From Desulfovibrionaceae bacterium (GTDB taxonomy: Bacteria; Desulfobacterota; Desulfovibrionia; Desulfovibrionales; Desulfovibrionaceae): a DNA stretch of 50,038 nt. The DNA lies in contig JAFTDR010000078.1 in assembly GCA_017454105.1 (NCBI GenBank), positions 1 through 50,038 on the forward strand, written 5' to 3'. The position numbers were made by a program, and so were the translations under genes. The notes under the pieces were generated by a model. That model was not told where the DNA came from. It saw only the letters and a program-made list of their open reading frames with translations, and ran no database searches. This document shows positions 1-50,038 of the stretch, piece by piece (positions within the stretch are counted from its first letter, which is position 1; every line of letters starts with the position of its first letter).

Positions 1-513
1 CGCGAAGCTAGCCTTGGGCACGTTACCCATGTCCCCCATACGAACATGCCACGTTCTTAGCTAGGCTTCGCCGTCGCCGGCCAGACGCTGCTTATGCTCG
101 CCGTAACGCACGCAACGTAGAGATAATTTCTTATCTCGGTCTTCGGCTAAAACAACAGACTCGACCCTGACATTGCATATATTTCGAGGCTGAATTACGC
201 GGCCTACTCGCTTACTATGACATAATGCTACTTTGCCAAGGCTCCATAGCACTATGCCGCCCGAGGCTTCGCACATGAACATTACTGCCATGCACGCTCG
301 GTTTGTTTCTAATTAGGCGGCTCACCTAACTAGGAGGTTGTTGCAACCACATGAGACATACGCCCTCGTGGCGCACTTTATTTCAAATTTATTTACCACC
401 TAAAATATTGGAGATTTTAAATGATTATGACCTGCACTTCTCTCCTTTAAGAAGAGATTCATAATGATACAATGCGCCTTTTGAACTGGGATTTATGGAG
501 GGAGGTATAAACA
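1..513. other. gene-poor leader region
   Basis: I see no convincing gene here. One open frame on the minus strand (61-291) has no recognisable motif and may be debris. The only clear signal is a strong purine-rich ribosome-binding site (GGAGGGAGG, about 10 nt before 514) that serves the next gene. A string resembling the internal motif of the nearby MITEs (ACAATGCGCC) lies at about 469-478, so part of the stretch may be repeat remnant. Confidence 0.4.
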
Positions 514-1191
514 ATGGCTCACGTTTTTTTTCCAAGTTGTAAGGCCAAAGCGGATTATCCAGTAGCCAGTGAAAAACTCAAGGCCTATGTCAATAAAAAA
601 TTTGACATCGATCCTATCGGCTGCTGTCGAGTACACCACAAAAAACTTACACCAAACGACACGGCTCTTGTGGTATGCAACAACTGTGCAGCTATCATTG
701 AGGAAAGCGGCAATCCGGGTACTCTCAAATTCATCTGGTCGGTTATTGACCAAGATTCAGATTTTCCTTTTCCAGATTATCATGGCGAACCTATCAGTAT
801 ACAAGACTGTTGGATTGCCTATGAAAAAAGAGAGTTACAAGATACCGTGCGCTCCCTGCTCAAAAAAATGCATCTGACTGTACATGAACTGGCGGAGCAT
901 CACGCCGAGACCCGTTTCTGCGGGGTCAACCTGCTCTCTCCCTGCACTCCGAGCAACGCCAAATTGGCTCCCAAACGCTATGTTCAGAACGGAGCGCACA
1001 TGTTCACGCCCTGCTCAGAGACTGAGCAAATCGCACGTTTCCAAGCCCACTGTGCTGGCATTAGTACTGAACAGGTTGCTTGCTACTGCAAGTTTTGCCG
1101 CGATGCCATCAATATGGGGGGCAAACGTGGCGTACACATTTTACAGTTATTGTTCCCTGATTACGCCGAGAACACTAAATGTTTGCGGTAA
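514..1191 (+). CDS. cysteine-rich CCG-like putative Fe-S protein
   Basis: The product is a 225-aa soluble protein with many cysteines. The N-terminal half shows Cys9, the pair Cys37-Cys38 and Cys55-x-x-Cys58. The C-terminal half shows Cys136, Cys144, Cys167, Cys180, Cys190, Cys192 and Cys195. This recalls the CCG domain of heterodisulfide-reductase-type (HdrB-like) subunits, which bind an unusual Fe-S cluster and occur in anaerobes, but the spacings (27 residues to CC, then 16 to CxxC) are shorter than the classic pattern, so catalytic function is not assured. There is no signal peptide or membrane segment. The start is fixed by a strong GGAGGGAGG site. It stands alone: upstream is gene-poor and downstream begins a repeat cluster. 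Redox or electron-transfer work is inference. Confidence 0.6.
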   Translation: MAHVFFPSCKAKADYPVASEKLKAYVNKKFDIDPIGCCRVHHKKLTPNDTALVVCNNCAAIIEESGNPGTLKFIWSVIDQDSDFPFPDYHGEPISIQDCWIAYEKRELQDTVRSLLKKMHLTVHELAEHHAETRFCGVNLLSPCTPSNAKLAPKRYVQNGAHMFTPCSETEQIARFQAHCAGISTEQVACYCKFCRDAINMGGKRGVHILQLLFPDYAENTKCLR

Positions 1192-1217
1192 GAATGTTAA
1201 AAAGTAGCTCAAACTTT

Positions 1218-1340
1218 TGTATCCGCTCACGGGTCAACGGCGAAACGTAGGTATCCGCTCACGGGTTTACAGTAGAATGGCGCTTTAGTCAGCTCTTCAG
1301 TTGTCTCTCTAGCGGCAGAATGCAGACTTTGTCGCCATTG
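1218..1340 (+). repeat. MITE-like repeat fragments (TGTATCCGCTCACGGG family)
   Basis: The 16-base end TGTATCCGCTCACGGG occurs at 1218-1233 and again, minus its first base, at 1251-1265. The second copy is followed by internal blocks (CAGTAGAATGGCGC, then GGCAGAATGCAGACTTT) that match the order found in the intact element at 1686-1809. I read this as two left ends, one on top of the other, with the right ends lost. No coding capacity is seen. Confidence 0.6.
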
Positions 1341-1433
1341 ATACGATCTAAAGAACTATCTTAAATTCCCGCTCGGCGAGTTAGCTACATGAAGGAGAAC
1401 TGCAGTCCATCTGCTCTTCCAACTCAAAAAGAG

Positions 1434-1469
1434 CCTATGTAGCTAAACAGGTACGTTTAGCTACATAGG
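1434..1469. repeat. perfect 15-bp inverted repeat
   Basis: Arms 1434-1448 and 1455-1469 are perfectly complementary (CCTATGTAGCTAAAC and its complement) around a 6-base loop. The core TAGCTACAT recurs at 1382-1390, and TGTAGCTAAA occurs at about 1515, so the hairpin sits inside a larger region of related short repeats (about 1378-1535). It is not followed by a T-run on either strand, so it is unlikely to be a simple terminator; it may be a small non-autonomous element. Confidence 0.5.
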
Positions 1470-1567
1470 GTCCTGTAGGATAGGAAAACCCGTGTCTGCT
1501 GGGACTTTCGTCTCTGTAGCTAAATTTCATGTAGGGAAATTGAGACTATAGTATTACAATTCGAGAA

Positions 1568-1650
1568 GTTGATTGCAATGAGTGGCGATCCTCCACTGTG
1601 AGAGTATCTGGCCTCTCTGCCATAAACTCCCCTAGTCTATTGCAATCAAC
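1568..1650. repeat. 83-bp element with 12-bp terminal inverted repeats
   Basis: GTTGATTGCAAT at 1568-1579 is matched by its exact complement ATTGCAATCAAC at 1639-1650. The interior does not code for a protein. The layout is that of a small non-autonomous transposable element, but no second copy is seen in the window, so a structured RNA or operator pair remains possible. Confidence 0.4.
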
Positions 1651-1685
1651 CAGTAGAACCGTAATAAAGCCCCTCTTACTACGTT

Positions 1686-1809
1686 TGTATCCGCTCACGG
1701 GTGTATAGCACAATGCGCCTTGCGTACCCTCGCTCTCCCGCAGTAGAATGCAGTCTTTTTCGTGAATCCAGTAGTTAGGAGGCGTACAAATGCATCCGTG
1801 AGCGGATTA
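1686..1809. mobile_element. MITE, TGTATCCGCTCACGGG ends
   Basis: The left end is at 1686-1701 and an inverted, slightly diverged right end (CCGTGAGCGGAT) lies at 1796-1807. The 124-bp interior has no gene but carries repeated blocks (CACAATGCGCC, CAGTAGAATGCAG). It has landed in the IS630-type transposase relic on the minus strand, whose recognisable reading stops exactly at the MITE edge. A second full copy is at 46977-47123. The element must be moved by a transposase not present in this window. Confidence 0.6.
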
Positions 1810-2512
1810 CCTTGGTCACAAAATTGAGCGCAGAAAGAACATTCTCGTTACGCAAAGCCTCCACGACCAGTGAACATTGACAAGAAGAGACGGCCTCTGC
1901 ACCAAATGTACCCACAGTGCGCGGCGCCAACGTGGCAAACCACGACTTCACCATTTTTAGCGCATTCCATGAGAGGCTTCTCGGTCTCTTCATAGAATCT
2001 AGGCTGCGGTCAAGCTCTGCTTTGGCTCGCAAAAAGCCGCATTGTAGCCACTTAGGCCCCAGTTTATGCAAGAAGTCTTTAACAGCTGAAGTATTTGCTT
2101 GACACGAAGGTCAATCCTTCGATTCAAGTTCCTCTATGCTCTCATCCTGCTTCGAGGCACTCGCACTTTTTCTACCGCTTCCCTCCTTCCGTGTGAAAAT
2201 CTCCGCTAGATTGCCGCTTGCAAATAAATCACGCTTCTTTCGCGCTGTTGCTGGGCAAAAGCCCGAGATTTTGGCCGCACGTGGAGTCGAATATCCGAGA
2301 ATCAAAAAGACGATAAGGAGCAGGCTCCGTACCATCGTCAAGGCAGTATAACAGTGAAGGACCTCAGCATGGAAAAAGCGCAAGACTTCGTCTATCCGCG
2401 TGGCCGCAATGCTATCCTGCTCTGCCTGGTTGTTCCGCGCTTCCTGTAACTTTTTTGATAATCTGGGCATGCTGCTCCCCTCCTCTAGTTTTTGGTAGAA
2501 AAAGTCTACCAA
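1810..2512 (-). pseudogene. degenerate IS630-family transposase
   Basis: Reading from 2512 downwards there is a 133-residue start with a helix-turn-helix segment (around the residues YSTPRAAKISGFCPATARKK), then an in-frame TGA at 2111-2113. The same frame continues past the stop with a second winged-helix-like part (VKDFLHKLGPKWLQCG). In a shifted frame a relic of the DDE core follows (VGAAHCGYIW, where the active family has an Asp before AAH), then NVLSALNFVTKVI, which resembles the family's conserved VLGALN stretch. The gene therefore has a nonsense codon, at least one frameshift, a lost catalytic Asp and a 3' end removed by the MITE at 1686-1809. The family call rests on motif resemblance. 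Confidence 0.6.
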
Positions 2513-2971
2513 TGCCTACTAAGGATAAGAGAATGAGTCAAGGAAAAAAGTACAATTTTTTTTCAGACCGCAGTGTATATTGCTCTGAAAAACCTCTTAC
2601 AACGGCTGCTGCTACTGGTAAAGCAAACAGCGAAAGCCTACACGTCGGTAGGTATTTTTTATTTGCCAAATGTTTTTTGTGCTTGACGTGCTATGCTTAC
2701 AGAATACACACTCTATCCCTGCGAGAATAGCAAACTTCCAGAGAAGTCCGCATAAAACGAGAGAGGGAACTCCTACGTTGCCAAGATACTTCTGTATACA
2801 AGATACACACGAACTTTGGTGAACCAGTACTCAGTGGGAGTACTGCAATGCAGTTCATGTGCCGAAAAGCTGCAGGATCCAGAGCGGGCGGAAAGCCATC
2901 TGTCTACGGGTACCCGTACACATTTCCGGCAACTGCGCTCATGGAGCAGTCAGATGATGGGGGCCCAGGCC
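2513..2971. other. intergenic region, no gene seen
   Basis: No supported gene. The stretch separates the transposase relic from the sigma-28 promoter at 2972. A short palindrome CGGGTACCCG lies near 2917-2926. Open frames here are short and lack ribosome-binding sites or family motifs. Confidence 0.4.
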
Positions 2972-2998
2972 TAAAGTTTTCGTGCATTCATCCGATAC
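2972..2998 (+). promoter_or_regulatory. sigma-28 (FliA) promoter
   Basis: TAAAGTTT at 2972-2979, an 11-base spacer, then TCCGATAC at 2991-2998 closely match the flagellar sigma-28 consensus (TAAAGTTT-N11-GCCGATAA). It lies about 55 bases before the 71-aa gene at 3054, so that gene probably belongs to the late flagellar/chemotaxis regulon. Confidence 0.75.
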
Positions 2999-3053
2999 AG
3001 TAGATAGGTTCCTAAGAATATTATTTGCCCCGCTCGGGGGAAAGGAGCGTTCC

Positions 3054-3269
3054 ATGGACGGAATGATGGAAGTTGTCGGGATGGCTCAGGACATGCAGGC
3101 GCAAAAGCTTGCTATGCAGCAAGCAGCTTCAGGCGCGCGTCTTGCCAAGGAAGCGATGGAGTTTCAGGGCAACATGGTGAACTCGATTATTTCGGGAGGA
3201 GCCGATGTTGCGAGAAACGCCGGTCTGGCCGCCCAGGGTATCGGAAGCAAGCTGAATATAGTCGCGTAG
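3054..3269 (+). CDS. small putative motility-associated protein
   Basis: A 71-aa Ala/Met/Gln-rich protein starting MDGMMEVVGMAQDMQAQKLA, predicted to be largely helical, with no membrane segment or signal peptide. The start at 3054 is preferred over an upstream in-frame codon at 2982 because AAAGGAG lies 8 bases before it and because 2982 falls inside the sigma-28 promoter. Its length and opening (MD...A...M) recall the YjfB-like putative motility proteins, but the match is weak. Sigma-28 control plus small size suggests a late flagellar or chemotaxis accessory function. A strong terminator follows, so it is a single-gene transcript. Confidence 0.7.
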   Translation: MDGMMEVVGMAQDMQAQKLAMQQAASGARLAKEAMEFQGNMVNSIISGGADVARNAGLAAQGIGSKLNIVA

Positions 3270-3293
3270 TGCGCATGCGCATCTCCATGCGCT

Positions 3294-3351
3294 TTCCGTA
3301 ATAGATAAGAAAGCCCCAGGGAAACCTGGGGCTTTCTTATCTATTACGGAA
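3294..3351. terminator. 27-bp perfect hairpin terminator
   Basis: Arms 3294-3320 and 3325-3351 are perfect complements around a GAAA tetraloop, with the core AAAGCCCCAGG / CCTGGGGCTTT. The T-rich half of the upper stem gives a bidirectional terminator form. It ends the 71-aa gene transcript. The perfect 27-bp stem is unusually long. Confidence 0.8.
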
Positions 3352-4961
3352 TGATCTGGAAAAAACGAGAGTTGGGTCCCGGTGGCAACGAGCGAATCGA
3401 TATCGTCTCCTAAAACAGTTTTTTTACGATGCACGGAAAGAAGACCGTTTTGCATGTCAGTCGATGTCCCCATTGCTCGCAAGGATACAGCGCAGGAGGC
3501 GGCACTACTACCCATTTCCTCCCAGACGTCCTCGGAATCGGCGATGGTTTCGGGCGACCCGCATGGTGTGCGTTGCCCGCAGGCTTCTCTCGTCGGCACA
3601 CATCTCGAACCATGTACCTGCGCAAGGCTTGCAGGCGCCCACGCACTGTCCTCTTCCGCCCGCTCAATTTCCTGCATCTGCCGATACGTGCTTTGTTCGA
3701 CGGCATCGAAAGCGAACTCTCTCTTCGCAACCGTCCGTATCCCAGTATAGCACAGGACTAGCATACTCAGCCGGCAAGATAAATCATACACGGTTTTCCA
3801 TTTGTAGACTATGCGGGGAAAGTGGGACTACCAGGAAACGTCGCAGTTCCAGTCGATGCGTGTCCTGTCCGCGCGCTCTGTGGAACATGCGCAGGATGGC
3901 ATTTCACAGCCCCTCCGGTCTCTTCCGGCTTTCGGAGGAACGAGTTCACGCCGATGGCAAAAATGCGATGCCTGGATACTTTTGCTTGCGATCACTCACT
4001 CTCCGCCCCAGATGTCGCCGGCATCTCCTCGCGCTCAGGATGAGGGGGGAGGCAAAAAGGACGACCTGCGCTACGAAGTTTGCGGAGAGTTACTGGCAGC
4101 GGTCTCGTCCGTATGTAGATGAGCAGAGACTGGATCCAGCAATCGCTCGCTATTCAAAGCTTGCTTTGGGTGAATACCGCAAGGTCATCATCAAGAGTCA
4201 CTTCCCTAAACACCTCAAATCACGTCGATCGATGGAGTTTCTATCGTAGAGGGAAAAAAGAGTTGAAAGCCCTACAGCCCGACCTTCATGTCTGCCTCAA
4301 GCGTGACTGGATTACTCTATGTGATACCAGGTCTTAACTAGACATGCATGATGCACTTTCCCTATAAACCGCATTTTTACCAAATAAATATGATATATCA
4401 TTTTTATATAATATCACTCTCATCTTGTCTTCCTGCTCCCCGGCCGCTTTGCAACAGCAACGGATTTCTCAGATCTCCGAAATACCCAGGCGAAATTGAC
4501 GTCGCAAAAGTCCCGTTGCAAAATTCTTGGGTTCCACTTCCGCAACGAAAAGGCCGTCCGCTCTCCTGAAAGCCCGATGAGCGGCGGATTTCCGCCCGTT
4601 GCAAAACTTCCGCAGAGCATACGGCGCCGGCATCCCGCCAAGCGGAAGGGAACGACAAGATCGCCCCCGCGCCACGAACGCCAGCAGGCCAGCGACGACG
4701 CCTTCCGCCGCCCAGAAGATGTGGCTCCTTGTCTCGGTTTGTGGGAAAACAGGGCCCGAGGCCGCCCCATCCGAAGAACATGGTCGCCGAAGGCCAGGGA
4801 ATCCGCCATCAGACTATTCCGTCCTTCCGACGATCGGCGGTGCCCATGCCGTTCTCCATGCCCTCTGAATCCTAAAATTGGGCGTCGATTTGCGCGGTCG
4901 CCCCCTGCCGCAGGAGACCGATTTCAGCTCATGCGCCACGAGGGACTTCTAGGTCAGCAGC
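3352..4961. other. 1.6-kb region without a supported gene
   Basis: Several long frames are open here on both strands (for example minus 3410-3791, plus 3464-4249, minus 4420-4809, plus 4496-5245), but they overlap one another, have Arg/Pro/Ser-heavy composition, no family motifs and no good ribosome-binding sites. I treat them as chance frames in GC-rich, probably decayed DNA. GTTGCAAAA recurs at 4513 and 4598. Between 4340 and 4430 the base composition turns sharply AT-rich, which may mark an old junction. Confidence 0.4.
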
Positions 4962-5147
4962 ATGATCGCTCAATACCAGTGGCACTCGAACCTCACGTTC
5001 AGAGAGATACTGGAGAAGGTGCCGATCAGGCGCCTCTACGACTATTATTGGCGCTATCTCCAGGAGGCGCGCTCCATGGATGGGCTGGACCGGGTGTGCC
5101 TCTATCCGGCTTTTATGGAATACCAAAGATTCCATTTTCAGAAATAA
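4962..5147 (+). CDS. short hypothetical protein, possibly phage-derived
   Basis: A 61-aa frame starting MIAQYQWHSNLTFREILEKV with believable amphipathic helices (PIRRLYDYYWRYLQEARSM) and a charged, Tyr/Trp-rich composition unlike the junk frames around it. An in-frame stop lies just upstream, so the start is bounded. It overlaps the 3' end of the convergent Fic gene by 35 bases. The size and composition recall small phage tail-assembly proteins, but I recognise no family. It may be a fragment. Confidence 0.35.
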   Translation: MIAQYQWHSNLTFREILEKVPIRRLYDYYWRYLQEARSMDGLDRVCLYPAFMEYQRFHFQK

Positions 5148-6216
5148 ATCCTTTTTCAATAAGCGAGTTCCATGCGTTTTCAGCCTCCTCTCCATCTTCC
5201 ATGTCTTTCGTGGCGCTGATGAAAGACCAGCGATGTCCAGGATAGGCACAGCAAGTATGGAGCAGTTCAAGTTCAGAATCACTTAAAATAATGGTATTAT
5301 CATTAAGATATGTATGTGCCTGCCGCAGCAAAAGCGATCGTTCCATAGCTCCATCAATGGCGTTTGCATGCATCGCGAGCATGAAATCAAGAAAACGTCC
5401 CATTCCTTGAGCTTCAGTGATGCTTTCGAGCGCTGAATAATATTCGAACCGATTCCGGTCAATTTCCACTGACAAGCTATATGGACGAAACAATGAGCCG
5501 GATGATTCGGAAAGATACCTATCGGCGAGCATTCTCGCCATCCGTCCGTTTCCGTCGCGAAACGGATGAATGACGACAAACAGAAGATGCGCGAGAATCG
5601 CGCCGGCCGATCTTGGCAATTCATTCTTGGACATGCGCCACCAAGAAAGATATCTCCGCATCATCTCAGGAACGAATTCGTGCGGCGGCGCGTCGTAAAC
5701 CGAATATTGCGCGCCATCATCGTCAAAAGCGTACACGCTTTCGGGATGATTCCTGATTTTCCCCCAATCGTCTTGGTCGTCGGAACGGAGCATGGCGTGC
5801 GCGGACAAGATCAGCTCGAGAGAGATCGGCTCGGCGCTTGAAAGCATTTCCAAGGTCGCGGCGACCGCCCTTTCCTCTTTGGATCTTCCGCCATGCTTTT
5901 TCCATTGAGCGACGCCGATCCCAAGCGCATTGGCGAGGGAGGACCTGACTGATTTCCTGCTCAGGCGGATGCCTTCTATATTCCAGTTGGCAAGAATGTT
6001 TCCGGCGAATATGCGGAATTGCTCATTCTTGAAGCTCTGGTGCGAGCAGAGATCCGTCAATTTTGATTCGGAGCCGTCAAGCTCTTTCGCCTGCGAAAGA
6101 AAATCTTCGTTACGGTCGGCAAAAGTAAGCCAATCGGGATTTTTCCAAATCCAGCTTCTATCTTTGATATCGGTCGAAAGTTTGTGATTATCTTTGGCAT
6201 TATTATGTATAACCAT
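5113..6216 (-). CDS. Fic-domain protein with DUF4172 N-terminus
   Basis: This 367-aa protein belongs to the Fic family, which transfers AMP (or a related nucleotide moiety) to hydroxyl side chains of target proteins. Residues 20-105 resemble DUF4172 (SWIWKNPDW...). The catalytic loop HPFRDGNGRMAR is at 217-228 with His217 as general base and intact phosphate-binding residues. The N-terminal inhibitory helix carries NIEG with Glu81 in the autoinhibitory position; the usual Ser/Thr four residues before it is Asn77. This places it with class II (intramolecularly inhibited) Fic proteins. A short wHTH-like tail follows. It stands alone without a separate antitoxin and faces IS debris, which suggests an acquired gene. 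Targets cannot be read from sequence. Confidence 0.88.
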   Translation of the reverse strand: MVIHNNAKDNHKLSTDIKDRSWIWKNPDWLTFADRNEDFLSQAKELDGSESKLTDLCSHQSFKNEQFRIFAGNILANWNIEGIRLSRKSVRSSLANALGIGVAQWKKHGGRSKEERAVAATLEMLSSAEPISLELILSAHAMLRSDDQDDWGKIRNHPESVYAFDDDGAQYSVYDAPPHEFVPEMMRRYLSWWRMSKNELPRSAGAILAHLLFVVIHPFRDGNGRMARMLADRYLSESSGSLFRPYSLSVEIDRNRFEYYSALESITEAQGMGRFLDFMLAMHANAIDGAMERSLLLRQAHTYLNDNTIILSDSELELLHTCCAYPGHRWSFISATKDMEDGEEAENAWNSLIEKGFISENGIFGIP

Positions 6217-6290
6217 AGGCTTTTCTTTGGGGGCATCGAAGATGGGCGCCGCGCGATAATCGCGCCGTCCACGTCGTATACATGCTACTC

Positions 6291-6419
6291 TGAAAGTGTA
6301 CCATTTTGTGGGGGAACGCTAACTTGAAAGTGTGCCACCCATCGACCGCCAATTGGCGAAGCGATACTCCGAAAGTGTACCATTTTGGCAGAAACGATAT
6401 TTTGAAAGTAGGCCACTCA
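6291..6419 (+). repeat. IS21-type end with four transposase-site repeats
   Basis: Four related blocks begin at 6291 (TGAAAGTGTACCATTTTG), 6325 (TGAAAGTGTGCCACCCA), 6370 (CGAAAGTGTACCATTTTGG) and 6403 (TGAAAGTAGGCCACTCA). Blocks 1 and 3 match each other, as do 2 and 4, giving a unit of about 79 bases present twice. Multiple terminal repeats of this kind are characteristic of IS21-family ends, and an IstA-like start follows at 6482. Confidence 0.6.
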
Positions 6420-6481
6420 AAGCGTACCGCTGAATAGGTTCCTCACAACTTGTTCAGCGGGAGGCAAAGGTGCTTATTGCA

Positions 6482-6733
6482 ATGGAAGACTACTCGGAGA
6501 TTCGAAAGTACTATATCGACGGCGAAAGCCAACGACAGATAGCAAAAGACCTGGGGATATCTCGCGCAACGGTACAGTCCCGTGGGATGCTAGAATCCAC
6601 GAGAGTAACGGACGAGGTTGTCAAGTGTATCGAGGCTTGCCTCGAAGAAGACGAAAACATCATTTGCCCCTTATGTAGGCACCGATTGTATACGTCGTAC
6701 GAGTCTTGTGCCAACACTCCACACGCCAAATGA
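6482..6733 (+). pseudogene. istA: truncated IS21-type IstA transposase
   Basis: The frame opens MEDYSEIRKYYIDGESQRQI and contains a clear helix-turn-helix (QRQIAKDLGISRATVQ), the N-terminal DNA-binding part of IstA. After about 50 residues (VTDEVVKCIEACLEEDE) similarity to the family decays through frame changes, and no DDE catalytic core or IstB helper ATPase is present. A full IstA is several hundred residues long, so this is a left-end remnant. Confidence 0.6.
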
Positions 6734-6804
6734 GATTGCCGCCGCTCGTCAAATACAGAATCAGCCCGTCTCCAAGGGTACGCTTCGTCCTGCCTTCCTT
6801 AAGT

Positions 6805-7000
6805 TACCGTCTTGAGCCTAAGGAGATTTTTTCAGCTCCCACGTCTTCGTGAACTATTTCTTCGTCTGCGAATCAAATCGTAAGCCCTGCAGCATACCGT
6901 CTTTCTAAACACCCATTGCTTCCCCCTTTGCTCTACCGTCACAGAAGGCCGTGACGGTATGGCTGCGACACATAGTACTTCTTTTGGACGGTATACCGTC
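6805..7000. repeat. cluster of TACCGTC motifs in both orientations
   Basis: TACCGTC or its complement GACGGTA occurs at 6805-6811, 6895-6901, 6934-6940, 6953-6959, 6987-6993 and 6994-7000. Two pairs form palindromes: TACCGTCAC/GTGACGGTA at 6934-6942 and 6951-6959, and GACGGTATACCGTC at 6987-7000. No gene occupies the stretch 6734-7064. The arrangement could be a protein-binding array or a transposon end; its role is unknown. Confidence 0.45.
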
Positions 7001-7064
7001 ATCTTTGAATCTTGGGTATATCTGACTCGATACTAAGAAACGGGTTGGGTGAATCTACTCTGAA

Positions 7065-7097
7065 CCGAGAAACCCGCATGAATAGCGGGTTTCTCGG
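7065..7097. terminator. GC-rich hairpin, possible terminator
   Basis: CCGAGAAACCCGC (7065-7077) pairs perfectly with GCGGGTTTCTCGG (7085-7097) around a 7-base loop, followed by CGTTTT. The T-run is short, so termination on the plus strand would be modest. No active upstream gene is apparent. Confidence 0.5.
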
Positions 7098-7118
7098 CGT
7101 TTTAGGAAGATTTTGGGC

Positions 7119-7144
7119 AAAAAAAAACGCCCTCTAACGAGGGC
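7119..7144 (-). terminator. terminator of first tRNA-Met
   Basis: On the minus strand GCCCTC-GTTA-GAGGGC (7144-7129) is followed by CG and a run of nine T (7128-7119). It lies 15 bases beyond the tRNA 3' end. Confidence 0.75.
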
Positions 7145-7158
7145 TTATTTTTTTATTT

Positions 7159-7235
7159 TGGTAGCAAGGGGGGGACTTGAACCCTCGACCTTACGGGTAT
7201 GAACCGTGCGCTCTAACCAACTGAGCTACCTTGCC
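7159..7235 (-). tRNA. tRNA-Met (CAT), copy 1
   Basis: The 77-nt minus-strand gene folds into a cloverleaf: 7-bp acceptor stem, D arm with GCTC/GAGC, anticodon loop TTCATAC (anticodon CAT), TTC loop and an encoded CCA end. The T stem has one A-C mismatch and the first anticodon-stem pair is C-A. It has a near-consensus promoter just upstream. An identical gene lies at 7900-7976. CAT could also be read by tRNA-Ile2 after lysidine modification; I favour elongator Met. Confidence 0.9.
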
Positions 7236-7242
7236 GAGATTG

Positions 7243-7271
7243 TTTATACGGTACGATACAAGAGTTGTCAA
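7243..7271 (-). promoter_or_regulatory. sigma-70 promoter of tRNA-Met copy 1
   Basis: On the minus strand TTGACA (7271-7266), a 17-base spacer and TATAAA (7248-7243) precede the tRNA by 7 bases. This is a near-perfect vegetative promoter, whereas copy 2 lacks an equally good one. Confidence 0.75.
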
Positions 7272-7851
7272 CAAAAAACTCTATGAGAATCGATTATTCT
7301 GCCTGCACCGGCACAAAGCGGCGGGCCTTCGGCACCACAAATCGCAAAAGCCAAGGTCGCATGGCCTCACGCTTGACTCTGAGTTGAGGCGAAAAAAAAT
7401 GGTTCTTCGTTGGGTTTCGTGGGTGACTCGACTGCGCGCAGTAAGGTTCTTTGGTGGTCACCCGTTCTCACTGAGTAACCTCCCTTCCGCCTGTGCCGCA
7501 AACGACGGGTCTTGGCGCGCCTTCGGAGTCGTTTCATGGTGAGATCTGCTTCACGCTTTCCGCTTCCAAGGGAGCCAGCATCGCCCCGAAGGACTAAAGC
7601 CTTTTGACCTTCGCAGAGGCGGACAGTCAAGGGCGCGTGAGCTTCAAAGCGGCCCCTTGGCGAACGCCGCTGCAAGGTGGAAAAAGGCGTTCGATGCGGC
7701 GCAGGGAAGCTTCCTTGGTGAAGTAAAGCAGGTTTTTCAAGTGAAGCACCGAGGCGCAACAAAGGTGAGATGCCCAAGATGGAGCGGAGCCGACGGAGAA
7801 TGTCGCTGCCTGCCCTTAGCTTGCTTACCCACGAAACCTATCGAAGATCCA
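7272..7851. other. region between the two tRNA-Met genes, no gene seen
   Basis: Frames of up to 136 aa are open on both strands (minus 7367-7777, plus 7231-7542), but they are Arg/Ser/Pro-rich, mutually overlapping and without family resemblance. I see no supported gene. The stretch lies inside what may be a tandem duplication of the tRNA gene. Confidence 0.35.
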
Positions 7852-7890
7852 AAAAAATAAACGGACTCCCTTCCGACAAAGGAATCCGTT
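7852..7890 (-). terminator. terminator of second tRNA-Met
   Basis: On the minus strand AACGGA...TCCGTT arms (7890-7885 and 7865-7860) with an inner imperfect stem are followed by TATTTTTTT. It lies 9 bases beyond the tRNA. Confidence 0.65.
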
Positions 7891-7899
7891 CATGCACTA

Positions 7900-7976
7900 T
7901 GGTAGCAAGGGGGGGACTTGAACCCTCGACCTTACGGGTATGAACCGTGCGCTCTAACCAACTGAGCTACCTTGCC
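7900..7976 (-). tRNA. tRNA-Met (CAT), copy 2
   Basis: Identical over all 77 bases to the copy at 7159-7235, including the T-stem mismatch and encoded CCA. It sits 73 bases downstream of livF in the same direction, so it could also be reached by read-through from the liv operon; a TATACA element lies just upstream. Confidence 0.9.
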
Positions 7977-8049
7977 GTCAAAGAATGTATACAAAAGCGC
8001 CTGCCTTGGCAAGGCTTTTTTTTCACTTTTCTAAAAAAAATGCGCCATC

Positions 8050-8760
8050 CTATCCACCGAGATACGCTTCGCGGACACTTGGATTCGCAAGCAGTTTCTC
8101 TGCGCTGTCCTCAAGGACCACCCGGCCGGTCTCAAGCACATAGCCACGTGTCGCAAGCTTGAGCGCGGCATTGGCATTCTGCTCAACAAGCAGCACCGTG
8201 ACGCCCTGCTCATTGATTTTCTTGATCGTCGCAAAAATCGACTGCACAAGCAATGGCGCAAGTCCTAAAGACGGCTCATCAAGAAGAAGCAGTCTCGGAC
8301 GAGCCATAAGAGCCCTTCCGATAGCCAGCATCTGCTGCTCACCGCCCGAAAGCGTTCCGGCTAGCTGATTTCTCCGCTCGTGGAGGCGGGGAAAGAGTTC
8401 AAAAATCTTCTCCAGCCTTTGGACGCTCTTTTTCTCGTCCTGAACGCGGTAGGCGCCAAGCTTCAGATTATCCAGAACTGAAATCGTCGAAAAGACCCGC
8501 CGCCCTTCTGGTGACTGAGCAATTCCAAGCCCGACAATCTCGTGGCTCGGCTTCTTGGTCAGCTCGATTCCGTCAAAACAGATGGAGCCTTTGCGCGGCG
8601 AAATAAGCCCGCTTATCGTAAGGAGGGTAGTACTCTTGCCTGCGCCATTCGAGCCCAGGATTGTGACAATTTCCCCCTCGTTCACCGCAAGCGAAATGCC
8701 GTGGAGAACCTCAACGTTTCCGTAGCAAACCGAAAGATTGGATAAGGTAAGCAAGGCCAT
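8050..8760 (-). CDS. livF: branched-chain amino-acid ABC ATPase LivF
   Basis: This 236-aa cytoplasmic ATPase powers the Liv transporter with LivG. Walker A GSNGAGKSTT, signature LSGGEQQM and Walker B LLLLDEPSLGLAP are intact, and the length is normal for LivF. I start at the ATG at 8760 (MALLTLSNLSVCYG); upstream GTG codons at 8766/8769 are in frame but overlap livG further. It is the last gene of livK-livH-livM-livG-livF, with its start overlapping the livG stop region, which indicates translational coupling. Substrates of the family are Leu/Ile/Val or other amino acids and amides; the exact substrate is not readable. Confidence 0.93.
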   Translation of the reverse strand: MALLTLSNLSVCYGNVEVLHGISLAVNEGEIVTILGSNGAGKSTTLLTISGLISPRKGSICFDGIELTKKPSHEIVGLGIAQSPEGRRVFSTISVLDNLKLGAYRVQDEKKSVQRLEKIFELFPRLHERRNQLAGTLSGGEQQMLAIGRALMARPRLLLLDEPSLGLAPLLVQSIFATIKKINEQGVTVLLVEQNANAALKLATRGYVLETGRVVLEDSAEKLLANPSVREAYLGG

Positions 8761-8762
8761 AA

Positions 8763-9533
8763 TCACCACGCTCGAGTTTCGGTGCCGAGATACGCTTCAA
8801 TGACAGATGGATTCGAACGCACTTCTGCCGGCGTCCCCTCGGCGATCTTCGAACCGTGTTCCAAAACGATAAGTTTGTCGCAAATGCGCATCACAAGCCG
8901 CATATCATGCTCGATAAGCAAAACCGTAACGCCGCGGTCCCGTATGGCCTGGATTGTTGTGACAAGAGAACTTGTCTCCTGTTCATTCATGCCGCCCGCA
9001 GGCTCGTCCAGAATCAAAAGCTTCGGATCCGTCGCAAGCGCCCGCGCGATCTCAAGCAGACGCTGATTGCCATAGGAAAGACTTCCTGCCGGATCCTGCC
9101 AGTGATGGGCAAGTCCGACAAAGGCCAGTTCCTTAAGAGAGCGCGTTACAGCGGCATCTTCCTCCCGCCTCTGTCTTGGCGTATGAAAAAGGCAGGAAAG
9201 CATGCCTGCTTTCATACGGCAATGGCGGCCTGCGAGAACGTTTTCCAAACTCGGCAGATCAGAAAAAAGACGGATACTCTGAAAGGTCCGGGCAATGCCC
9301 ATTTCAACAATTTTGTGCGGCGCTTTTCCCCTAATCTCCATGCCGTCAAAGTGTATGCTGCCCTGCTCTGGAGTATAGTTGCCTGTTATGCAGTTAAACA
9401 CCGTCGTCTTGCCGGCGCCGTTGGGACCAATCAGCCCCACGACGCTGTCGCTCTCAACGGAAAAAGTCAGATCATCGACGGCGACCAGGCCCCCGAAAAC
9501 CTTACTCATATGCTGTACTGAAAGAAGTGTCAT
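8763..9533 (-). CDS. livG: branched-chain amino-acid ABC ATPase LivG
   Basis: This is the second ATPase of the Liv importer (256 aa). Walker A GPNGAGKTTVFN, signature LSYGNQRLLEIARAL and Walker B LLILDEPAGGMN are present, together with the C-terminal extension typical of LivG. The start at 9533 (MTLLSVQHMSKVFGG) is chosen over a longer frame because it gives the family N-terminus and makes an ATGA overlap with the livM stop. It acts as a heterodimer with LivF on the inner face of the membrane. Confidence 0.93.
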   Translation of the reverse strand: MTLLSVQHMSKVFGGLVAVDDLTFSVESDSVVGLIGPNGAGKTTVFNCITGNYTPEQGSIHFDGMEIRGKAPHKIVEMGIARTFQSIRLFSDLPSLENVLAGRHCRMKAGMLSCLFHTPRQRREEDAAVTRSLKELAFVGLAHHWQDPAGSLSYGNQRLLEIARALATDPKLLILDEPAGGMNEQETSSLVTTIQAIRDRGVTVLLIEHDMRLVMRICDKLIVLEHGSKIAEGTPAEVRSNPSVIEAYLGTETRAW

Positions 9534-10564
9534 GCGCTCTCCGCAGATTTTTTGGCAATCTGAAGTTTCTCCGGCACAGTGTACAGACGCGGAAGAACAG
9601 GAAGAAGACCCTGCGGACGCCAGATCATCATCAACATCATGGCAAGACCAAAGAGAAGCATACGGAAGTCGTTGAATTCCCGGAAAATCTCGGGAAGACC
9701 TATAAAAATAAAGGCACTCACAAGGACACCGAGCTGACTGCCCCCGCCAAGAATCACAACGGCAAACAATATGCACGATTCCATAAAACTGAATGACTCA
9801 GGAGCTATTGTCGTCATCTTCGCCGCGAACAGAGACCCTGTCATCCCAGCCCAAAACGCGCCGAGGACAAAAGCCAACAGCTTGTAGCGGGCGACATCAA
9901 TACCGCAGCCCTCAGCCGCAACATCGTCTGTCTTAATGTAGTTGAGAGCGCGGCCAAAACGCGATCGGCGCATCATGTAAAAGAGAAGATAGCTTACACC
10001 GACCAGGCCCCAGACCAGATAGTAGAAATGAATGGGGCGAACAATACGAAAACCGAAGAATACAGGGCGTGAAATGCCGAAAATGCCGTTTGATCCGCCG
10101 GTCAGCCCAAAAATATCATTCAGGAGCGCTATGCGCACAATCTCAACAATGCCTATCGTCACAATCAGGAGATAGTCTCCCCGAAGATGGATGATCGGCC
10201 GGGCAACAATCGCTGCGAAAAAAGCGGCGAAACAGCCGGCCAGGGGCATGGTCCAGAAAATCGGCCAGTGGTAGACGGTATTTAAAATGGCTGTTGTGTA
10301 GGCCCCAATGGCACAGAAGGCCATATGCCCCATATTGAAGATACCCGCCTGCCCCAGAATGACATTCAAGGATAAGGAAAGGAGCGTGTAAAAGCCGATA
10401 TTGACCCCGACATCTATCCAGTACGGGGAACCAATTGCGGGCACAAGAGAAAAAATAAGGATAAGGATCGCGTAGAAAAACATTCGTTTTCCCGCGCCTG
10501 CCGTACAGCGCGCAAGGAAGCCCTGCGATTTCTGCGAACTTTTCTGCGAATAGGTTTGCGACAT
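9530..10564 (-). CDS. livM: branched-chain amino-acid ABC permease LivM
   Basis: A 344-aa integral membrane protein with multiple hydrophobic helices and the LivM hallmark SLSLNVILGQAGIFNMGHMAF near residues 63-83, which forms part of the translocation path with LivH. The N-terminal 25 residues are Ser/Gln/Lys-rich and cytoplasmic. It is followed by LivG with an ATGA overlap. All features fit a functional permease. Confidence 0.92.
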   Translation of the reverse strand: MSQTYSQKSSQKSQGFLARCTAGAGKRMFFYAILILIFSLVPAIGSPYWIDVGVNIGFYTLLSLSLNVILGQAGIFNMGHMAFCAIGAYTTAILNTVYHWPIFWTMPLAGCFAAFFAAIVARPIIHLRGDYLLIVTIGIVEIVRIALLNDIFGLTGGSNGIFGISRPVFFGFRIVRPIHFYYLVWGLVGVSYLLFYMMRRSRFGRALNYIKTDDVAAEGCGIDVARYKLLAFVLGAFWAGMTGSLFAAKMTTIAPESFSFMESCILFAVVILGGGSQLGVLVSAFIFIGLPEIFREFNDFRMLLFGLAMMLMMIWRPQGLLPVLPRLYTVPEKLQIAKKSAESA

Positions 10565-10582
10565 AACAAAGCACTGCTGTCC

Positions 10583-11488
10583 TTACAGCTTATCGGCTGT
10601 CCGTTCTCCCAAAAGACCGGTTGGCCGGAAGATCAGGATGATAATCAAAACAAAGAAGGCAATGGCGTCCTTCCAGGCCATCGAGATATAGCCTGCGGCG
10701 AGAGCCTCGATAACGCCCAGAAGAAAGCCTCCCAGCATGGCCCCAGGAATATTGCCTATCCCACCGAGAATGGCGGCGATAAAGGCCTTCATACCGTAGC
10801 CCCAACCCATGGTAAAATCGATTTGGCCGTAGTACAGACCGACCATAAGACCGGCAATGCCACCAAGTCCAGGACCAATCAGGAAGACGAGGGAAATAAT
10901 GCGATCCACGTTTATCCCGACAAGACGCGCCGCCCCCTGATCCAGAGCGACTGCCCGAATGGCCGTGCCTGTCCTGGTCTTCTGGATAAAGGCCCAAAGA
11001 CAGCACATAAGCAGAACGCTCGCCGCAATGATGAGTACGCGGACAAGAGGAATATCGAGTCCTAAGAGGGAAACAGTTGTGCTTGGCCTTAAGAAATCGG
11101 GAAAAACATACACTCTTGGCTCATAAATGAGCATGATGGCGTTCTGAAAAAAAATAGACGCGCCAAGAGCCGAAACAACAGCCGAAAGACGGCTTGCGTT
11201 TCGCAATGGCCGGTACGCCGCGCGCTCAAGCAGATAGCCTATAAGGGCGACAAGCAGACCAACCATGACGAAGACAAGAAGAACAGCCATGGCAAGAGGC
11301 AGATGGCCTGCTATTTGACAGCTGACCAGAAGTGTCAGCCCAAGATAGGCGCCGATTGTAAACAGATCGCCGTGGGCAAAGTTTATCAGCTTGAGTACGC
11401 CATACACCATGGTATAGCCCAGGGCAACGAGAGCGTAAATGCCACCCACGGCCAATCCGTTCAATAGCTGCTGAAGAAATTGTTCCAT
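10583..11488 (-). CDS. livH: branched-chain amino-acid ABC permease LivH
   Basis: A 301-aa membrane permease with the LivH signature ALVALGYTMVYGVLKLINFA and several membrane-spanning helices. The ATG at 11488 (MEQFLQQLLNG) is preferred because GGGAG lies upstream at the usual distance; an in-frame GTG four codons upstream would place that site inside the gene. It pairs with LivM. A hairpin in the 110-base gap after livK may lower its expression relative to the binding protein. Confidence 0.92.
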   Translation of the reverse strand: MEQFLQQLLNGLAVGGIYALVALGYTMVYGVLKLINFAHGDLFTIGAYLGLTLLVSCQIAGHLPLAMAVLLVFVMVGLLVALIGYLLERAAYRPLRNASRLSAVVSALGASIFFQNAIMLIYEPRVYVFPDFLRPSTTVSLLGLDIPLVRVLIIAASVLLMCCLWAFIQKTRTGTAIRAVALDQGAARLVGINVDRIISLVFLIGPGLGGIAGLMVGLYYGQIDFTMGWGYGMKAFIAAILGGIGNIPGAMLGGFLLGVIEALAAGYISMAWKDAIAFFVLIIILIFRPTGLLGERTADKL

Positions 11489-11522
11489 AGTGGCTCCCAC
11501 GCTCTCCTTATCGCATTTTTAA

Positions 11523-11546
11523 CCCGCATGCGAAATCGCATGCGGG
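11523..11546 (-). terminator. intercistronic hairpin between livK and livH
   Basis: CCCGCATGCGA and TCGCATGCGGG (11523-11533 and 11536-11546) form an 11-bp stem. On the minus strand it is followed by TTAAAAATG rather than a T-run, so it looks more like an RNA-stabilising or attenuating hairpin than a full terminator. Such structures often follow the binding-protein gene of ABC operons and raise its relative abundance. Confidence 0.55.
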
Positions 11547-11598
11547 CCAAGAGAAAAAACAACAATACTGTGATTACGCAAGGATTGCAAATCGCCAG

Positions 11599-12714
11599 TT
11601 ATTTAGACTCAGCTTGCAGGACAAAGCGTCCAGAAGCGTCAACCTTATAGGTCCGGTAAAAACGGCCGATGCGATCGCCTTTTCCATCAAAACCAAGCCT
11701 GCCGGAAAAACCCTGCAGATTGGTCATCTTGTGCAGGTAGGCTGCAATATCCTCTGGGCTTGTCTTGCCTTGCATAAAGGCGTCTTCAAGAACTCTGTAG
11801 GCATCCCCTGCGAGAACAGCCCACACAGAAACAGGCAGACTCTTGTATTTCGCCTGATAGGCCTCAAGAAAATCATGGGCTTCCTTGGTGTCGAGATCCT
11901 GGGGAAGGGGCGGGCTTATGAAGAAATAGCCTTCAGCTGCGGCATTGCCCGCAATCTTCACAAGATCCTGATGATTGGCCGCATCGCCCCCCATCATGGG
12001 CACAGCCCAGCCCAATTCCTTCTTCTGCCTAAGCAGCATGCCTGTTTCAGGATAGTAGCCGGTAAAGAAGACAAGATCTGGATTTGCGGACTTAAGCTTC
12101 GTTATAATCGCATTGTAGTCACGCTCGCCGGGGGTAAGCGCATCAAAGAAAATGACAGAAACCTTGGCTTTTGCCAATTCCGCTTTCGTCTCTTGAGCGA
12201 GTCCTTTGGCGTACGACGAATTGTCGTGCAAAAGAGCAACCTTCGTAAAACCGCCCTTGACTATACGCGCAGCGGCAGCCCGACCTTGGGCGTCATCGCG
12301 CGGACAGGTGCGGAAAAAGAGGGGAAGTCCCTTTTCCGTGAGGCGCACGCTCGTCGAGCCAGTCCCAATCTGGACAATGCCGGCTTCGTCAAGAATATTC
12401 TGACTTGCCTCAGTCACTGCTGAGCCGTAGGTGCCGATAACAGCGCAAACGCCGGCAGAGGCCAACTTCTGCGCGGCAAGCGCAGCTGTTCTCGGATCCC
12501 CGCCGTCATCCTCGATAATCAGCCGTATTGTATTCCCTCTCACGCCCCCTTGCGCGTTGCGGCTCTCGACAAGAAGAGAGACAATATTTTTCATGTCCTG
12601 CCCTTCAGAGGCCCATTTGCCGGTCAGAGGGCACATGAGGCCCACCTTGATTTCACCGGCAAAGACAAGGGATGGAAAAAGAAGAAGACAGAGCAGCATA
12701 AAAATTTTTTTCAT
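11599..12714 (-). CDS. livK: periplasmic branched-chain amino-acid binding protein
   Basis: This 371-aa periplasmic solute-binding protein captures the ligand for LivHMGF. It has a Sec signal peptide (MKKIFMLLCLLLFPSLVFA, cleavage before GEIKVG) without a lipobox, then the type I periplasmic-binding fold of the leucine-binding family (IKVGLMCPLTGKWASEG; SSYAKGLAQ; FFTGYYPETG). The ribosome-binding site CAGGAGGA lies 6 bases upstream. It is the first gene of the operon and is separated from the permease genes by a hairpin. Confidence 0.93.
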   Translation of the reverse strand: MKKIFMLLCLLLFPSLVFAGEIKVGLMCPLTGKWASEGQDMKNIVSLLVESRNAQGGVRGNTIRLIIEDDGGDPRTAALAAQKLASAGVCAVIGTYGSAVTEASQNILDEAGIVQIGTGSTSVRLTEKGLPLFFRTCPRDDAQGRAAAARIVKGGFTKVALLHDNSSYAKGLAQETKAELAKAKVSVIFFDALTPGERDYNAIITKLKSANPDLVFFTGYYPETGMLLRQKKELGWAVPMMGGDAANHQDLVKIAGNAAAEGYFFISPPLPQDLDTKEAHDFLEAYQAKYKSLPVSVWAVLAGDAYRVLEDAFMQGKTSPEDIAAYLHKMTNLQGFSGRLGFDGKGDRIGRFYRTYKVDASGRFVLQAESK

Positions 12715-12898
12715 ACATCCTCCTGTTTTCAGTTGACATTTTTCTGGGAACCGCTATGATGCCTTTAACGATTCGCCATTTGCCTTAGCGTTGTACCTTG
12801 TAGGACAAGTCATACGCGAGCTAGGGTAAGAATACGCAACTCGTTATCCCTCTGTAAAGAGCAAGATGACAATTCTTAAAAAAAAAATAAAAAAAGCG

Positions 12899-12927
12899 TT
12901 GACAAGGCACACGCCTTTTTGTATAGT
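12899..12927 (+). promoter_or_regulatory. sigma-70 promoter of tRNA-Lys
   Basis: TTGACA (12899-12904), a 17-base spacer and TATAGT (12922-12927) lie 12 bases before the tRNA. An A-run just upstream (12879-12894) could act as an UP element. Confidence 0.8.
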
Positions 12928-12939
12928 GAATTTGCGTTT

Positions 12940-13015
<76 letters not shown>

Positions 13016-13073
13016 AAATTTTTCTGGTTGCTCATTCAGAAAGTCTTACTGCGCATTGTCGCAGCATGTTGTG

Positions 13074-13098
13074 AAAAGCCCTTTCGAGGGCTTTTTTT
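13074..13098 (+). terminator. terminator of tRNA-Lys
   Basis: GCCCT-TTCG-AGGGC (13078-13091) with flanking A/T pairs, followed by seven T. The TTCG loop is a stable tetraloop. Confidence 0.85.
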
Positions 13099-13385
13099 GT
13101 TTTAGGCCGCACCCTGCCTTGCAGAGCATCGAGACACCCAACCGTCCGATCGCAGTATGCGCCAAAAGCGATCACACGACAAAAAGCAAGCCGTGACTTT
13201 TGAGGAACGGTTTCACGCCACAAGCTACCAGCGCATCAGTCATTGCCGACCTGTTTTTTTCTGTGTATCATGGACACTTTGCTTCTTTTTCGTTGATATG
13301 CTACAGTGCGCGAAATCTGATCCTCTTAGTATCAATTAATAAAAATTTAATGGAGCCCCAAAAACCACCGAAAAGGAAGCGTACT

Positions 13386-15137
13386 ATGTGGAAAAATTTA
13401 AACATCGGTAAGAAGATCTTTCTGGTCATGGCAATAATCACATTAGTGATTATCGTGCAGACAATCTTCTCGACAATCGGTGTCTATGAACTCGAATCTG
13501 AAATGGAGCAGCTGAAAAATGCGCGCATTGTCGGCCGCGACATGCTGCGCAAGGAGATAGATCACTTAAACTGGATGATTCAGCTTGAGCGCTTTGCCGG
13601 AATCCCAGAGTCAAAATATATTGACGCCCAAAAAGACGACCACGCCTGCGGGTTCGGCAAAGTCCTCTACGGTTCTGAACGGCAAGAGATAGAGAGAATG
13701 TATCCTGAGCTGATAGGCAAGTTCAGAGAGGTTGAAATTCCTCATGCGCGTCTGCACGCAACAGCAGACAAGATGGAGAAAGCCCGCCAGGCAGGGAACG
13801 AAAAAGAAGTACGCGCTATCCTCGCCCAGGAATCCCAGAAATACATGCAGGACACCCAAGCCAAGCTCGGTGAAATTATTGGCATACTCGACGCCAAAGC
13901 GAATACCCAAAACCAACGCTTCTTGGATCAGGCAAAAAGTGTCCGCACCAATCTTTATCTGGCCTTTGGCATCGGCTTAGTTGTCGCCACAGCTCTGGGC
14001 ATTCTTATCGCCCGCGGTGTCGCCTACCCGATCCGCATGCTTTCCAATTACACGGATGAGATTGTCCGCGGCGACTTCAATGCCACACCGAATATCGATC
14101 AGAACGATGAAATCGGCGCCGTGACCAAGAGCGTCCAGGCGATGGTTGACAAAATCAAGCAAGCCATGAACGACGCCGAAGAAAAAACAAAGCATGCCGA
14201 GGAAGCGGCGGCCCAGGCGCGCATCGCAACGGAAAAAGCCGAAGAAGCGACCCGCTTAGCCAATCTCGCAAAAAGCGAAGGCATGCACACGGCTGCAGGC
14301 CAGCTTGCAACATATATTGAAGTCATTTCCGCTGCCGCAAGCGAACTTTCGGCACAGATTGAAGAAAGCGAACGCATAGCGAGCGACTCCTCGCAGCGCC
14401 TTGGCGAAGCGGCAACAGCCATGAACGAGATGAACGCAACCGTGCAGGAAGTTGCTAGGAACGCTTCCTCAGCCTCTGGCGTCTCAACTCAGACCCGCGC
14501 GAATGCTGAAGAGGGACAGAAGATCTTAACCAATGCGATGACAAGTATTTACCAGGCGAAGAAAGTTTCCATGGAACTTAAGGAGGATATGAGTACCCTC
14601 TACAAGCATACGCAAAACATCAGCCAGATCATGGCTGTCATTTCCGATATCGCCGATCAGACCAACCTCCTTGCATTAAACGCAGCCATTGAGGCCGCGC
14701 GCGCAGGTGAAGCGGGACGAGGCTTCGCCGTTGTTGCTGATGAGGTCAGAAAACTTGCTGAAAAGACAATGGCCTCGACAAACGACGTCTCAAGTGCCAT
14801 CACAGCTATCCAGACAAGCGCCCAGCAAAGTGTTGGCCGCATGGAGGAAGCCTTAAGCGAAGTTGAAAAAGCGACAGCGAGCGCAACAGAATCCGGCGAG
14901 GCCCTCAAGAAGATTGTCCTCAATGTTGAAGAGACAGCCGACCAGGTTCAGGCTATCGCAACAGCAAGCGAGGAGCAGTCCGCAGCAAGTGAAGAGATTA
15001 CCCGCTCCATTGCCAATGTGAACGATATGTCAGCCCAAACAACCTCGTCCATGGCAGAAGCGGCAAAGGCAGTCTCTGATCTTGCCGTACAGGCTGAAAA
15101 TTTGACAAATCTTGTCAAAAAGATGCAGCAGGAGTAA
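13386..15137 (+). CDS. methyl-accepting chemotaxis protein, periplasmic CZB-like sensor
   Basis: This 583-aa chemoreceptor controls the CheA kinase. TM1 (about residues 10-32) and TM2 (about 195-215) flank a periplasmic domain with [19 protein letters not shown] and HARLHATA. This pattern of conserved His and Cys-x-FG resembles the chemoreceptor zinc-binding (CZB) fold, so a metal or redox-type cue is plausible. A HAMP segment and a long coiled coil follow, with the signalling tip [20 protein letters not shown] that contacts CheA/CheW. There is no C-terminal CheR-tethering pentapeptide. The start at 13386 ([13 protein letters not shown]) is preferred over an upstream frame start at 13200 because it gives a normal N-terminus and has AAGGA upstream. 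It is transcribed alone. Confidence 0.93.
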
Positions 15138-15145
15138 TCCTAAAG

Positions 15146-15180
15146 AAAAAGCCACCCCAAGATTCGGGGTGGCTTTTTTT
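15146..15180 (+). terminator. terminator after the chemoreceptor gene
   Basis: GCCACCCC (15151-15158) pairs with GGGGTGGC (15166-15173), extended by A/T pairs, followed by a T-run. Confidence 0.9.
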
Positions 15181-15298
15181 GTGTGCCAAGCTTGAGACAA
15201 ATCATGGCACATCTTGTACGAGGCATCCGGCCCGACGTACACCCAAGGCAGGCCAAGGGCAAAATGGCAGTAAGCGGTCGTTTTAACCCACTCGATTT

Positions 15299-15327
15299 AA
15301 AGCTCCTGTTTTGATAGGGGCTTTTTT
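15299..15327 (+). terminator. second hairpin terminator
   Basis: AAAGCTCCT (15299-15307) pairs with AGGGGCTTT (15316-15324, one G-T pair) followed by T residues. No gene is seen between this and the previous terminator, so it either backs up the first or ends a short unannotated transcript. Confidence 0.6.
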
Positions 15328-15383
15328 CTCACAGAAGATACATGTTCGTACGTGTGAGCAACCGACCGCCATAGGCTCTTTAC

Positions 15384-15409
15384 GCCCTCCTTCCCTGGAG
15401 GGCTTTTTA
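15384..15409 (+). terminator. third hairpin terminator
   Basis: GCCCTCC (15384-15390) pairs with GGAGGGC (15397-15403), followed by TTTTT. This is the third terminator-like hairpin in 260 bases; the short gaps between them may hold small RNAs. Confidence 0.65.
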
Positions 15410-15458
15410 TACACGGTGGCTGGGCCTCGTCCTGCCAGAGGTCTGGGCGGGGGCGACA

Positions 15459-15487
15459 TTGCGGGCAAATTGCCCAACGGCTACAAT
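15459..15487 (+). promoter_or_regulatory. vapD promoter with palindromic operator
   Basis: TTGCGG (15459-15464), 17 bases, then TACAAT (15482-15487) form a sigma-70 promoter 35 bases before vapD. The spacer contains the perfect palindrome GGGCAAATTGCCC (15463-15475). A site there would block RNA polymerase, as expected for a repressed or autoregulated toxin gene. The regulator is unknown. Confidence 0.6.
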
Positions 15488-15522
15488 TGTGACGCCCCAT
15501 AAACCCTATCAAAGGAGGCCCA

Positions 15523-15810
15523 ATGTCGTATGCAATAGCCTTCGATATGGATACGTCGCAACTCCAACAGATGTATCCAGACCCGCAAGCATGGCAAAAC
15601 GTATATTCGGACATAAAAAGAGTGCTGCAAGCCCAAGGATTCGATTGGCAACAAGGGAGCGTTTATTTCGGCTAAGATACAATCAACGCCGTTACATGTG
15701 TCATCGCTGCACAAAAACTAAGCAAAGAACTGTCGTGGTTTAAAGCTTGTGTGCGCGATATCCGTATGCTTCGAATCGAGGAGATAAACGACCTTGTGCC
15801 AGCGTTGTAA
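15523..15810 (+). pseudogene. vapD: vapD with premature stop
   Basis: The frame reads as a complete 95-codon VapD, a small Cas2-like endoribonuclease toxin (start MSYAIAFDMDTSQLQQMYPD, with the catalytic-type Asp in the first beta strand). A TAA at codon 51 (15673-15675) replaces what is usually an Asp in VYFGDDT. The same frame then continues undamaged (DTINAVTCVIAAQKLSKELS through RMLRIEEINDLVPAL) to a natural TAA at 15808. The ribosome-binding site AAAGGAGG, promoter and terminator are intact, so the lesion looks recent. The first 50 residues alone should not fold as the dimeric enzyme. No antitoxin gene is evident beside it. Confidence 0.85.
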
Positions 15811-15822
15811 GACATTGTACTT

Positions 15823-15849
15823 GCCCCCGCTTTGTCGGGGGCTTTTTAT
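15823..15849 (+). terminator. terminator of vapD
   Basis: GCCCCCG (15823-15829) pairs with CGGGGGC (15836-15842), followed by TTTTTATTT. Confidence 0.85.
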
Positions 15850-16204
15850 TTGCCCGCCCGTTGTGGGCGAGCAGCCACTTCATTCTACCCAATGAAAGCC
15901 AAAAAAATGAAGAAGGAACCTTTCACAAATGCCCTCGCGAACTGCAAGACGCGCGCGGCTCGTACACACCACTCTCTACGCTTCGACTGCTCTACGACGC
16001 AGGATTTCCCCAACCATCGTTATACACACAGACGGTGTTGAAGCTCAAATCCTCGCGATACAGAGCATATTGGCGTATGTCAGATGAGCGACGTACGAAG
16101 AGGATGCGAAGAGTCCAGTAGTATGCCAATCCAGGCGAGAATTGTTTGGCCGCGCAAATGGATTTTGCCGATTCACGCGGCCGGTACAATGAGGGCGTCC
16201 AATA
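15850..16204. other. 355-bp region without a supported gene
   Basis: Short frames are open on both strands (for example a plus frame from 15891 and a minus frame 16045-16344), none with family resemblance or a clear start signal. I see no RNA gene or repeat in it. Confidence 0.35.
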
Positions 16205-16384
16205 ATGGCTTCCGAAGAATCCTTGATCGCGTTTGAAACAAAAAGCCTTTCGGCAAGATTCCTCGCTGAAAGAGACGCAGGCCTCGCAAACATTAATACG
16301 CTTCTTGAAACGCAGCAGATCCTCTCTAAACGAAGCATACACAAAGCCTCTCAGACCTGCAGCCTATTCCTCAGTTCACCGTAG
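16205..16384 (+). CDS. possible 59-aa protein
   Basis: A short frame starting MASEESLIAFETKSLSARFL with balanced, helix-friendly composition and GAGGGCG about 7 bases upstream. It overlaps the 3' end of the convergent 402-aa gene by 34 bases. No family is recognised, and the opposite strand is open over much of the same stretch, so this may be chance. Confidence 0.25.
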   Translation: MASEESLIAFETKSLSARFLAERDAGLANINTLLETQQILSKRSIHKASQTCSLFLSSP

Positions 16385-17559
16385 AGCCGGCAGGCGTCGA
16401 CAGCCATACGGCACGAGATGCTCTGACCGTGCGCGAGACTATTGCGTATGTTCCGCCACTGCACGGCAAGCGAGTAGAGATCCGGATCGTGCTGCCCTTT
16501 CAGATATTCGCTCATATAGCGCGGCAGTCCTCCGATCTCGTCGTTTAAGTTCTGAAAGGTCTTATCCTTCTTGTGCCAGCAATCGCCGCAGACCTTTCGT
16601 AGCTGCGAGCAGAGAAAGCTGTGTACCTCCTGGACAATCGGAAAAAAGACCTTGATCTGCCCCGCAACCACAAGCTTTTCCAGAGAAGAGATTCTGTTTG
16701 CAACGCAGACCGCTGCGGGATGCAGGGCAGTTAGGCCGTTTTCGCGTATATCAAGGGCTCCAATGCTCCAAAGAGTCCGAATATCACCCTCTGGCGGCTC
16801 AGTGCGCGAAAGACGGCTGGCCCCTTGCGTATCCACGCGGACAATCGCCTGCCGTATGCTCGGAGCTACGCGCATGAGGGGATGATCGGCGAGCAGGCTT
16901 TGAATCTCTTCAAGATCCAGGGGAAGTTCCTGGAAAATGCGCAAAGAGAGGAGCGGATCCATGACGGCAAGACCCTGACAGAGCGAATAGAGCCACAGAT
17001 ACTCCCACTCCTTAAGCTCATCCCGATAGACTTCCCTGCAGCAGTGTTCGATAGCGTATTCTGTGTCCGATGGGTGCAATTGCCCCCACCAAAAACGCAC
17101 AACAAGGCCCTCTCCCCCATGAGGCCAGGGCAGATGCGCGGGCCAAACCACAATGAGACGCCACAGAAGAATCCCCCCTGTCTTTTTCCTCTCTTTGGCC
17201 AGTTGGACAAGATTTTCCAGAAAGGCTCTGCATGCCCCGTCCGAATCGTCCAGATCGCAAGGAAAGGTGAGCAGAAGATAGGTGCTTGTTCCAGAGCTTG
17301 CTAGGGAAATAGCGAGGGATGCGTCCAAAATCTCTGGAAAAAAAGACGCGAGAAAATCTGCGTCAAGGGTCGAAGTGTTCGCAAGCGTGCAGACCGAAAC
17401 CTGGCCTAAATAATTATCCGCATAGCGCACAAAGGCCTCTATAAAACCGGCTCTGTGCGGATCGGGAAGAACAAGGCAGACGAACTGCTCGCTTGTGCGC
17501 ACAAGGGAGCAGACGTCGTGCATGAATTCCCGCGCACTCGGACACGCCCAGAGATTCAT
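16351..17559 (-). CDS. partner of the giant ATPase, C-terminal HEPN-like motif
   Basis: A 402-aa soluble protein whose ATG overlaps the stop of the 2032-aa ATPase gene (ATGA), so the two are translationally coupled and probably work together. Residues 1-250 show no family I recognise. The C-terminal part (about 285-402) is helical, with VFFPIVQEVHSFLCSQLRKV followed by WRNIRNSLAHGQ; RNSLAH at 372-377 fits the RNxxxH signature of HEPN domains, many of which are RNases in toxin-antitoxin and anti-phage systems. I infer a possible HEPN effector or adaptor controlled by the ATPase. An inactive, protein-binding HEPN fold is the main alternative. There is no signal peptide or membrane segment. Confidence 0.7.
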   Translation of the reverse strand: MNLWACPSAREFMHDVCSLVRTSEQFVCLVLPDPHRAGFIEAFVRYADNYLGQVSVCTLANTSTLDADFLASFFPEILDASLAISLASSGTSTYLLLTFPCDLDDSDGACRAFLENLVQLAKERKKTGGILLWRLIVVWPAHLPWPHGGEGLVVRFWWGQLHPSDTEYAIEHCCREVYRDELKEWEYLWLYSLCQGLAVMDPLLSLRIFQELPLDLEEIQSLLADHPLMRVAPSIRQAIVRVDTQGASRLSRTEPPEGDIRTLWSIGALDIRENGLTALHPAAVCVANRISSLEKLVVAGQIKVFFPIVQEVHSFLCSQLRKVCGDCWHKKDKTFQNLNDEIGGLPRYMSEYLKGQHDPDLYSLAVQWRNIRNSLAHGQSISCRMAVDACRLYGELRNRLQV

Positions 17560-20500
17560 GAGTTGCCTTCTCCTTTGAGGGCTCTTGCCAGATACCGGTC
17601 AAGCCAGACCTGTTGGCCGCTTGTGCGCAAAACCTTCAGGCTGATCAAGGTATCCAAAAGCTGGGTTTTCTTCTCATCACTTTGGAAGGCCTCACTTTCA
17701 CCCAGCCACTGCCACACATCATCGCGCGAAAACGCCTCGCTGCTGACCTCGCGGCCGAAACGGACAACAAGATCTTTGACCTCACTATCATCTGGAAGAC
17801 AGAAATCACTTTCGAGAAAATCACAGACTGGCAAATGCTCACTGCGCAAAACCCGCTCAATAAGATATGCCCAGCCACCTGTCTCCTCAATTGTTTTCAG
17901 CGAATCAATCCCAGGCACGCCCTTCTCCTTGCACCAGAATTCAAGCCCTTCGCTTGTCCACGGCTCAAGCTCCAGCTGATAGCTTGAAAAGCGCTCAGCA
18001 AGCCCTGTCCGAATGCATTCATAGAGACAGTTCGGATGGAGAAGACAGACGATTTTTACGACTTTCTTGGCATTCGAGAGCCCGACGAGCCAGGCGTCTG
18101 CAGCCTCGATAAAGGCTCCGGTCGCCGCGATATCCCGGGAGGAAATCCAGAAAATGAGACTGCCCTTCTCTCTCTTCTCATATTCGGCCCGCATCTTGGC
18201 AGAGACTTCGGCAACGCTTGCGCCTTGGAGATGGATGATGCGCGCCTTGATTTCAGATGCAATGCGCTCAAGAGCCCCTGGAACAGAAGAGAGGCCCAAG
18301 GCATCCGAACCGGACACCCAATACAGGCTGCTTCCCCGCTCAATTAAACGATTGTGCTGCGAGGCCACAAAGGGCTCAAAACCGGGCTGTCTTCGCTCAT
18401 CTGGATTGCCGCTTGGCCGGTACTCCTTTGTCTGGTAGGGATCAAGGCGCATGTAGATCGAATCCTCGCCACCCAAAAGCTCAACAATGTTCGGCGTCCG
18501 TAACCGATACTGGCCGCCAAGCGAAATCACAAGACCGAGTCCCTCCATTTCATGGAGAAGACTGCGCAGAACATTGTGGATATCGCAGATCTCGCTATTC
18601 TTCTCAAAGGCCGCCGGCCAAAAATAGCGCAGTTCGTCAAGCAGCTGATTCAGACTGAAACCGCGTCCATGGTTAATGGCCATAGCGTAGCCTATGACAA
18701 GATAGCGCTCATCCAAATTGAGAGTCATCTCAAAACACTCAAGAATCTTTTTCTTCAGATCGTGGGACTCGTAGATTTTGAGAATGGTCTCCTTATCGAT
18801 TGTGTGGAACGGTTCACGGTCTGTCCTGTCATTTAAGGCCCGCACAAGTTCGCTGCAGAAAATCTGAATCAGTTTCGGCTGGTAATTGCAGTGGTTCAGA
18901 GCCATCTGCACAAGCTGATCGTTTGCAAACTCTAGCCCCAAGATGGCGGTCGGCTTGCGCATAAGATCATTCGCCGCTTCTGGAGAGAGCGGACCGATGC
19001 ACAAAGGCTCGCCAAAGTGGTAGAGGGGATTATTGGGAATCTGGCTAAAACGCTGCACAGAGTGCAGGCCGGTAAAGACCACCTTGAACCGGCGGTTTGT
19101 CTCCTGCATGAGATTCCTAAACCGCGCCGCATCGAGAAAATCTCTGCGCGCGTCGGCCTCAAGCGCCTTGTCGCACTCATCGAGCAAAAGGAGGATGCGC
19201 ATATCCAGATGCTCGGCAAGCCAAGCCAAGACACCTTGGGCAAATGTGTCAAGCTGTGTTGACACATCCACAATCCCAGCCTTCCTGCATTCCGCAAGGG
19301 CGACCTCAAGCAAGGAGGACTCAGAAGGCGTCATTGAGTGCAAAAGCACGTTGACTCCTGGATTGGGACGCCTTGCTATCTGCTGCAGAAGCGCGCTTTT
19401 ACCGAGTTGTCTGCCGCCATAAATGATGCAGGGCCCCTCAGGAGCCGTGACTGCGCGAATATCCTCTTCTCTGCCGAAAAAGATCTCCCTGGGCACGCTT
19501 CCCGCCATATTGGGCATATAGGGATTGATCGGGGAGCCAGCCAGGGCAACGCGGAAGAGGACATCCGTACGGACTTCCTGTTTCTGTTTCGTCAGAAAGT
19601 TCATCAGATTTGTGTCGACAATCAGAGGAGCCATGCGCAGACTCGCGCAGAAGCCAAGAAGCTTCTTGCGGTCAAGCCAGTTAAATGCCGTAAAACAGAG
19701 AATCGTCACAGCATCGCTCGACTCAAAATGGCTACTTATCAGAAGCTGATTGATATCCTCAGGCTGCACATCCCAGCCAAGAGCAATAAGATGCCTGTTC
19801 TGACAGCTTCCCCACTGCGGAATAGGACCGGCTATTTCCATTGTGAACTGAATGACGCGCCAGAAATTCGGGCTTCCGGTATTGTAGACGCTCTTCGCTT
19901 GCTCGGTCTGATCCAAAGTAAAACCGAGCCAGCGCAGAAGCCTGGTCACAATAGCCACTTCCTTCGGGGAAGAGAGCGGCTTGTTGCGCAAAAAACGCTT
20001 CGCCTCAGACCAGACAGGCTCGACGATCTCACTTGGGAAAGCGTCATTGCGCAAAAGATCGTAGAAGTCATGCGCCGCTGTTGCCTCGGATGCCGGTGGC
20101 CCTGTGACACTTCTAAGCGCCTTGCCAGAAATAAGATGCTCCTCGACATCGACAATATCGGCCCAGGCCGAATTGTACATGCCAAGCCGCAAATGCTCGG
20201 AACACACTGTCTCAAGCCGCTCCCTGGCCTCTTTGGATATATCTTTCTGTCCGAGCAACTCGTCAATGCGTGAGCGCACCTCAGCCTTCCTTTCCGCATC
20301 GCACTGCATAAGCTCGCGCTCAATTTTCTTAAGCTCACGCACGCCTGTGGCCTTGTCGTTCCGGCTCTTCCCGTAGCGCGCCCAAATATCCTCAAGACGG
20401 CTGTTGTACTGGCTCTGCTGCGAAAAATGGAGGACACTGCGGAAACCGTATTCGCTCACAAGACCGCGCACCGCATCAAAGGTCTCTGAAAAGCGTACAG

Positions 20501-23500
20501 AAAAGTCCTTCTGGCAGTAGACGAAAAATTCTCTAAGCGTCGGTGGCTCCCTGCCCTGAAAGCGCGGGGCAAAATCAGCGAGCTTCGCCAGATCAAGGAG
20601 ACATGTCTCATATTCTGAAAAAACACTGAGGAATTTTTCACACGCATCCAGCTCGCCCCGCACCATATGCAAGGCAAGTGTTTCAGCAACTGCGTTCTTT
20701 TCCCTTCTGCTCTCGTCGGATTGCCAGGCAATAAACATATCCAGGGTTTTCGGGCTGGTCCGCAAGAGAAAAGGAAGACGCAGAGGCCAAAGATCAATAA
20801 GAGCCCTCAAATCGCGTGGCTCGGCTGGCAAGGCCCTGTTCGGGCACTCGGAGAGCTCAATCCAGGTCTGCAAAAAGAGCCGCCCCTCAGGAAATTCGCT
20901 AAGCTTCCCTATGTCCGCCTCAATAGTTGAGAAAAGTTCCCTTAGGCTTGCGACAGCATAGGATTGCTCCCCATCGCCAAGAGTATTTTCCGCAAGACTG
21001 AAATCCTGCCATTTCTTAAGCAGCGCAAAGGCCTCCGCGATGCTCTCAAGCAATTTCTTGCGCGGGTATTCGACTATTTTCTTTGTCTTCGGATACGTCC
21101 TGCAATTGTGGATGATCTTTTCTGGATCAAAGGCATACTCGTTAATGCACTCAGACAGGCCTGAAAAATCGCGCTCAATGCACCGCTCAAAGACACTGCC
21201 AAGTATTCCTTTTTCACTAAATAGCTCAAGCCGGATCTTGCGCGCCGCGACATCGGGCATCTTGCCGTTCTGTACGCGTTCAAGGAAAGCAAGACTCGCT
21301 GCTCGTAAGGATTCATAGAGCATCCGCCTGTGTTTCTCAGCGTCCCGCCCAACAAAGACCTGCGCCTCAACGGCATTGCCGCGCACGATAAACTGCGTGA
21401 GCCTGCGCAAAAAAGGCGTGCAGGCGTATTCTGATAAGCGGCTTGCAAGAGAGCCGACAAGGGTCGCCATATTGAGATCCGGCATCATAAGCGATGGACG
21501 CAGCAGGGCCGCGGCAAGAAGAAGGCATTGCCGCGTGTCGAGATCCTCAATCCGTATAATGGCCTCACTGCAGAGTTCCGCAATGCGGGCTGTGCAGAGA
21601 GAGTCGGGCAGAAGATGAAGACCTAAATGCAGAAGCTCGCAAAGCCAAAGAGGAGACGGCGCCCTGCTGCCTGCGACACGCGTAAGCCAGTAGAGAGCGC
21701 AGGTGTCCCCAGAATAGACAAGAGAGAGGTACGAGGCCTGTATGGCTTCTGTGGGGAGCTTCAAATCAAGAGGACGCGCGTTTGCAGACAGGTCTTTCTT
21801 CCCGCAATCCTGTACGCCCTTATCCACCACCTCTTCTACTTCCGTACCTACTCCTTTATCTACTCCTTTCTCCGCGCCCTCCTCACAAACCGTGCTTTCA
21901 GCTCTTCCCCCAGCCCTCTCATCCGCCTGATCGGACACTTCCAAAGAAGAACGCCCATCGCAGCCACGCTTTCCGTTTTCGGCCTCCTTGCGCACAAGCT
22001 TTTCCCACAAAGGACCGGTTTCGGACGAACGCAGAGAGGCCGGAGTACTTTCAAAGGGCAGTGCCCGCTGCGCGGCCTGCCGGCTCTCCAAGGCAAGCTT
22101 TTTCTTCACCTGCCCCGTATCCTCTTCCTTAGCCTCTCCCTTGTTCTCTTCCGTATCTTTTCCTTGATCCTGCCCCGCACTTTCTCTCGGAGCCTCATCC
22201 TTCGCTTCTTCCCTATCCTCTCTCTTCTGTTGCTTGTTTTCTCCCGTATCCTGTCTCTTCTCTTCCCGCGTCTCCTGTACTCTCTCTTCTCCCTTAGGCT
22301 CTTCCTTGGATTCTTCTTTGGCCTTTCTCTTGGCCGCTTCTTTCTCCTCTCGCTTCTTCTTTTGCTTGTTTTCTCCTTTCTCTTCTCTCTTATCTTCTTT
22401 TTTGGCCTGTCCCTTGCCTTCTCTCTTCTTCTCTTGCTTGTTCTCTTCCGTAGCCTGTCCCGTACTTTCTCCCTTCTCCTCTTCTTGCTTTGTAGTCTTT
22501 CCTTTGTCCTCTGCTCTCTTTTTCACGCCCTTTGCCTGCAGGGCCTGTGGCAGTGCGTACACGCCCTGCGCAAGATTTTGGACAAAATAATAGGAGTAGC
22601 GCTTACGCATCATCTCGCTAAACTCTTCTGGCGACTGCGCATCCTTCTCTTTTCGCAAGATCGGAAAAATGCTTGTAAAGAGCGGGGAATCACGGCGCGC
22701 AAGCGTTCCCAATCGTAAGGCATCCACCTCAGCCTCGGCCGACTTTCTGTCGTACTCCTCAAGCGGCGGCTCGATTGCCAAAATAAGCGCAAGAAGAGTT
22801 TCGGGGTCTGAGGAGAGCGGAAGTCTTGGCTCATACCATGCGCGCAGCTCCTCAAGAATTTGCGTGAATTTCTCCGTGACATAGCACAGAATTTCGCGAA
22901 CAGTCTTGTTTGCGCATGAAAGAAGCGAATGGATAGCCTCCTCTTGCGCAAAACGCTGGCATAGCGCAAAGCATTTTCTGACCTCGGCCTGAAAATGTTT
23001 GCGTTTCATAAGAAAGTGAATCAGGGCTTTGTCCAGGCTTTCAAAACTCTCGTCCGACTCTCGCAAAGCCATGCGATCCGCAAGATCCGTGTATAAGCTT
23101 TTGTAGATAGGATAGTGTTCATCACGCAAACAGAGCAAAACGGAGACAATGCGGAAAAAAAAGACCGTGCCGCCTAAAAAATCCTTAAGCTCTTGCTCGT
23201 TTTTTTCCGAATACTCCTCAAAGAAATTGTCTGGGAGACGATCGACAAGCTGCGGAAAACCGCAGCGCGCGCAAACATAGTAGGAGAGGATCGCCCATTC
23301 AAGCGCTGTGAAGGACTCTTCCCCGCATACAATGATGTCGCGGACAATAAGCTCGCTTGCCAGGCCAACCACGTACTGCTGGCTTGCGTGTTTTAACACC
23401 ATCCGTCTGATAGCTAGGCGTTTTGACTCAGGCGTCTTTGCGACTGCACTCCCAAGTTTCAACATTATGGGTTGGCAAATTTTTGTGCTGACAATTTTTT

Positions 23501-23654
23501 TTCTCTCGAAGGGATCCTCGTCAGGCCTAATGAAACTGTTTGATACGAGCAGATCAATGATATAGGTATTGCGCTCGCGCCAGACAGCCTTGGCAAGAGC
23601 CTTCGGATAGTCAATATCACAGTTCGTTGAGACCATCTTCTCGTATGTCGCCAT
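17556..23654 (-). CDS. giant STAND-like P-loop ATPase, 2032 aa
   Basis: The first 370 residues are helical and unassigned. A Lys/Glu/Gln-rich low-complexity linker spans about 375-520. A long helical region runs to about 1380. An AAA/STAND-type NTPase module follows: Walker A GGRQLGKSALL (Lys1419), Walker B ILLLLDECDKA (Asp1492, Glu1493), then RRFKVVFTGLHSVQRFSQIP near 1525 and GPLSPEAA. A winged-helix-like segment lies near 1655-1730. About 300 C-terminal residues have no assignment. STAND NTPases act as switches that sense a ligand and release an effector, often in phage defence; that role is inference here. The gene starts 9 bases after hypE, with GAGGG overlapping the hypE stop region, and overlaps the 402-aa gene. 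No signal peptide is present, so it should be cytoplasmic. Confidence 0.75.
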   Translation of the reverse strand: MATYEKMVSTNCDIDYPKALAKAVWRERNTYIIDLLVSNSFIRPDEDPFERKKIVSTKICQPIMLKLGSAVAKTPESKRLAIRRMVLKHASQQYVVGLASELIVRDIIVCGEESFTALEWAILSYYVCARCGFPQLVDRLPDNFFEEYSEKNEQELKDFLGGTVFFFRIVSVLLCLRDEHYPIYKSLYTDLADRMALRESDESFESLDKALIHFLMKRKHFQAEVRKCFALCQRFAQEEAIHSLLSCANKTVREILCYVTEKFTQILEELRAWYEPRLPLSSDPETLLALILAIEPPLEEYDRKSAEAEVDALRLGTLARRDSPLFTSIFPILRKEKDAQSPEEFSEMMRKRYSYYFVQNLAQGVYALPQALQAKGVKKRAEDKGKTTKQEEEKGESTGQATEENKQEKKREGKGQAKKEDKREEKGENKQKKKREEKEAAKRKAKEESKEEPKGEERVQETREEKRQDTGENKQQKREDREEAKDEAPRESAGQDQGKDTEENKGEAKEEDTGQVKKKLALESRQAAQRALPFESTPASLRSSETGPLWEKLVRKEAENGKRGCDGRSSLEVSDQADERAGGRAESTVCEEGAEKGVDKGVGTEVEEVVDKGVQDCGKKDLSANARPLDLKLPTEAIQASYLSLVYSGDTCALYWLTRVAGSRAPSPLWLCELLHLGLHLLPDSLCTARIAELCSEAIIRIEDLDTRQCLLLAAALLRPSLMMPDLNMATLVGSLASRLSEYACTPFLRRLTQFIVRGNAVEAQVFVGRDAEKHRRMLYESLRAASLAFLERVQNGKMPDVAARKIRLELFSEKGILGSVFERCIERDFSGLSECINEYAFDPEKIIHNCRTYPKTKKIVEYPRKKLLESIAEAFALLKKWQDFSLAENTLGDGEQSYAVASLRELFSTIEADIGKLSEFPEGRLFLQTWIELSECPNRALPAEPRDLRALIDLWPLRLPFLLRTSPKTLDMFIAWQSDESRREKNAVAETLALHMVRGELDACEKFLSVFSEYETCLLDLAKLADFAPRFQGREPPTLREFFVYCQKDFSVRFSETFDAVRGLVSEYGFRSVLHFSQQSQYNSRLEDIWARYGKSRNDKATGVRELKKIERELMQCDAERKAEVRSRIDELLGQKDISKEARERLETVCSEHLRLGMYNSAWADIVDVEEHLISGKALRSVTGPPASEATAAHDFYDLLRNDAFPSEIVEPVWSEAKRFLRNKPLSSPKEVAIVTRLLRWLGFTLDQTEQAKSVYNTGSPNFWRVIQFTMEIAGPIPQWGSCQNRHLIALGWDVQPEDINQLLISSHFESSDAVTILCFTAFNWLDRKKLLGFCASLRMAPLIVDTNLMNFLTKQKQEVRTDVLFRVALAGSPINPYMPNMAGSVPREIFFGREEDIRAVTAPEGPCIIYGGRQLGKSALLQQIARRPNPGVNVLLHSMTPSESSLLEVALAECRKAGIVDVSTQLDTFAQGVLAWLAEHLDMRILLLLDECDKALEADARRDFLDAARFRNLMQETNRRFKVVFTGLHSVQRFSQIPNNPLYHFGEPLCIGPLSPEAANDLMRKPTAILGLEFANDQLVQMALNHCNYQPKLIQIFCSELVRALNDRTDREPFHTIDKETILKIYESHDLKKKILECFEMTLNLDERYLVIGYAMAINHGRGFSLNQLLDELRYFWPAAFEKNSEICDIHNVLRSLLHEMEGLGLVISLGGQYRLRTPNIVELLGGEDSIYMRLDPYQTKEYRPSGNPDERRQPGFEPFVASQHNRLIERGSSLYWVSGSDALGLSSVPGALERIASEIKARIIHLQGASVAEVSAKMRAEYEKREKGSLIFWISSRDIAATGAFIEAADAWLVGLSNAKKVVKIVCLLHPNCLYECIRTGLAERFSSYQLELEPWTSEGLEFWCKEKGVPGIDSLKTIEETGGWAYLIERVLRSEHLPVCDFLESDFCLPDDSEVKDLVVRFGREVSSEAFSRDDVWQWLGESEAFQSDEKKTQLLDTLISLKVLRTSGQQVWLDRYLARALKGEGNS

Positions 23655-23663
23655 GGCAAGCCC

Positions 23664-24674
23664 TCAGCATATCCGCGGCAGCTGCGCGCCTTCAAGCATA
23701 CCAAGCACGCGCTCGCCCCCAATGGGTGTCTCAAGAATAACACGGGGCTCCCCTTCCTCGACAAAGCCGATAACCGCCGCTTCGCGGCCCAAAGGATGGG
23801 CACGAAGAGCGGATACGGCCGCGTCCACTTGATCCTGTGGCACAAAACAGAGGCACTTGCCCTCATTGGCCAAAGATAAGGGATCAAGGCCCATGGCCGA
23901 GCAGGCGGCGCGGACACTCGCATGAATGGGAATATCCGCCTCCCGCACACGTATCTTAACCTTCGACTGCATGGCGATTTCATTTAAGGTCGTCGATAGC
24001 CCCCCGCGCGTCGGATCCCTAAGAACATGCACCGCAGAGGCCGCAAGGAGAGACTGCACAAGTGAGGCCAGGGGAGCAGAATCAGACACAACGTCCGTCA
24101 CAAAAGGCAGATCCTCGCGGGCATTCATAATAGCAAGCCCATGATCGCCAAGCGCTCCACTGACAAGGAGAGCGTCCCCAGGCTGCGCTCTCAATCCAGA
24201 CGGCGCCGGATCCACAAGCACGCGGCCTATACCTGTTGTCGTGATAAAGCACTGATCACAGCCGCCCCGCGGCACAACCTTTGTGTCCCCTGTGACGAGC
24301 AGAACATCCGCTTCCCTTGCGCAGCGGCCCATATCCTGGACTATGCGCGCAAGCGTTGCAAGAGGGAGGCCCTCCTCAAGGATAAAGGCGCAGCTCATAT
24401 ACAGGGGCTTTGCGCCGAGCATGGCGACATCGTTTACCGTTCCGTGGACAGCAAGAGTCCCTATGCTCCCGCCTGGGAAAAAAAGTGGGGTCACTGTGTA
24501 GCTGTCCGTACTCATGGCCATTGGGCCGGATAGAGCCGGCAAAAAGGCCGCGTCGTCCATGCGGTCGAGAATGGGATTGGAAAAATGTTTGGCAAAGAGC
24601 GACTGAATGAGCCTGTGTGTGGCCATCCCGCCACTGCCGGCATCGAGCAAAATGTATTCGTCCCTCGCACTCAC
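23664..24674 (-). CDS. hypE: hydrogenase maturation protein HypE
   Basis: HypE (336 aa) dehydrates the carbamoyl group placed on its C-terminal Cys by HypF, giving the thiocyanate that supplies CN to the [NiFe]-hydrogenase active site. The C-terminus PRIC with terminal Cys336 is intact, and the PurM-like ATP-binding fold is evident (LDAGSGGMATHRLI; MDDAAFL; VTGDTKVV; RDPTRGGLSTTLNEIA). It overlaps hypD by 4 bases (ATGA). hypA, hypB, hypC, hypF and hydrogenase structural genes are not in the window. Confidence 0.95.
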   Translation of the reverse strand: MSARDEYILLDAGSGGMATHRLIQSLFAKHFSNPILDRMDDAAFLPALSGPMAMSTDSYTVTPLFFPGGSIGTLAVHGTVNDVAMLGAKPLYMSCAFILEEGLPLATLARIVQDMGRCAREADVLLVTGDTKVVPRGGCDQCFITTTGIGRVLVDPAPSGLRAQPGDALLVSGALGDHGLAIMNAREDLPFVTDVVSDSAPLASLVQSLLAASAVHVLRDPTRGGLSTTLNEIAMQSKVKIRVREADIPIHASVRAACSAMGLDPLSLANEGKCLCFVPQDQVDAAVSALRAHPLGREAAVIGFVEEGEPRVILETPIGGERVLGMLEGAQLPRIC

Positions 24675-25750
24675 AAGACACCCCCATATTTAAACCATGC
24701 GGCACAGCTCCCCTCTGTCGACACCATGCACGGACCAACGGGATCCTTCGGTGTGCAGGCAGTCCCAAACAGAGGACAGTCAGGAGGCGCAATGCGCCCC
24801 CGCAGCACATCCCCGCAGCGGCAGCCCGCAAGGGGTTTCACTGCTTGTAGGGTAAGCCCAAAACGCGCGCGGGCATCAAAACGGGCATATTCCTCGCGGA
24901 TTGCAAGCCCACTCTCGGCTATCTCCCCAAGCCCGCGCCACAGCCCATTTGTGCGCGTAAAGACCCTGTCCATAAGTTCTCGGGCTTTGGGATTGCCCTC
25001 CGCACGCACAGCGCGCTCATAGGCATTGCGCACTAAAAAAAGACCATCGCGATGCATCTGGGCGAGCATGCACAAGGCAAGCAAGAGATCGATAGGCTCA
25101 AAGCCCGCAACAACGCCCGGCACGCGGTAGCGGGAAAGAAAGGCGTAGGGCGCAAGGCCAAGGACAGTTGAGACGTGGCCTGGCAGAAGAAAAGCGTCAA
25201 GCGCTGAGTCGGGATCCTCAAGCAAAGCCTTAAGGACTGGCGGCACAAGCTTGTGGAGGGAGAGCACGCAGAAATTATCCACACGCCTCTCCTTGGCTGT
25301 CACAATGGTCGCCGCGACTGTCGGCGCTGTTGTCTCAAAGCCTATGCCAAGAAAACAGACAAGCTCACTTGGATTTTCCTGCGCAAGCTTAAGTGCGTCC
25401 AGGGGCGAGTAGACAAGAGACACCTTGGCTCCCTTTGCCCGCGCGTGGCGCAAGGTCTCCCTATTGGGACCGGGCACGCGCAGCAGATCGCCAAACGAGG
25501 CAATGTGTACAGTCTTTTCCTGGGCAAGCGTAAGACAAAGAGCGAGTTCACTATCGTGTGTCACACAAACCGGACAACCGGGACCTGAGAGGTGGGTTAT
25601 GCTTTTCGGCAAAAGTGAGCGCAGTCCGCTTTGAAAAAGCGCAACAGTGTGCGTGCCGCAAACTTCCATAAAGCGCAGACTGCGGCCGTCTAGAATCTGC
25701 AGAAGCCGGTCTAAGAGGACATGGCATGTCTCGTACGACTGTGAGTCCAT
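24671..25750 (-). CDS. hypD: hydrogenase maturation protein HypD
   Basis: HypD (359 aa) is the [4Fe-4S] scaffold that, with HypC, assembles the Fe(CN)2CO unit of [NiFe]-hydrogenases. Signature stretches are seen: FMEVCGTHTVALFQSG, LSGPGCPVCVTH, FLGIGFETTAPT and the cysteine-rich C-terminal part (CRCGDVLRG). The ATG at 25750 is preferred over an upstream frame start at 25786 because GGAG lies 8 bases before it. It begins just after the yigZ stop and is coupled to hypE. Confidence 0.95.
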   Translation of the reverse strand: MDSQSYETCHVLLDRLLQILDGRSLRFMEVCGTHTVALFQSGLRSLLPKSITHLSGPGCPVCVTHDSELALCLTLAQEKTVHIASFGDLLRVPGPNRETLRHARAKGAKVSLVYSPLDALKLAQENPSELVCFLGIGFETTAPTVAATIVTAKERRVDNFCVLSLHKLVPPVLKALLEDPDSALDAFLLPGHVSTVLGLAPYAFLSRYRVPGVVAGFEPIDLLLALCMLAQMHRDGLFLVRNAYERAVRAEGNPKARELMDRVFTRTNGLWRGLGEIAESGLAIREEYARFDARARFGLTLQAVKPLAGCRCGDVLRGRIAPPDCPLFGTACTPKDPVGPCMVSTEGSCAAWFKYGGVL

Positions 25751-25751
25751 A

Positions 25752-26378
25752 TCAAATCTCCGTGCAGCTTTCCCGCACAATGACACAGGAGCCCTTTGTC
25801 GCGGCTGTCACCGCCGCGACAAAGGGCTCAGCACAGACAATTGGCAGGCGAAGATGAAGCGTGATGGATTCGCCGAATTCCTCACTAAGAACAGTGACGG
25901 AATGGGCGGCAAAAAGACGGGTGCAAAGAGGGTGCGCGGCGTAGGAAATTGTCACGCGGAGAGTCTGCATTGGACAGTATTCCCTGGTCGCAAGACCTGC
26001 GAGATTTTCGCGGACTGCATCCTGATAGGCGCGCACAAGCCCGCCTGTCCCAAGCTTTATGCCGCCAAACCAACGGGTGACAACAAGACAGACATGGCCT
26101 ATGCCCGAATGCAAAAGGATGGTGAGCATTGGCCGGCCGGCCGTTCCACGGGGTTCGCCGTCATCGGATGATGCGGCATGCCCCGTATCCCCGCTCGCCC
26201 CGCCCACACATGCCCAGCAATTGTGCGTCGCATCGGGATGAAGGGAGCGGACCTCTTCAACAAAGGCCCGGCCATCAGCCAAATCGGCCACATAGCTTGC
26301 CTGCGCAAGAAATCGGCTGCGCTTGATCACAAGCTCACAGGTGTGCGGCTGCGCGCGCGTTGCGAGCGGAATCTCCAC
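25752..26378 (-). CDS. yigZ: YigZ/IMPACT family protein
   Basis: A 208-aa protein of the IMPACT (UPF0029) family. The N-terminal domain shows the hallmark THNCWACVGG, DDGEPRGTAGRPML and VVTRWFGGIKLGTGGLVRAY stretches, followed by a ferredoxin-like C-terminal domain. Bacterial members are implicated in translation or nucleic-acid binding, without an agreed function. It lies 29 bases after rel/spoT and directly before hypD, so it is probably co-transcribed with both. Confidence 0.9.
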   Translation of the reverse strand: MEIPLATRAQPHTCELVIKRSRFLAQASYVADLADGRAFVEEVRSLHPDATHNCWACVGGASGDTGHAASSDDGEPRGTAGRPMLTILLHSGIGHVCLVVTRWFGGIKLGTGGLVRAYQDAVRENLAGLATREYCPMQTLRVTISYAAHPLCTRLFAAHSVTVLSEEFGESITLHLRLPIVCAEPFVAAVTAATKGSCVIVRESCTEI

Positions 26379-26407
26379 AAAACATCCTCCTGTCGTTATT
26401 CTACAAT

Positions 26408-28579
26408 CTAGCCTTCGCTCTCCCGAATAACCTCAAGAACGCAGGGCACAGCCCGGACATCCTCAATCAACTTGTAGAGCTGCGTCGTATTGCGCACCTC
26501 AATTGTGAAGGTGAGCTTCGCCCGTCCATCCACAGTCGAATCCATGACGAGATTGCCGATATTGACCTGGTGGCTCGCAATGACCTGGGATATGGCCGCA
26601 AGAGCACCTGGCGAATTCTTGGATATGACAAACATGCCCGTTGTGTAGGGCTTCTGCTCCTCGTCGTCCCAGTTCACATCAATTATGCGCTCAATTTCCA
26701 TATTGCCGACATTGGGACAGTCGCGGCGGTGTACGGTAATCCCGACACCGCGGCTGATATAGCCGACAATCGGATCCCCAGGCACAGGATTGCAGCACTG
26801 TGCAAAACGCATCAGGATGCCGTCGATGCCGGATATGCTCACCCCCTCACGCTTCTTTGGCGCCTCCTCCTTCTTCTCGATCACCGGAATCTGCGGGTGG
26901 CTCACCTTCTCGTCATTTGGATGCAAAACAGCGTAGAGACGGTTTAAGACTTTGCGCGAGGTGATGTGCCCATAGCCTATCGCGGCCATAAGATCGTCGA
27001 CAGAGTCAAACTTGAGATCCTGGGCGACAAGCACAAAATTCCCGTCCTTGGCCGCCTTCGCCGTGTTCAGATTGACCTTCCGCCCTTCCTTCTCAAGAAT
27101 CTCCTGACCGAGACGCACCGCGCGTGTGCGCTCTTCTGTGCGCAAATAGCGCTGGATATAGCTTCTCGCTTTGGCCGTTTTGACCATCGAAAGCCAATCC
27201 CGGTTCGGATTGCGGTTTGGATCCGTGATAATCTCGACAAGATCGCCGTTCTTCAGTTCCGTATTGAGCGGCATGAGCCTATCGTTTATCTTGGCGCCAG
27301 CACAGTGGGCCCCGACCTTGGAATGTATCTGGAAGGCAAAATCAAGCGGTGTTGCGCCCTCAGGCAATTCCTTGACATCCCCGGCAGGGGTGTAGACATA
27401 GACCTCGTCTTTAAAGAGATCCATTTTGAGCGAGCGCATAAACTCGCGCGAATCGGTCTCCCCGCCCTGACGCTCGAATATTTCCCTTAGCCACGAAAAC
27501 TGCTCAAGATCCTTGGAATTGACCCGGCCTTTCTCCTTATAGAGCCAATGCGCCGCAACACCGTGCTCAGCCTGCCTGTGCATCTCCTCGGTCCTGATTT
27601 GAATCTCAATGCGTTCAGCCTCAGGGCCGATGACTGTTGTGTGCAGGCTTTGGTAGCCATTGGCCTTGGGCATGGAGATATAGTCCTTAAAGCGCCCATG
27701 GACAGGCTTCCACTGTGAATGCACAAGCCCGAGGACCGCGTAGCAGTCGCGGATATCCTTGACCAAGACGCGAAAGGCCATAATGTCGTGCATCTCATCG
27801 AGAGTCAAAGACTGCGACTGCATCTTCTTGTAGATGCTGTACTTATGCTTTATGCGGCCGTAGACTGTGCCCTTCACGCCATTTTCATCGAGCAGGCCGC
27901 GGATGAGCGCGACCACTTTGTCGATGATATGCTTTTCAACGACCTGGTGCTTTTCAAGCCAGGATTCTATTTGATTAAAGATGTCGGGCTGCAGATACTT
28001 GAAGCTTAGATCCTCCAGATCGCGCTTCAAAATATACAGGCCAAGACGATTGGCAAGCGGCGCATAAATATCCATGGTCTCCTGGGCTATGCGCTTCTGC
28101 TTGTGGGTCTTTTGAAAATCAAGGGTCGACATATTGTGGAGACGGTCGGCCAGTTTGACCATAAGGACGCGCATGTCGTGGCTCATGGCCAAAATCATCT
28201 TGCGGATATTCTCAGCCTGCGCCTCTTCCTTGTTTTCAAAAGTGATGGTGCTGATTTTTGTGACACCATCGACGATATCCGCGACCTCCTCGCCAAACTC
28301 GGCGTCAATATCCTCGATCGTCGCCTTGGTGTCCTCAACTGTGTCGTGCAAGAGCCCCGCCGCTATCGTTGGCGCGTCAAACCCCATGCTTGCCAAGGTG
28401 TGGGCAACGGCAAGGGGATGCGAAAGGTACGGCTCACCGGACAGACGCGTCTGTCCTTCGTGATAGGCGGCGGCAAAGACATAGGCCTTCTGGATAAGGC
28501 TGACATCCTCACCAGCATTGTCCTTGGTAAAGATGTCCAGGATTTGCTGAATTCGTATCATCACATCGGAACTAGCCAT
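26408..28579 (-). CDS. spoT: bifunctional (p)ppGpp synthetase/hydrolase
   Basis: This 723-aa Rel/SpoT-type enzyme makes and degrades the alarmone (p)ppGpp. In order: an HD hydrolase domain with intact HDTVEDT, a synthetase domain containing RFKDYISMPKANGYQSLHTT (the RxKD form seen in bifunctional enzymes, not the ExDD of RelA), a TGS domain (VYTPAGDVKELPEGATPLDF), and a C-terminal ACT domain. The start is placed at ATG 28579 (MASSDVMIRIQQILDIF); a TTG ten codons upstream (28609) is also possible, and neither has a strong ribosome-binding site. It heads the yigZ-hypD-hypE-ATPase run. Confidence 0.93.
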   Translation of the reverse strand: MASSDVMIRIQQILDIFTKDNAGEDVSLIQKAYVFAAAYHEGQTRLSGEPYLSHPLAVAHTLASMGFDAPTIAAGLLHDTVEDTKATIEDIDAEFGEEVADIVDGVTKISTITFENKEEAQAENIRKMILAMSHDMRVLMVKLADRLHNMSTLDFQKTHKQKRIAQETMDIYAPLANRLGLYILKRDLEDLSFKYLQPDIFNQIESWLEKHQVVEKHIIDKVVALIRGLLDENGVKGTVYGRIKHKYSIYKKMQSQSLTLDEMHDIMAFRVLVKDIRDCYAVLGLVHSQWKPVHGRFKDYISMPKANGYQSLHTTVIGPEAERIEIQIRTEEMHRQAEHGVAAHWLYKEKGRVNSKDLEQFSWLREIFERQGGETDSREFMRSLKMDLFKDEVYVYTPAGDVKELPEGATPLDFAFQIHSKVGAHCAGAKINDRLMPLNTELKNGDLVEIITDPNRNPNRDWLSMVKTAKARSYIQRYLRTEERTRAVRLGQEILEKEGRKVNLNTAKAAKDGNFVLVAQDLKFDSVDDLMAAIGYGHITSRKVLNRLYAVLHPNDEKVSHPQIPVIEKKEEAPKKREGVSISGIDGILMRFAQCCNPVPGDPIVGYISRGVGITVHRRDCPNVGNMEIERIIDVNWDDEEQKPYTTGMFVISKNSPGALAAISQVIASHQVNIGNLVMDSTVDGRAKLTFTIEVRNTTQLYKLIEDVRAVPCVLEVIRESEG

Positions 28580-28838
28580 CGTCACAGACCGACGGGCTTC
28601 CTGCTTCAAAGACCTCGTACCCTACTATCTCCACAGGCGTGTATTCGGACGGTTCCCGCCCTATTCTTGCGTGTGATCTCCATTGCGGCCCGCAGTCGGA
28701 TGATTTCGCTTGCTCTCGTCCAAGACATCAGCCAGACCTAAGCCCTGGCGCAGCAAACATTCGGGCACCCACATACACGAAGATACTGAAAAAGAGAGCG
28801 TACGGCTTGAAGTTCCCGAACGCCCCCCACTGTATAAA

Positions 28839-28867
28839 GCCCTGGATTTTTTTAGGTCGTCCAGGGC
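28839..28867 (-). terminator. terminator after the EIIA gene
   Basis: On the minus strand GCCCTGGA (28867-28860) pairs with TCCAGGGC (28846-28839), followed by TTTATAC. It separates the rpoN block from rel/spoT. The rest of the 28580-28885 gap holds no gene that I can support. Confidence 0.7.
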
Positions 28868-28885
28868 ACCCGCAGCTTTTCTCGC

Positions 28886-29338
28886 CTATTGCTTCGCTTC
28901 GCTCTGTTTCGCTTTTTTTGCCCGCTGATTGAGCATGCTCCCGGCAACAACTATACCGTCGGACCCCGCTTTGCGCGCCGTCTCAGCGAGCGCATACAGA
29001 GGCTCGGCTCTGTGGGAAAACACTTTGAGCAGCATAGGGAGATTGACTCCTGTCACGACTTCGACATTGTGCTTGCCTAAGAGGGAGAGCGCGATATTGG
29101 TCGGATTTCCCCCGAACATATCGGTCAAAACAAGCACACCTGCGCCATTGTCAAGACGATTGGCCGCGTCGTTTAAACGGGCCACAGTCTCGCTCACGTC
29201 CAAAGTCGTTGTTATGCTGATCGCTGCGCAATCATACTGCTGTCCCAAGATAAATTCCGCAGCCCGGAGCAATGCCTGGCCAAGGTCACCATGGGACACG
29301 ATCACAATGCCGACAGAATCCTCAATGTGTTCAGGCAT
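28886..29338 (-). CDS. PTS EIIA, mannose family
   Basis: A 150-aa single-domain EIIA of the mannose-type PTS. His16 in VSHGDLG is the phosphorylation site, and TDMFGGNPTNIALSLL is the conserved loop. No IIB, IIC or IID partners are nearby, and in Desulfovibrionales this gene characteristically closes the rpoN-hpf-rapZ block, so a regulatory phosphorelay role is as likely as sugar uptake. AAGGAG lies 6 bases before the start. The C-terminus has an unusual Lys/Ala/Glu tail (QRAKKAKQSEAKQ). Confidence 0.9.
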   Translation of the reverse strand: MPEHIEDSVGIVIVSHGDLGQALLRAAEFILGQQYDCAAISITTTLDVSETVARLNDAANRLDNGAGVLVLTDMFGGNPTNIALSLLGKHNVEVVTGVNLPMLLKVFSHRAEPLYALAETARKAGSDGIVVAGSMLNQRAKKAKQSEAKQ

Positions 29339-29365
29339 AAAGAACTCCTTTTGTGCAAAAGACCG

Positions 29366-30244
29366 TCATCCGAGCTCGAGATGGCGGTGTTCGAGCGATG
29401 TGGGATACGCCTGCTCACGCAAATAGTTCGCGAGCGCGACAGCAAAAGCGACCGACCTATGCCGCCCTCCTGTGCAGCCGAGCGCAATTGTCACGCGGTA
29501 GCGTCCTTCAGCCTCCATGAGAGGCAGAAGAAAAGCCAGAAGATCCGTGAGTTTATCCCTGTAGATCTGGGCGTCTTTCTCGGCGAAAACATAGTCCGAG
29601 ACAGCCGGATCCATACCGCTCAACGGACGAAGAGATTCGACAAAATAGGGATTGGGCAAAAAACGAAGATCAAAGACCATATCGGCTTCCCGCGGCACGC
29701 CGTACTTGAAACCGAAGGAGACAACATTGACGCGAAGGACGCGCTGCCTGTTTTCGCGGGAGCGGAATCGCTGCTGAATTGTTCTGCGCAGATCATGAAT
29801 GGAATAGGCCGTTGTGTCCACAACAAGATCCGCCTGCTCCTTTACGGAATCAAGACGCATTTTCTCGGCAACAATCGCGGCCTCAAGCCCCATGCCCTCC
29901 TTTTCAAGCGGATGCGGCCGCCGCGTCTGGGCATAGCGCTGAATAAGAATCGAAACATCCGCTGTCACGAAGATCACAAAGGGCCTGATATCCTTTTTCG
30001 CAAGTGTCTCAAGAGTTCGCGCTATCTCCTCCTTGAAACCACTCTGGCGTATGTCCATACCAAGCGCAATTCCCGCGAAATGCGCCATGGACGGCCGGCG
30101 CATCATTGCGATCATATCGGGCGCAAGGCTTGCCGGAAGCCCATCCACTGTAAAAAAGCGGAGATCTTCGAACACTCTAAGTGCCGTACTCTTTCCGGCA
30201 CCGGAAAGTCCTGTGACAATACAAACGGAAAGAGATTCTTTCAT
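29366..30244 (-). CDS. rapZ: RapZ, RNA-binding P-loop protein
   Basis: RapZ (292 aa) in enterobacteria senses glucosamine-6-phosphate and steers an sRNA to RNase E; its role here is unproven. The N-terminal Walker A GLSGAGKST is intact, and the C-terminal sensor domain has DLRFLPNPYF and the ligand-site stretch GCTGGRHRSV. The start at 30244 (MKESLSVC) is chosen because GGGGGA precedes it by the normal distance; ATG 30256 and a longer frame are less likely. It follows the RapZ-RpoN fusion by 19 bases. Compared with the fusion protein, this copy keeps all key residues. Confidence 0.93.
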   Translation of the reverse strand: MKESLSVCIVTGLSGAGKSTALRVFEDLRFFTVDGLPASLAPDMIAMMRRPSMAHFAGIALGMDIRQSGFKEEIARTLETLAKKDIRPFVIFVTADVSILIQRYAQTRRPHPLEKEGMGLEAAIVAEKMRLDSVKEQADLVVDTTAYSIHDLRRTIQQRFRSRENRQRVLRVNVVSFGFKYGVPREADMVFDLRFLPNPYFVESLRPLSGMDPAVSDYVFAEKDAQIYRDKLTDLLAFLLPLMEAEGRYRVTIALGCTGGRHRSVAFAVALANYLREQAYPTSLEHRHLELG

Positions 30245-30263
30245 CCTGTCCCCCATGCAAGAC

Positions 30264-32327
30264 TCAGCGGACCCTGCGTCCAGAAGAGGAGGCAATGCCG
30301 ATAAGACTGCGGTACTTGGCCACAGTTCTGCGGGCCATCGATGTATGGAGGCGCTCATTCAAAATGGCGGTTAATTCGTCATCACTTAAAGGATGCGCCG
30401 GATCCTCAGATTCTATCAGCTCGCGCAGCATAATCTGCACGCTCACCGAACTCACAATCCGCCCATCATCCGTCTCAAGCCCGCTCGCAAAAAAAGTCTT
30501 CATCGGAAAAAGGCCGAAGGAAGTCGCAATCGTGTGCTTGACCGTGACCCTGCTCACTGTCGACTCATCCCTGCCTGTATCCGAGGCGACACGGCTCAAA
30601 GTCAAAGGGACGATCTGCATGGGCCCACTCTGAAAAAAAGCTCTCTGCAGACGCACAAGACTTTCAGCCACAAGATAGATGCTCTGTGAGCGCGGATCCA
30701 GGCTGGCAAACCAAGATGTGCGCTCCTCTGTCGTGTCCAAAAAGACATCGCGGGCACAGGGTTTGCCTTGTCCGCGCAATCGGACGACAAAGCGGCCGTT
30801 CACAGAACGCACCGAGACATCCGCAAGAGACTCCCAAAACGTGAAACATGGCCTTGGGGCAAGCGCCGCAAGAATGTCGAGTATGGCAGGGGAATCGAGA
30901 GAGGCCGCACGCGCAGCTGTATACAAAGCGTGAAAGTTTCCCCCAAGAATGTCCTCGACATGCTCATCCACAAAAGAATAGAGCGTGGAATCCCGGCTAT
31001 AGCCACGGTCTTTCACCTGCACAAGCAGACATTCCCTGGCATCCTTTGTGGCCGATCCGATCGGATCAAAATGCTGAATGCGCTCAAGAACAGGCACGAC
31101 TTCCAAAACCGGACGCTTTGTCCTCACGGCCATTTCCTCAACACCACCCGGCAGATAGCCCTCAGAGTTTATGTGATCGAGAATGACCTCTCCGATTATC
31201 CGCGCGGAATCCGTGCAGAAGGTCTTGTCGAGCTGCTCTTTAAGGTATTGCCGAAGCGTCTTCGCTGTCTGCTGATCGGCGCTTTTTGTCCCAGACGTCT
31301 GACCGGACATTTGAAAGGATGCGGCCGTATCCTGATCCTTTGGGTCATTCAGATCGTCTTGGTCATTTGAATGGAGATCCTGCGGATTTTGGTCATTCGG
31401 ATTTTGGTCGTTTGGCTCGCCGCGCTCCCTATCCCTGTGCTTCACAGTGACATCGCAGCCCCGGCGTATGTAGTGGTCCGCAACAGCGAGGGCGAAGGCG
31501 ACAGAGCGGTAGCGTCCGTGAGTACTCCCGAAGGCTATGTGACATTCTCCCTGATTCGCTGCCTTAAGATGCGAAGTATCGGCAAAGCGCGTGAGCAGAT
31601 CGTCTAAGAGGGTTAGGATATGCTCCAAATACTCTTTTGCGCGTCTGTTCGAAAAAAACGTGTCCACAAGCGCTCTGTCATCCTTGCTTGTGTTCTCCTG
31701 GCTTGCGTTCTCCTGGCTTGTGTTCTCCTGGCTATCGCGCTCTCTGTCTCCTGACAAACCGTTGGATAGACCATGAGAAAAATCCAAGGGCAAAAAACGC
31801 AGATCAAGCAGGAAGGCCACATCGTCAGGATAGCCAGATGCGACGCAAAACGATGTGACGCGTATGCGCGGCAACATGTCAGGGCGCGCAAAAAAACTAA
31901 ACAGGCGGCTTCGCAACAATGGCTCTGAGCAGTCGGTCTCAAGTATGCAATCCGCACTGTCGCGAAGCACGCCCAGACAATCAGATGCGTCACGCGCATC
32001 CAGTCCATATCTCCGTGATAAACCAGCCCTCCGTGCGTGCAGAGTATCCTTTGTCTCGAGATAAAAAACAAAGGGATGGAGATTCCTCGCCCTAAGCTCC
32101 ACAAGGACCTTGTGGGAGTCTTTTGCAGAGTTGCCTCGAACATCCAGTCCAAGTACTATTCCCGCACTGTGCGTCAGCATTCCGGGCAACGCAAGCAAAT
32201 CCGGTACCAGGGCCATAGGCAAACCGTCTACGGTGTAATACCCCATTGTCTTAACAATGCTCAGAACCGTGCTTATTTCAGCACCGATCGGCCCAACCAC
32301 TATATACACGGGACATTTTGTTTTCAT
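30264..32327 (-). CDS. RapZ-like / sigma-54 (RpoN) fusion protein
   Basis: This 687-aa chimera joins a degenerate RapZ (residues 1-300) to most of an RpoN (355-687). In the RapZ half the Walker A GLSGAGKST has become GPIGAEIST (Lys lost) and the sensor stretch GCTGGRHRSV has become GSTHGRYRSV. The linker 301-355 is Asn/Asp/Gln-rich (NDQNPNDQNPQD), and there is an insertion SQENTSQENASQENTS at 199-214. The RpoN half has the core-binding region (HFDPIGSATKDARECLLVQV), the HTH (DESTVSRVTVKHTIATSFG) and the RpoN box ARRTVAKYR at 665-673, but lacks the Gln-rich region I needed for activator control. It sits between hpf and rapZ, without a clear ribosome-binding site. No frameshifts are seen over 2 kb, which implies selection. 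Confidence 0.88.
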   Translation of the reverse strand: MKTKCPVYIVVGPIGAEISTVLSIVKTMGYYTVDGLPMALVPDLLALPGMLTHSAGIVLGLDVRGNSAKDSHKVLVELRARNLHPFVFYLETKDTLHARRAGLSRRYGLDARDASDCLGVLRDSADCILETDCSEPLLRSRLFSFFARPDMLPRIRVTSFCVASGYPDDVAFLLDLRFLPLDFSHGLSNGLSGDRERDSQENTSQENASQENTSKDDRALVDTFFSNRRAKEYLEHILTLLDDLLTRFADTSHLKAANQGECHIAFGSTHGRYRSVAFALAVADHYIRRGCDVTVKHRDRERGEPNDQNPNDQNPQDLHSNDQDDLNDPKDQDTAASFQMSGQTSGTKSADQQTAKTLRQYLKEQLDKTFCTDSARIIGEVILDHINSEGYLPGGVEEMAVRTKRPVLEVVPVLERIQHFDPIGSATKDARECLLVQVKDRGYSRDSTLYSFVDEHVEDILGGNFHALYTAARAASLDSPAILDILAALAPRPCFTFWESLADVSVRSVNGRFVVRLRGQGKPCARDVFLDTTEERTSWFASLDPRSQSIYLVAESLVRLQRAFFQSGPMQIVPLTLSRVASDTGRDESTVSRVTVKHTIATSFGLFPMKTFFASGLETDDGRIVSSVSVQIMLRELIESEDPAHPLSDDELTAILNERLHTSMARRTVAKYRSLIGIASSSGRRVR

Positions 32328-32355
32328 ATCTGTTCACACACGAGGGCGCTACACA

Positions 32356-32895
32356 CTACAAAACAGGATCGATCAAACCATACCCCTGGTTGCGGCGGCG
32401 GTAGACGACATTGATACGGTTTGACTCCGCATTGAAGAAAACAAGAAACTCGCTCCCTATTGCCTCAAGCTGCATCAAAGCCTCGTCAAGAAAAAGCGGT
32501 TTTGTGGCAAAACGGGGGGTGCCGACGACCTTGGGATCGCTCGCCTCCTCGCCGTCAAGGGTGTAGGTGAACACATCCACATCCTTTTCCCTCGCTTTGC
32601 GGCGCTGCTCTTTGACCTTTGAGACACGCTTCTTAATCTGCGATTCCACCTTGTCCGACACAAGATCAATGGCCGCATACATGTCGGGATTCTGCTCACC
32701 AGCATTGATGTGCAGCCCTTCCCCTGTCACAGTCACCTCGCAGCGATAGCGAAACTTGTCCACGGAAAGCACAACGTCAATATCCAAGCCCGAGGCTTTT
32801 CCAAAAAAACGGCTGACCTTGTCCATGCGCCTGCGCGCATACTTCTTCAGATGTTCGGATGCCTCAAAGTTCTTGAACGCAATATTGACATTCAT
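32356..32895 (-). CDS. hpf: long-form ribosome hibernation promoting factor
   Basis: A 179-aa long HPF. The N-terminal domain (1-100) binds the 30S decoding region, and the C-terminal domain (about 120-179, IGSEFLVFFNAESNRINVVYRRRNQGYGLIDP) dimerises to form 100S ribosomes under stress. Both domains look complete. It lies 37 bases after rpoN in the conserved order, so expression follows rpoN. Confidence 0.94.
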   Translation of the reverse strand: MNVNIAFKNFEASEHLKKYARRRMDKVSRFFGKASGLDIDVVLSVDKFRYRCEVTVTGEGLHINAGEQNPDMYAAIDLVSDKVESQIKKRVSKVKEQRRKAREKDVDVFTYTLDGEEASDPKVVGTPRFATKPLFLDEALMQLEAIGSEFLVFFNAESNRINVVYRRRNQGYGLIDPVL

Positions 32896-32932
32896 GAATG
32901 AACCTCCCGGTCAAAGGATGATGATAAGCGCC

Positions 32933-34363
32933 CTACCTTGATCGGCGTTTGGCGGAGGAGGATATGCCAAGCTGGGTCCGATACTTGGCGACCGTCCGTC
33001 GGGCTATTGTCAGATGGAGCCGGGCGTTTAAGGCATTGGCCAGGAGATCGTCGCTTAACGGATGCTCAGGATCCTCGCCTGCGATCATCTCCTTAATCAA
33101 TGCCTTAACGCTCTCGGAACCGACAAGTGTGCCATCTGCCTGCTCAAGGGCACTATTGAAGAAATATTTCAACTCAAACACGCCAAAGGGTGTCGCCACA
33201 TACTTGTTTGTCGTAATGCGGCTCACAGTCGACTCGTGCATCTCAATATCGTCGGCTATGTCCCTAAGAATCAGGGGGACAAGCTTTGTCGGTCCCTCGC
33301 AAAAAAATTCCCGCTGATGCCTGACGATACTCTCCGTCACTTTGTAGAGGGTGCGCTGACGCTGGTAGAGACTGCGTATAAGCCATGTGGCTGAACGTTT
33401 CTTCTGCTCGCAGTATTCCCGCTCGCTCTCCGAGACATTCGCCGGAATATCGTTTTTGGCCAAATCGGACATCTGCAGATTGGGCAGGCCATCCTCATTG
33501 AGCGCAATGACGAAATCGTCGTTCACCTTATAGACATAGACATCTGGACAGATATAGGCCGGCTCCTCGTCCCCAAAACTCGCTCCGGGCATAGGCTCCA
33601 AATCCCGGATGATGGTCAAATATTCGCCAAGATCTTCCATATCCAGGTGAAATTTGCGCAATAAAGGCTTGTAGCGCTTCGCCTCAATATCCTCGAGGTG
33701 TTCTGTCACAAGCGCAACCAGAATGGGATCCCGATCGTATTTTCTGTCCTTAAGCTGAATGAGCAGACACTCCTTCGCATTCCTCGCCGCGACGCCGACC
33801 GGATCAAAGCGCTGTATGTAGCCTAAAACCGTTTCAACAGCCTCAGGGGTCGCTCCGGTCTTTTCAACTATGTCGCCAATCTCCGCCTCAAAATAGCCTG
33901 ACGAGGACAAATTGCCGATAATTTCCTCGCCTATCTTGATCTGCTCCTCTGTGAGCTGAGAAAAATGAAGCTGCCAGAGAAGATGCGCCTCAAGAGTCGG
34001 CTTTGCAGCATAGCGGGCCTCGAACGGAGTAACTTCATCGGAAGACTCTGTTTCCTTGATCTGCTCATGCCGTGAAGCACTGGAAAACTCTCCCAGATAA
34101 TCCTCCCACTGCGCATCTTTCGCGATCTCGCTGTCGTAGACATCGTCGTCATGCGACTCATTGCGCACAACTTCCGGCCCCTGTTCAGGAGGGCCTGCCT
34201 CTGGAATGCGCTCCTCAAGGAAAGGATTCTCAAGTAACTCCTGCTGTATCGTCTCCTGAAGTTCGATACGGGAGAGCTGAAGCAAACGAATTGCCTGCTG
34301 CAGCTGCGGCGTCATCACCATCCGCTGCTGCATTTTCAATTGCTGATGAAGTTCCAACGCCAT
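32933..34363 (-). CDS. rpoN: RNA polymerase sigma-54 factor
   Basis: Full-length sigma-54 (476 aa). The Gln-rich region I is intact (QQLKMQQRMVMTPQLQQAIR) and is followed by an acidic region II. The core-binding domain, the HTH (HESTVSRITTNKYVATPFGV) and the RpoN box ARRTVAKYR near the C-terminus are all present. It directs RNA polymerase to -24/-12 promoters such as the one before flgB at 43274-43289. It is 36 bases downstream of pyrG and heads rpoN-hpf-fusion-rapZ-EIIA. In relatives, kds/lpt genes usually lie between pyrG and rpoN and ptsN after hpf; these are absent here. Confidence 0.96.
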   Translation of the reverse strand: MALELHQQLKMQQRMVMTPQLQQAIRLLQLSRIELQETIQQELLENPFLEERIPEAGPPEQGPEVVRNESHDDDVYDSEIAKDAQWEDYLGEFSSASRHEQIKETESSDEVTPFEARYAAKPTLEAHLLWQLHFSQLTEEQIKIGEEIIGNLSSSGYFEAEIGDIVEKTGATPEAVETVLGYIQRFDPVGVAARNAKECLLIQLKDRKYDRDPILVALVTEHLEDIEAKRYKPLLRKFHLDMEDLGEYLTIIRDLEPMPGASFGDEEPAYICPDVYVYKVNDDFVIALNEDGLPNLQMSDLAKNDIPANVSESEREYCEQKKRSATWLIRSLYQRQRTLYKVTESIVRHQREFFCEGPTKLVPLILRDIADDIEMHESTVSRITTNKYVATPFGVFELKYFFNSALEQADGTLVGSESVKALIKEMIAGEDPEHPLSDDLLANALNARLHLTIARRTVAKYRTQLGISSSAKRRSR

Positions 34364-34399
34364 TCCAATATCCTCGTTCCCCCCACGCTCTACGCCGCA

Positions 34400-36043
<1,644 letters not shown>

Positions 36044-36641
36044 TCACAACCTGCTCTGCTTCAAGGATACAAACGAAATTCTCTTGAGAAGTATACACAC
36101 CTTGCGGCAAAAAATATAGAGGCTGGTTGCGGCCTTTTTTCCCTGCGAAAATCGCAGGGTCACCGCAGTTCCTTTGTACCAGGGTCAGCGCATTCCTTTT
36201 TACAATTTTACTTGATATCTCACCGAGAAAAGATTATGCTAAAATGTTTTAGAAATCGTTGAAAAGCATGGGGAGTACTGTTGTCCAGTGCCCCCTGTTC
36301 GCCGATCGGCAGTATTTCTTTTACGTCTGACCCGCCGCGCCAAACCAAGACAATCGTTGAGAAGGGGGCGTACGACACGTATCTACCGCTGCACAACTGA
36401 CATACTCGGCTGTGTGACCACGACGACGGGAAAAATGGTGATTTTTCCCTGACTTGGCTCAGAGAAAAACGTCGTTTTGGGCCAAAAGCCGCATACAATC
36501 AATGTATTTCGCAAGGTGGCCCTCTGTCTTCATAAGCGCGCAAATCTTGGTTGCGTGCATACTCCGAGAAATATCGTAAGGATACGAGGGGAGATTCGCG
36601 AGGTAGATGCGCTGACTGTCGGGTGAAAATCGGTAAACTTA
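36044..36641. other. 600-bp intergenic region, possible RNA
   Basis: No protein gene is supported; a 92-aa minus frame at 36220-36498 has no family resemblance. Two stable hairpins are visible: CCCTGCGA/TCGCAGGG at 36141-36159 and GGGAAAAAT/ATTTTTCCC at 36428-36449. A promoter-like pair TTGATA (36211-36216), 17 bases, TATGCT (36234-36239) reads rightwards. Together these allow an unidentified small RNA of about 200 nt between roughly 36246 and 36450. I could not fit it to 6S, SRP or tmRNA signatures. Confidence 0.35.
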
Positions 36642-36670
36642 TTGACGATGCACAGTGAACAAAGTATAGT
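36642..36670 (+). promoter_or_regulatory. sigma-70 promoter of purQ operon
   Basis: TTGACG (36642-36647), 17 bases, TATAGT (36665-36670). This places the transcript start about 79 bases before the purQ ATG and leaves room for the leader hairpin at 36695-36731. Confidence 0.75.
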
Positions 36671-36694
36671 TTTGACTTTCAAGATTTTTTTTCG

Positions 36695-36731
36695 CCAGGC
36701 AGAGTGCATCCCTCTACGGCACTCTACCTGG
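36695..36731 (+). promoter_or_regulatory. purQ leader hairpin next to the ribosome-binding site
   Basis: CCAGG-C-AGAGTGC (36695-36707) pairs with GCACTCT-A-CCTGG (36719-36731): 12 pairs with one C-A mismatch. It ends 9 bases before the GAGGAG ribosome-binding site, and its loop contains CCCTC, which could pair with GAGG. A regulatory leader (protein-binding or loop-SD pairing) is possible but unproven. Confidence 0.4.
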
Positions 36732-36755
36732 GCGTTCTGCGAGGAGACAAGCATA

Positions 36756-37553
36756 ATGGTCACCGTTTCGACGATCGTCCTGACCGGCTATGGCACCAAT
36801 TCTCACATCGAGACGGCGCATACCGCACGACTTGCGGGATCGGATCGGGTGGATATTGTACACTGTGCGGATCTTCTTGCTGGTGATGTAACGCTTTCGG
36901 CGTATCAGTTTCTGATCTTTCCCGGCGGCTTCCTCGACGGAGACGATCTGGGAGCAGCGCAGACTGCCGCTGTCAGATGGCGTTACAACAACATTCTGCT
37001 TGACCAGCTACAGCGCTTTCTTGAGGACGGCAAACTGATTCTCGGCATCTGCAACGGTTTTCAGCTTCTCGTCAAACTCGGCATTCTGCCCGGTTTTGAC
37101 GGCAAGTACTTCACGCGTTTTGTCTCGCTTGGACAGAACGATTCAGCGCGTTTTGAGGATCGCTGGGTCACTCTCGGTGTCAACCGGGAAAGCCCCTGCG
37201 TGTTCACGCGCAATCTGTCACGCCTTGATATGCCAGTCCGCCATGGCGAGGGAAAACTTGTCTGCGCGGATGACGCCGTCTTAACCCGCCTCTCAAGCGA
37301 CAATCTCATCGCTCTCAAGTATCTCGATCCCCATACAGGATCCGCCACAACCGACTATCCCGCCAATCCGAACGGTTCCCCCATGGGAATCGCCGGACTC
37401 ACCGATCCGACCGGCCATGTTCTTGGCCTCATGCCCCATCCCGAAGCCTTTCACCACGTAACAAACCACCCCAATTGGACCCGAGGTATGCTCCAAAGCC
37501 CTCCTGGGACCATGCTCTTCAGCAATGCCGTTCACTATCTCAAAACCTGCTAG
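36756..37553 (+). CDS. purQ: FGAM synthase glutaminase subunit PurQ
   Basis: A 265-aa class I glutamine amidotransferase that supplies ammonia to PurL in step four of purine synthesis. The nucleophile elbow GICNGFQ (Cys99) and the HPEA stretch near 230 are present. The start at 36756 (MVTVSTIVLTGYGTN) follows GAGGAGA by 8 bases; the longer open frame upstream covers the promoter and leader and is rejected. It is first in purQ-nif3-zinc-ribbon, with 4 bases to the next gene. Confidence 0.9.
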   Translation: MVTVSTIVLTGYGTNSHIETAHTARLAGSDRVDIVHCADLLAGDVTLSAYQFLIFPGGFLDGDDLGAAQTAAVRWRYNNILLDQLQRFLEDGKLILGICNGFQLLVKLGILPGFDGKYFTRFVSLGQNDSARFEDRWVTLGVNRESPCVFTRNLSRLDMPVRHGEGKLVCADDAVLTRLSSDNLIALKYLDPHTGSATTDYPANPNGSPMGIAGLTDPTGHVLGLMPHPEAFHHVTNHPNWTRGMLQSPPGTMLFSNAVHYLKTC

Positions 37554-37557
37554 CACT

Positions 37558-38355
37558 ATGGACACGCAAACGATCATTTCTGCCATTGAGGCGATTGCGC
37601 CCCTCTCCTCTCAGGCAAACTGGGACAGATCCGGCTTGCAGGTCACCGCATACAGAAAAACGCACAAGCATCTTGCTGTCATGCTGGATCCGATCCCCAT
37701 AAACCTGACGAGCGCAATTGAAATTGGCTGCGACTGTATCCTCTCACACCACCCCCTAAGTCTCAAGCCCGATCTCCCAAACGTCATAAACAACTATTTC
37801 AAAGCGCTCCATTTGCTGATTTCCGCGGACATCCCCCTCTACGCCGCGCACACATCCCTTGACACCAATCTCGAAGGCCCGGCGTCCTGGCTTGCGGACG
37901 AACTCAAAATGACGGATCGCCGCGCGCTCGAAGGTATTGACCGAGATAATCCGCTCAAAGGCTACGGGCTTGTCGGCTCATGTGGCAAATGGCCGCCTGA
38001 CGAGTTTCTATCACGTATTGCCGCCATACTTCCAGTTGACACAGCGACCATTGTGGGCGACATCCCAGATGTCATCACACGCTGCGCCTACTGTACAGGC
38101 TCGGGCGCCTCCCTCATTCCGAATGCGGAGCGGGAAAAGGCGGACATCTATATTACTGGAGACATTAAATACCATGCGGCGCTTGACGCGGATATTTGTG
38201 TTATCGACGTCGGCCATCACTGTCTGGAAGAAGAAATGATGCGCCGCACAAGCAAAGTCCTTGCGGAAACACTGCACGGCCTAACCGTGACATTTATCCC
38301 CTCGCGCGATCCTATTCGTTCATTTGAGGACAGACTTTCAAATTTCCCCTTGTAA
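37558..38355 (+). CDS. Nif3-like dinuclear metal protein
   Basis: A 265-aa member of the NIF3/YbgI/DUF34 family, which forms toroidal hexamers with two metal ions per subunit. The conserved parts are WDRSGLQV, ILSHHPL (metal-binding His pair), YAAHTSLDTN and the C-terminal YITGDIKYHAALDAD / DVGHHCLEE. A role as GTP cyclohydrolase-like or metal-handling protein has been proposed for the family. The ATG at 37558 gives the family N-terminus; an earlier in-frame ATG at 37525 would overlap purQ. Confidence 0.92.
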   Translation: MDTQTIISAIEAIAPLSSQANWDRSGLQVTAYRKTHKHLAVMLDPIPINLTSAIEIGCDCILSHHPLSLKPDLPNVINNYFKALHLLISADIPLYAAHTSLDTNLEGPASWLADELKMTDRRALEGIDRDNPLKGYGLVGSCGKWPPDEFLSRIAAILPVDTATIVGDIPDVITRCAYCTGSGASLIPNAEREKADIYITGDIKYHAALDADICVIDVGHHCLEEEMMRRTSKVLAETLHGLTVTFIPSRDPIRSFEDRLSNFPL

Positions 38356-38367
38356 GGAATCCACCAT

Positions 38368-41300
38368 ATGAGTGTGACATATCTCGAAGAGATAAAACAA
38401 CTCGTTGAACTCCAAAAAATAGACGAAGAGTATTTTGAAACAAAAAGGCTCCTCAACCAGATTCCGGAAGAAATCGCGGCCATTCAGCGGAAAAACGAGA
38501 CCCTGCGCCAGCGTAGGGATCATATCCTTGACAAACTCTCCCATCTGAATGATCAAGATAAGCGGCTCACTAAGGAAATTGAGGAAAACGCGGCCCGCAT
38601 TCGAAAAATCCGGGACGAACTTGATACGGAAAATGACCGCGAGTATCAAACGGGACTCTCTGAGATCGATACGATAGAAAAGAACTCCAGTCTGCGGGAA
38701 GACGAAAAAAACCTGCTGACAGATGAACTCACGATGCAGAACAACCTCCTCGATGACGTTGAGCAGGAATACGAAGCAGGCCTGCGCGAGGAAAAAGAAA
38801 AAAAAGACAAGCTCGCGGAGAAGTCGGAGACATACAAGCGGACAATGGAGGAACTGCTCCTTCTCAGGCAGGAGGCGGTCAAACTCATCTCCGAACCAGT
38901 TCTCAAGCGCTACGAATTTATCAGTGAACGACTTGAACACCCAGTGATTGTTGCTGTCCACGACGGCGGTATCTGTAGCGGCTGCCACATCGCAGTTCCC
39001 CCGCAAAATTATATTGAGCTGCAGCGTGGCCAGCAAATCTTAAACTGCCCAAACTGCGAACGACTCATCTTCTGGAGCAACCATTTCGAAGAGGATATTG
39101 AGGCAGACTACGATCAAGACCTTGAAAAAAAATTGCGCATAAAGGCCAAGTCGCGCGAGCGCAGCCAGAAGAATTCCGACGACGATTTCTTTGAACAGGA
39201 CGACATGCACGACGATGTGTACGACGACATGCATGATGATATGGGCGATGATGTTCACGACGATATGCATGACGATATGCATGACGATATAAAGGATGCC
39301 GCAGCAGAGGATGTTATCCTTAACGAGAATGACGTTCCTGAGGTCAAAACACGAAAGAAGCGGGCAAAACCTGCTGCGCAGGAGGCCAATGGCAACGAAG
39401 CGGCGGATGACGCCAAAACCTTAGCATTTGATGAGGATAGCACAGAGACTATGGCAGAGAAGAAAACAAAATTAAAAAAGAAAGTGAAGGAGACGTCTGA
39501 GGTCAGCTCTGAATCGAAAGAGACAGAGGCTCCAGACGAAGCCTCCGTTGACGAGTCCGCCCAAAAGAAAACGCCCACAAAGGCGCAAAAAACAAAGGCA
39601 GAAGCTACAGAAGCTGACGCAAAGAAGAAAACGACGAAGAAGCAAGAGAGTGCCGCGCAGTCAGACGATACAAGTGACGAGGCAGAGGACGCGGCCAAAT
39701 CAAAAAAGAAGGCAGCGCCCAAGAAAAAGACAACGGCCAAGACAGAAGACGGTGCCGCAGACGATGCTGCCAAAGAGGCATCTAAGGACGAAAAGGCTGA
39801 CACAGAAGAGCCCAAGAAAGCCAAGGCGCCGAAAAAATCCTCGAAAAAGTCCTCTAAGGACGAAGAAGACGAGAGCATAGCGGACAGCGAGAGTGCTGAC
39901 GAAAAAGCTGCGGAAGAGCCGGCCAAAAAGACGAAAACTGCCAAGAAATCTTCGAAAAATACTGAAAGCGACGAAAGTGCGGACGAAGGAAAGGCAAAAG
40001 CTGCGAAAAAGTCGTCCCAGAAAAAGTCCAAGGCCGAAGCGGACAGCGAGGAATCCTTTGAGGATGATGCGGCCGAGGTCATAGTGGACGATGAGACTAA
40101 AGACGAGACTCTTGACGAAGAGAGTAGCAAAAAAGCCAAGTCCTCTAAAAAGTCCTCTAAAAAATCCTCAAAGGCCGAGCCCGCACCAAGCGTAGACGAC
40201 GAGAGTGCTGAAGTCATCATTGACGATGACTCTATTGACGATGACTCTGAGGATAAGGCGCAGAAGGTCACGCTCGAAGAGGACAGTACAGAAGAAAGTG
40301 AAGAGGGTGCCAAAAAGGCCAAGTCCTCCAAGAAGTCCTCTAAAAAATCCTCAAAGGCCGAGTCCGCACCAAACGTCGACGATGAGAGTGCTGAGGTCAT
40401 CATTGACGATGAACTGGACGACGAGCAGGCCCAAGAAAAATCTCAAGACAAATCTCAAGACAAATCTCAGGACAAGTCAAAGAAAAGCAAAACCTCAAAG
40501 AAAACCACACAGAAAAAGACCGCCAAAGACGAGGCGAATGACGAGGCCGATGACCATACAGAAGAAGTCGTCCTAGACGACGAGCCGGACGAGAAATCGG
40601 ACTCCGAAGCACAATCTGAAGACAAAGCGAAAAAAGCCAAAACGTCTAAGAAGTCCACCCAGAAAAAGGCGGCCAAAGCTGAGACGGATGACGAGGCGAA
40701 TACAGAAGAACTCGTCCTAGACGATGAGCCGGACGAGGAATCGGACTCCGAAGCACAATCTGAAGACAAAGCGAAAAAAGCCAAAACGCCTAAGAAGTCC
40801 CCCCAGAAAAAGGCGACCAAAGCTGGGACGGATGACGAGAGCGATGAGGACGATGACGAAGTACCAAGCTCCACAAAGCAAAAGGCCAGCAAGAAGTCGT
40901 CCAAAAAGCCTGTCCAAAAAACTGAAGACGATCTCGACGACAATGAGAACGACGGCGAGATCCGTGAGATCATCCTTGAGGACGATGAAGACGAGGACGT
41001 AAGCCCCAAAAAGGACAAGGCTCCGAAAAAAGACGCCAAGAAAGAGACAGCCGATGCGGCGCACGACGAAGAAGACGATGTCGATGGCGCAAAACAGGTA
41101 AAAGCTCCGAAAAAGTCCCCGTCGAAAAAAGCGGCCAAGCAGGAAGAGGACGTTGTCCTCGACAGTGAGGTGGATGAGGACAAAGACGAGGATAGCTCCA
41201 AAAAGAAGGCCTCGAAAAAAGCCTCTCAGAAAAAAGCGACCAAGAAAGACGAAGACGCCGATCCAGAACTTGTCATTGAAGACGAAGCAGACGACGAAGA

Positions 41301-41655
41301 GGACAGTCCAAAGAAGTCAAAGTCAGCGAAAAAAGCCTCTGCCAAAAACGAGAGTCCTGAAAGCGATGAGGACAGCGCTGAGGTGAAGAAAGCCTCTTCA
41401 AAAGCGAAAAAAGACAAAAAATCTGCGAAGACAGAGAAGAAGACAAAGAAAGAGGAGAGCAAGGACACTCTGCCTGACGAGGAGGACGACGCGGAAGACG
41501 AGTGGGGTGACGAGGGCGAAGAACCTCAAAAACCTGCGAAAAAAGGCTCAACTGAGGACGACGACTGGGGTGCAGAGGATTCGGATAAGACCTCCAAGAA
41601 AAAAAAGCCAGCGAAAAAGGCTGCTGAAGACGGGAAGTCTAAGAAGAGTTCGTAA
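38368..41655 (+). CDS. C4 zinc-ribbon coiled-coil protein with giant charged tail
   Basis: Residues 1-240 match the usual bacterial zinc-ribbon (DUF164 / zf-RING_7) protein: a long antiparallel coiled coil, then Cys203-x2-Cys206 and Cys227-x2-Cys230. Family members are normally about 240 aa. Here the frame continues for about 850 more residues with almost only Lys, Ser, Asp, Glu and Ala. First come His-Asp repeats (HDDM, residues 279-307), then repeated modules with KKSSKKSSKAE and acidic DDESAEVIIDD blocks, ending GKSKKSS. Nucleotide-level duplications are seen at about 40130-40230 versus 40310-40410 and 40580-40700 versus 40730-40850. The frame stays open throughout, so the tail is translated. 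It resembles histone-H1-like or nucleolin-like mixed-charge proteins; function unknown. Confidence 0.88.
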   Translation: MSVTYLEEIKQLVELQKIDEEYFETKRLLNQIPEEIAAIQRKNETLRQRRDHILDKLSHLNDQDKRLTKEIEENAARIRKIRDELDTENDREYQTGLSEIDTIEKNSSLREDEKNLLTDELTMQNNLLDDVEQEYEAGLREEKEKKDKLAEKSETYKRTMEELLLLRQEAVKLISEPVLKRYEFISERLEHPVIVAVHDGGICSGCHIAVPPQNYIELQRGQQILNCPNCERLIFWSNHFEEDIEADYDQDLEKKLRIKAKSRERSQKNSDDDFFEQDDMHDDVYDDMHDDMGDDVHDDMHDDMHDDIKDAAAEDVILNENDVPEVKTRKKRAKPAAQEANGNEAADDAKTLAFDEDSTETMAEKKTKLKKKVKETSEVSSESKETEAPDEASVDESAQKKTPTKAQKTKAEATEADAKKKTTKKQESAAQSDDTSDEAEDAAKSKKKAAPKKKTTAKTEDGAADDAAKEASKDEKADTEEPKKAKAPKKSSKKSSKDEEDESIADSESADEKAAEEPAKKTKTAKKSSKNTESDESADEGKAKAAKKSSQKKSKAEADSEESFEDDAAEVIVDDETKDETLDEESSKKAKSSKKSSKKSSKAEPAPSVDDESAEVIIDDDSIDDDSEDKAQKVTLEEDSTEESEEGAKKAKSSKKSSKKSSKAESAPNVDDESAEVIIDDELDDEQAQEKSQDKSQDKSQDKSKKSKTSKKTTQKKTAKDEANDEADDHTEEVVLDDEPDEKSDSEAQSEDKAKKAKTSKKSTQKKAAKAETDDEANTEELVLDDEPDEESDSEAQSEDKAKKAKTPKKSPQKKATKAGTDDESDEDDDEVPSSTKQKASKKSSKKPVQKTEDDLDDNENDGEIREIILEDDEDEDVSPKKDKAPKKDAKKETADAAHDEEDDVDGAKQVKAPKKSPSKKAAKQEEDVVLDSEVDEDKDEDSSKKKASKKASQKKATKKDEDADPELVIEDEADDEEDSPKKSKSAKKASAKNESPESDEDSAEVKKASSKAKKDKKSAKTEKKTKKEESKDTLPDEEDDAEDEWGDEGEEPQKPAKKGSTEDDDWGAEDSDKTSKKKKPAKKAAEDGKSKKSS

Positions 41656-41712
41656 TTCTCCTCCCGTATCCATTGACAAGACCTGCGAGAAAAACAAGCC
41701 GTATTCCAACAT

Positions 41713-42050
41713 TGCAGGAGTCGGATATGTCGTCGCTGCGGCGAAAGCCGGAGAGGAAAGTCCGGGCTCAATAGGGCAAGACGCTGGGTAACGCCCAGAA
41801 AGGGTGACCTTTGGACAGCGCAACAGAAAGCAGACCGCCGGCAACGGTAAGGGTGAAACGGTGAGGTAAGAGCTCACCAGAGGATGTGGTGACATGTCCT
41901 GCTTTGCATACCCCGTCGTGAGCAAGACCAAATAGGAAAGGGGCCGGCCCGGCCATACCTTTCGGGTAGGTTGCTTGAGTGCGTGGGTAACCACGCACCT
42001 AGAGGAATGACGACACGCGACAGAACCCGGCTTATAGTTCGACTCCCGCA
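41713..42050 (+). ncRNA. rnpB: RNase P RNA, bacterial type A
   Basis: The catalytic RNA that trims tRNA 5' leaders. Diagnostic conserved blocks appear in order: GAGGAAAGTCCGGGCTC, ACAGAAAGCAGACCG, GAGCAAGACCAAATAGG and AGAGGAATGACGACACGCGA followed by ACAGAACCCGGCTTATAG. The ends pair as helix P1 (GGAGTCG near 41717 with CGACTCC near 42046), which fixes the boundaries to within a few bases. It follows the zinc-ribbon gene and has its own terminator. Confidence 0.96.
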
Positions 42051-42055
42051 CTCTT

Positions 42056-42095
42056 ATATGAAAAAGGCCTCGGATTCCCGGGGCCTTTTTCATAT
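42056..42095 (+). terminator. terminator of rnpB
   Basis: ATATGAAAAAGGCC (42056 on) pairs with GGCCTTTTTCATAT (to 42095), with a CGG/CCG inner part and T-run inside the right arm. It can work in both directions. Confidence 0.85.
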
Positions 42096-42326
42096 GCTAA
42101 GGCAAAACAAATCTTGGGCACGCTCGCAGCCACTTTACGAAACCTCTTTCTTCGTCTACGCTTTTATCCTGGACACGCAGTGCGTCTTGTGAAAAACGTG
42201 GCGCACCCGTCACTGTCAGTGTGCGTCGGGACAAAAATTTTGGCTCCCCAGAAAATGAACAAGCGTGAGCTGCTGCTTTTTCGCCGGCACAGCGCACGTT
42301 TTCCTTGCCAAACTGCTGGCACAAAA

Positions 42327-42354
42327 AAAAGGGAGACCAAGCGATCTCCCTTTT
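42327..42354 (-). terminator. terminator of flgBC
   Basis: On the minus strand AAAAGGGAGA (42354-42345) pairs with TCTCCCTTTT (42336-42327), followed by further T. It lies 6 bases after the flgC stop. Confidence 0.85.
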
Positions 42355-42360
42355 AGGCAC

Positions 42361-42801
42361 TTATGCCTTTCCTATTTCCAAGGCTTTTGTATACATGCCC
42401 TTGATACTTTCCACTGTCGTCACATTGGCCTCATAGTTGCGTTGCGCTGTCATAAGATTGGCCATTTCCTCAACGACATTGATATCTGGGTAATAGACAT
42501 AGCCGTCTTTATTTGCGTCAGGATGCCCGGGCTCATAGACAGCCCGCAGCGGACGCTTGTCCTGTTGAATCCCAAGAACACGGACGCCCTGCACTTCTCT
42601 GTCGAGTGCCGAACGCATGTGAACGGAAAAGGGGTCATCGACCGGAGTCGCTGTCTGCACAACAGTGCGGCGGCGATAGGGACCGCCGTGCGGTGTACGC
42701 GTTGTCTTGACATTGGCCAAATTCATGGCGATCGTATTTATTCTTGTCCGGTCCGCACTCAGGCCAGAGGCGCTGATATCGAGAGCTGTCATGAAATCCA
42801 T
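42361..42801 (-). CDS. flgC: flagellar basal-body rod protein FlgC
   Basis: A 146-aa proximal rod protein. The N-terminal stretch ALDISASGLSADRTRINTIA and the C-terminal EEMANLMTAQRNYEANVTTV are typical of the rod/hook family and form the helical coiled-coil core of the rod. It is exported by the flagellar type III apparatus, so it has no Sec signal. It lies 9 bases after flgB. A terminator follows directly, so fliE and later rod genes are not in this transcript, unlike many flgBC-fliE operons. Confidence 0.96.
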   Translation of the reverse strand: MDFMTALDISASGLSADRTRINTIAMNLANVKTTRTPHGGPYRRRTVVQTATPVDDPFSVHMRSALDREVQGVRVLGIQQDKRPLRAVYEPGHPDANKDGYVYYPDINVVEEMANLMTAQRNYEANVTTVESIKGMYTKALEIGKA

Positions 42802-42810
42802 ACACTCCCC

Positions 42811-43224
42811 CTATGCCTGCTTCCCATCGGTAATAATGGTGTTGATCCCTTCAAAGGACTTTGAAATAACCTGTGTCAGCGCGGAATAATGCAGATTGCA
42901 CTTGGCGAGCTTGGCCATTTCCTTGTCTATGTTGACACGATCCTCGCCGTGAATCTGACGCGGCTTAAGCTGCTTATCCCACTCGGGTCCGAAGGTTTCG
43001 GGATTGAACTGTGTCGGCATATGCCCTTGATTGGTGAGGCTCATGCGCCCGTTCATATCAAGTCCCATTGCCTGCTGCAATTCCTTTTCAAACGTCAGTT
43101 CGCGGGGCTTGTAGTTCGGAGTCTCAATATTCGCAAGATTGCCTGTGATCACATTCTGACGCTGCAACTGCATATCCAAAACTCGACCAACGAGGCCGAT
43201 CTGATTTGCAAATAAGCCTTTCAT
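42811..43224 (-). CDS. flgB: flagellar basal-body rod protein FlgB
   Basis: A 137-aa proximal rod protein with the family pattern (RQNVITGNLANIETPNYKPR near the N-terminus). The start at 43224 (MKGLFANQ) is set by AAGGAGG 8 bases upstream; a frame start 8 codons earlier lies before that site. Transcription comes from the sigma-54 promoter at 43274-43289, fitting early or middle flagellar genes under sigma-54 control. Confidence 0.96.
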   Translation of the reverse strand: MKGLFANQIGLVGRVLDMQLQRQNVITGNLANIETPNYKPRELTFEKELQQAMGLDMNGRMSLTNQGHMPTQFNPETFGPEWDKQLKPRQIHGEDRVNIDKEMAKLAKCNLHYSALTQVISKSFEGINTIITDGKQA

Positions 43225-43273
43225 GGGAAAGCCTCCTTCATACATCACTATTCCTCATGTATACACCCTCTAT

Positions 43274-43289
43274 TGCAAACAGTGTGCCA
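43274..43289 (-). promoter_or_regulatory. sigma-54 promoter of flgBC
   Basis: On the minus strand TGGCACACTGTTTGCA matches the sigma-54 consensus TGGCAC-N5-TTGCA, with GG and GC 10 bases apart. The expected start site is about 38 bases before flgB. It is a likely target of the RpoN encoded at 32933-34363. Confidence 0.88.
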
Positions 43290-43526
43290 GAGAGGGCAAA
43301 TCCCTCACAAGGGCCCTCGCACAAAGGGTATTACGACAATGTCGCCTGCCCAAGGGCGTGTGCGTACAGAGAAGCTGTAGCGAAGGACCGCTAAAAAAAT
43401 GACGCACAATAGAGGTGACTTTTCTCTGAGAGGAGATTCTTGACATATTTCAGTGGAGGCAATACACAATACATTAAATTTTGTGCATTTTTCATCCAAA
43501 CTTTAGATAAGGCTGCTCTCGCATCC

Positions 43527-45506
43527 ATGACTCTACAAACAAAACTCTCCCTATCGATAAGCTGTGCTATCGCGCTTTCTGTGCTTTTTACTGTTTTCTT
43601 AACCTGGAAGCGCGTCAATACATTATCAATACACACTGAAACAAGCGACTTCTCATCTGCGGCCAAAACGCTGGAACACATACTTGAGAGTTCCTTTTTC
43701 GACTACCTGATACATAAAGCTCAGATTGTAATCGAGACAAAGAAAAAAATACAAAGAATCACCATGAACACCTGGAGGGACATCCAATCCGTTGAGCGCA
43801 TCTACCCTCCCTCAGAAAAGCGCGACGAACTGATAACAAGTATTATTAGAGATGGGTATGATCACACGGACAAAACATCCGCCCGTATCTTTCTCACTGA
43901 CGAGCAAACTGTCCTCGAAAAGGGCATTCCAGACCTGCAGATCTCGCCTGACACAAAAAATTCAAAGAACGAGACGATCACAAGTATTATCAAAAGCCTC
44001 AAGCCAAACGGTAAATTTTTCTTGATAGCCGCGTCAGGTGAGCATGATTCCTATAAATTCCTCTATATTCTCCCGTTTACCACGCAGTCCAATCAAATAA
44101 ACAAAGAACCAAAACGCCTGCTCATCTGTGCCCAGCGCCTGGTTACGCTCTTCGACTCAGCCAATCAACTCCTGGAAGACCATTTCAAGCAAGCGCGGCA
44201 AACCATTTCCAATTCTCTTTTTTTCGAGAAATCGCACCTTGTTCTCTATGACAATAGCGACACCCCTCTCGCTCACCAGGGTGAATACAACCCTATACAA
44301 AACGTTTTTCAAGAACTCAAAATTCAAGCAAGGGCTCAGAACTCCGTAACAAAGATAATTGATACAGAACAAGGCGAATTTCTTTGCCACTGCTCCTGGA
44401 TACGCGCCTTTGACTGGTACTTTTTAGCGGCGGCCCCACTTGAGATACTCAAAAAACCCTCCAAGGAACTCATCTCGACCATTACATTCGCAGGGCTTAG
44501 CATCCTCATCATGGCAATAATCACAACGGCGAGCATCCTCACCCGCGCGCTTCAGCCTCTGCAGTACTTAAGCCATTGCGCAAGAAAGCTCGCCTCCCTG
44601 GATCTCTCAAGCCAATCAGGCCTTGCCCAGATGGATGCTCTCCCAAAGGAGAAGCTTCCACTCAACCGAAATGACGAGGTGGGCGATCTCTCAAAAGCAT
44701 TTGCCACCATGAGTCACGAGCTTGCCAATAACATTCGCTCGACTATGCAGGTCATGACAAAGCAGAAACGCGTTGAGGGCGAACTTGCGGCTGCACGCGA
44801 CATCCAGGTGGGCATACTCCCGTCGAGTGAGCCTATCCCCTCAGAGCCCGGCTTTTCAATTGCGGCTTTTCTTGAGCCTGCCAGGGAAGTTGGTGGCGAT
44901 CTGTACGATTGTTTTCCCCTTGCCCAAGGCACAAAAGCCATTGTTATGGGCGATGTCTCAGGAAAAGGCATACCGGCGTCGCTCTTTATGACAATGAGCG
45001 TGACGCTCATCCGCTACGCCTTACGCTCCGAACACTCTCCAGAACTGGCTATGAACCAAGTCAACGCTCTCCTCGAAGAACACAATCCAGGATCCATGTT
45101 TGTGACACTCTTCATGGGGATCTATACGCCAAGTACCGGGGAACTCATCTATGCAAATGGTGGCCACTGTCTGCCAATCATCATGGGCGCTGATGGAGCC
45201 ATTCGCAAACTCACAAATCTGAGCGGACCAATTGTCGGGGCAATGCCCAGCCTGAACTATCAGCTCTACAAGGACGTCCTCGCTCCTGGAGAACTGTGCT
45301 TTCTCTACACTGACGGACTTACGGAAGCCATGAATGACCGCAAAGAACTCTATGGCGAGGAGAGGCTCATCGCCTGCATGGCAAAGCATACAGGACTCAG
45401 TCCGAAAGCATTCCAGGAAGCTATCTTTGAGGATATCTGCGCGTTCCGTGGAAACGAACCGCCCTCAGACGATATAACGATGCTGACAGTCGCCCGAATT
45501 CCATGA
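43527..45506 (+). CDS. membrane PP2C (SpoIIE/RsbU-type) phosphatase with HAMP
   Basis: A 659-aa sensor phosphatase. TM1 (about 8-26), a 310-residue periplasmic sensor region, TM2 (about 345-367), a HAMP segment (LQPLQYLSHCARKLASLDL) and a coiled coil lead to a PP2C-type phosphatase domain (ARDIQVGILP, REVGGDLYDCF, GDVSGKGIPASLFM, YANGGHCLPI, LYTDGLTEA, SDDITMLTV) with the metal-binding Asp residues present. Such proteins dephosphorylate anti-anti-sigma (STAS) proteins in partner-switching pathways. The start at 43527 (MTLQTKLSLSI) gives a normal N-terminus; a TTG at 43440 with GAGGAG upstream is possible, but TTGACA there may instead be a -35 element. A cut-down frame overlaps its stop. Confidence 0.9.
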   Translation: MTLQTKLSLSISCAIALSVLFTVFLTWKRVNTLSIHTETSDFSSAAKTLEHILESSFFDYLIHKAQIVIETKKKIQRITMNTWRDIQSVERIYPPSEKRDELITSIIRDGYDHTDKTSARIFLTDEQTVLEKGIPDLQISPDTKNSKNETITSIIKSLKPNGKFFLIAASGEHDSYKFLYILPFTTQSNQINKEPKRLLICAQRLVTLFDSANQLLEDHFKQARQTISNSLFFEKSHLVLYDNSDTPLAHQGEYNPIQNVFQELKIQARAQNSVTKIIDTEQGEFLCHCSWIRAFDWYFLAAAPLEILKKPSKELISTITFAGLSILIMAIITTASILTRALQPLQYLSHCARKLASLDLSSQSGLAQMDALPKEKLPLNRNDEVGDLSKAFATMSHELANNIRSTMQVMTKQKRVEGELAAARDIQVGILPSSEPIPSEPGFSIAAFLEPAREVGGDLYDCFPLAQGTKAIVMGDVSGKGIPASLFMTMSVTLIRYALRSEHSPELAMNQVNALLEEHNPGSMFVTLFMGIYTPSTGELIYANGGHCLPIIMGADGAIRKLTNLSGPIVGAMPSLNYQLYKDVLAPGELCFLYTDGLTEAMNDRKELYGEERLIACMAKHTGLSPKAFQEAIFEDICAFRGNEPPSDDITMLTVARIP

Positions 45507-45616
45507 CAGCAGAATTTGCGTACTCACCCCAAAAATCCCAACTTGAACTGCTCGTAAAAGCCCTGCCAAACACGAGGGAAAAAGAGCCCTGCGCGCATGG
45601 CTCGGCATACCTCTGA
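45503..45616 (+). CDS. 37-aa frame coupled to the phosphatase, possible truncated RsbW-type gene
   Basis: The ATG overlaps the phosphatase stop (ATGA). The product starts MTAEFAYSPQKSQLELLVKA and stops after 37 residues. Phosphatases of this type are often followed by an anti-sigma kinase (RsbW/HATPase) whose N-terminus begins in this way, so this may be the stub of a lost gene. It is too short to be sure. Confidence 0.3.
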   Translation: MTAEFAYSPQKSQLELLVKALPNTREKEPCAHGSAYL

Positions 45617-45629
45617 GCCCAAGCAAGCA

Positions 45630-45657
45630 GTCATATAGTAGCCGTCATATAGTAGCC
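45630..45657 (+). repeat. tandem 14-bp direct repeat
   Basis: GTCATATAGTAGCC occurs twice in tandem (45630-45643, 45644-45657), directly before the leader of the reductase gene at 45674. It could be an activator or repressor binding pair or a replication-slippage product. Confidence 0.6.
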
Positions 45658-45673
45658 ATCATAAGGATACGTC

Positions 45674-46663
45674 ATGTTGTTTCAAACTCTCGCCGAAAAC
45701 AAGCTGTCACTTGCCAATCGCATTGTCATGCCGCCCATGGCCACACATCTTTCGCCAGAAGGATGCGTGACCGAAGAACTCTGCACACACTACGCGGCCC
45801 GCGCCTCTGCAGGGACTGGACTTATTATCACAGAACACTGTTGTATTGCGCAGTCAGGGCGCGCTGACCCGCGTCAGCTTTCTGTCGCAGAGGACAGCTT
45901 ACTGCCAGGTCTTACGCGTCTTTCTTCCTGCGTGCATGCGAGCGGGCCGAGCAAAATCTTTGTGCAGATCAACCATGCGGGCAGCCAGACTCAAAGCTCT
46001 GTTACAGGCTGCGAACTTATGAGCGCAAGTGCCCTGCCGCATCCTGCGCTTACCAATGCCGAAAAACCCCGCCCGCTGACTCAAAAGGAAATAGCGGATC
46101 TGGTCAGCCAGTTTGCTCTCGCTGCGAAACGGGTGCGTGCGGCAGGCTTTGACGGTGTGGAAATTCATGCTGCGCACGGCTATCTGCTCAACCAATTTTA
46201 TTCACCCTTGACCAATCAACGCACAGACAGCTATGGCTCAGCCAGTCTTGAAAACCGTCTGCGCTTTCTTTTGGAAACCCTAGACGCTGTACAGGCCGCC
46301 GTTGGCGCGGATTTCCCGGTGGCAGTCCGTCTGGGCGGCTCAGACTATATGCCGGGCGGCAGCACCATTGCGGACAGTGTTGCCGCAGCGCAGATGCTTG
46401 AAGAAGCAGGTGCTGATATACTCGATATCTCAGGCGGTATGTGTCGCTATACGCGGCCTGAACATAAGGAAGCTGGCTGGTTTAGCGATATGTCCCAAGC
46501 GATCAAAAAGGTGGTCTCCATTCCGGTCATTTTGACAGGTGGGATAAAGACGCGCGCGCAAGCCGAAGAATTGCTGAGCAAGGGTGCAGCCGATATGATA
46601 GGTATTGGCCGAGCTATGCTTAAGGACGCCGCCTGGTCTCAAAAAGCCCGTACAGAGGTCTGA
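45674..46663 (+). CDS. NADH:flavin oxidoreductase, old yellow enzyme family
   Basis: A 329-aa FMN-dependent TIM-barrel ene-reductase. Family features are the N-terminal NRIVMPPMATHL, QINHAGSQTQ, EIHAAHGYLLNQFYSPLTNQ (substrate-site His and Tyr), SLENRLRFLLE and the FMN-phosphate stretch ILTGGIKTRAQAEELL / GADMIGIGRAML. It lacks the C-terminal Fe-S and FAD domains of the larger 2,4-dienoyl-CoA reductase type. The physiological substrate is unknown. It is preceded by a tandem repeat and has no operon partner. Confidence 0.92.
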   Translation: MLFQTLAENKLSLANRIVMPPMATHLSPEGCVTEELCTHYAARASAGTGLIITEHCCIAQSGRADPRQLSVAEDSLLPGLTRLSSCVHASGPSKIFVQINHAGSQTQSSVTGCELMSASALPHPALTNAEKPRPLTQKEIADLVSQFALAAKRVRAAGFDGVEIHAAHGYLLNQFYSPLTNQRTDSYGSASLENRLRFLLETLDAVQAAVGADFPVAVRLGGSDYMPGGSTIADSVAAAQMLEEAGADILDISGGMCRYTRPEHKEAGWFSDMSQAIKKVVSIPVILTGGIKTRAQAEELLSKGAADMIGIGRAMLKDAAWSQKARTEV

Positions 46664-46976
46664 GAGGACAGCGCAAAGACACAAACAGCGCCTTGCTTGG
46701 CTCTTTCGCTCTTCCCCTAAGGACAGAGCGTGTGCAAGCCCAAGCCTTGCAAACGCTTGGATGGCCTACTGGACGGGCGGCAAATTTTCCTGCGGTCAGA
46801 AAGAAAGGAGCCATTTGTCTTGCACGTGCTTTACACTTTTGTCCGCACACCGTACGCCAGGGCCGTGGCTTTGCCTGCGGAAGACAAAAGAAAGTTAGCC
46901 AGACTCTGCCCCTGCATTGGTACACAATGAAGAAGCGCGCAGGCCACATCGGCCTTGCGGAAATATACGCTTGAAG
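46664..46976. other. intergenic region, no gene seen
   Basis: Frames of about 90-110 aa are open on both strands here, but they are antisense to each other, Arg/Pro-rich, and one overlaps the reductase gene. I see no RNA gene or terminator. Confidence 0.35.
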
Positions 46977-47123
46977 TGTATCCGCTCACGGGTCAACAGT
47001 ACTATGCGGTGTTTGTACATCTTCCAATAGAGTCATAGCCAAATACTCCGCATTCTACCGTTCGAGAGATAGCTTGAGAGTCGGCTGAAAGGCGCATTTC
47101 ACTATCCCCCGTCAGCGGATACA
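46977..47123. mobile_element. MITE, second complete copy
   Basis: TGTATCCGCTCACGGG (46977-46992) is matched by the inverted copy CCCGTCAGCGGATACA (47108-47123) with one mismatch. The 147-bp element has no gene and repeats the internal block seen at 1686-1809 (AGTACTATGCGG; GCATTCTAC). It lies 37 bases before mltA and may have altered that gene's promoter. Confidence 0.75.
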
Positions 47124-47160
47124 TTTCCTGTTTAGGCGGCAAGGCATTTTTGGAGACAGC

Positions 47161-48288
47161 ATGTTCGGCATGAGAATTCTTTTTATTCTAGCGATCACTG
47201 TGTTCGTTTTTTTCTTTTTTCATGGTAACGTGGCCGATATTCAGAAAAAGGACTCCATTCCAGAGAAACGGCTGCCTGTACAGATGACCCCCAAGGAGCT
47301 TATCCAGAAGCTAGACGCTCGGCAGCAGAATATGGCCTCTTGGAAGGATTTGCGCGCTTCGATACAGGAATCCTTGCGTTACGTTGCAAAAAGACCCGTT
47401 GGTGATCTGGCTGTGGGCGATGTGACCTTTGGCGATCTGTACTATTCGCTGCTTCTTTTGGAAAAGCTTCTGCCGGAAATAGACAAGCGTCCAGAGGTCC
47501 TGCTTGAGCATTTCGAGTGGGTTGCGCTGCACTCAGCGGACAAAGCGATTCTTTTCACAGGCTACTACCACCCTGTTTTCCAGGCGAGCAGAGGTCCGCA
47601 GCCTGGCTCCGTGCCCCTATACCGCACGCCAAAAGATACAAAGCAAAAGGCGCTGAGCCGACGGGCTATAGCAGAAGGCGCTTTGGCTGGTCAAAACCTT
47701 GAAATCGCCTGGATCAACGATCCGTTTGAAGCGTTCCTGCTGGGCGTCCAGGGATCTGGATGTCTTGAATTCGAGGACGGCACACGCCAGTGCCTGCGCT
47801 ACGCTGGGCAGAACGGCCGCAAATACAAAAGTTCGCGGCGCATTCTTGAGGAGAGAGGCTTGCTCGTAGCTCCAGACATTTTCGAACAGCGGAGGTTTTT
47901 TGCCGAACATCCAGAACACCTTCCGCTTCTTTTGGAGAATCCAAGCTACGTCTTTTTCAGCGAAACGGATGAGCCCCTGGCGATTGGGGCGATGGAACGC
48001 CCTCTTCGGGACTGGCAGGCTGTTGCGGTCGATAAGCGCGTGATTCCCCTTGGGAGCATTGTCGCCATAGAGACGACGATCCCAGACAAAGACAAAGGGT
48101 ATGTGCCCTTGTGTGCCCTGACCCTTGCTCAGGATACAGGCGGGGCGATCAAAGAGAGGCGGATCGATATTTACTGCGGATCCTCGAAAAAGGCTGAATT
48201 TGTCGCAGCAAAACTTGATGCACAGGGCTCTGCCTGGATGCTACTCGCAAAGGATCGCCCGACAAAGCTTTCTCTTAAAAAACAGTGA
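47161..48288 (+). CDS. mltA: membrane-bound lytic murein transglycosylase A
   Basis: A 375-aa MltA-type enzyme that cleaves murein glycan strands to 1,6-anhydro ends. An N-terminal hydrophobic anchor (residues 4-21) lacks the lipobox Cys of the E. coli lipoprotein, so it is probably a membrane anchor or uncleaved signal. The MltA domain has FTGYYHPVF, GSGCLEFEDG, the LGSIVAIE region and the 3D-type motif AQDTGGAIKERRIDIYCG, in which Asp336 corresponds to the catalytic Asp. GGAGA lies 9 bases before the ATG. A MITE sits just upstream. Confidence 0.92.
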   Translation: MFGMRILFILAITVFVFFFFHGNVADIQKKDSIPEKRLPVQMTPKELIQKLDARQQNMASWKDLRASIQESLRYVAKRPVGDLAVGDVTFGDLYYSLLLLEKLLPEIDKRPEVLLEHFEWVALHSADKAILFTGYYHPVFQASRGPQPGSVPLYRTPKDTKQKALSRRAIAEGALAGQNLEIAWINDPFEAFLLGVQGSGCLEFEDGTRQCLRYAGQNGRKYKSSRRILEERGLLVAPDIFEQRRFFAEHPEHLPLLLENPSYVFFSETDEPLAIGAMERPLRDWQAVAVDKRVIPLGSIVAIETTIPDKDKGYVPLCALTLAQDTGGAIKERRIDIYCGSSKKAEFVAAKLDAQGSAWMLLAKDRPTKLSLKKQ

Positions 48289-48386
48289 TTCTCTCCCCTT
48301 TACATTGTATCACCAGAGCGCCCACACAGGCGTACGCGTATCGTAGGCCGTGTGTATCGTGTCCTGCCTCAATGTAAGACCTTGTG

Positions 48387-48437
48387 CCAAGGCTGCTCTC
48401 AGAGTCAAGAAATTTTCTGAGGACGCCTTGGTTTTTT
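48387..48437 (+). terminator. terminator after mltA
   Basis: CCAAGGC (48387-48393) pairs with GCCTTGG (48425-48431), with an inner stem CTCAGA/TCTGAG, followed by TTTTTT. Confidence 0.75.
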
Positions 48438-48897
48438 GGCAAAACCAAGGATTAGGAATGGAGCGTTTTGCTTTGCACTGAGAAATGCTGCGAGAGTACA
48501 CGATGCTCTCTCTTTGGCGTACGACTGAAAAAGAGGCCCTCTTTAAAGTACTCGCTCCTCAAATCAGAAAAAAGTGCGTCCATGATTGGTCTGTGATGCA
48601 AGAAAATGCTGCTTCGAAGCGCAGCCCATTTTCCCAACCACAGTATACTCCGTTTCCCTGTTCGTGAATTGTGTTTCTGCGCACAAGGCGTACGCTACAC
48701 AAATTTTGCCTGCCAGGTCGCCTATTGAAAAGACCATTGGCAGAGTCTATCACGTATCAAAGTTGTCACTTGGCGTAGAATATACCAGACTCCCATTCGC
48801 AAAAATGTCAATTTGTTTCTGGCTGGAGTAATCCAGTCAAATCCCCGCATAGTATGAGTTAACTGTTGCGTGCATTTTTTTGGAGTATTCCCAATAT
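48438..48897. other. 460-bp region without a supported gene
   Basis: Short frames of 60-80 aa occur on both strands without family resemblance. From about 48830 the DNA becomes AT-rich, marking the start of the segment that contains the broken esterase gene. Confidence 0.35.
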
Positions 48898-48915
48898 AAG
48901 GAGAAAAAGAACAAT

Positions 48916-49906
48916 ATGCCGTTTTTTTCATCTTGTCATTCATCATGTTTCTTATCATAATTCAGAGCGATTTTGCAGGCAAACCAGATACTTTTAGCAA
49001 AAATGAGCACAATAAAGTTTTCGAAGATGTATTTTATAATCAATACATGACAAATAAAACCCTGCCATGTATAAACAATTTTTAAACAACAAAACAATTT
49101 GGGTTGGAGGAGCGCCTGCGGTTTATTTTGACTATACGGTAGTTGGTAAAGCCACAAATAGCAAGAAATATCCACTCTATATTTCTCTTTATGGTGGAGG
49201 TAAAACAAAAAAGAAACAAACGATCAACAGTGGAGAAACCAACAAAAACTCTACAAAATACCATTCGGAATACATAGCTCCATGTGCCCCATGGGATGAT
49301 TGGGATATGTGGTTTAAAAAACATATTGATAGGGTTATTGAAGAATTTGTTAAAGTTTTTTTACTACTCAGATTACAAAATCGATTTGAATCGCATTTAC
49401 CTTTTGGGTTATTCCGCTGGGGGAGATGGTGCCTGGCGTCTTGCAACACGCATGCCGGACGCTTTTGCTGCAGCCTCCATGATGGCCGGTCATCCAGGAA
49501 ACGTTTCTCTTGTCAACCTGTACAATCTCCCCTTTATGATCTGGGTTGGCGAAAATGATTCCGCCTACAATCGCAATGTAGAGTGTACCAAGCGAATCAA
49601 AGAACTCGCTAAGCTCAGAAGAGAAAGTGACGGAAAGGGCTACCAATTTTCAGGGCATGTCGTCAAGGGAAAGGGTCACTGGATTGATAAAGAGGACACT
49701 GCGGCCATTGGGTGGATGAGCAAATTCGTACGGAACCCCTATCTACAGCACATAGTTTGGCGGCAAGAAGAATCCTTAAGAAACCACATGTATCAATTAG
49801 AAATTAATAAAAGTGAAGCACAACAGGGAAAAACAGCAATTGTCGATTTTGATTATAGAGACAATTCGATAACAGTTGTCAAGTCTGACTACAATACTCT
49901 GACGCG
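48916..49906 (+). pseudogene. broken exported esterase / depolymerase-like hydrolase
   Basis: An alpha/beta-hydrolase of the polyhydroxybutyrate-depolymerase/feruloyl-esterase type is readable across frames: a signal peptide (FILSFIMFLIIIQSDFAG), LNNKTIWVGGAPAVYFDYTV, YPLYISLYGGG (oxyanion-region motif), APWDDWDMWF, the nucleophile motif LLGYSAGGDGAWRLA, and GKGHWIDKED carrying the likely catalytic His. Three frame changes are needed, each at a T-run: T7 at 48922-48928 (one T too few), T5 at 49079-49083 (one too few) and T7 at 49356-49362 (one too many). The 3' end runs into a group II intron, which supplies the final TAG. The AT-rich composition differs from the neighbours, so the gene is probably acquired and then inactivated. 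Confidence 0.75.
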
Positions 49907-50038
49907 GTAGGGACGCCCATTACTGAACGCCCCCCGCACAGAACCGTGCGTGCAGTTTTCCCGCACACGGCTCTTCATTTAGGTTAATCACCACTGGGTA
50001 TTACACCCTCAGTGATTCAGTTTCGTCTCTTACACTGA
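49907..50038 (-). mobile_element. 3' end of a group II intron (domains V and VI)
   Basis: Read on the minus strand, 49973-49941 forms the conserved domain V hairpin: it opens GAGCCGTGTGCGG with the AGC triad, has a GAAA loop and closes GCACGGTTC. Domain VI follows (GGGGGGCG...CAGTAATGGGCG) and the intron appears to end CCCTAC at 49907. Upstream intron sequence, including any reverse transcriptase, lies beyond the window. The intron is inserted antisense in the 3' part of the esterase gene. Confidence 0.8.

Follow-up and report, generated by a model that had tools for sequence, protein, structure and literature searches.

A RapZ-sigma-54 fusion without region I, preserved by selection in a rumen-type Desulfovibrio, as a candidate antagonist of RpoN

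A minus-strand gene at 30264-32327 of the window (the whole stretch of 50,038 nucleotides that was analysed) encodes a fusion of a degenerate RapZ with a sigma-54 factor lacking region I. It is an uninterrupted frame of 687 codons from ATG with 0 internal stops, and this frame is preserved by purifying selection. On the evidence of the genomes searched, the fusion is confined to one species, a rumen-type Desulfovibrio. The joint best explanation, which we place slightly short of even odds (about 0.45), is that the gene arose by duplication, that its frame is under selection, and that the protein acts through its RpoN domain as a roadblock or dominant-negative factor at -24/-12 promoters, with the RapZ half as a multimerising scaffold.

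The fusion gene and its locus

RapZ is an RNA regulator whose family binds sRNA and RNase E; the degenerate RapZ half of the fusion comprises residues 1-304 (31416-32327). Pfam recognises RapZ-like_N at residues 7-107 (E 1.1e-9; 38.7 bits, curated cut-off 25.4) and the RapZ C-terminal domain at residues 213-300 (E 8.4e-13; 49 bits, curated cut-off 27). Both scores exceed the curated cut-offs but are far below those of native rapZ. Where sigma-54 would have regions I and II there is a low-complexity linker rich in N, D and Q (residues 305-352, 31272-31415). It is followed by the partly decayed core-binding domain Sigma54_CBD (PF04963, residues 353-520, 30768-31271; E 4e-27, weaker than 8.9e-58 in native rpoN) and by the DNA-binding domain Sigma54_DBD (PF04552, residues 535-685, 30273-30725; E 1.8e-43), which includes the ELH, the HTH and the RpoN domain. 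No Pfam match to Sigma54_AID (region I, PF00309) was observed in the fusion, and region II is not recognisable in it either. When the whole genome was searched, region I turned up only once, in native rpoN. The fusion is present in a single copy in its genome, and its codon pattern is of the coding type (0.115 in frame versus -0.11 and -0.10 in the shifted frames).

Along the minus strand, pyrG, rpoN, hpf, the fusion and rapZ follow one another, and next come a gene for a PTS EIIA-man-type protein and a relA/spoT-type gene. Pfam shows that rpoN (32933-34363) is intact, with region I, CBD and DBD; it lies 606 bp upstream of the fusion start codon. The ribosome hibernation factor gene hpf (32356-32895, identified by Pfam) lies 28 bp before the fusion, and the probable ATG of the intact rapZ (29366-30253), preceded by the Shine-Dalgarno sequence GGGGGA, is 10 bp past the fusion stop. 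With gaps this short, the genes look like one tight operon. These data bear out the sequence-only reading in its description of a RapZ-RpoN chimera without region I, set between hpf and an intact rapZ with an intact rpoN about 0.6 kb away.

The fusion start codon has no Shine-Dalgarno sequence (TGTGTGAACAGAT-ATG), and thus expression may be low. No -24/-12 site with at most two mismatches that could drive the fusion was found just in front of the gene; sites with one mismatch at 32195 and 30752 both fall within it. In the window as a whole there are 47 matches to the -24/-12 pattern versus 54 expected by chance, that is, no excess.

Elsewhere in the window, a gene pair at 16351-23654 (minus strand) encodes a 402-aa protein without a Pfam match and a 2032-aa protein with a weak AAA match. 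PADLOC gave no match for this pair, which is possibly an undescribed defence-type locus. A Fic/DOC-family protein with DUF4172, encoded at 5113-6216 (minus strand), resembles the SoFic defence model.

Distribution and origin

Searches at the level of the genus, family and phylum recovered only native rpoN and rapZ. No other carrier was found among 78 other species of the genus (79 genomes including the present one), in 288 family genomes searched with the RapZ C-terminal family, in 119 family genomes searched with Sigma54_DBD, or in 107 other genomes of the phylum (108 searched including the present one). A tblastn-confirmed scan of genome contigs with the fusion as the query yielded no orthologues. 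In the search of 288 genomes, one (G309) had two RapZ C-terminal family matches at reduced score. The genome G161 has a second, weak Sigma54_DBD match of 54 positions in a 78-aa frame. The longest rpoN-containing frames elsewhere in the family sample are 628 and 601 aa (G199 and G210), and in both genomes the RapZ domain is in a separate frame. The fusion is absent from the four nearest relatives tested (G024, G032, G081, G083), where the gap between hpf and rapZ is 42-46 bp; in the DNA of Desulfovibrio sp. RUI329 hpf leads straight into rapZ. Since no other carrier turned up at any level searched, we consider the fusion, on this evidence, restricted to its species. The search of relatives proposed in the sequence-only reading has thus been made, and the fusion was found in the present genome only.

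By rpoN, the nearest named relatives are Desulfovibrio sp. RUI329 (76%) and Desulfovibrionaceae RGIG3607 (72%). The RGIG3607 contig (L069) is labelled as goat rumen, and RUI329, judging from its isolate name, is a rumen MAG. The hpf-rapZ junction of RGIG3607 lies off its contig, and so this genome is outside the gap comparison. The same contig has an rpoN-hpf gap of 1129 bp (7432-8556) with a 101-aa ORF (7604-7909); the gap is 29-448 bp in the other genus loci measured. The genome carrying the fusion is 4.26 Mb, compared with 2.5-2.9 Mb in the nearest relatives and at most 3.7 Mb in the other listed genomes of the genus.

The RapZ part of the fusion reaches the native C-terminal residue; then come the linker and sigma-54 from approximately residue 113. 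There is good support for an origin in which a unit with one end inside rpoN, behind regions I and II, and the other just past rapZ was duplicated in tandem. Such an event would produce the order rpoN-hpf-[rapZ::'rpoN]-hpf'-rapZ in one step, and the second hpf (hpf') would have been lost afterwards. Taken together, the duplication and this loss account for the gene order, the gene content and the missing region I. In a tree of 78 rows a very long branch connects the fusion to the clade that contains the rpoN of the same genome. The candidate attachment points in the rpoN tree differ by few lnL units: the best is beside the goat rumen MAG L069, followed by the genus stem, L006 and the genome's own rpoN; attachment at the L005 clade does slightly less well, and the outgroup tip L009 alone is clearly inferior.

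Comparable sigma-factor fusions were found only for sigH of Staphylococcus aureus, from laboratory selection; SigH is a sigma-70-type factor, unlike sigma-54. There, short-junction tandem duplications fuse nusG or rplK in frame to a 5'-truncated sigH (PMC3486894). As in the present case, the 5' part of the downstream gene is joined to a 5'-truncated sigma gene, and intact copies lie on either side of the in-frame fusion. However, the nusG'-'sigH and rplK'-'sigH fusions are recent, reversible and laboratory-selected, whereas the fusion described here is old and strongly diverged. No paper on a RapZ-sigma-54 fusion came up when the open literature was searched; the parts are known, and the architecture is new as far as searched.

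Selection and conservation

The sigma and RapZ halves were run separately under a codon model with an own omega for the fusion branch. In the sigma half this omega is 0.16-0.17, with lnL -7276.0 versus -7292.4 at omega = 1 (about 16 units); in the RapZ half it is 0.22, with lnL -6620.5 versus -6632.6 (about 12 units). These branch values are approximate and averaged over time, as dS on the branch is saturated (about 9-10). Omega = 1 is also rejected in each of four sub-segments, by 5.5-11 lnL units. The native values are 0.036 for rpoN and 0.07 for rapZ, and thus the constraint on the sigma half is about 4-5 times relaxed relative to rpoN (0.16 versus 0.036). When neutral evolution was simulated to the same DNA identity (200 runs), the frame acquired 22 stops on average and 11 at the minimum, compared with 0 observed. 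Unconstrained drift gives an amino-acid identity of 20%, versus 39% observed, and the identities to the neighbouring genes by codon position are 0.52, 0.60 and 0.32. These results show that the frame has been preserved by purifying selection. The neutral pattern that would mark a pseudogene, for which the sequence-only reading had suggested a dN/dS analysis, is not seen, nor is the frame broken anywhere in its 687 codons.

In the sigma half, 76% of the near-invariant positions and 19% of the variable ones are kept. The RpoN domain is the best-preserved part (17 of 18 conserved positions), and its RpoN box ARRTVAKYR (30309-30335) is identical letter for letter in the alignment. The ELH and HTH together keep 22 of 32 conserved positions. 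The HTH core ESTVSR (30549-30566) is intact; beside it MH has changed to RD and TNKY to VKHT, and one residue is absent between the equivalents of W328 and R336 in the ELH. The core-binding domain keeps 18 of 25 conserved positions in its N half and 6 of 13 in its C half. Nearly all of the 22 alignment columns deleted in the fusion fall in the connector between CBD and ELH. The fusion therefore resembles native RpoN in the order of its CBD, ELH/HTH and RpoN domains, and differs from it by the loss of region I and of a recognisable region II, by the shorter connector, and by RapZ at the N terminus.

The RapZ half has changed more, with 55% of the near-invariant positions retained. Its Walker A motif G-x-x-G-x-G-K-S/T, GLSGAGKST in the relatives, reads GPIGAEIST (32268-32294), the lysine being replaced. 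The loop of the ligand/RNA pocket, GCTGG(K/R)HRS in general and GCTGGRHRS in the relatives, reads GSTHGRYRS (31503-31529): the positions of E. coli C247, G249 and H252 are changed, those of T248 and R253 are kept (residue roles from PMC9841335 and PMC5737377). In E. coli RapZ, the substitutions H190A, G249W and R253A each abolish activity (PMC9841335). Compared with RapZ/YvcJ, the fusion has both RapZ domains in order, the native C terminus and the predicted fold, but lacks the Walker A lysine, has altered pocket positions and repeat-coded insertions, and carries an appended sigma-54.

The folds predicted for the two halves, which were modelled separately, are those of RapZ and sigma-54, respectively. 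AlphaFold2 gave pLDDT 81 for each half (81.0 for RapZ); the best PDB matches of the models are E. coli RapZ for the RapZ half and, by Foldseek, sigma-54 for the sigma half. The modest whole-chain TM-scores may be ascribed to a flexible arrangement of the domains. Residues 193-209 have pLDDT under 50; here the RapZ C-terminal domain has an SQEN(T/A) insertion, encoded by a 15-bp tandem repeat (31681-31733). Low-complexity growth may be a habit of the lineage, as the repeat-coded insertions of the fusion have a parallel in a CdsZ-type zinc-ribbon protein encoded at 38368-41655 (plus strand; Zn_ribbon_9 at residues 203-233). It has a histone-H1-like tail of about 850 residues rich in K, S, D and E, with tandem repeats (144-bp unit at 40483-40844); the corresponding frames are 315-499 aa in the nearest relatives and 264-296 aa in other congeners.

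A natural degenerate rpoN has been described previously, the rpoN-like sequence of Neisseria (PMC6755734). There, however, the DNA-binding end is damaged and the sequence is the sole rpoN homologue described, whereas the fusion has lost the N-terminal end, keeps the DNA-binding part and lies alongside an intact rpoN.

Possible function

Region I keeps the sigma-54 holoenzyme closed and is the part that receives the activator. The fusion, lacking it, would be unable to respond to activators, and activator-dependent initiation at -24/-12 promoters is predicted to be lost. Through its nearly unaltered RpoN domain the protein would bind such promoters and, being unresponsive to activators, would mainly obstruct them as a roadblock or compete with RpoN in a dominant-negative manner, whether or not core RNA polymerase is bound. 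Deprived of the P-loop and of most of the ligand/RNA pocket, the RapZ half would serve as a scaffold through which the DNA-binding part multimerises, perhaps together with native RapZ as well. The roadblock is favoured because the strongest constraint is on the RpoN domain, the domain that blocks -24 sites in Pseudomonas aeruginosa. There the isolated domain binds -24 sites, represses hundreds of genes and acts as a promoter roadblock in cells (PMC5626770). This RpoN* is, like the fusion, a sigma-54 DNA-binding part without region I, and the same action is proposed here; however, it is an engineered 60-aa peptide without a core-binding domain or RapZ, whereas the fusion is natural.

The genome contains 17 perfect TGGCACN5TTGCW sites, versus 2 for the reversed pattern, and roughly ten full activators, and thus targets for the fusion exist. 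In the window, one perfect -24/-12 promoter, TGGCACACTGTTTGCA (43274-43289, minus strand), immediately precedes a flagellar rod-like gene of 145 aa (42811-43248, minus strand) and exemplifies the native sigma-54 sites that the fusion could act upon. A HAMP-SpoIIE phosphatase gene (43440-45506, plus strand) stands back to back with the rod-like gene. The fusion is a probable competitor of normal sigma-54 at the promoters of the latter. Of the functions suggested in the sequence-only reading, competition with RpoN for -24/-12 promoters fits best, the RpoN-box domain being nearly untouched and the core-binding domain only partly kept. The proposed tuning by a RapZ-derived ligand domain is disfavoured by the replacement of the Walker A lysine and of three pocket-loop positions.

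The same reading allowed that the fusion holoenzyme might initiate at -24/-12 promoters without an enhancer-binding protein. The inhibitory, activator-contacting region I is indeed gone, and the CBD, the ELH with the equivalents of W328 and R336, the HTH and the RpoN box are all recognisable. However, a sigma-54 from which region I has been deleted escapes the need for an activator on pre-melted DNA only, and open complexes themselves depend on region I (PMC2680985, PMC7057263). Together with the unrecognisable region II, the 22 deleted columns, the residue missing between W328 and R336 and the eroded C half of the CBD, this makes a free-running sigma factor very unlikely, and less likely than a competitor or roadblock. 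Another possibility is that the RapZ side matters: a modified RapZ would hetero-oligomerise with native RapZ and regulate it or its RNA targets, and the sigma half would tether it to DNA or RNA polymerase. The shared operon, with the fusion 10 bp upstream of rapZ, and the predicted RapZ fold are consistent with this, as RapZ is a tetramer held by both of its domains (PMC5737377). It is nonetheless doubtful, as decay has gone further in the RapZ half than in the sigma half (55% versus 76% of near-invariant positions kept), with the P-loop and pocket lost.

It is also conceivable that the fusion was functional long after the duplication and is by now hardly expressed or disappearing. Relaxed constraint, low-complexity insertions, the missing Shine-Dalgarno sequence and the lack of the fusion in any relative searched all point in this direction, but we consider it unlikely, given a frame open across all 687 codons, selection still visible in each domain, and a nearly intact RpoN domain. 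An assembly or binning artefact is hardly credible, even though the source is one draft genome of 341 contigs. Between the fusion and its own genome's copies the identity is 37-43% for rpoN and 29-34% for rapZ, and so the assembly collapse that the sequence-only reading had named as a danger cannot explain it; about 60% of the residues differ from both neighbours, which is incompatible with a collapsed repeat. Moreover, the flanks are syntenic genes of the same clade, and GC and codon pattern match the surroundings.

A more tentative suggestion is that RapZ and RpoN have here given rise to a natural, selected, oligomeric sigma-54 antagonist (or an activator-free reader) that occupies or silences -24/-12 promoters. 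If true, this would be a class of regulator in which a sigma-54 without region I is supplied by the cell itself. A region-I-less paralogue with a constrained DNA-binding part beside the intact gene offers a direct test of such a sigma-54 in the cell. The case also indicates that one tandem duplication in the conserved rpoN-hpf-rapZ operon can merge adjacent regulators into a single new protein.
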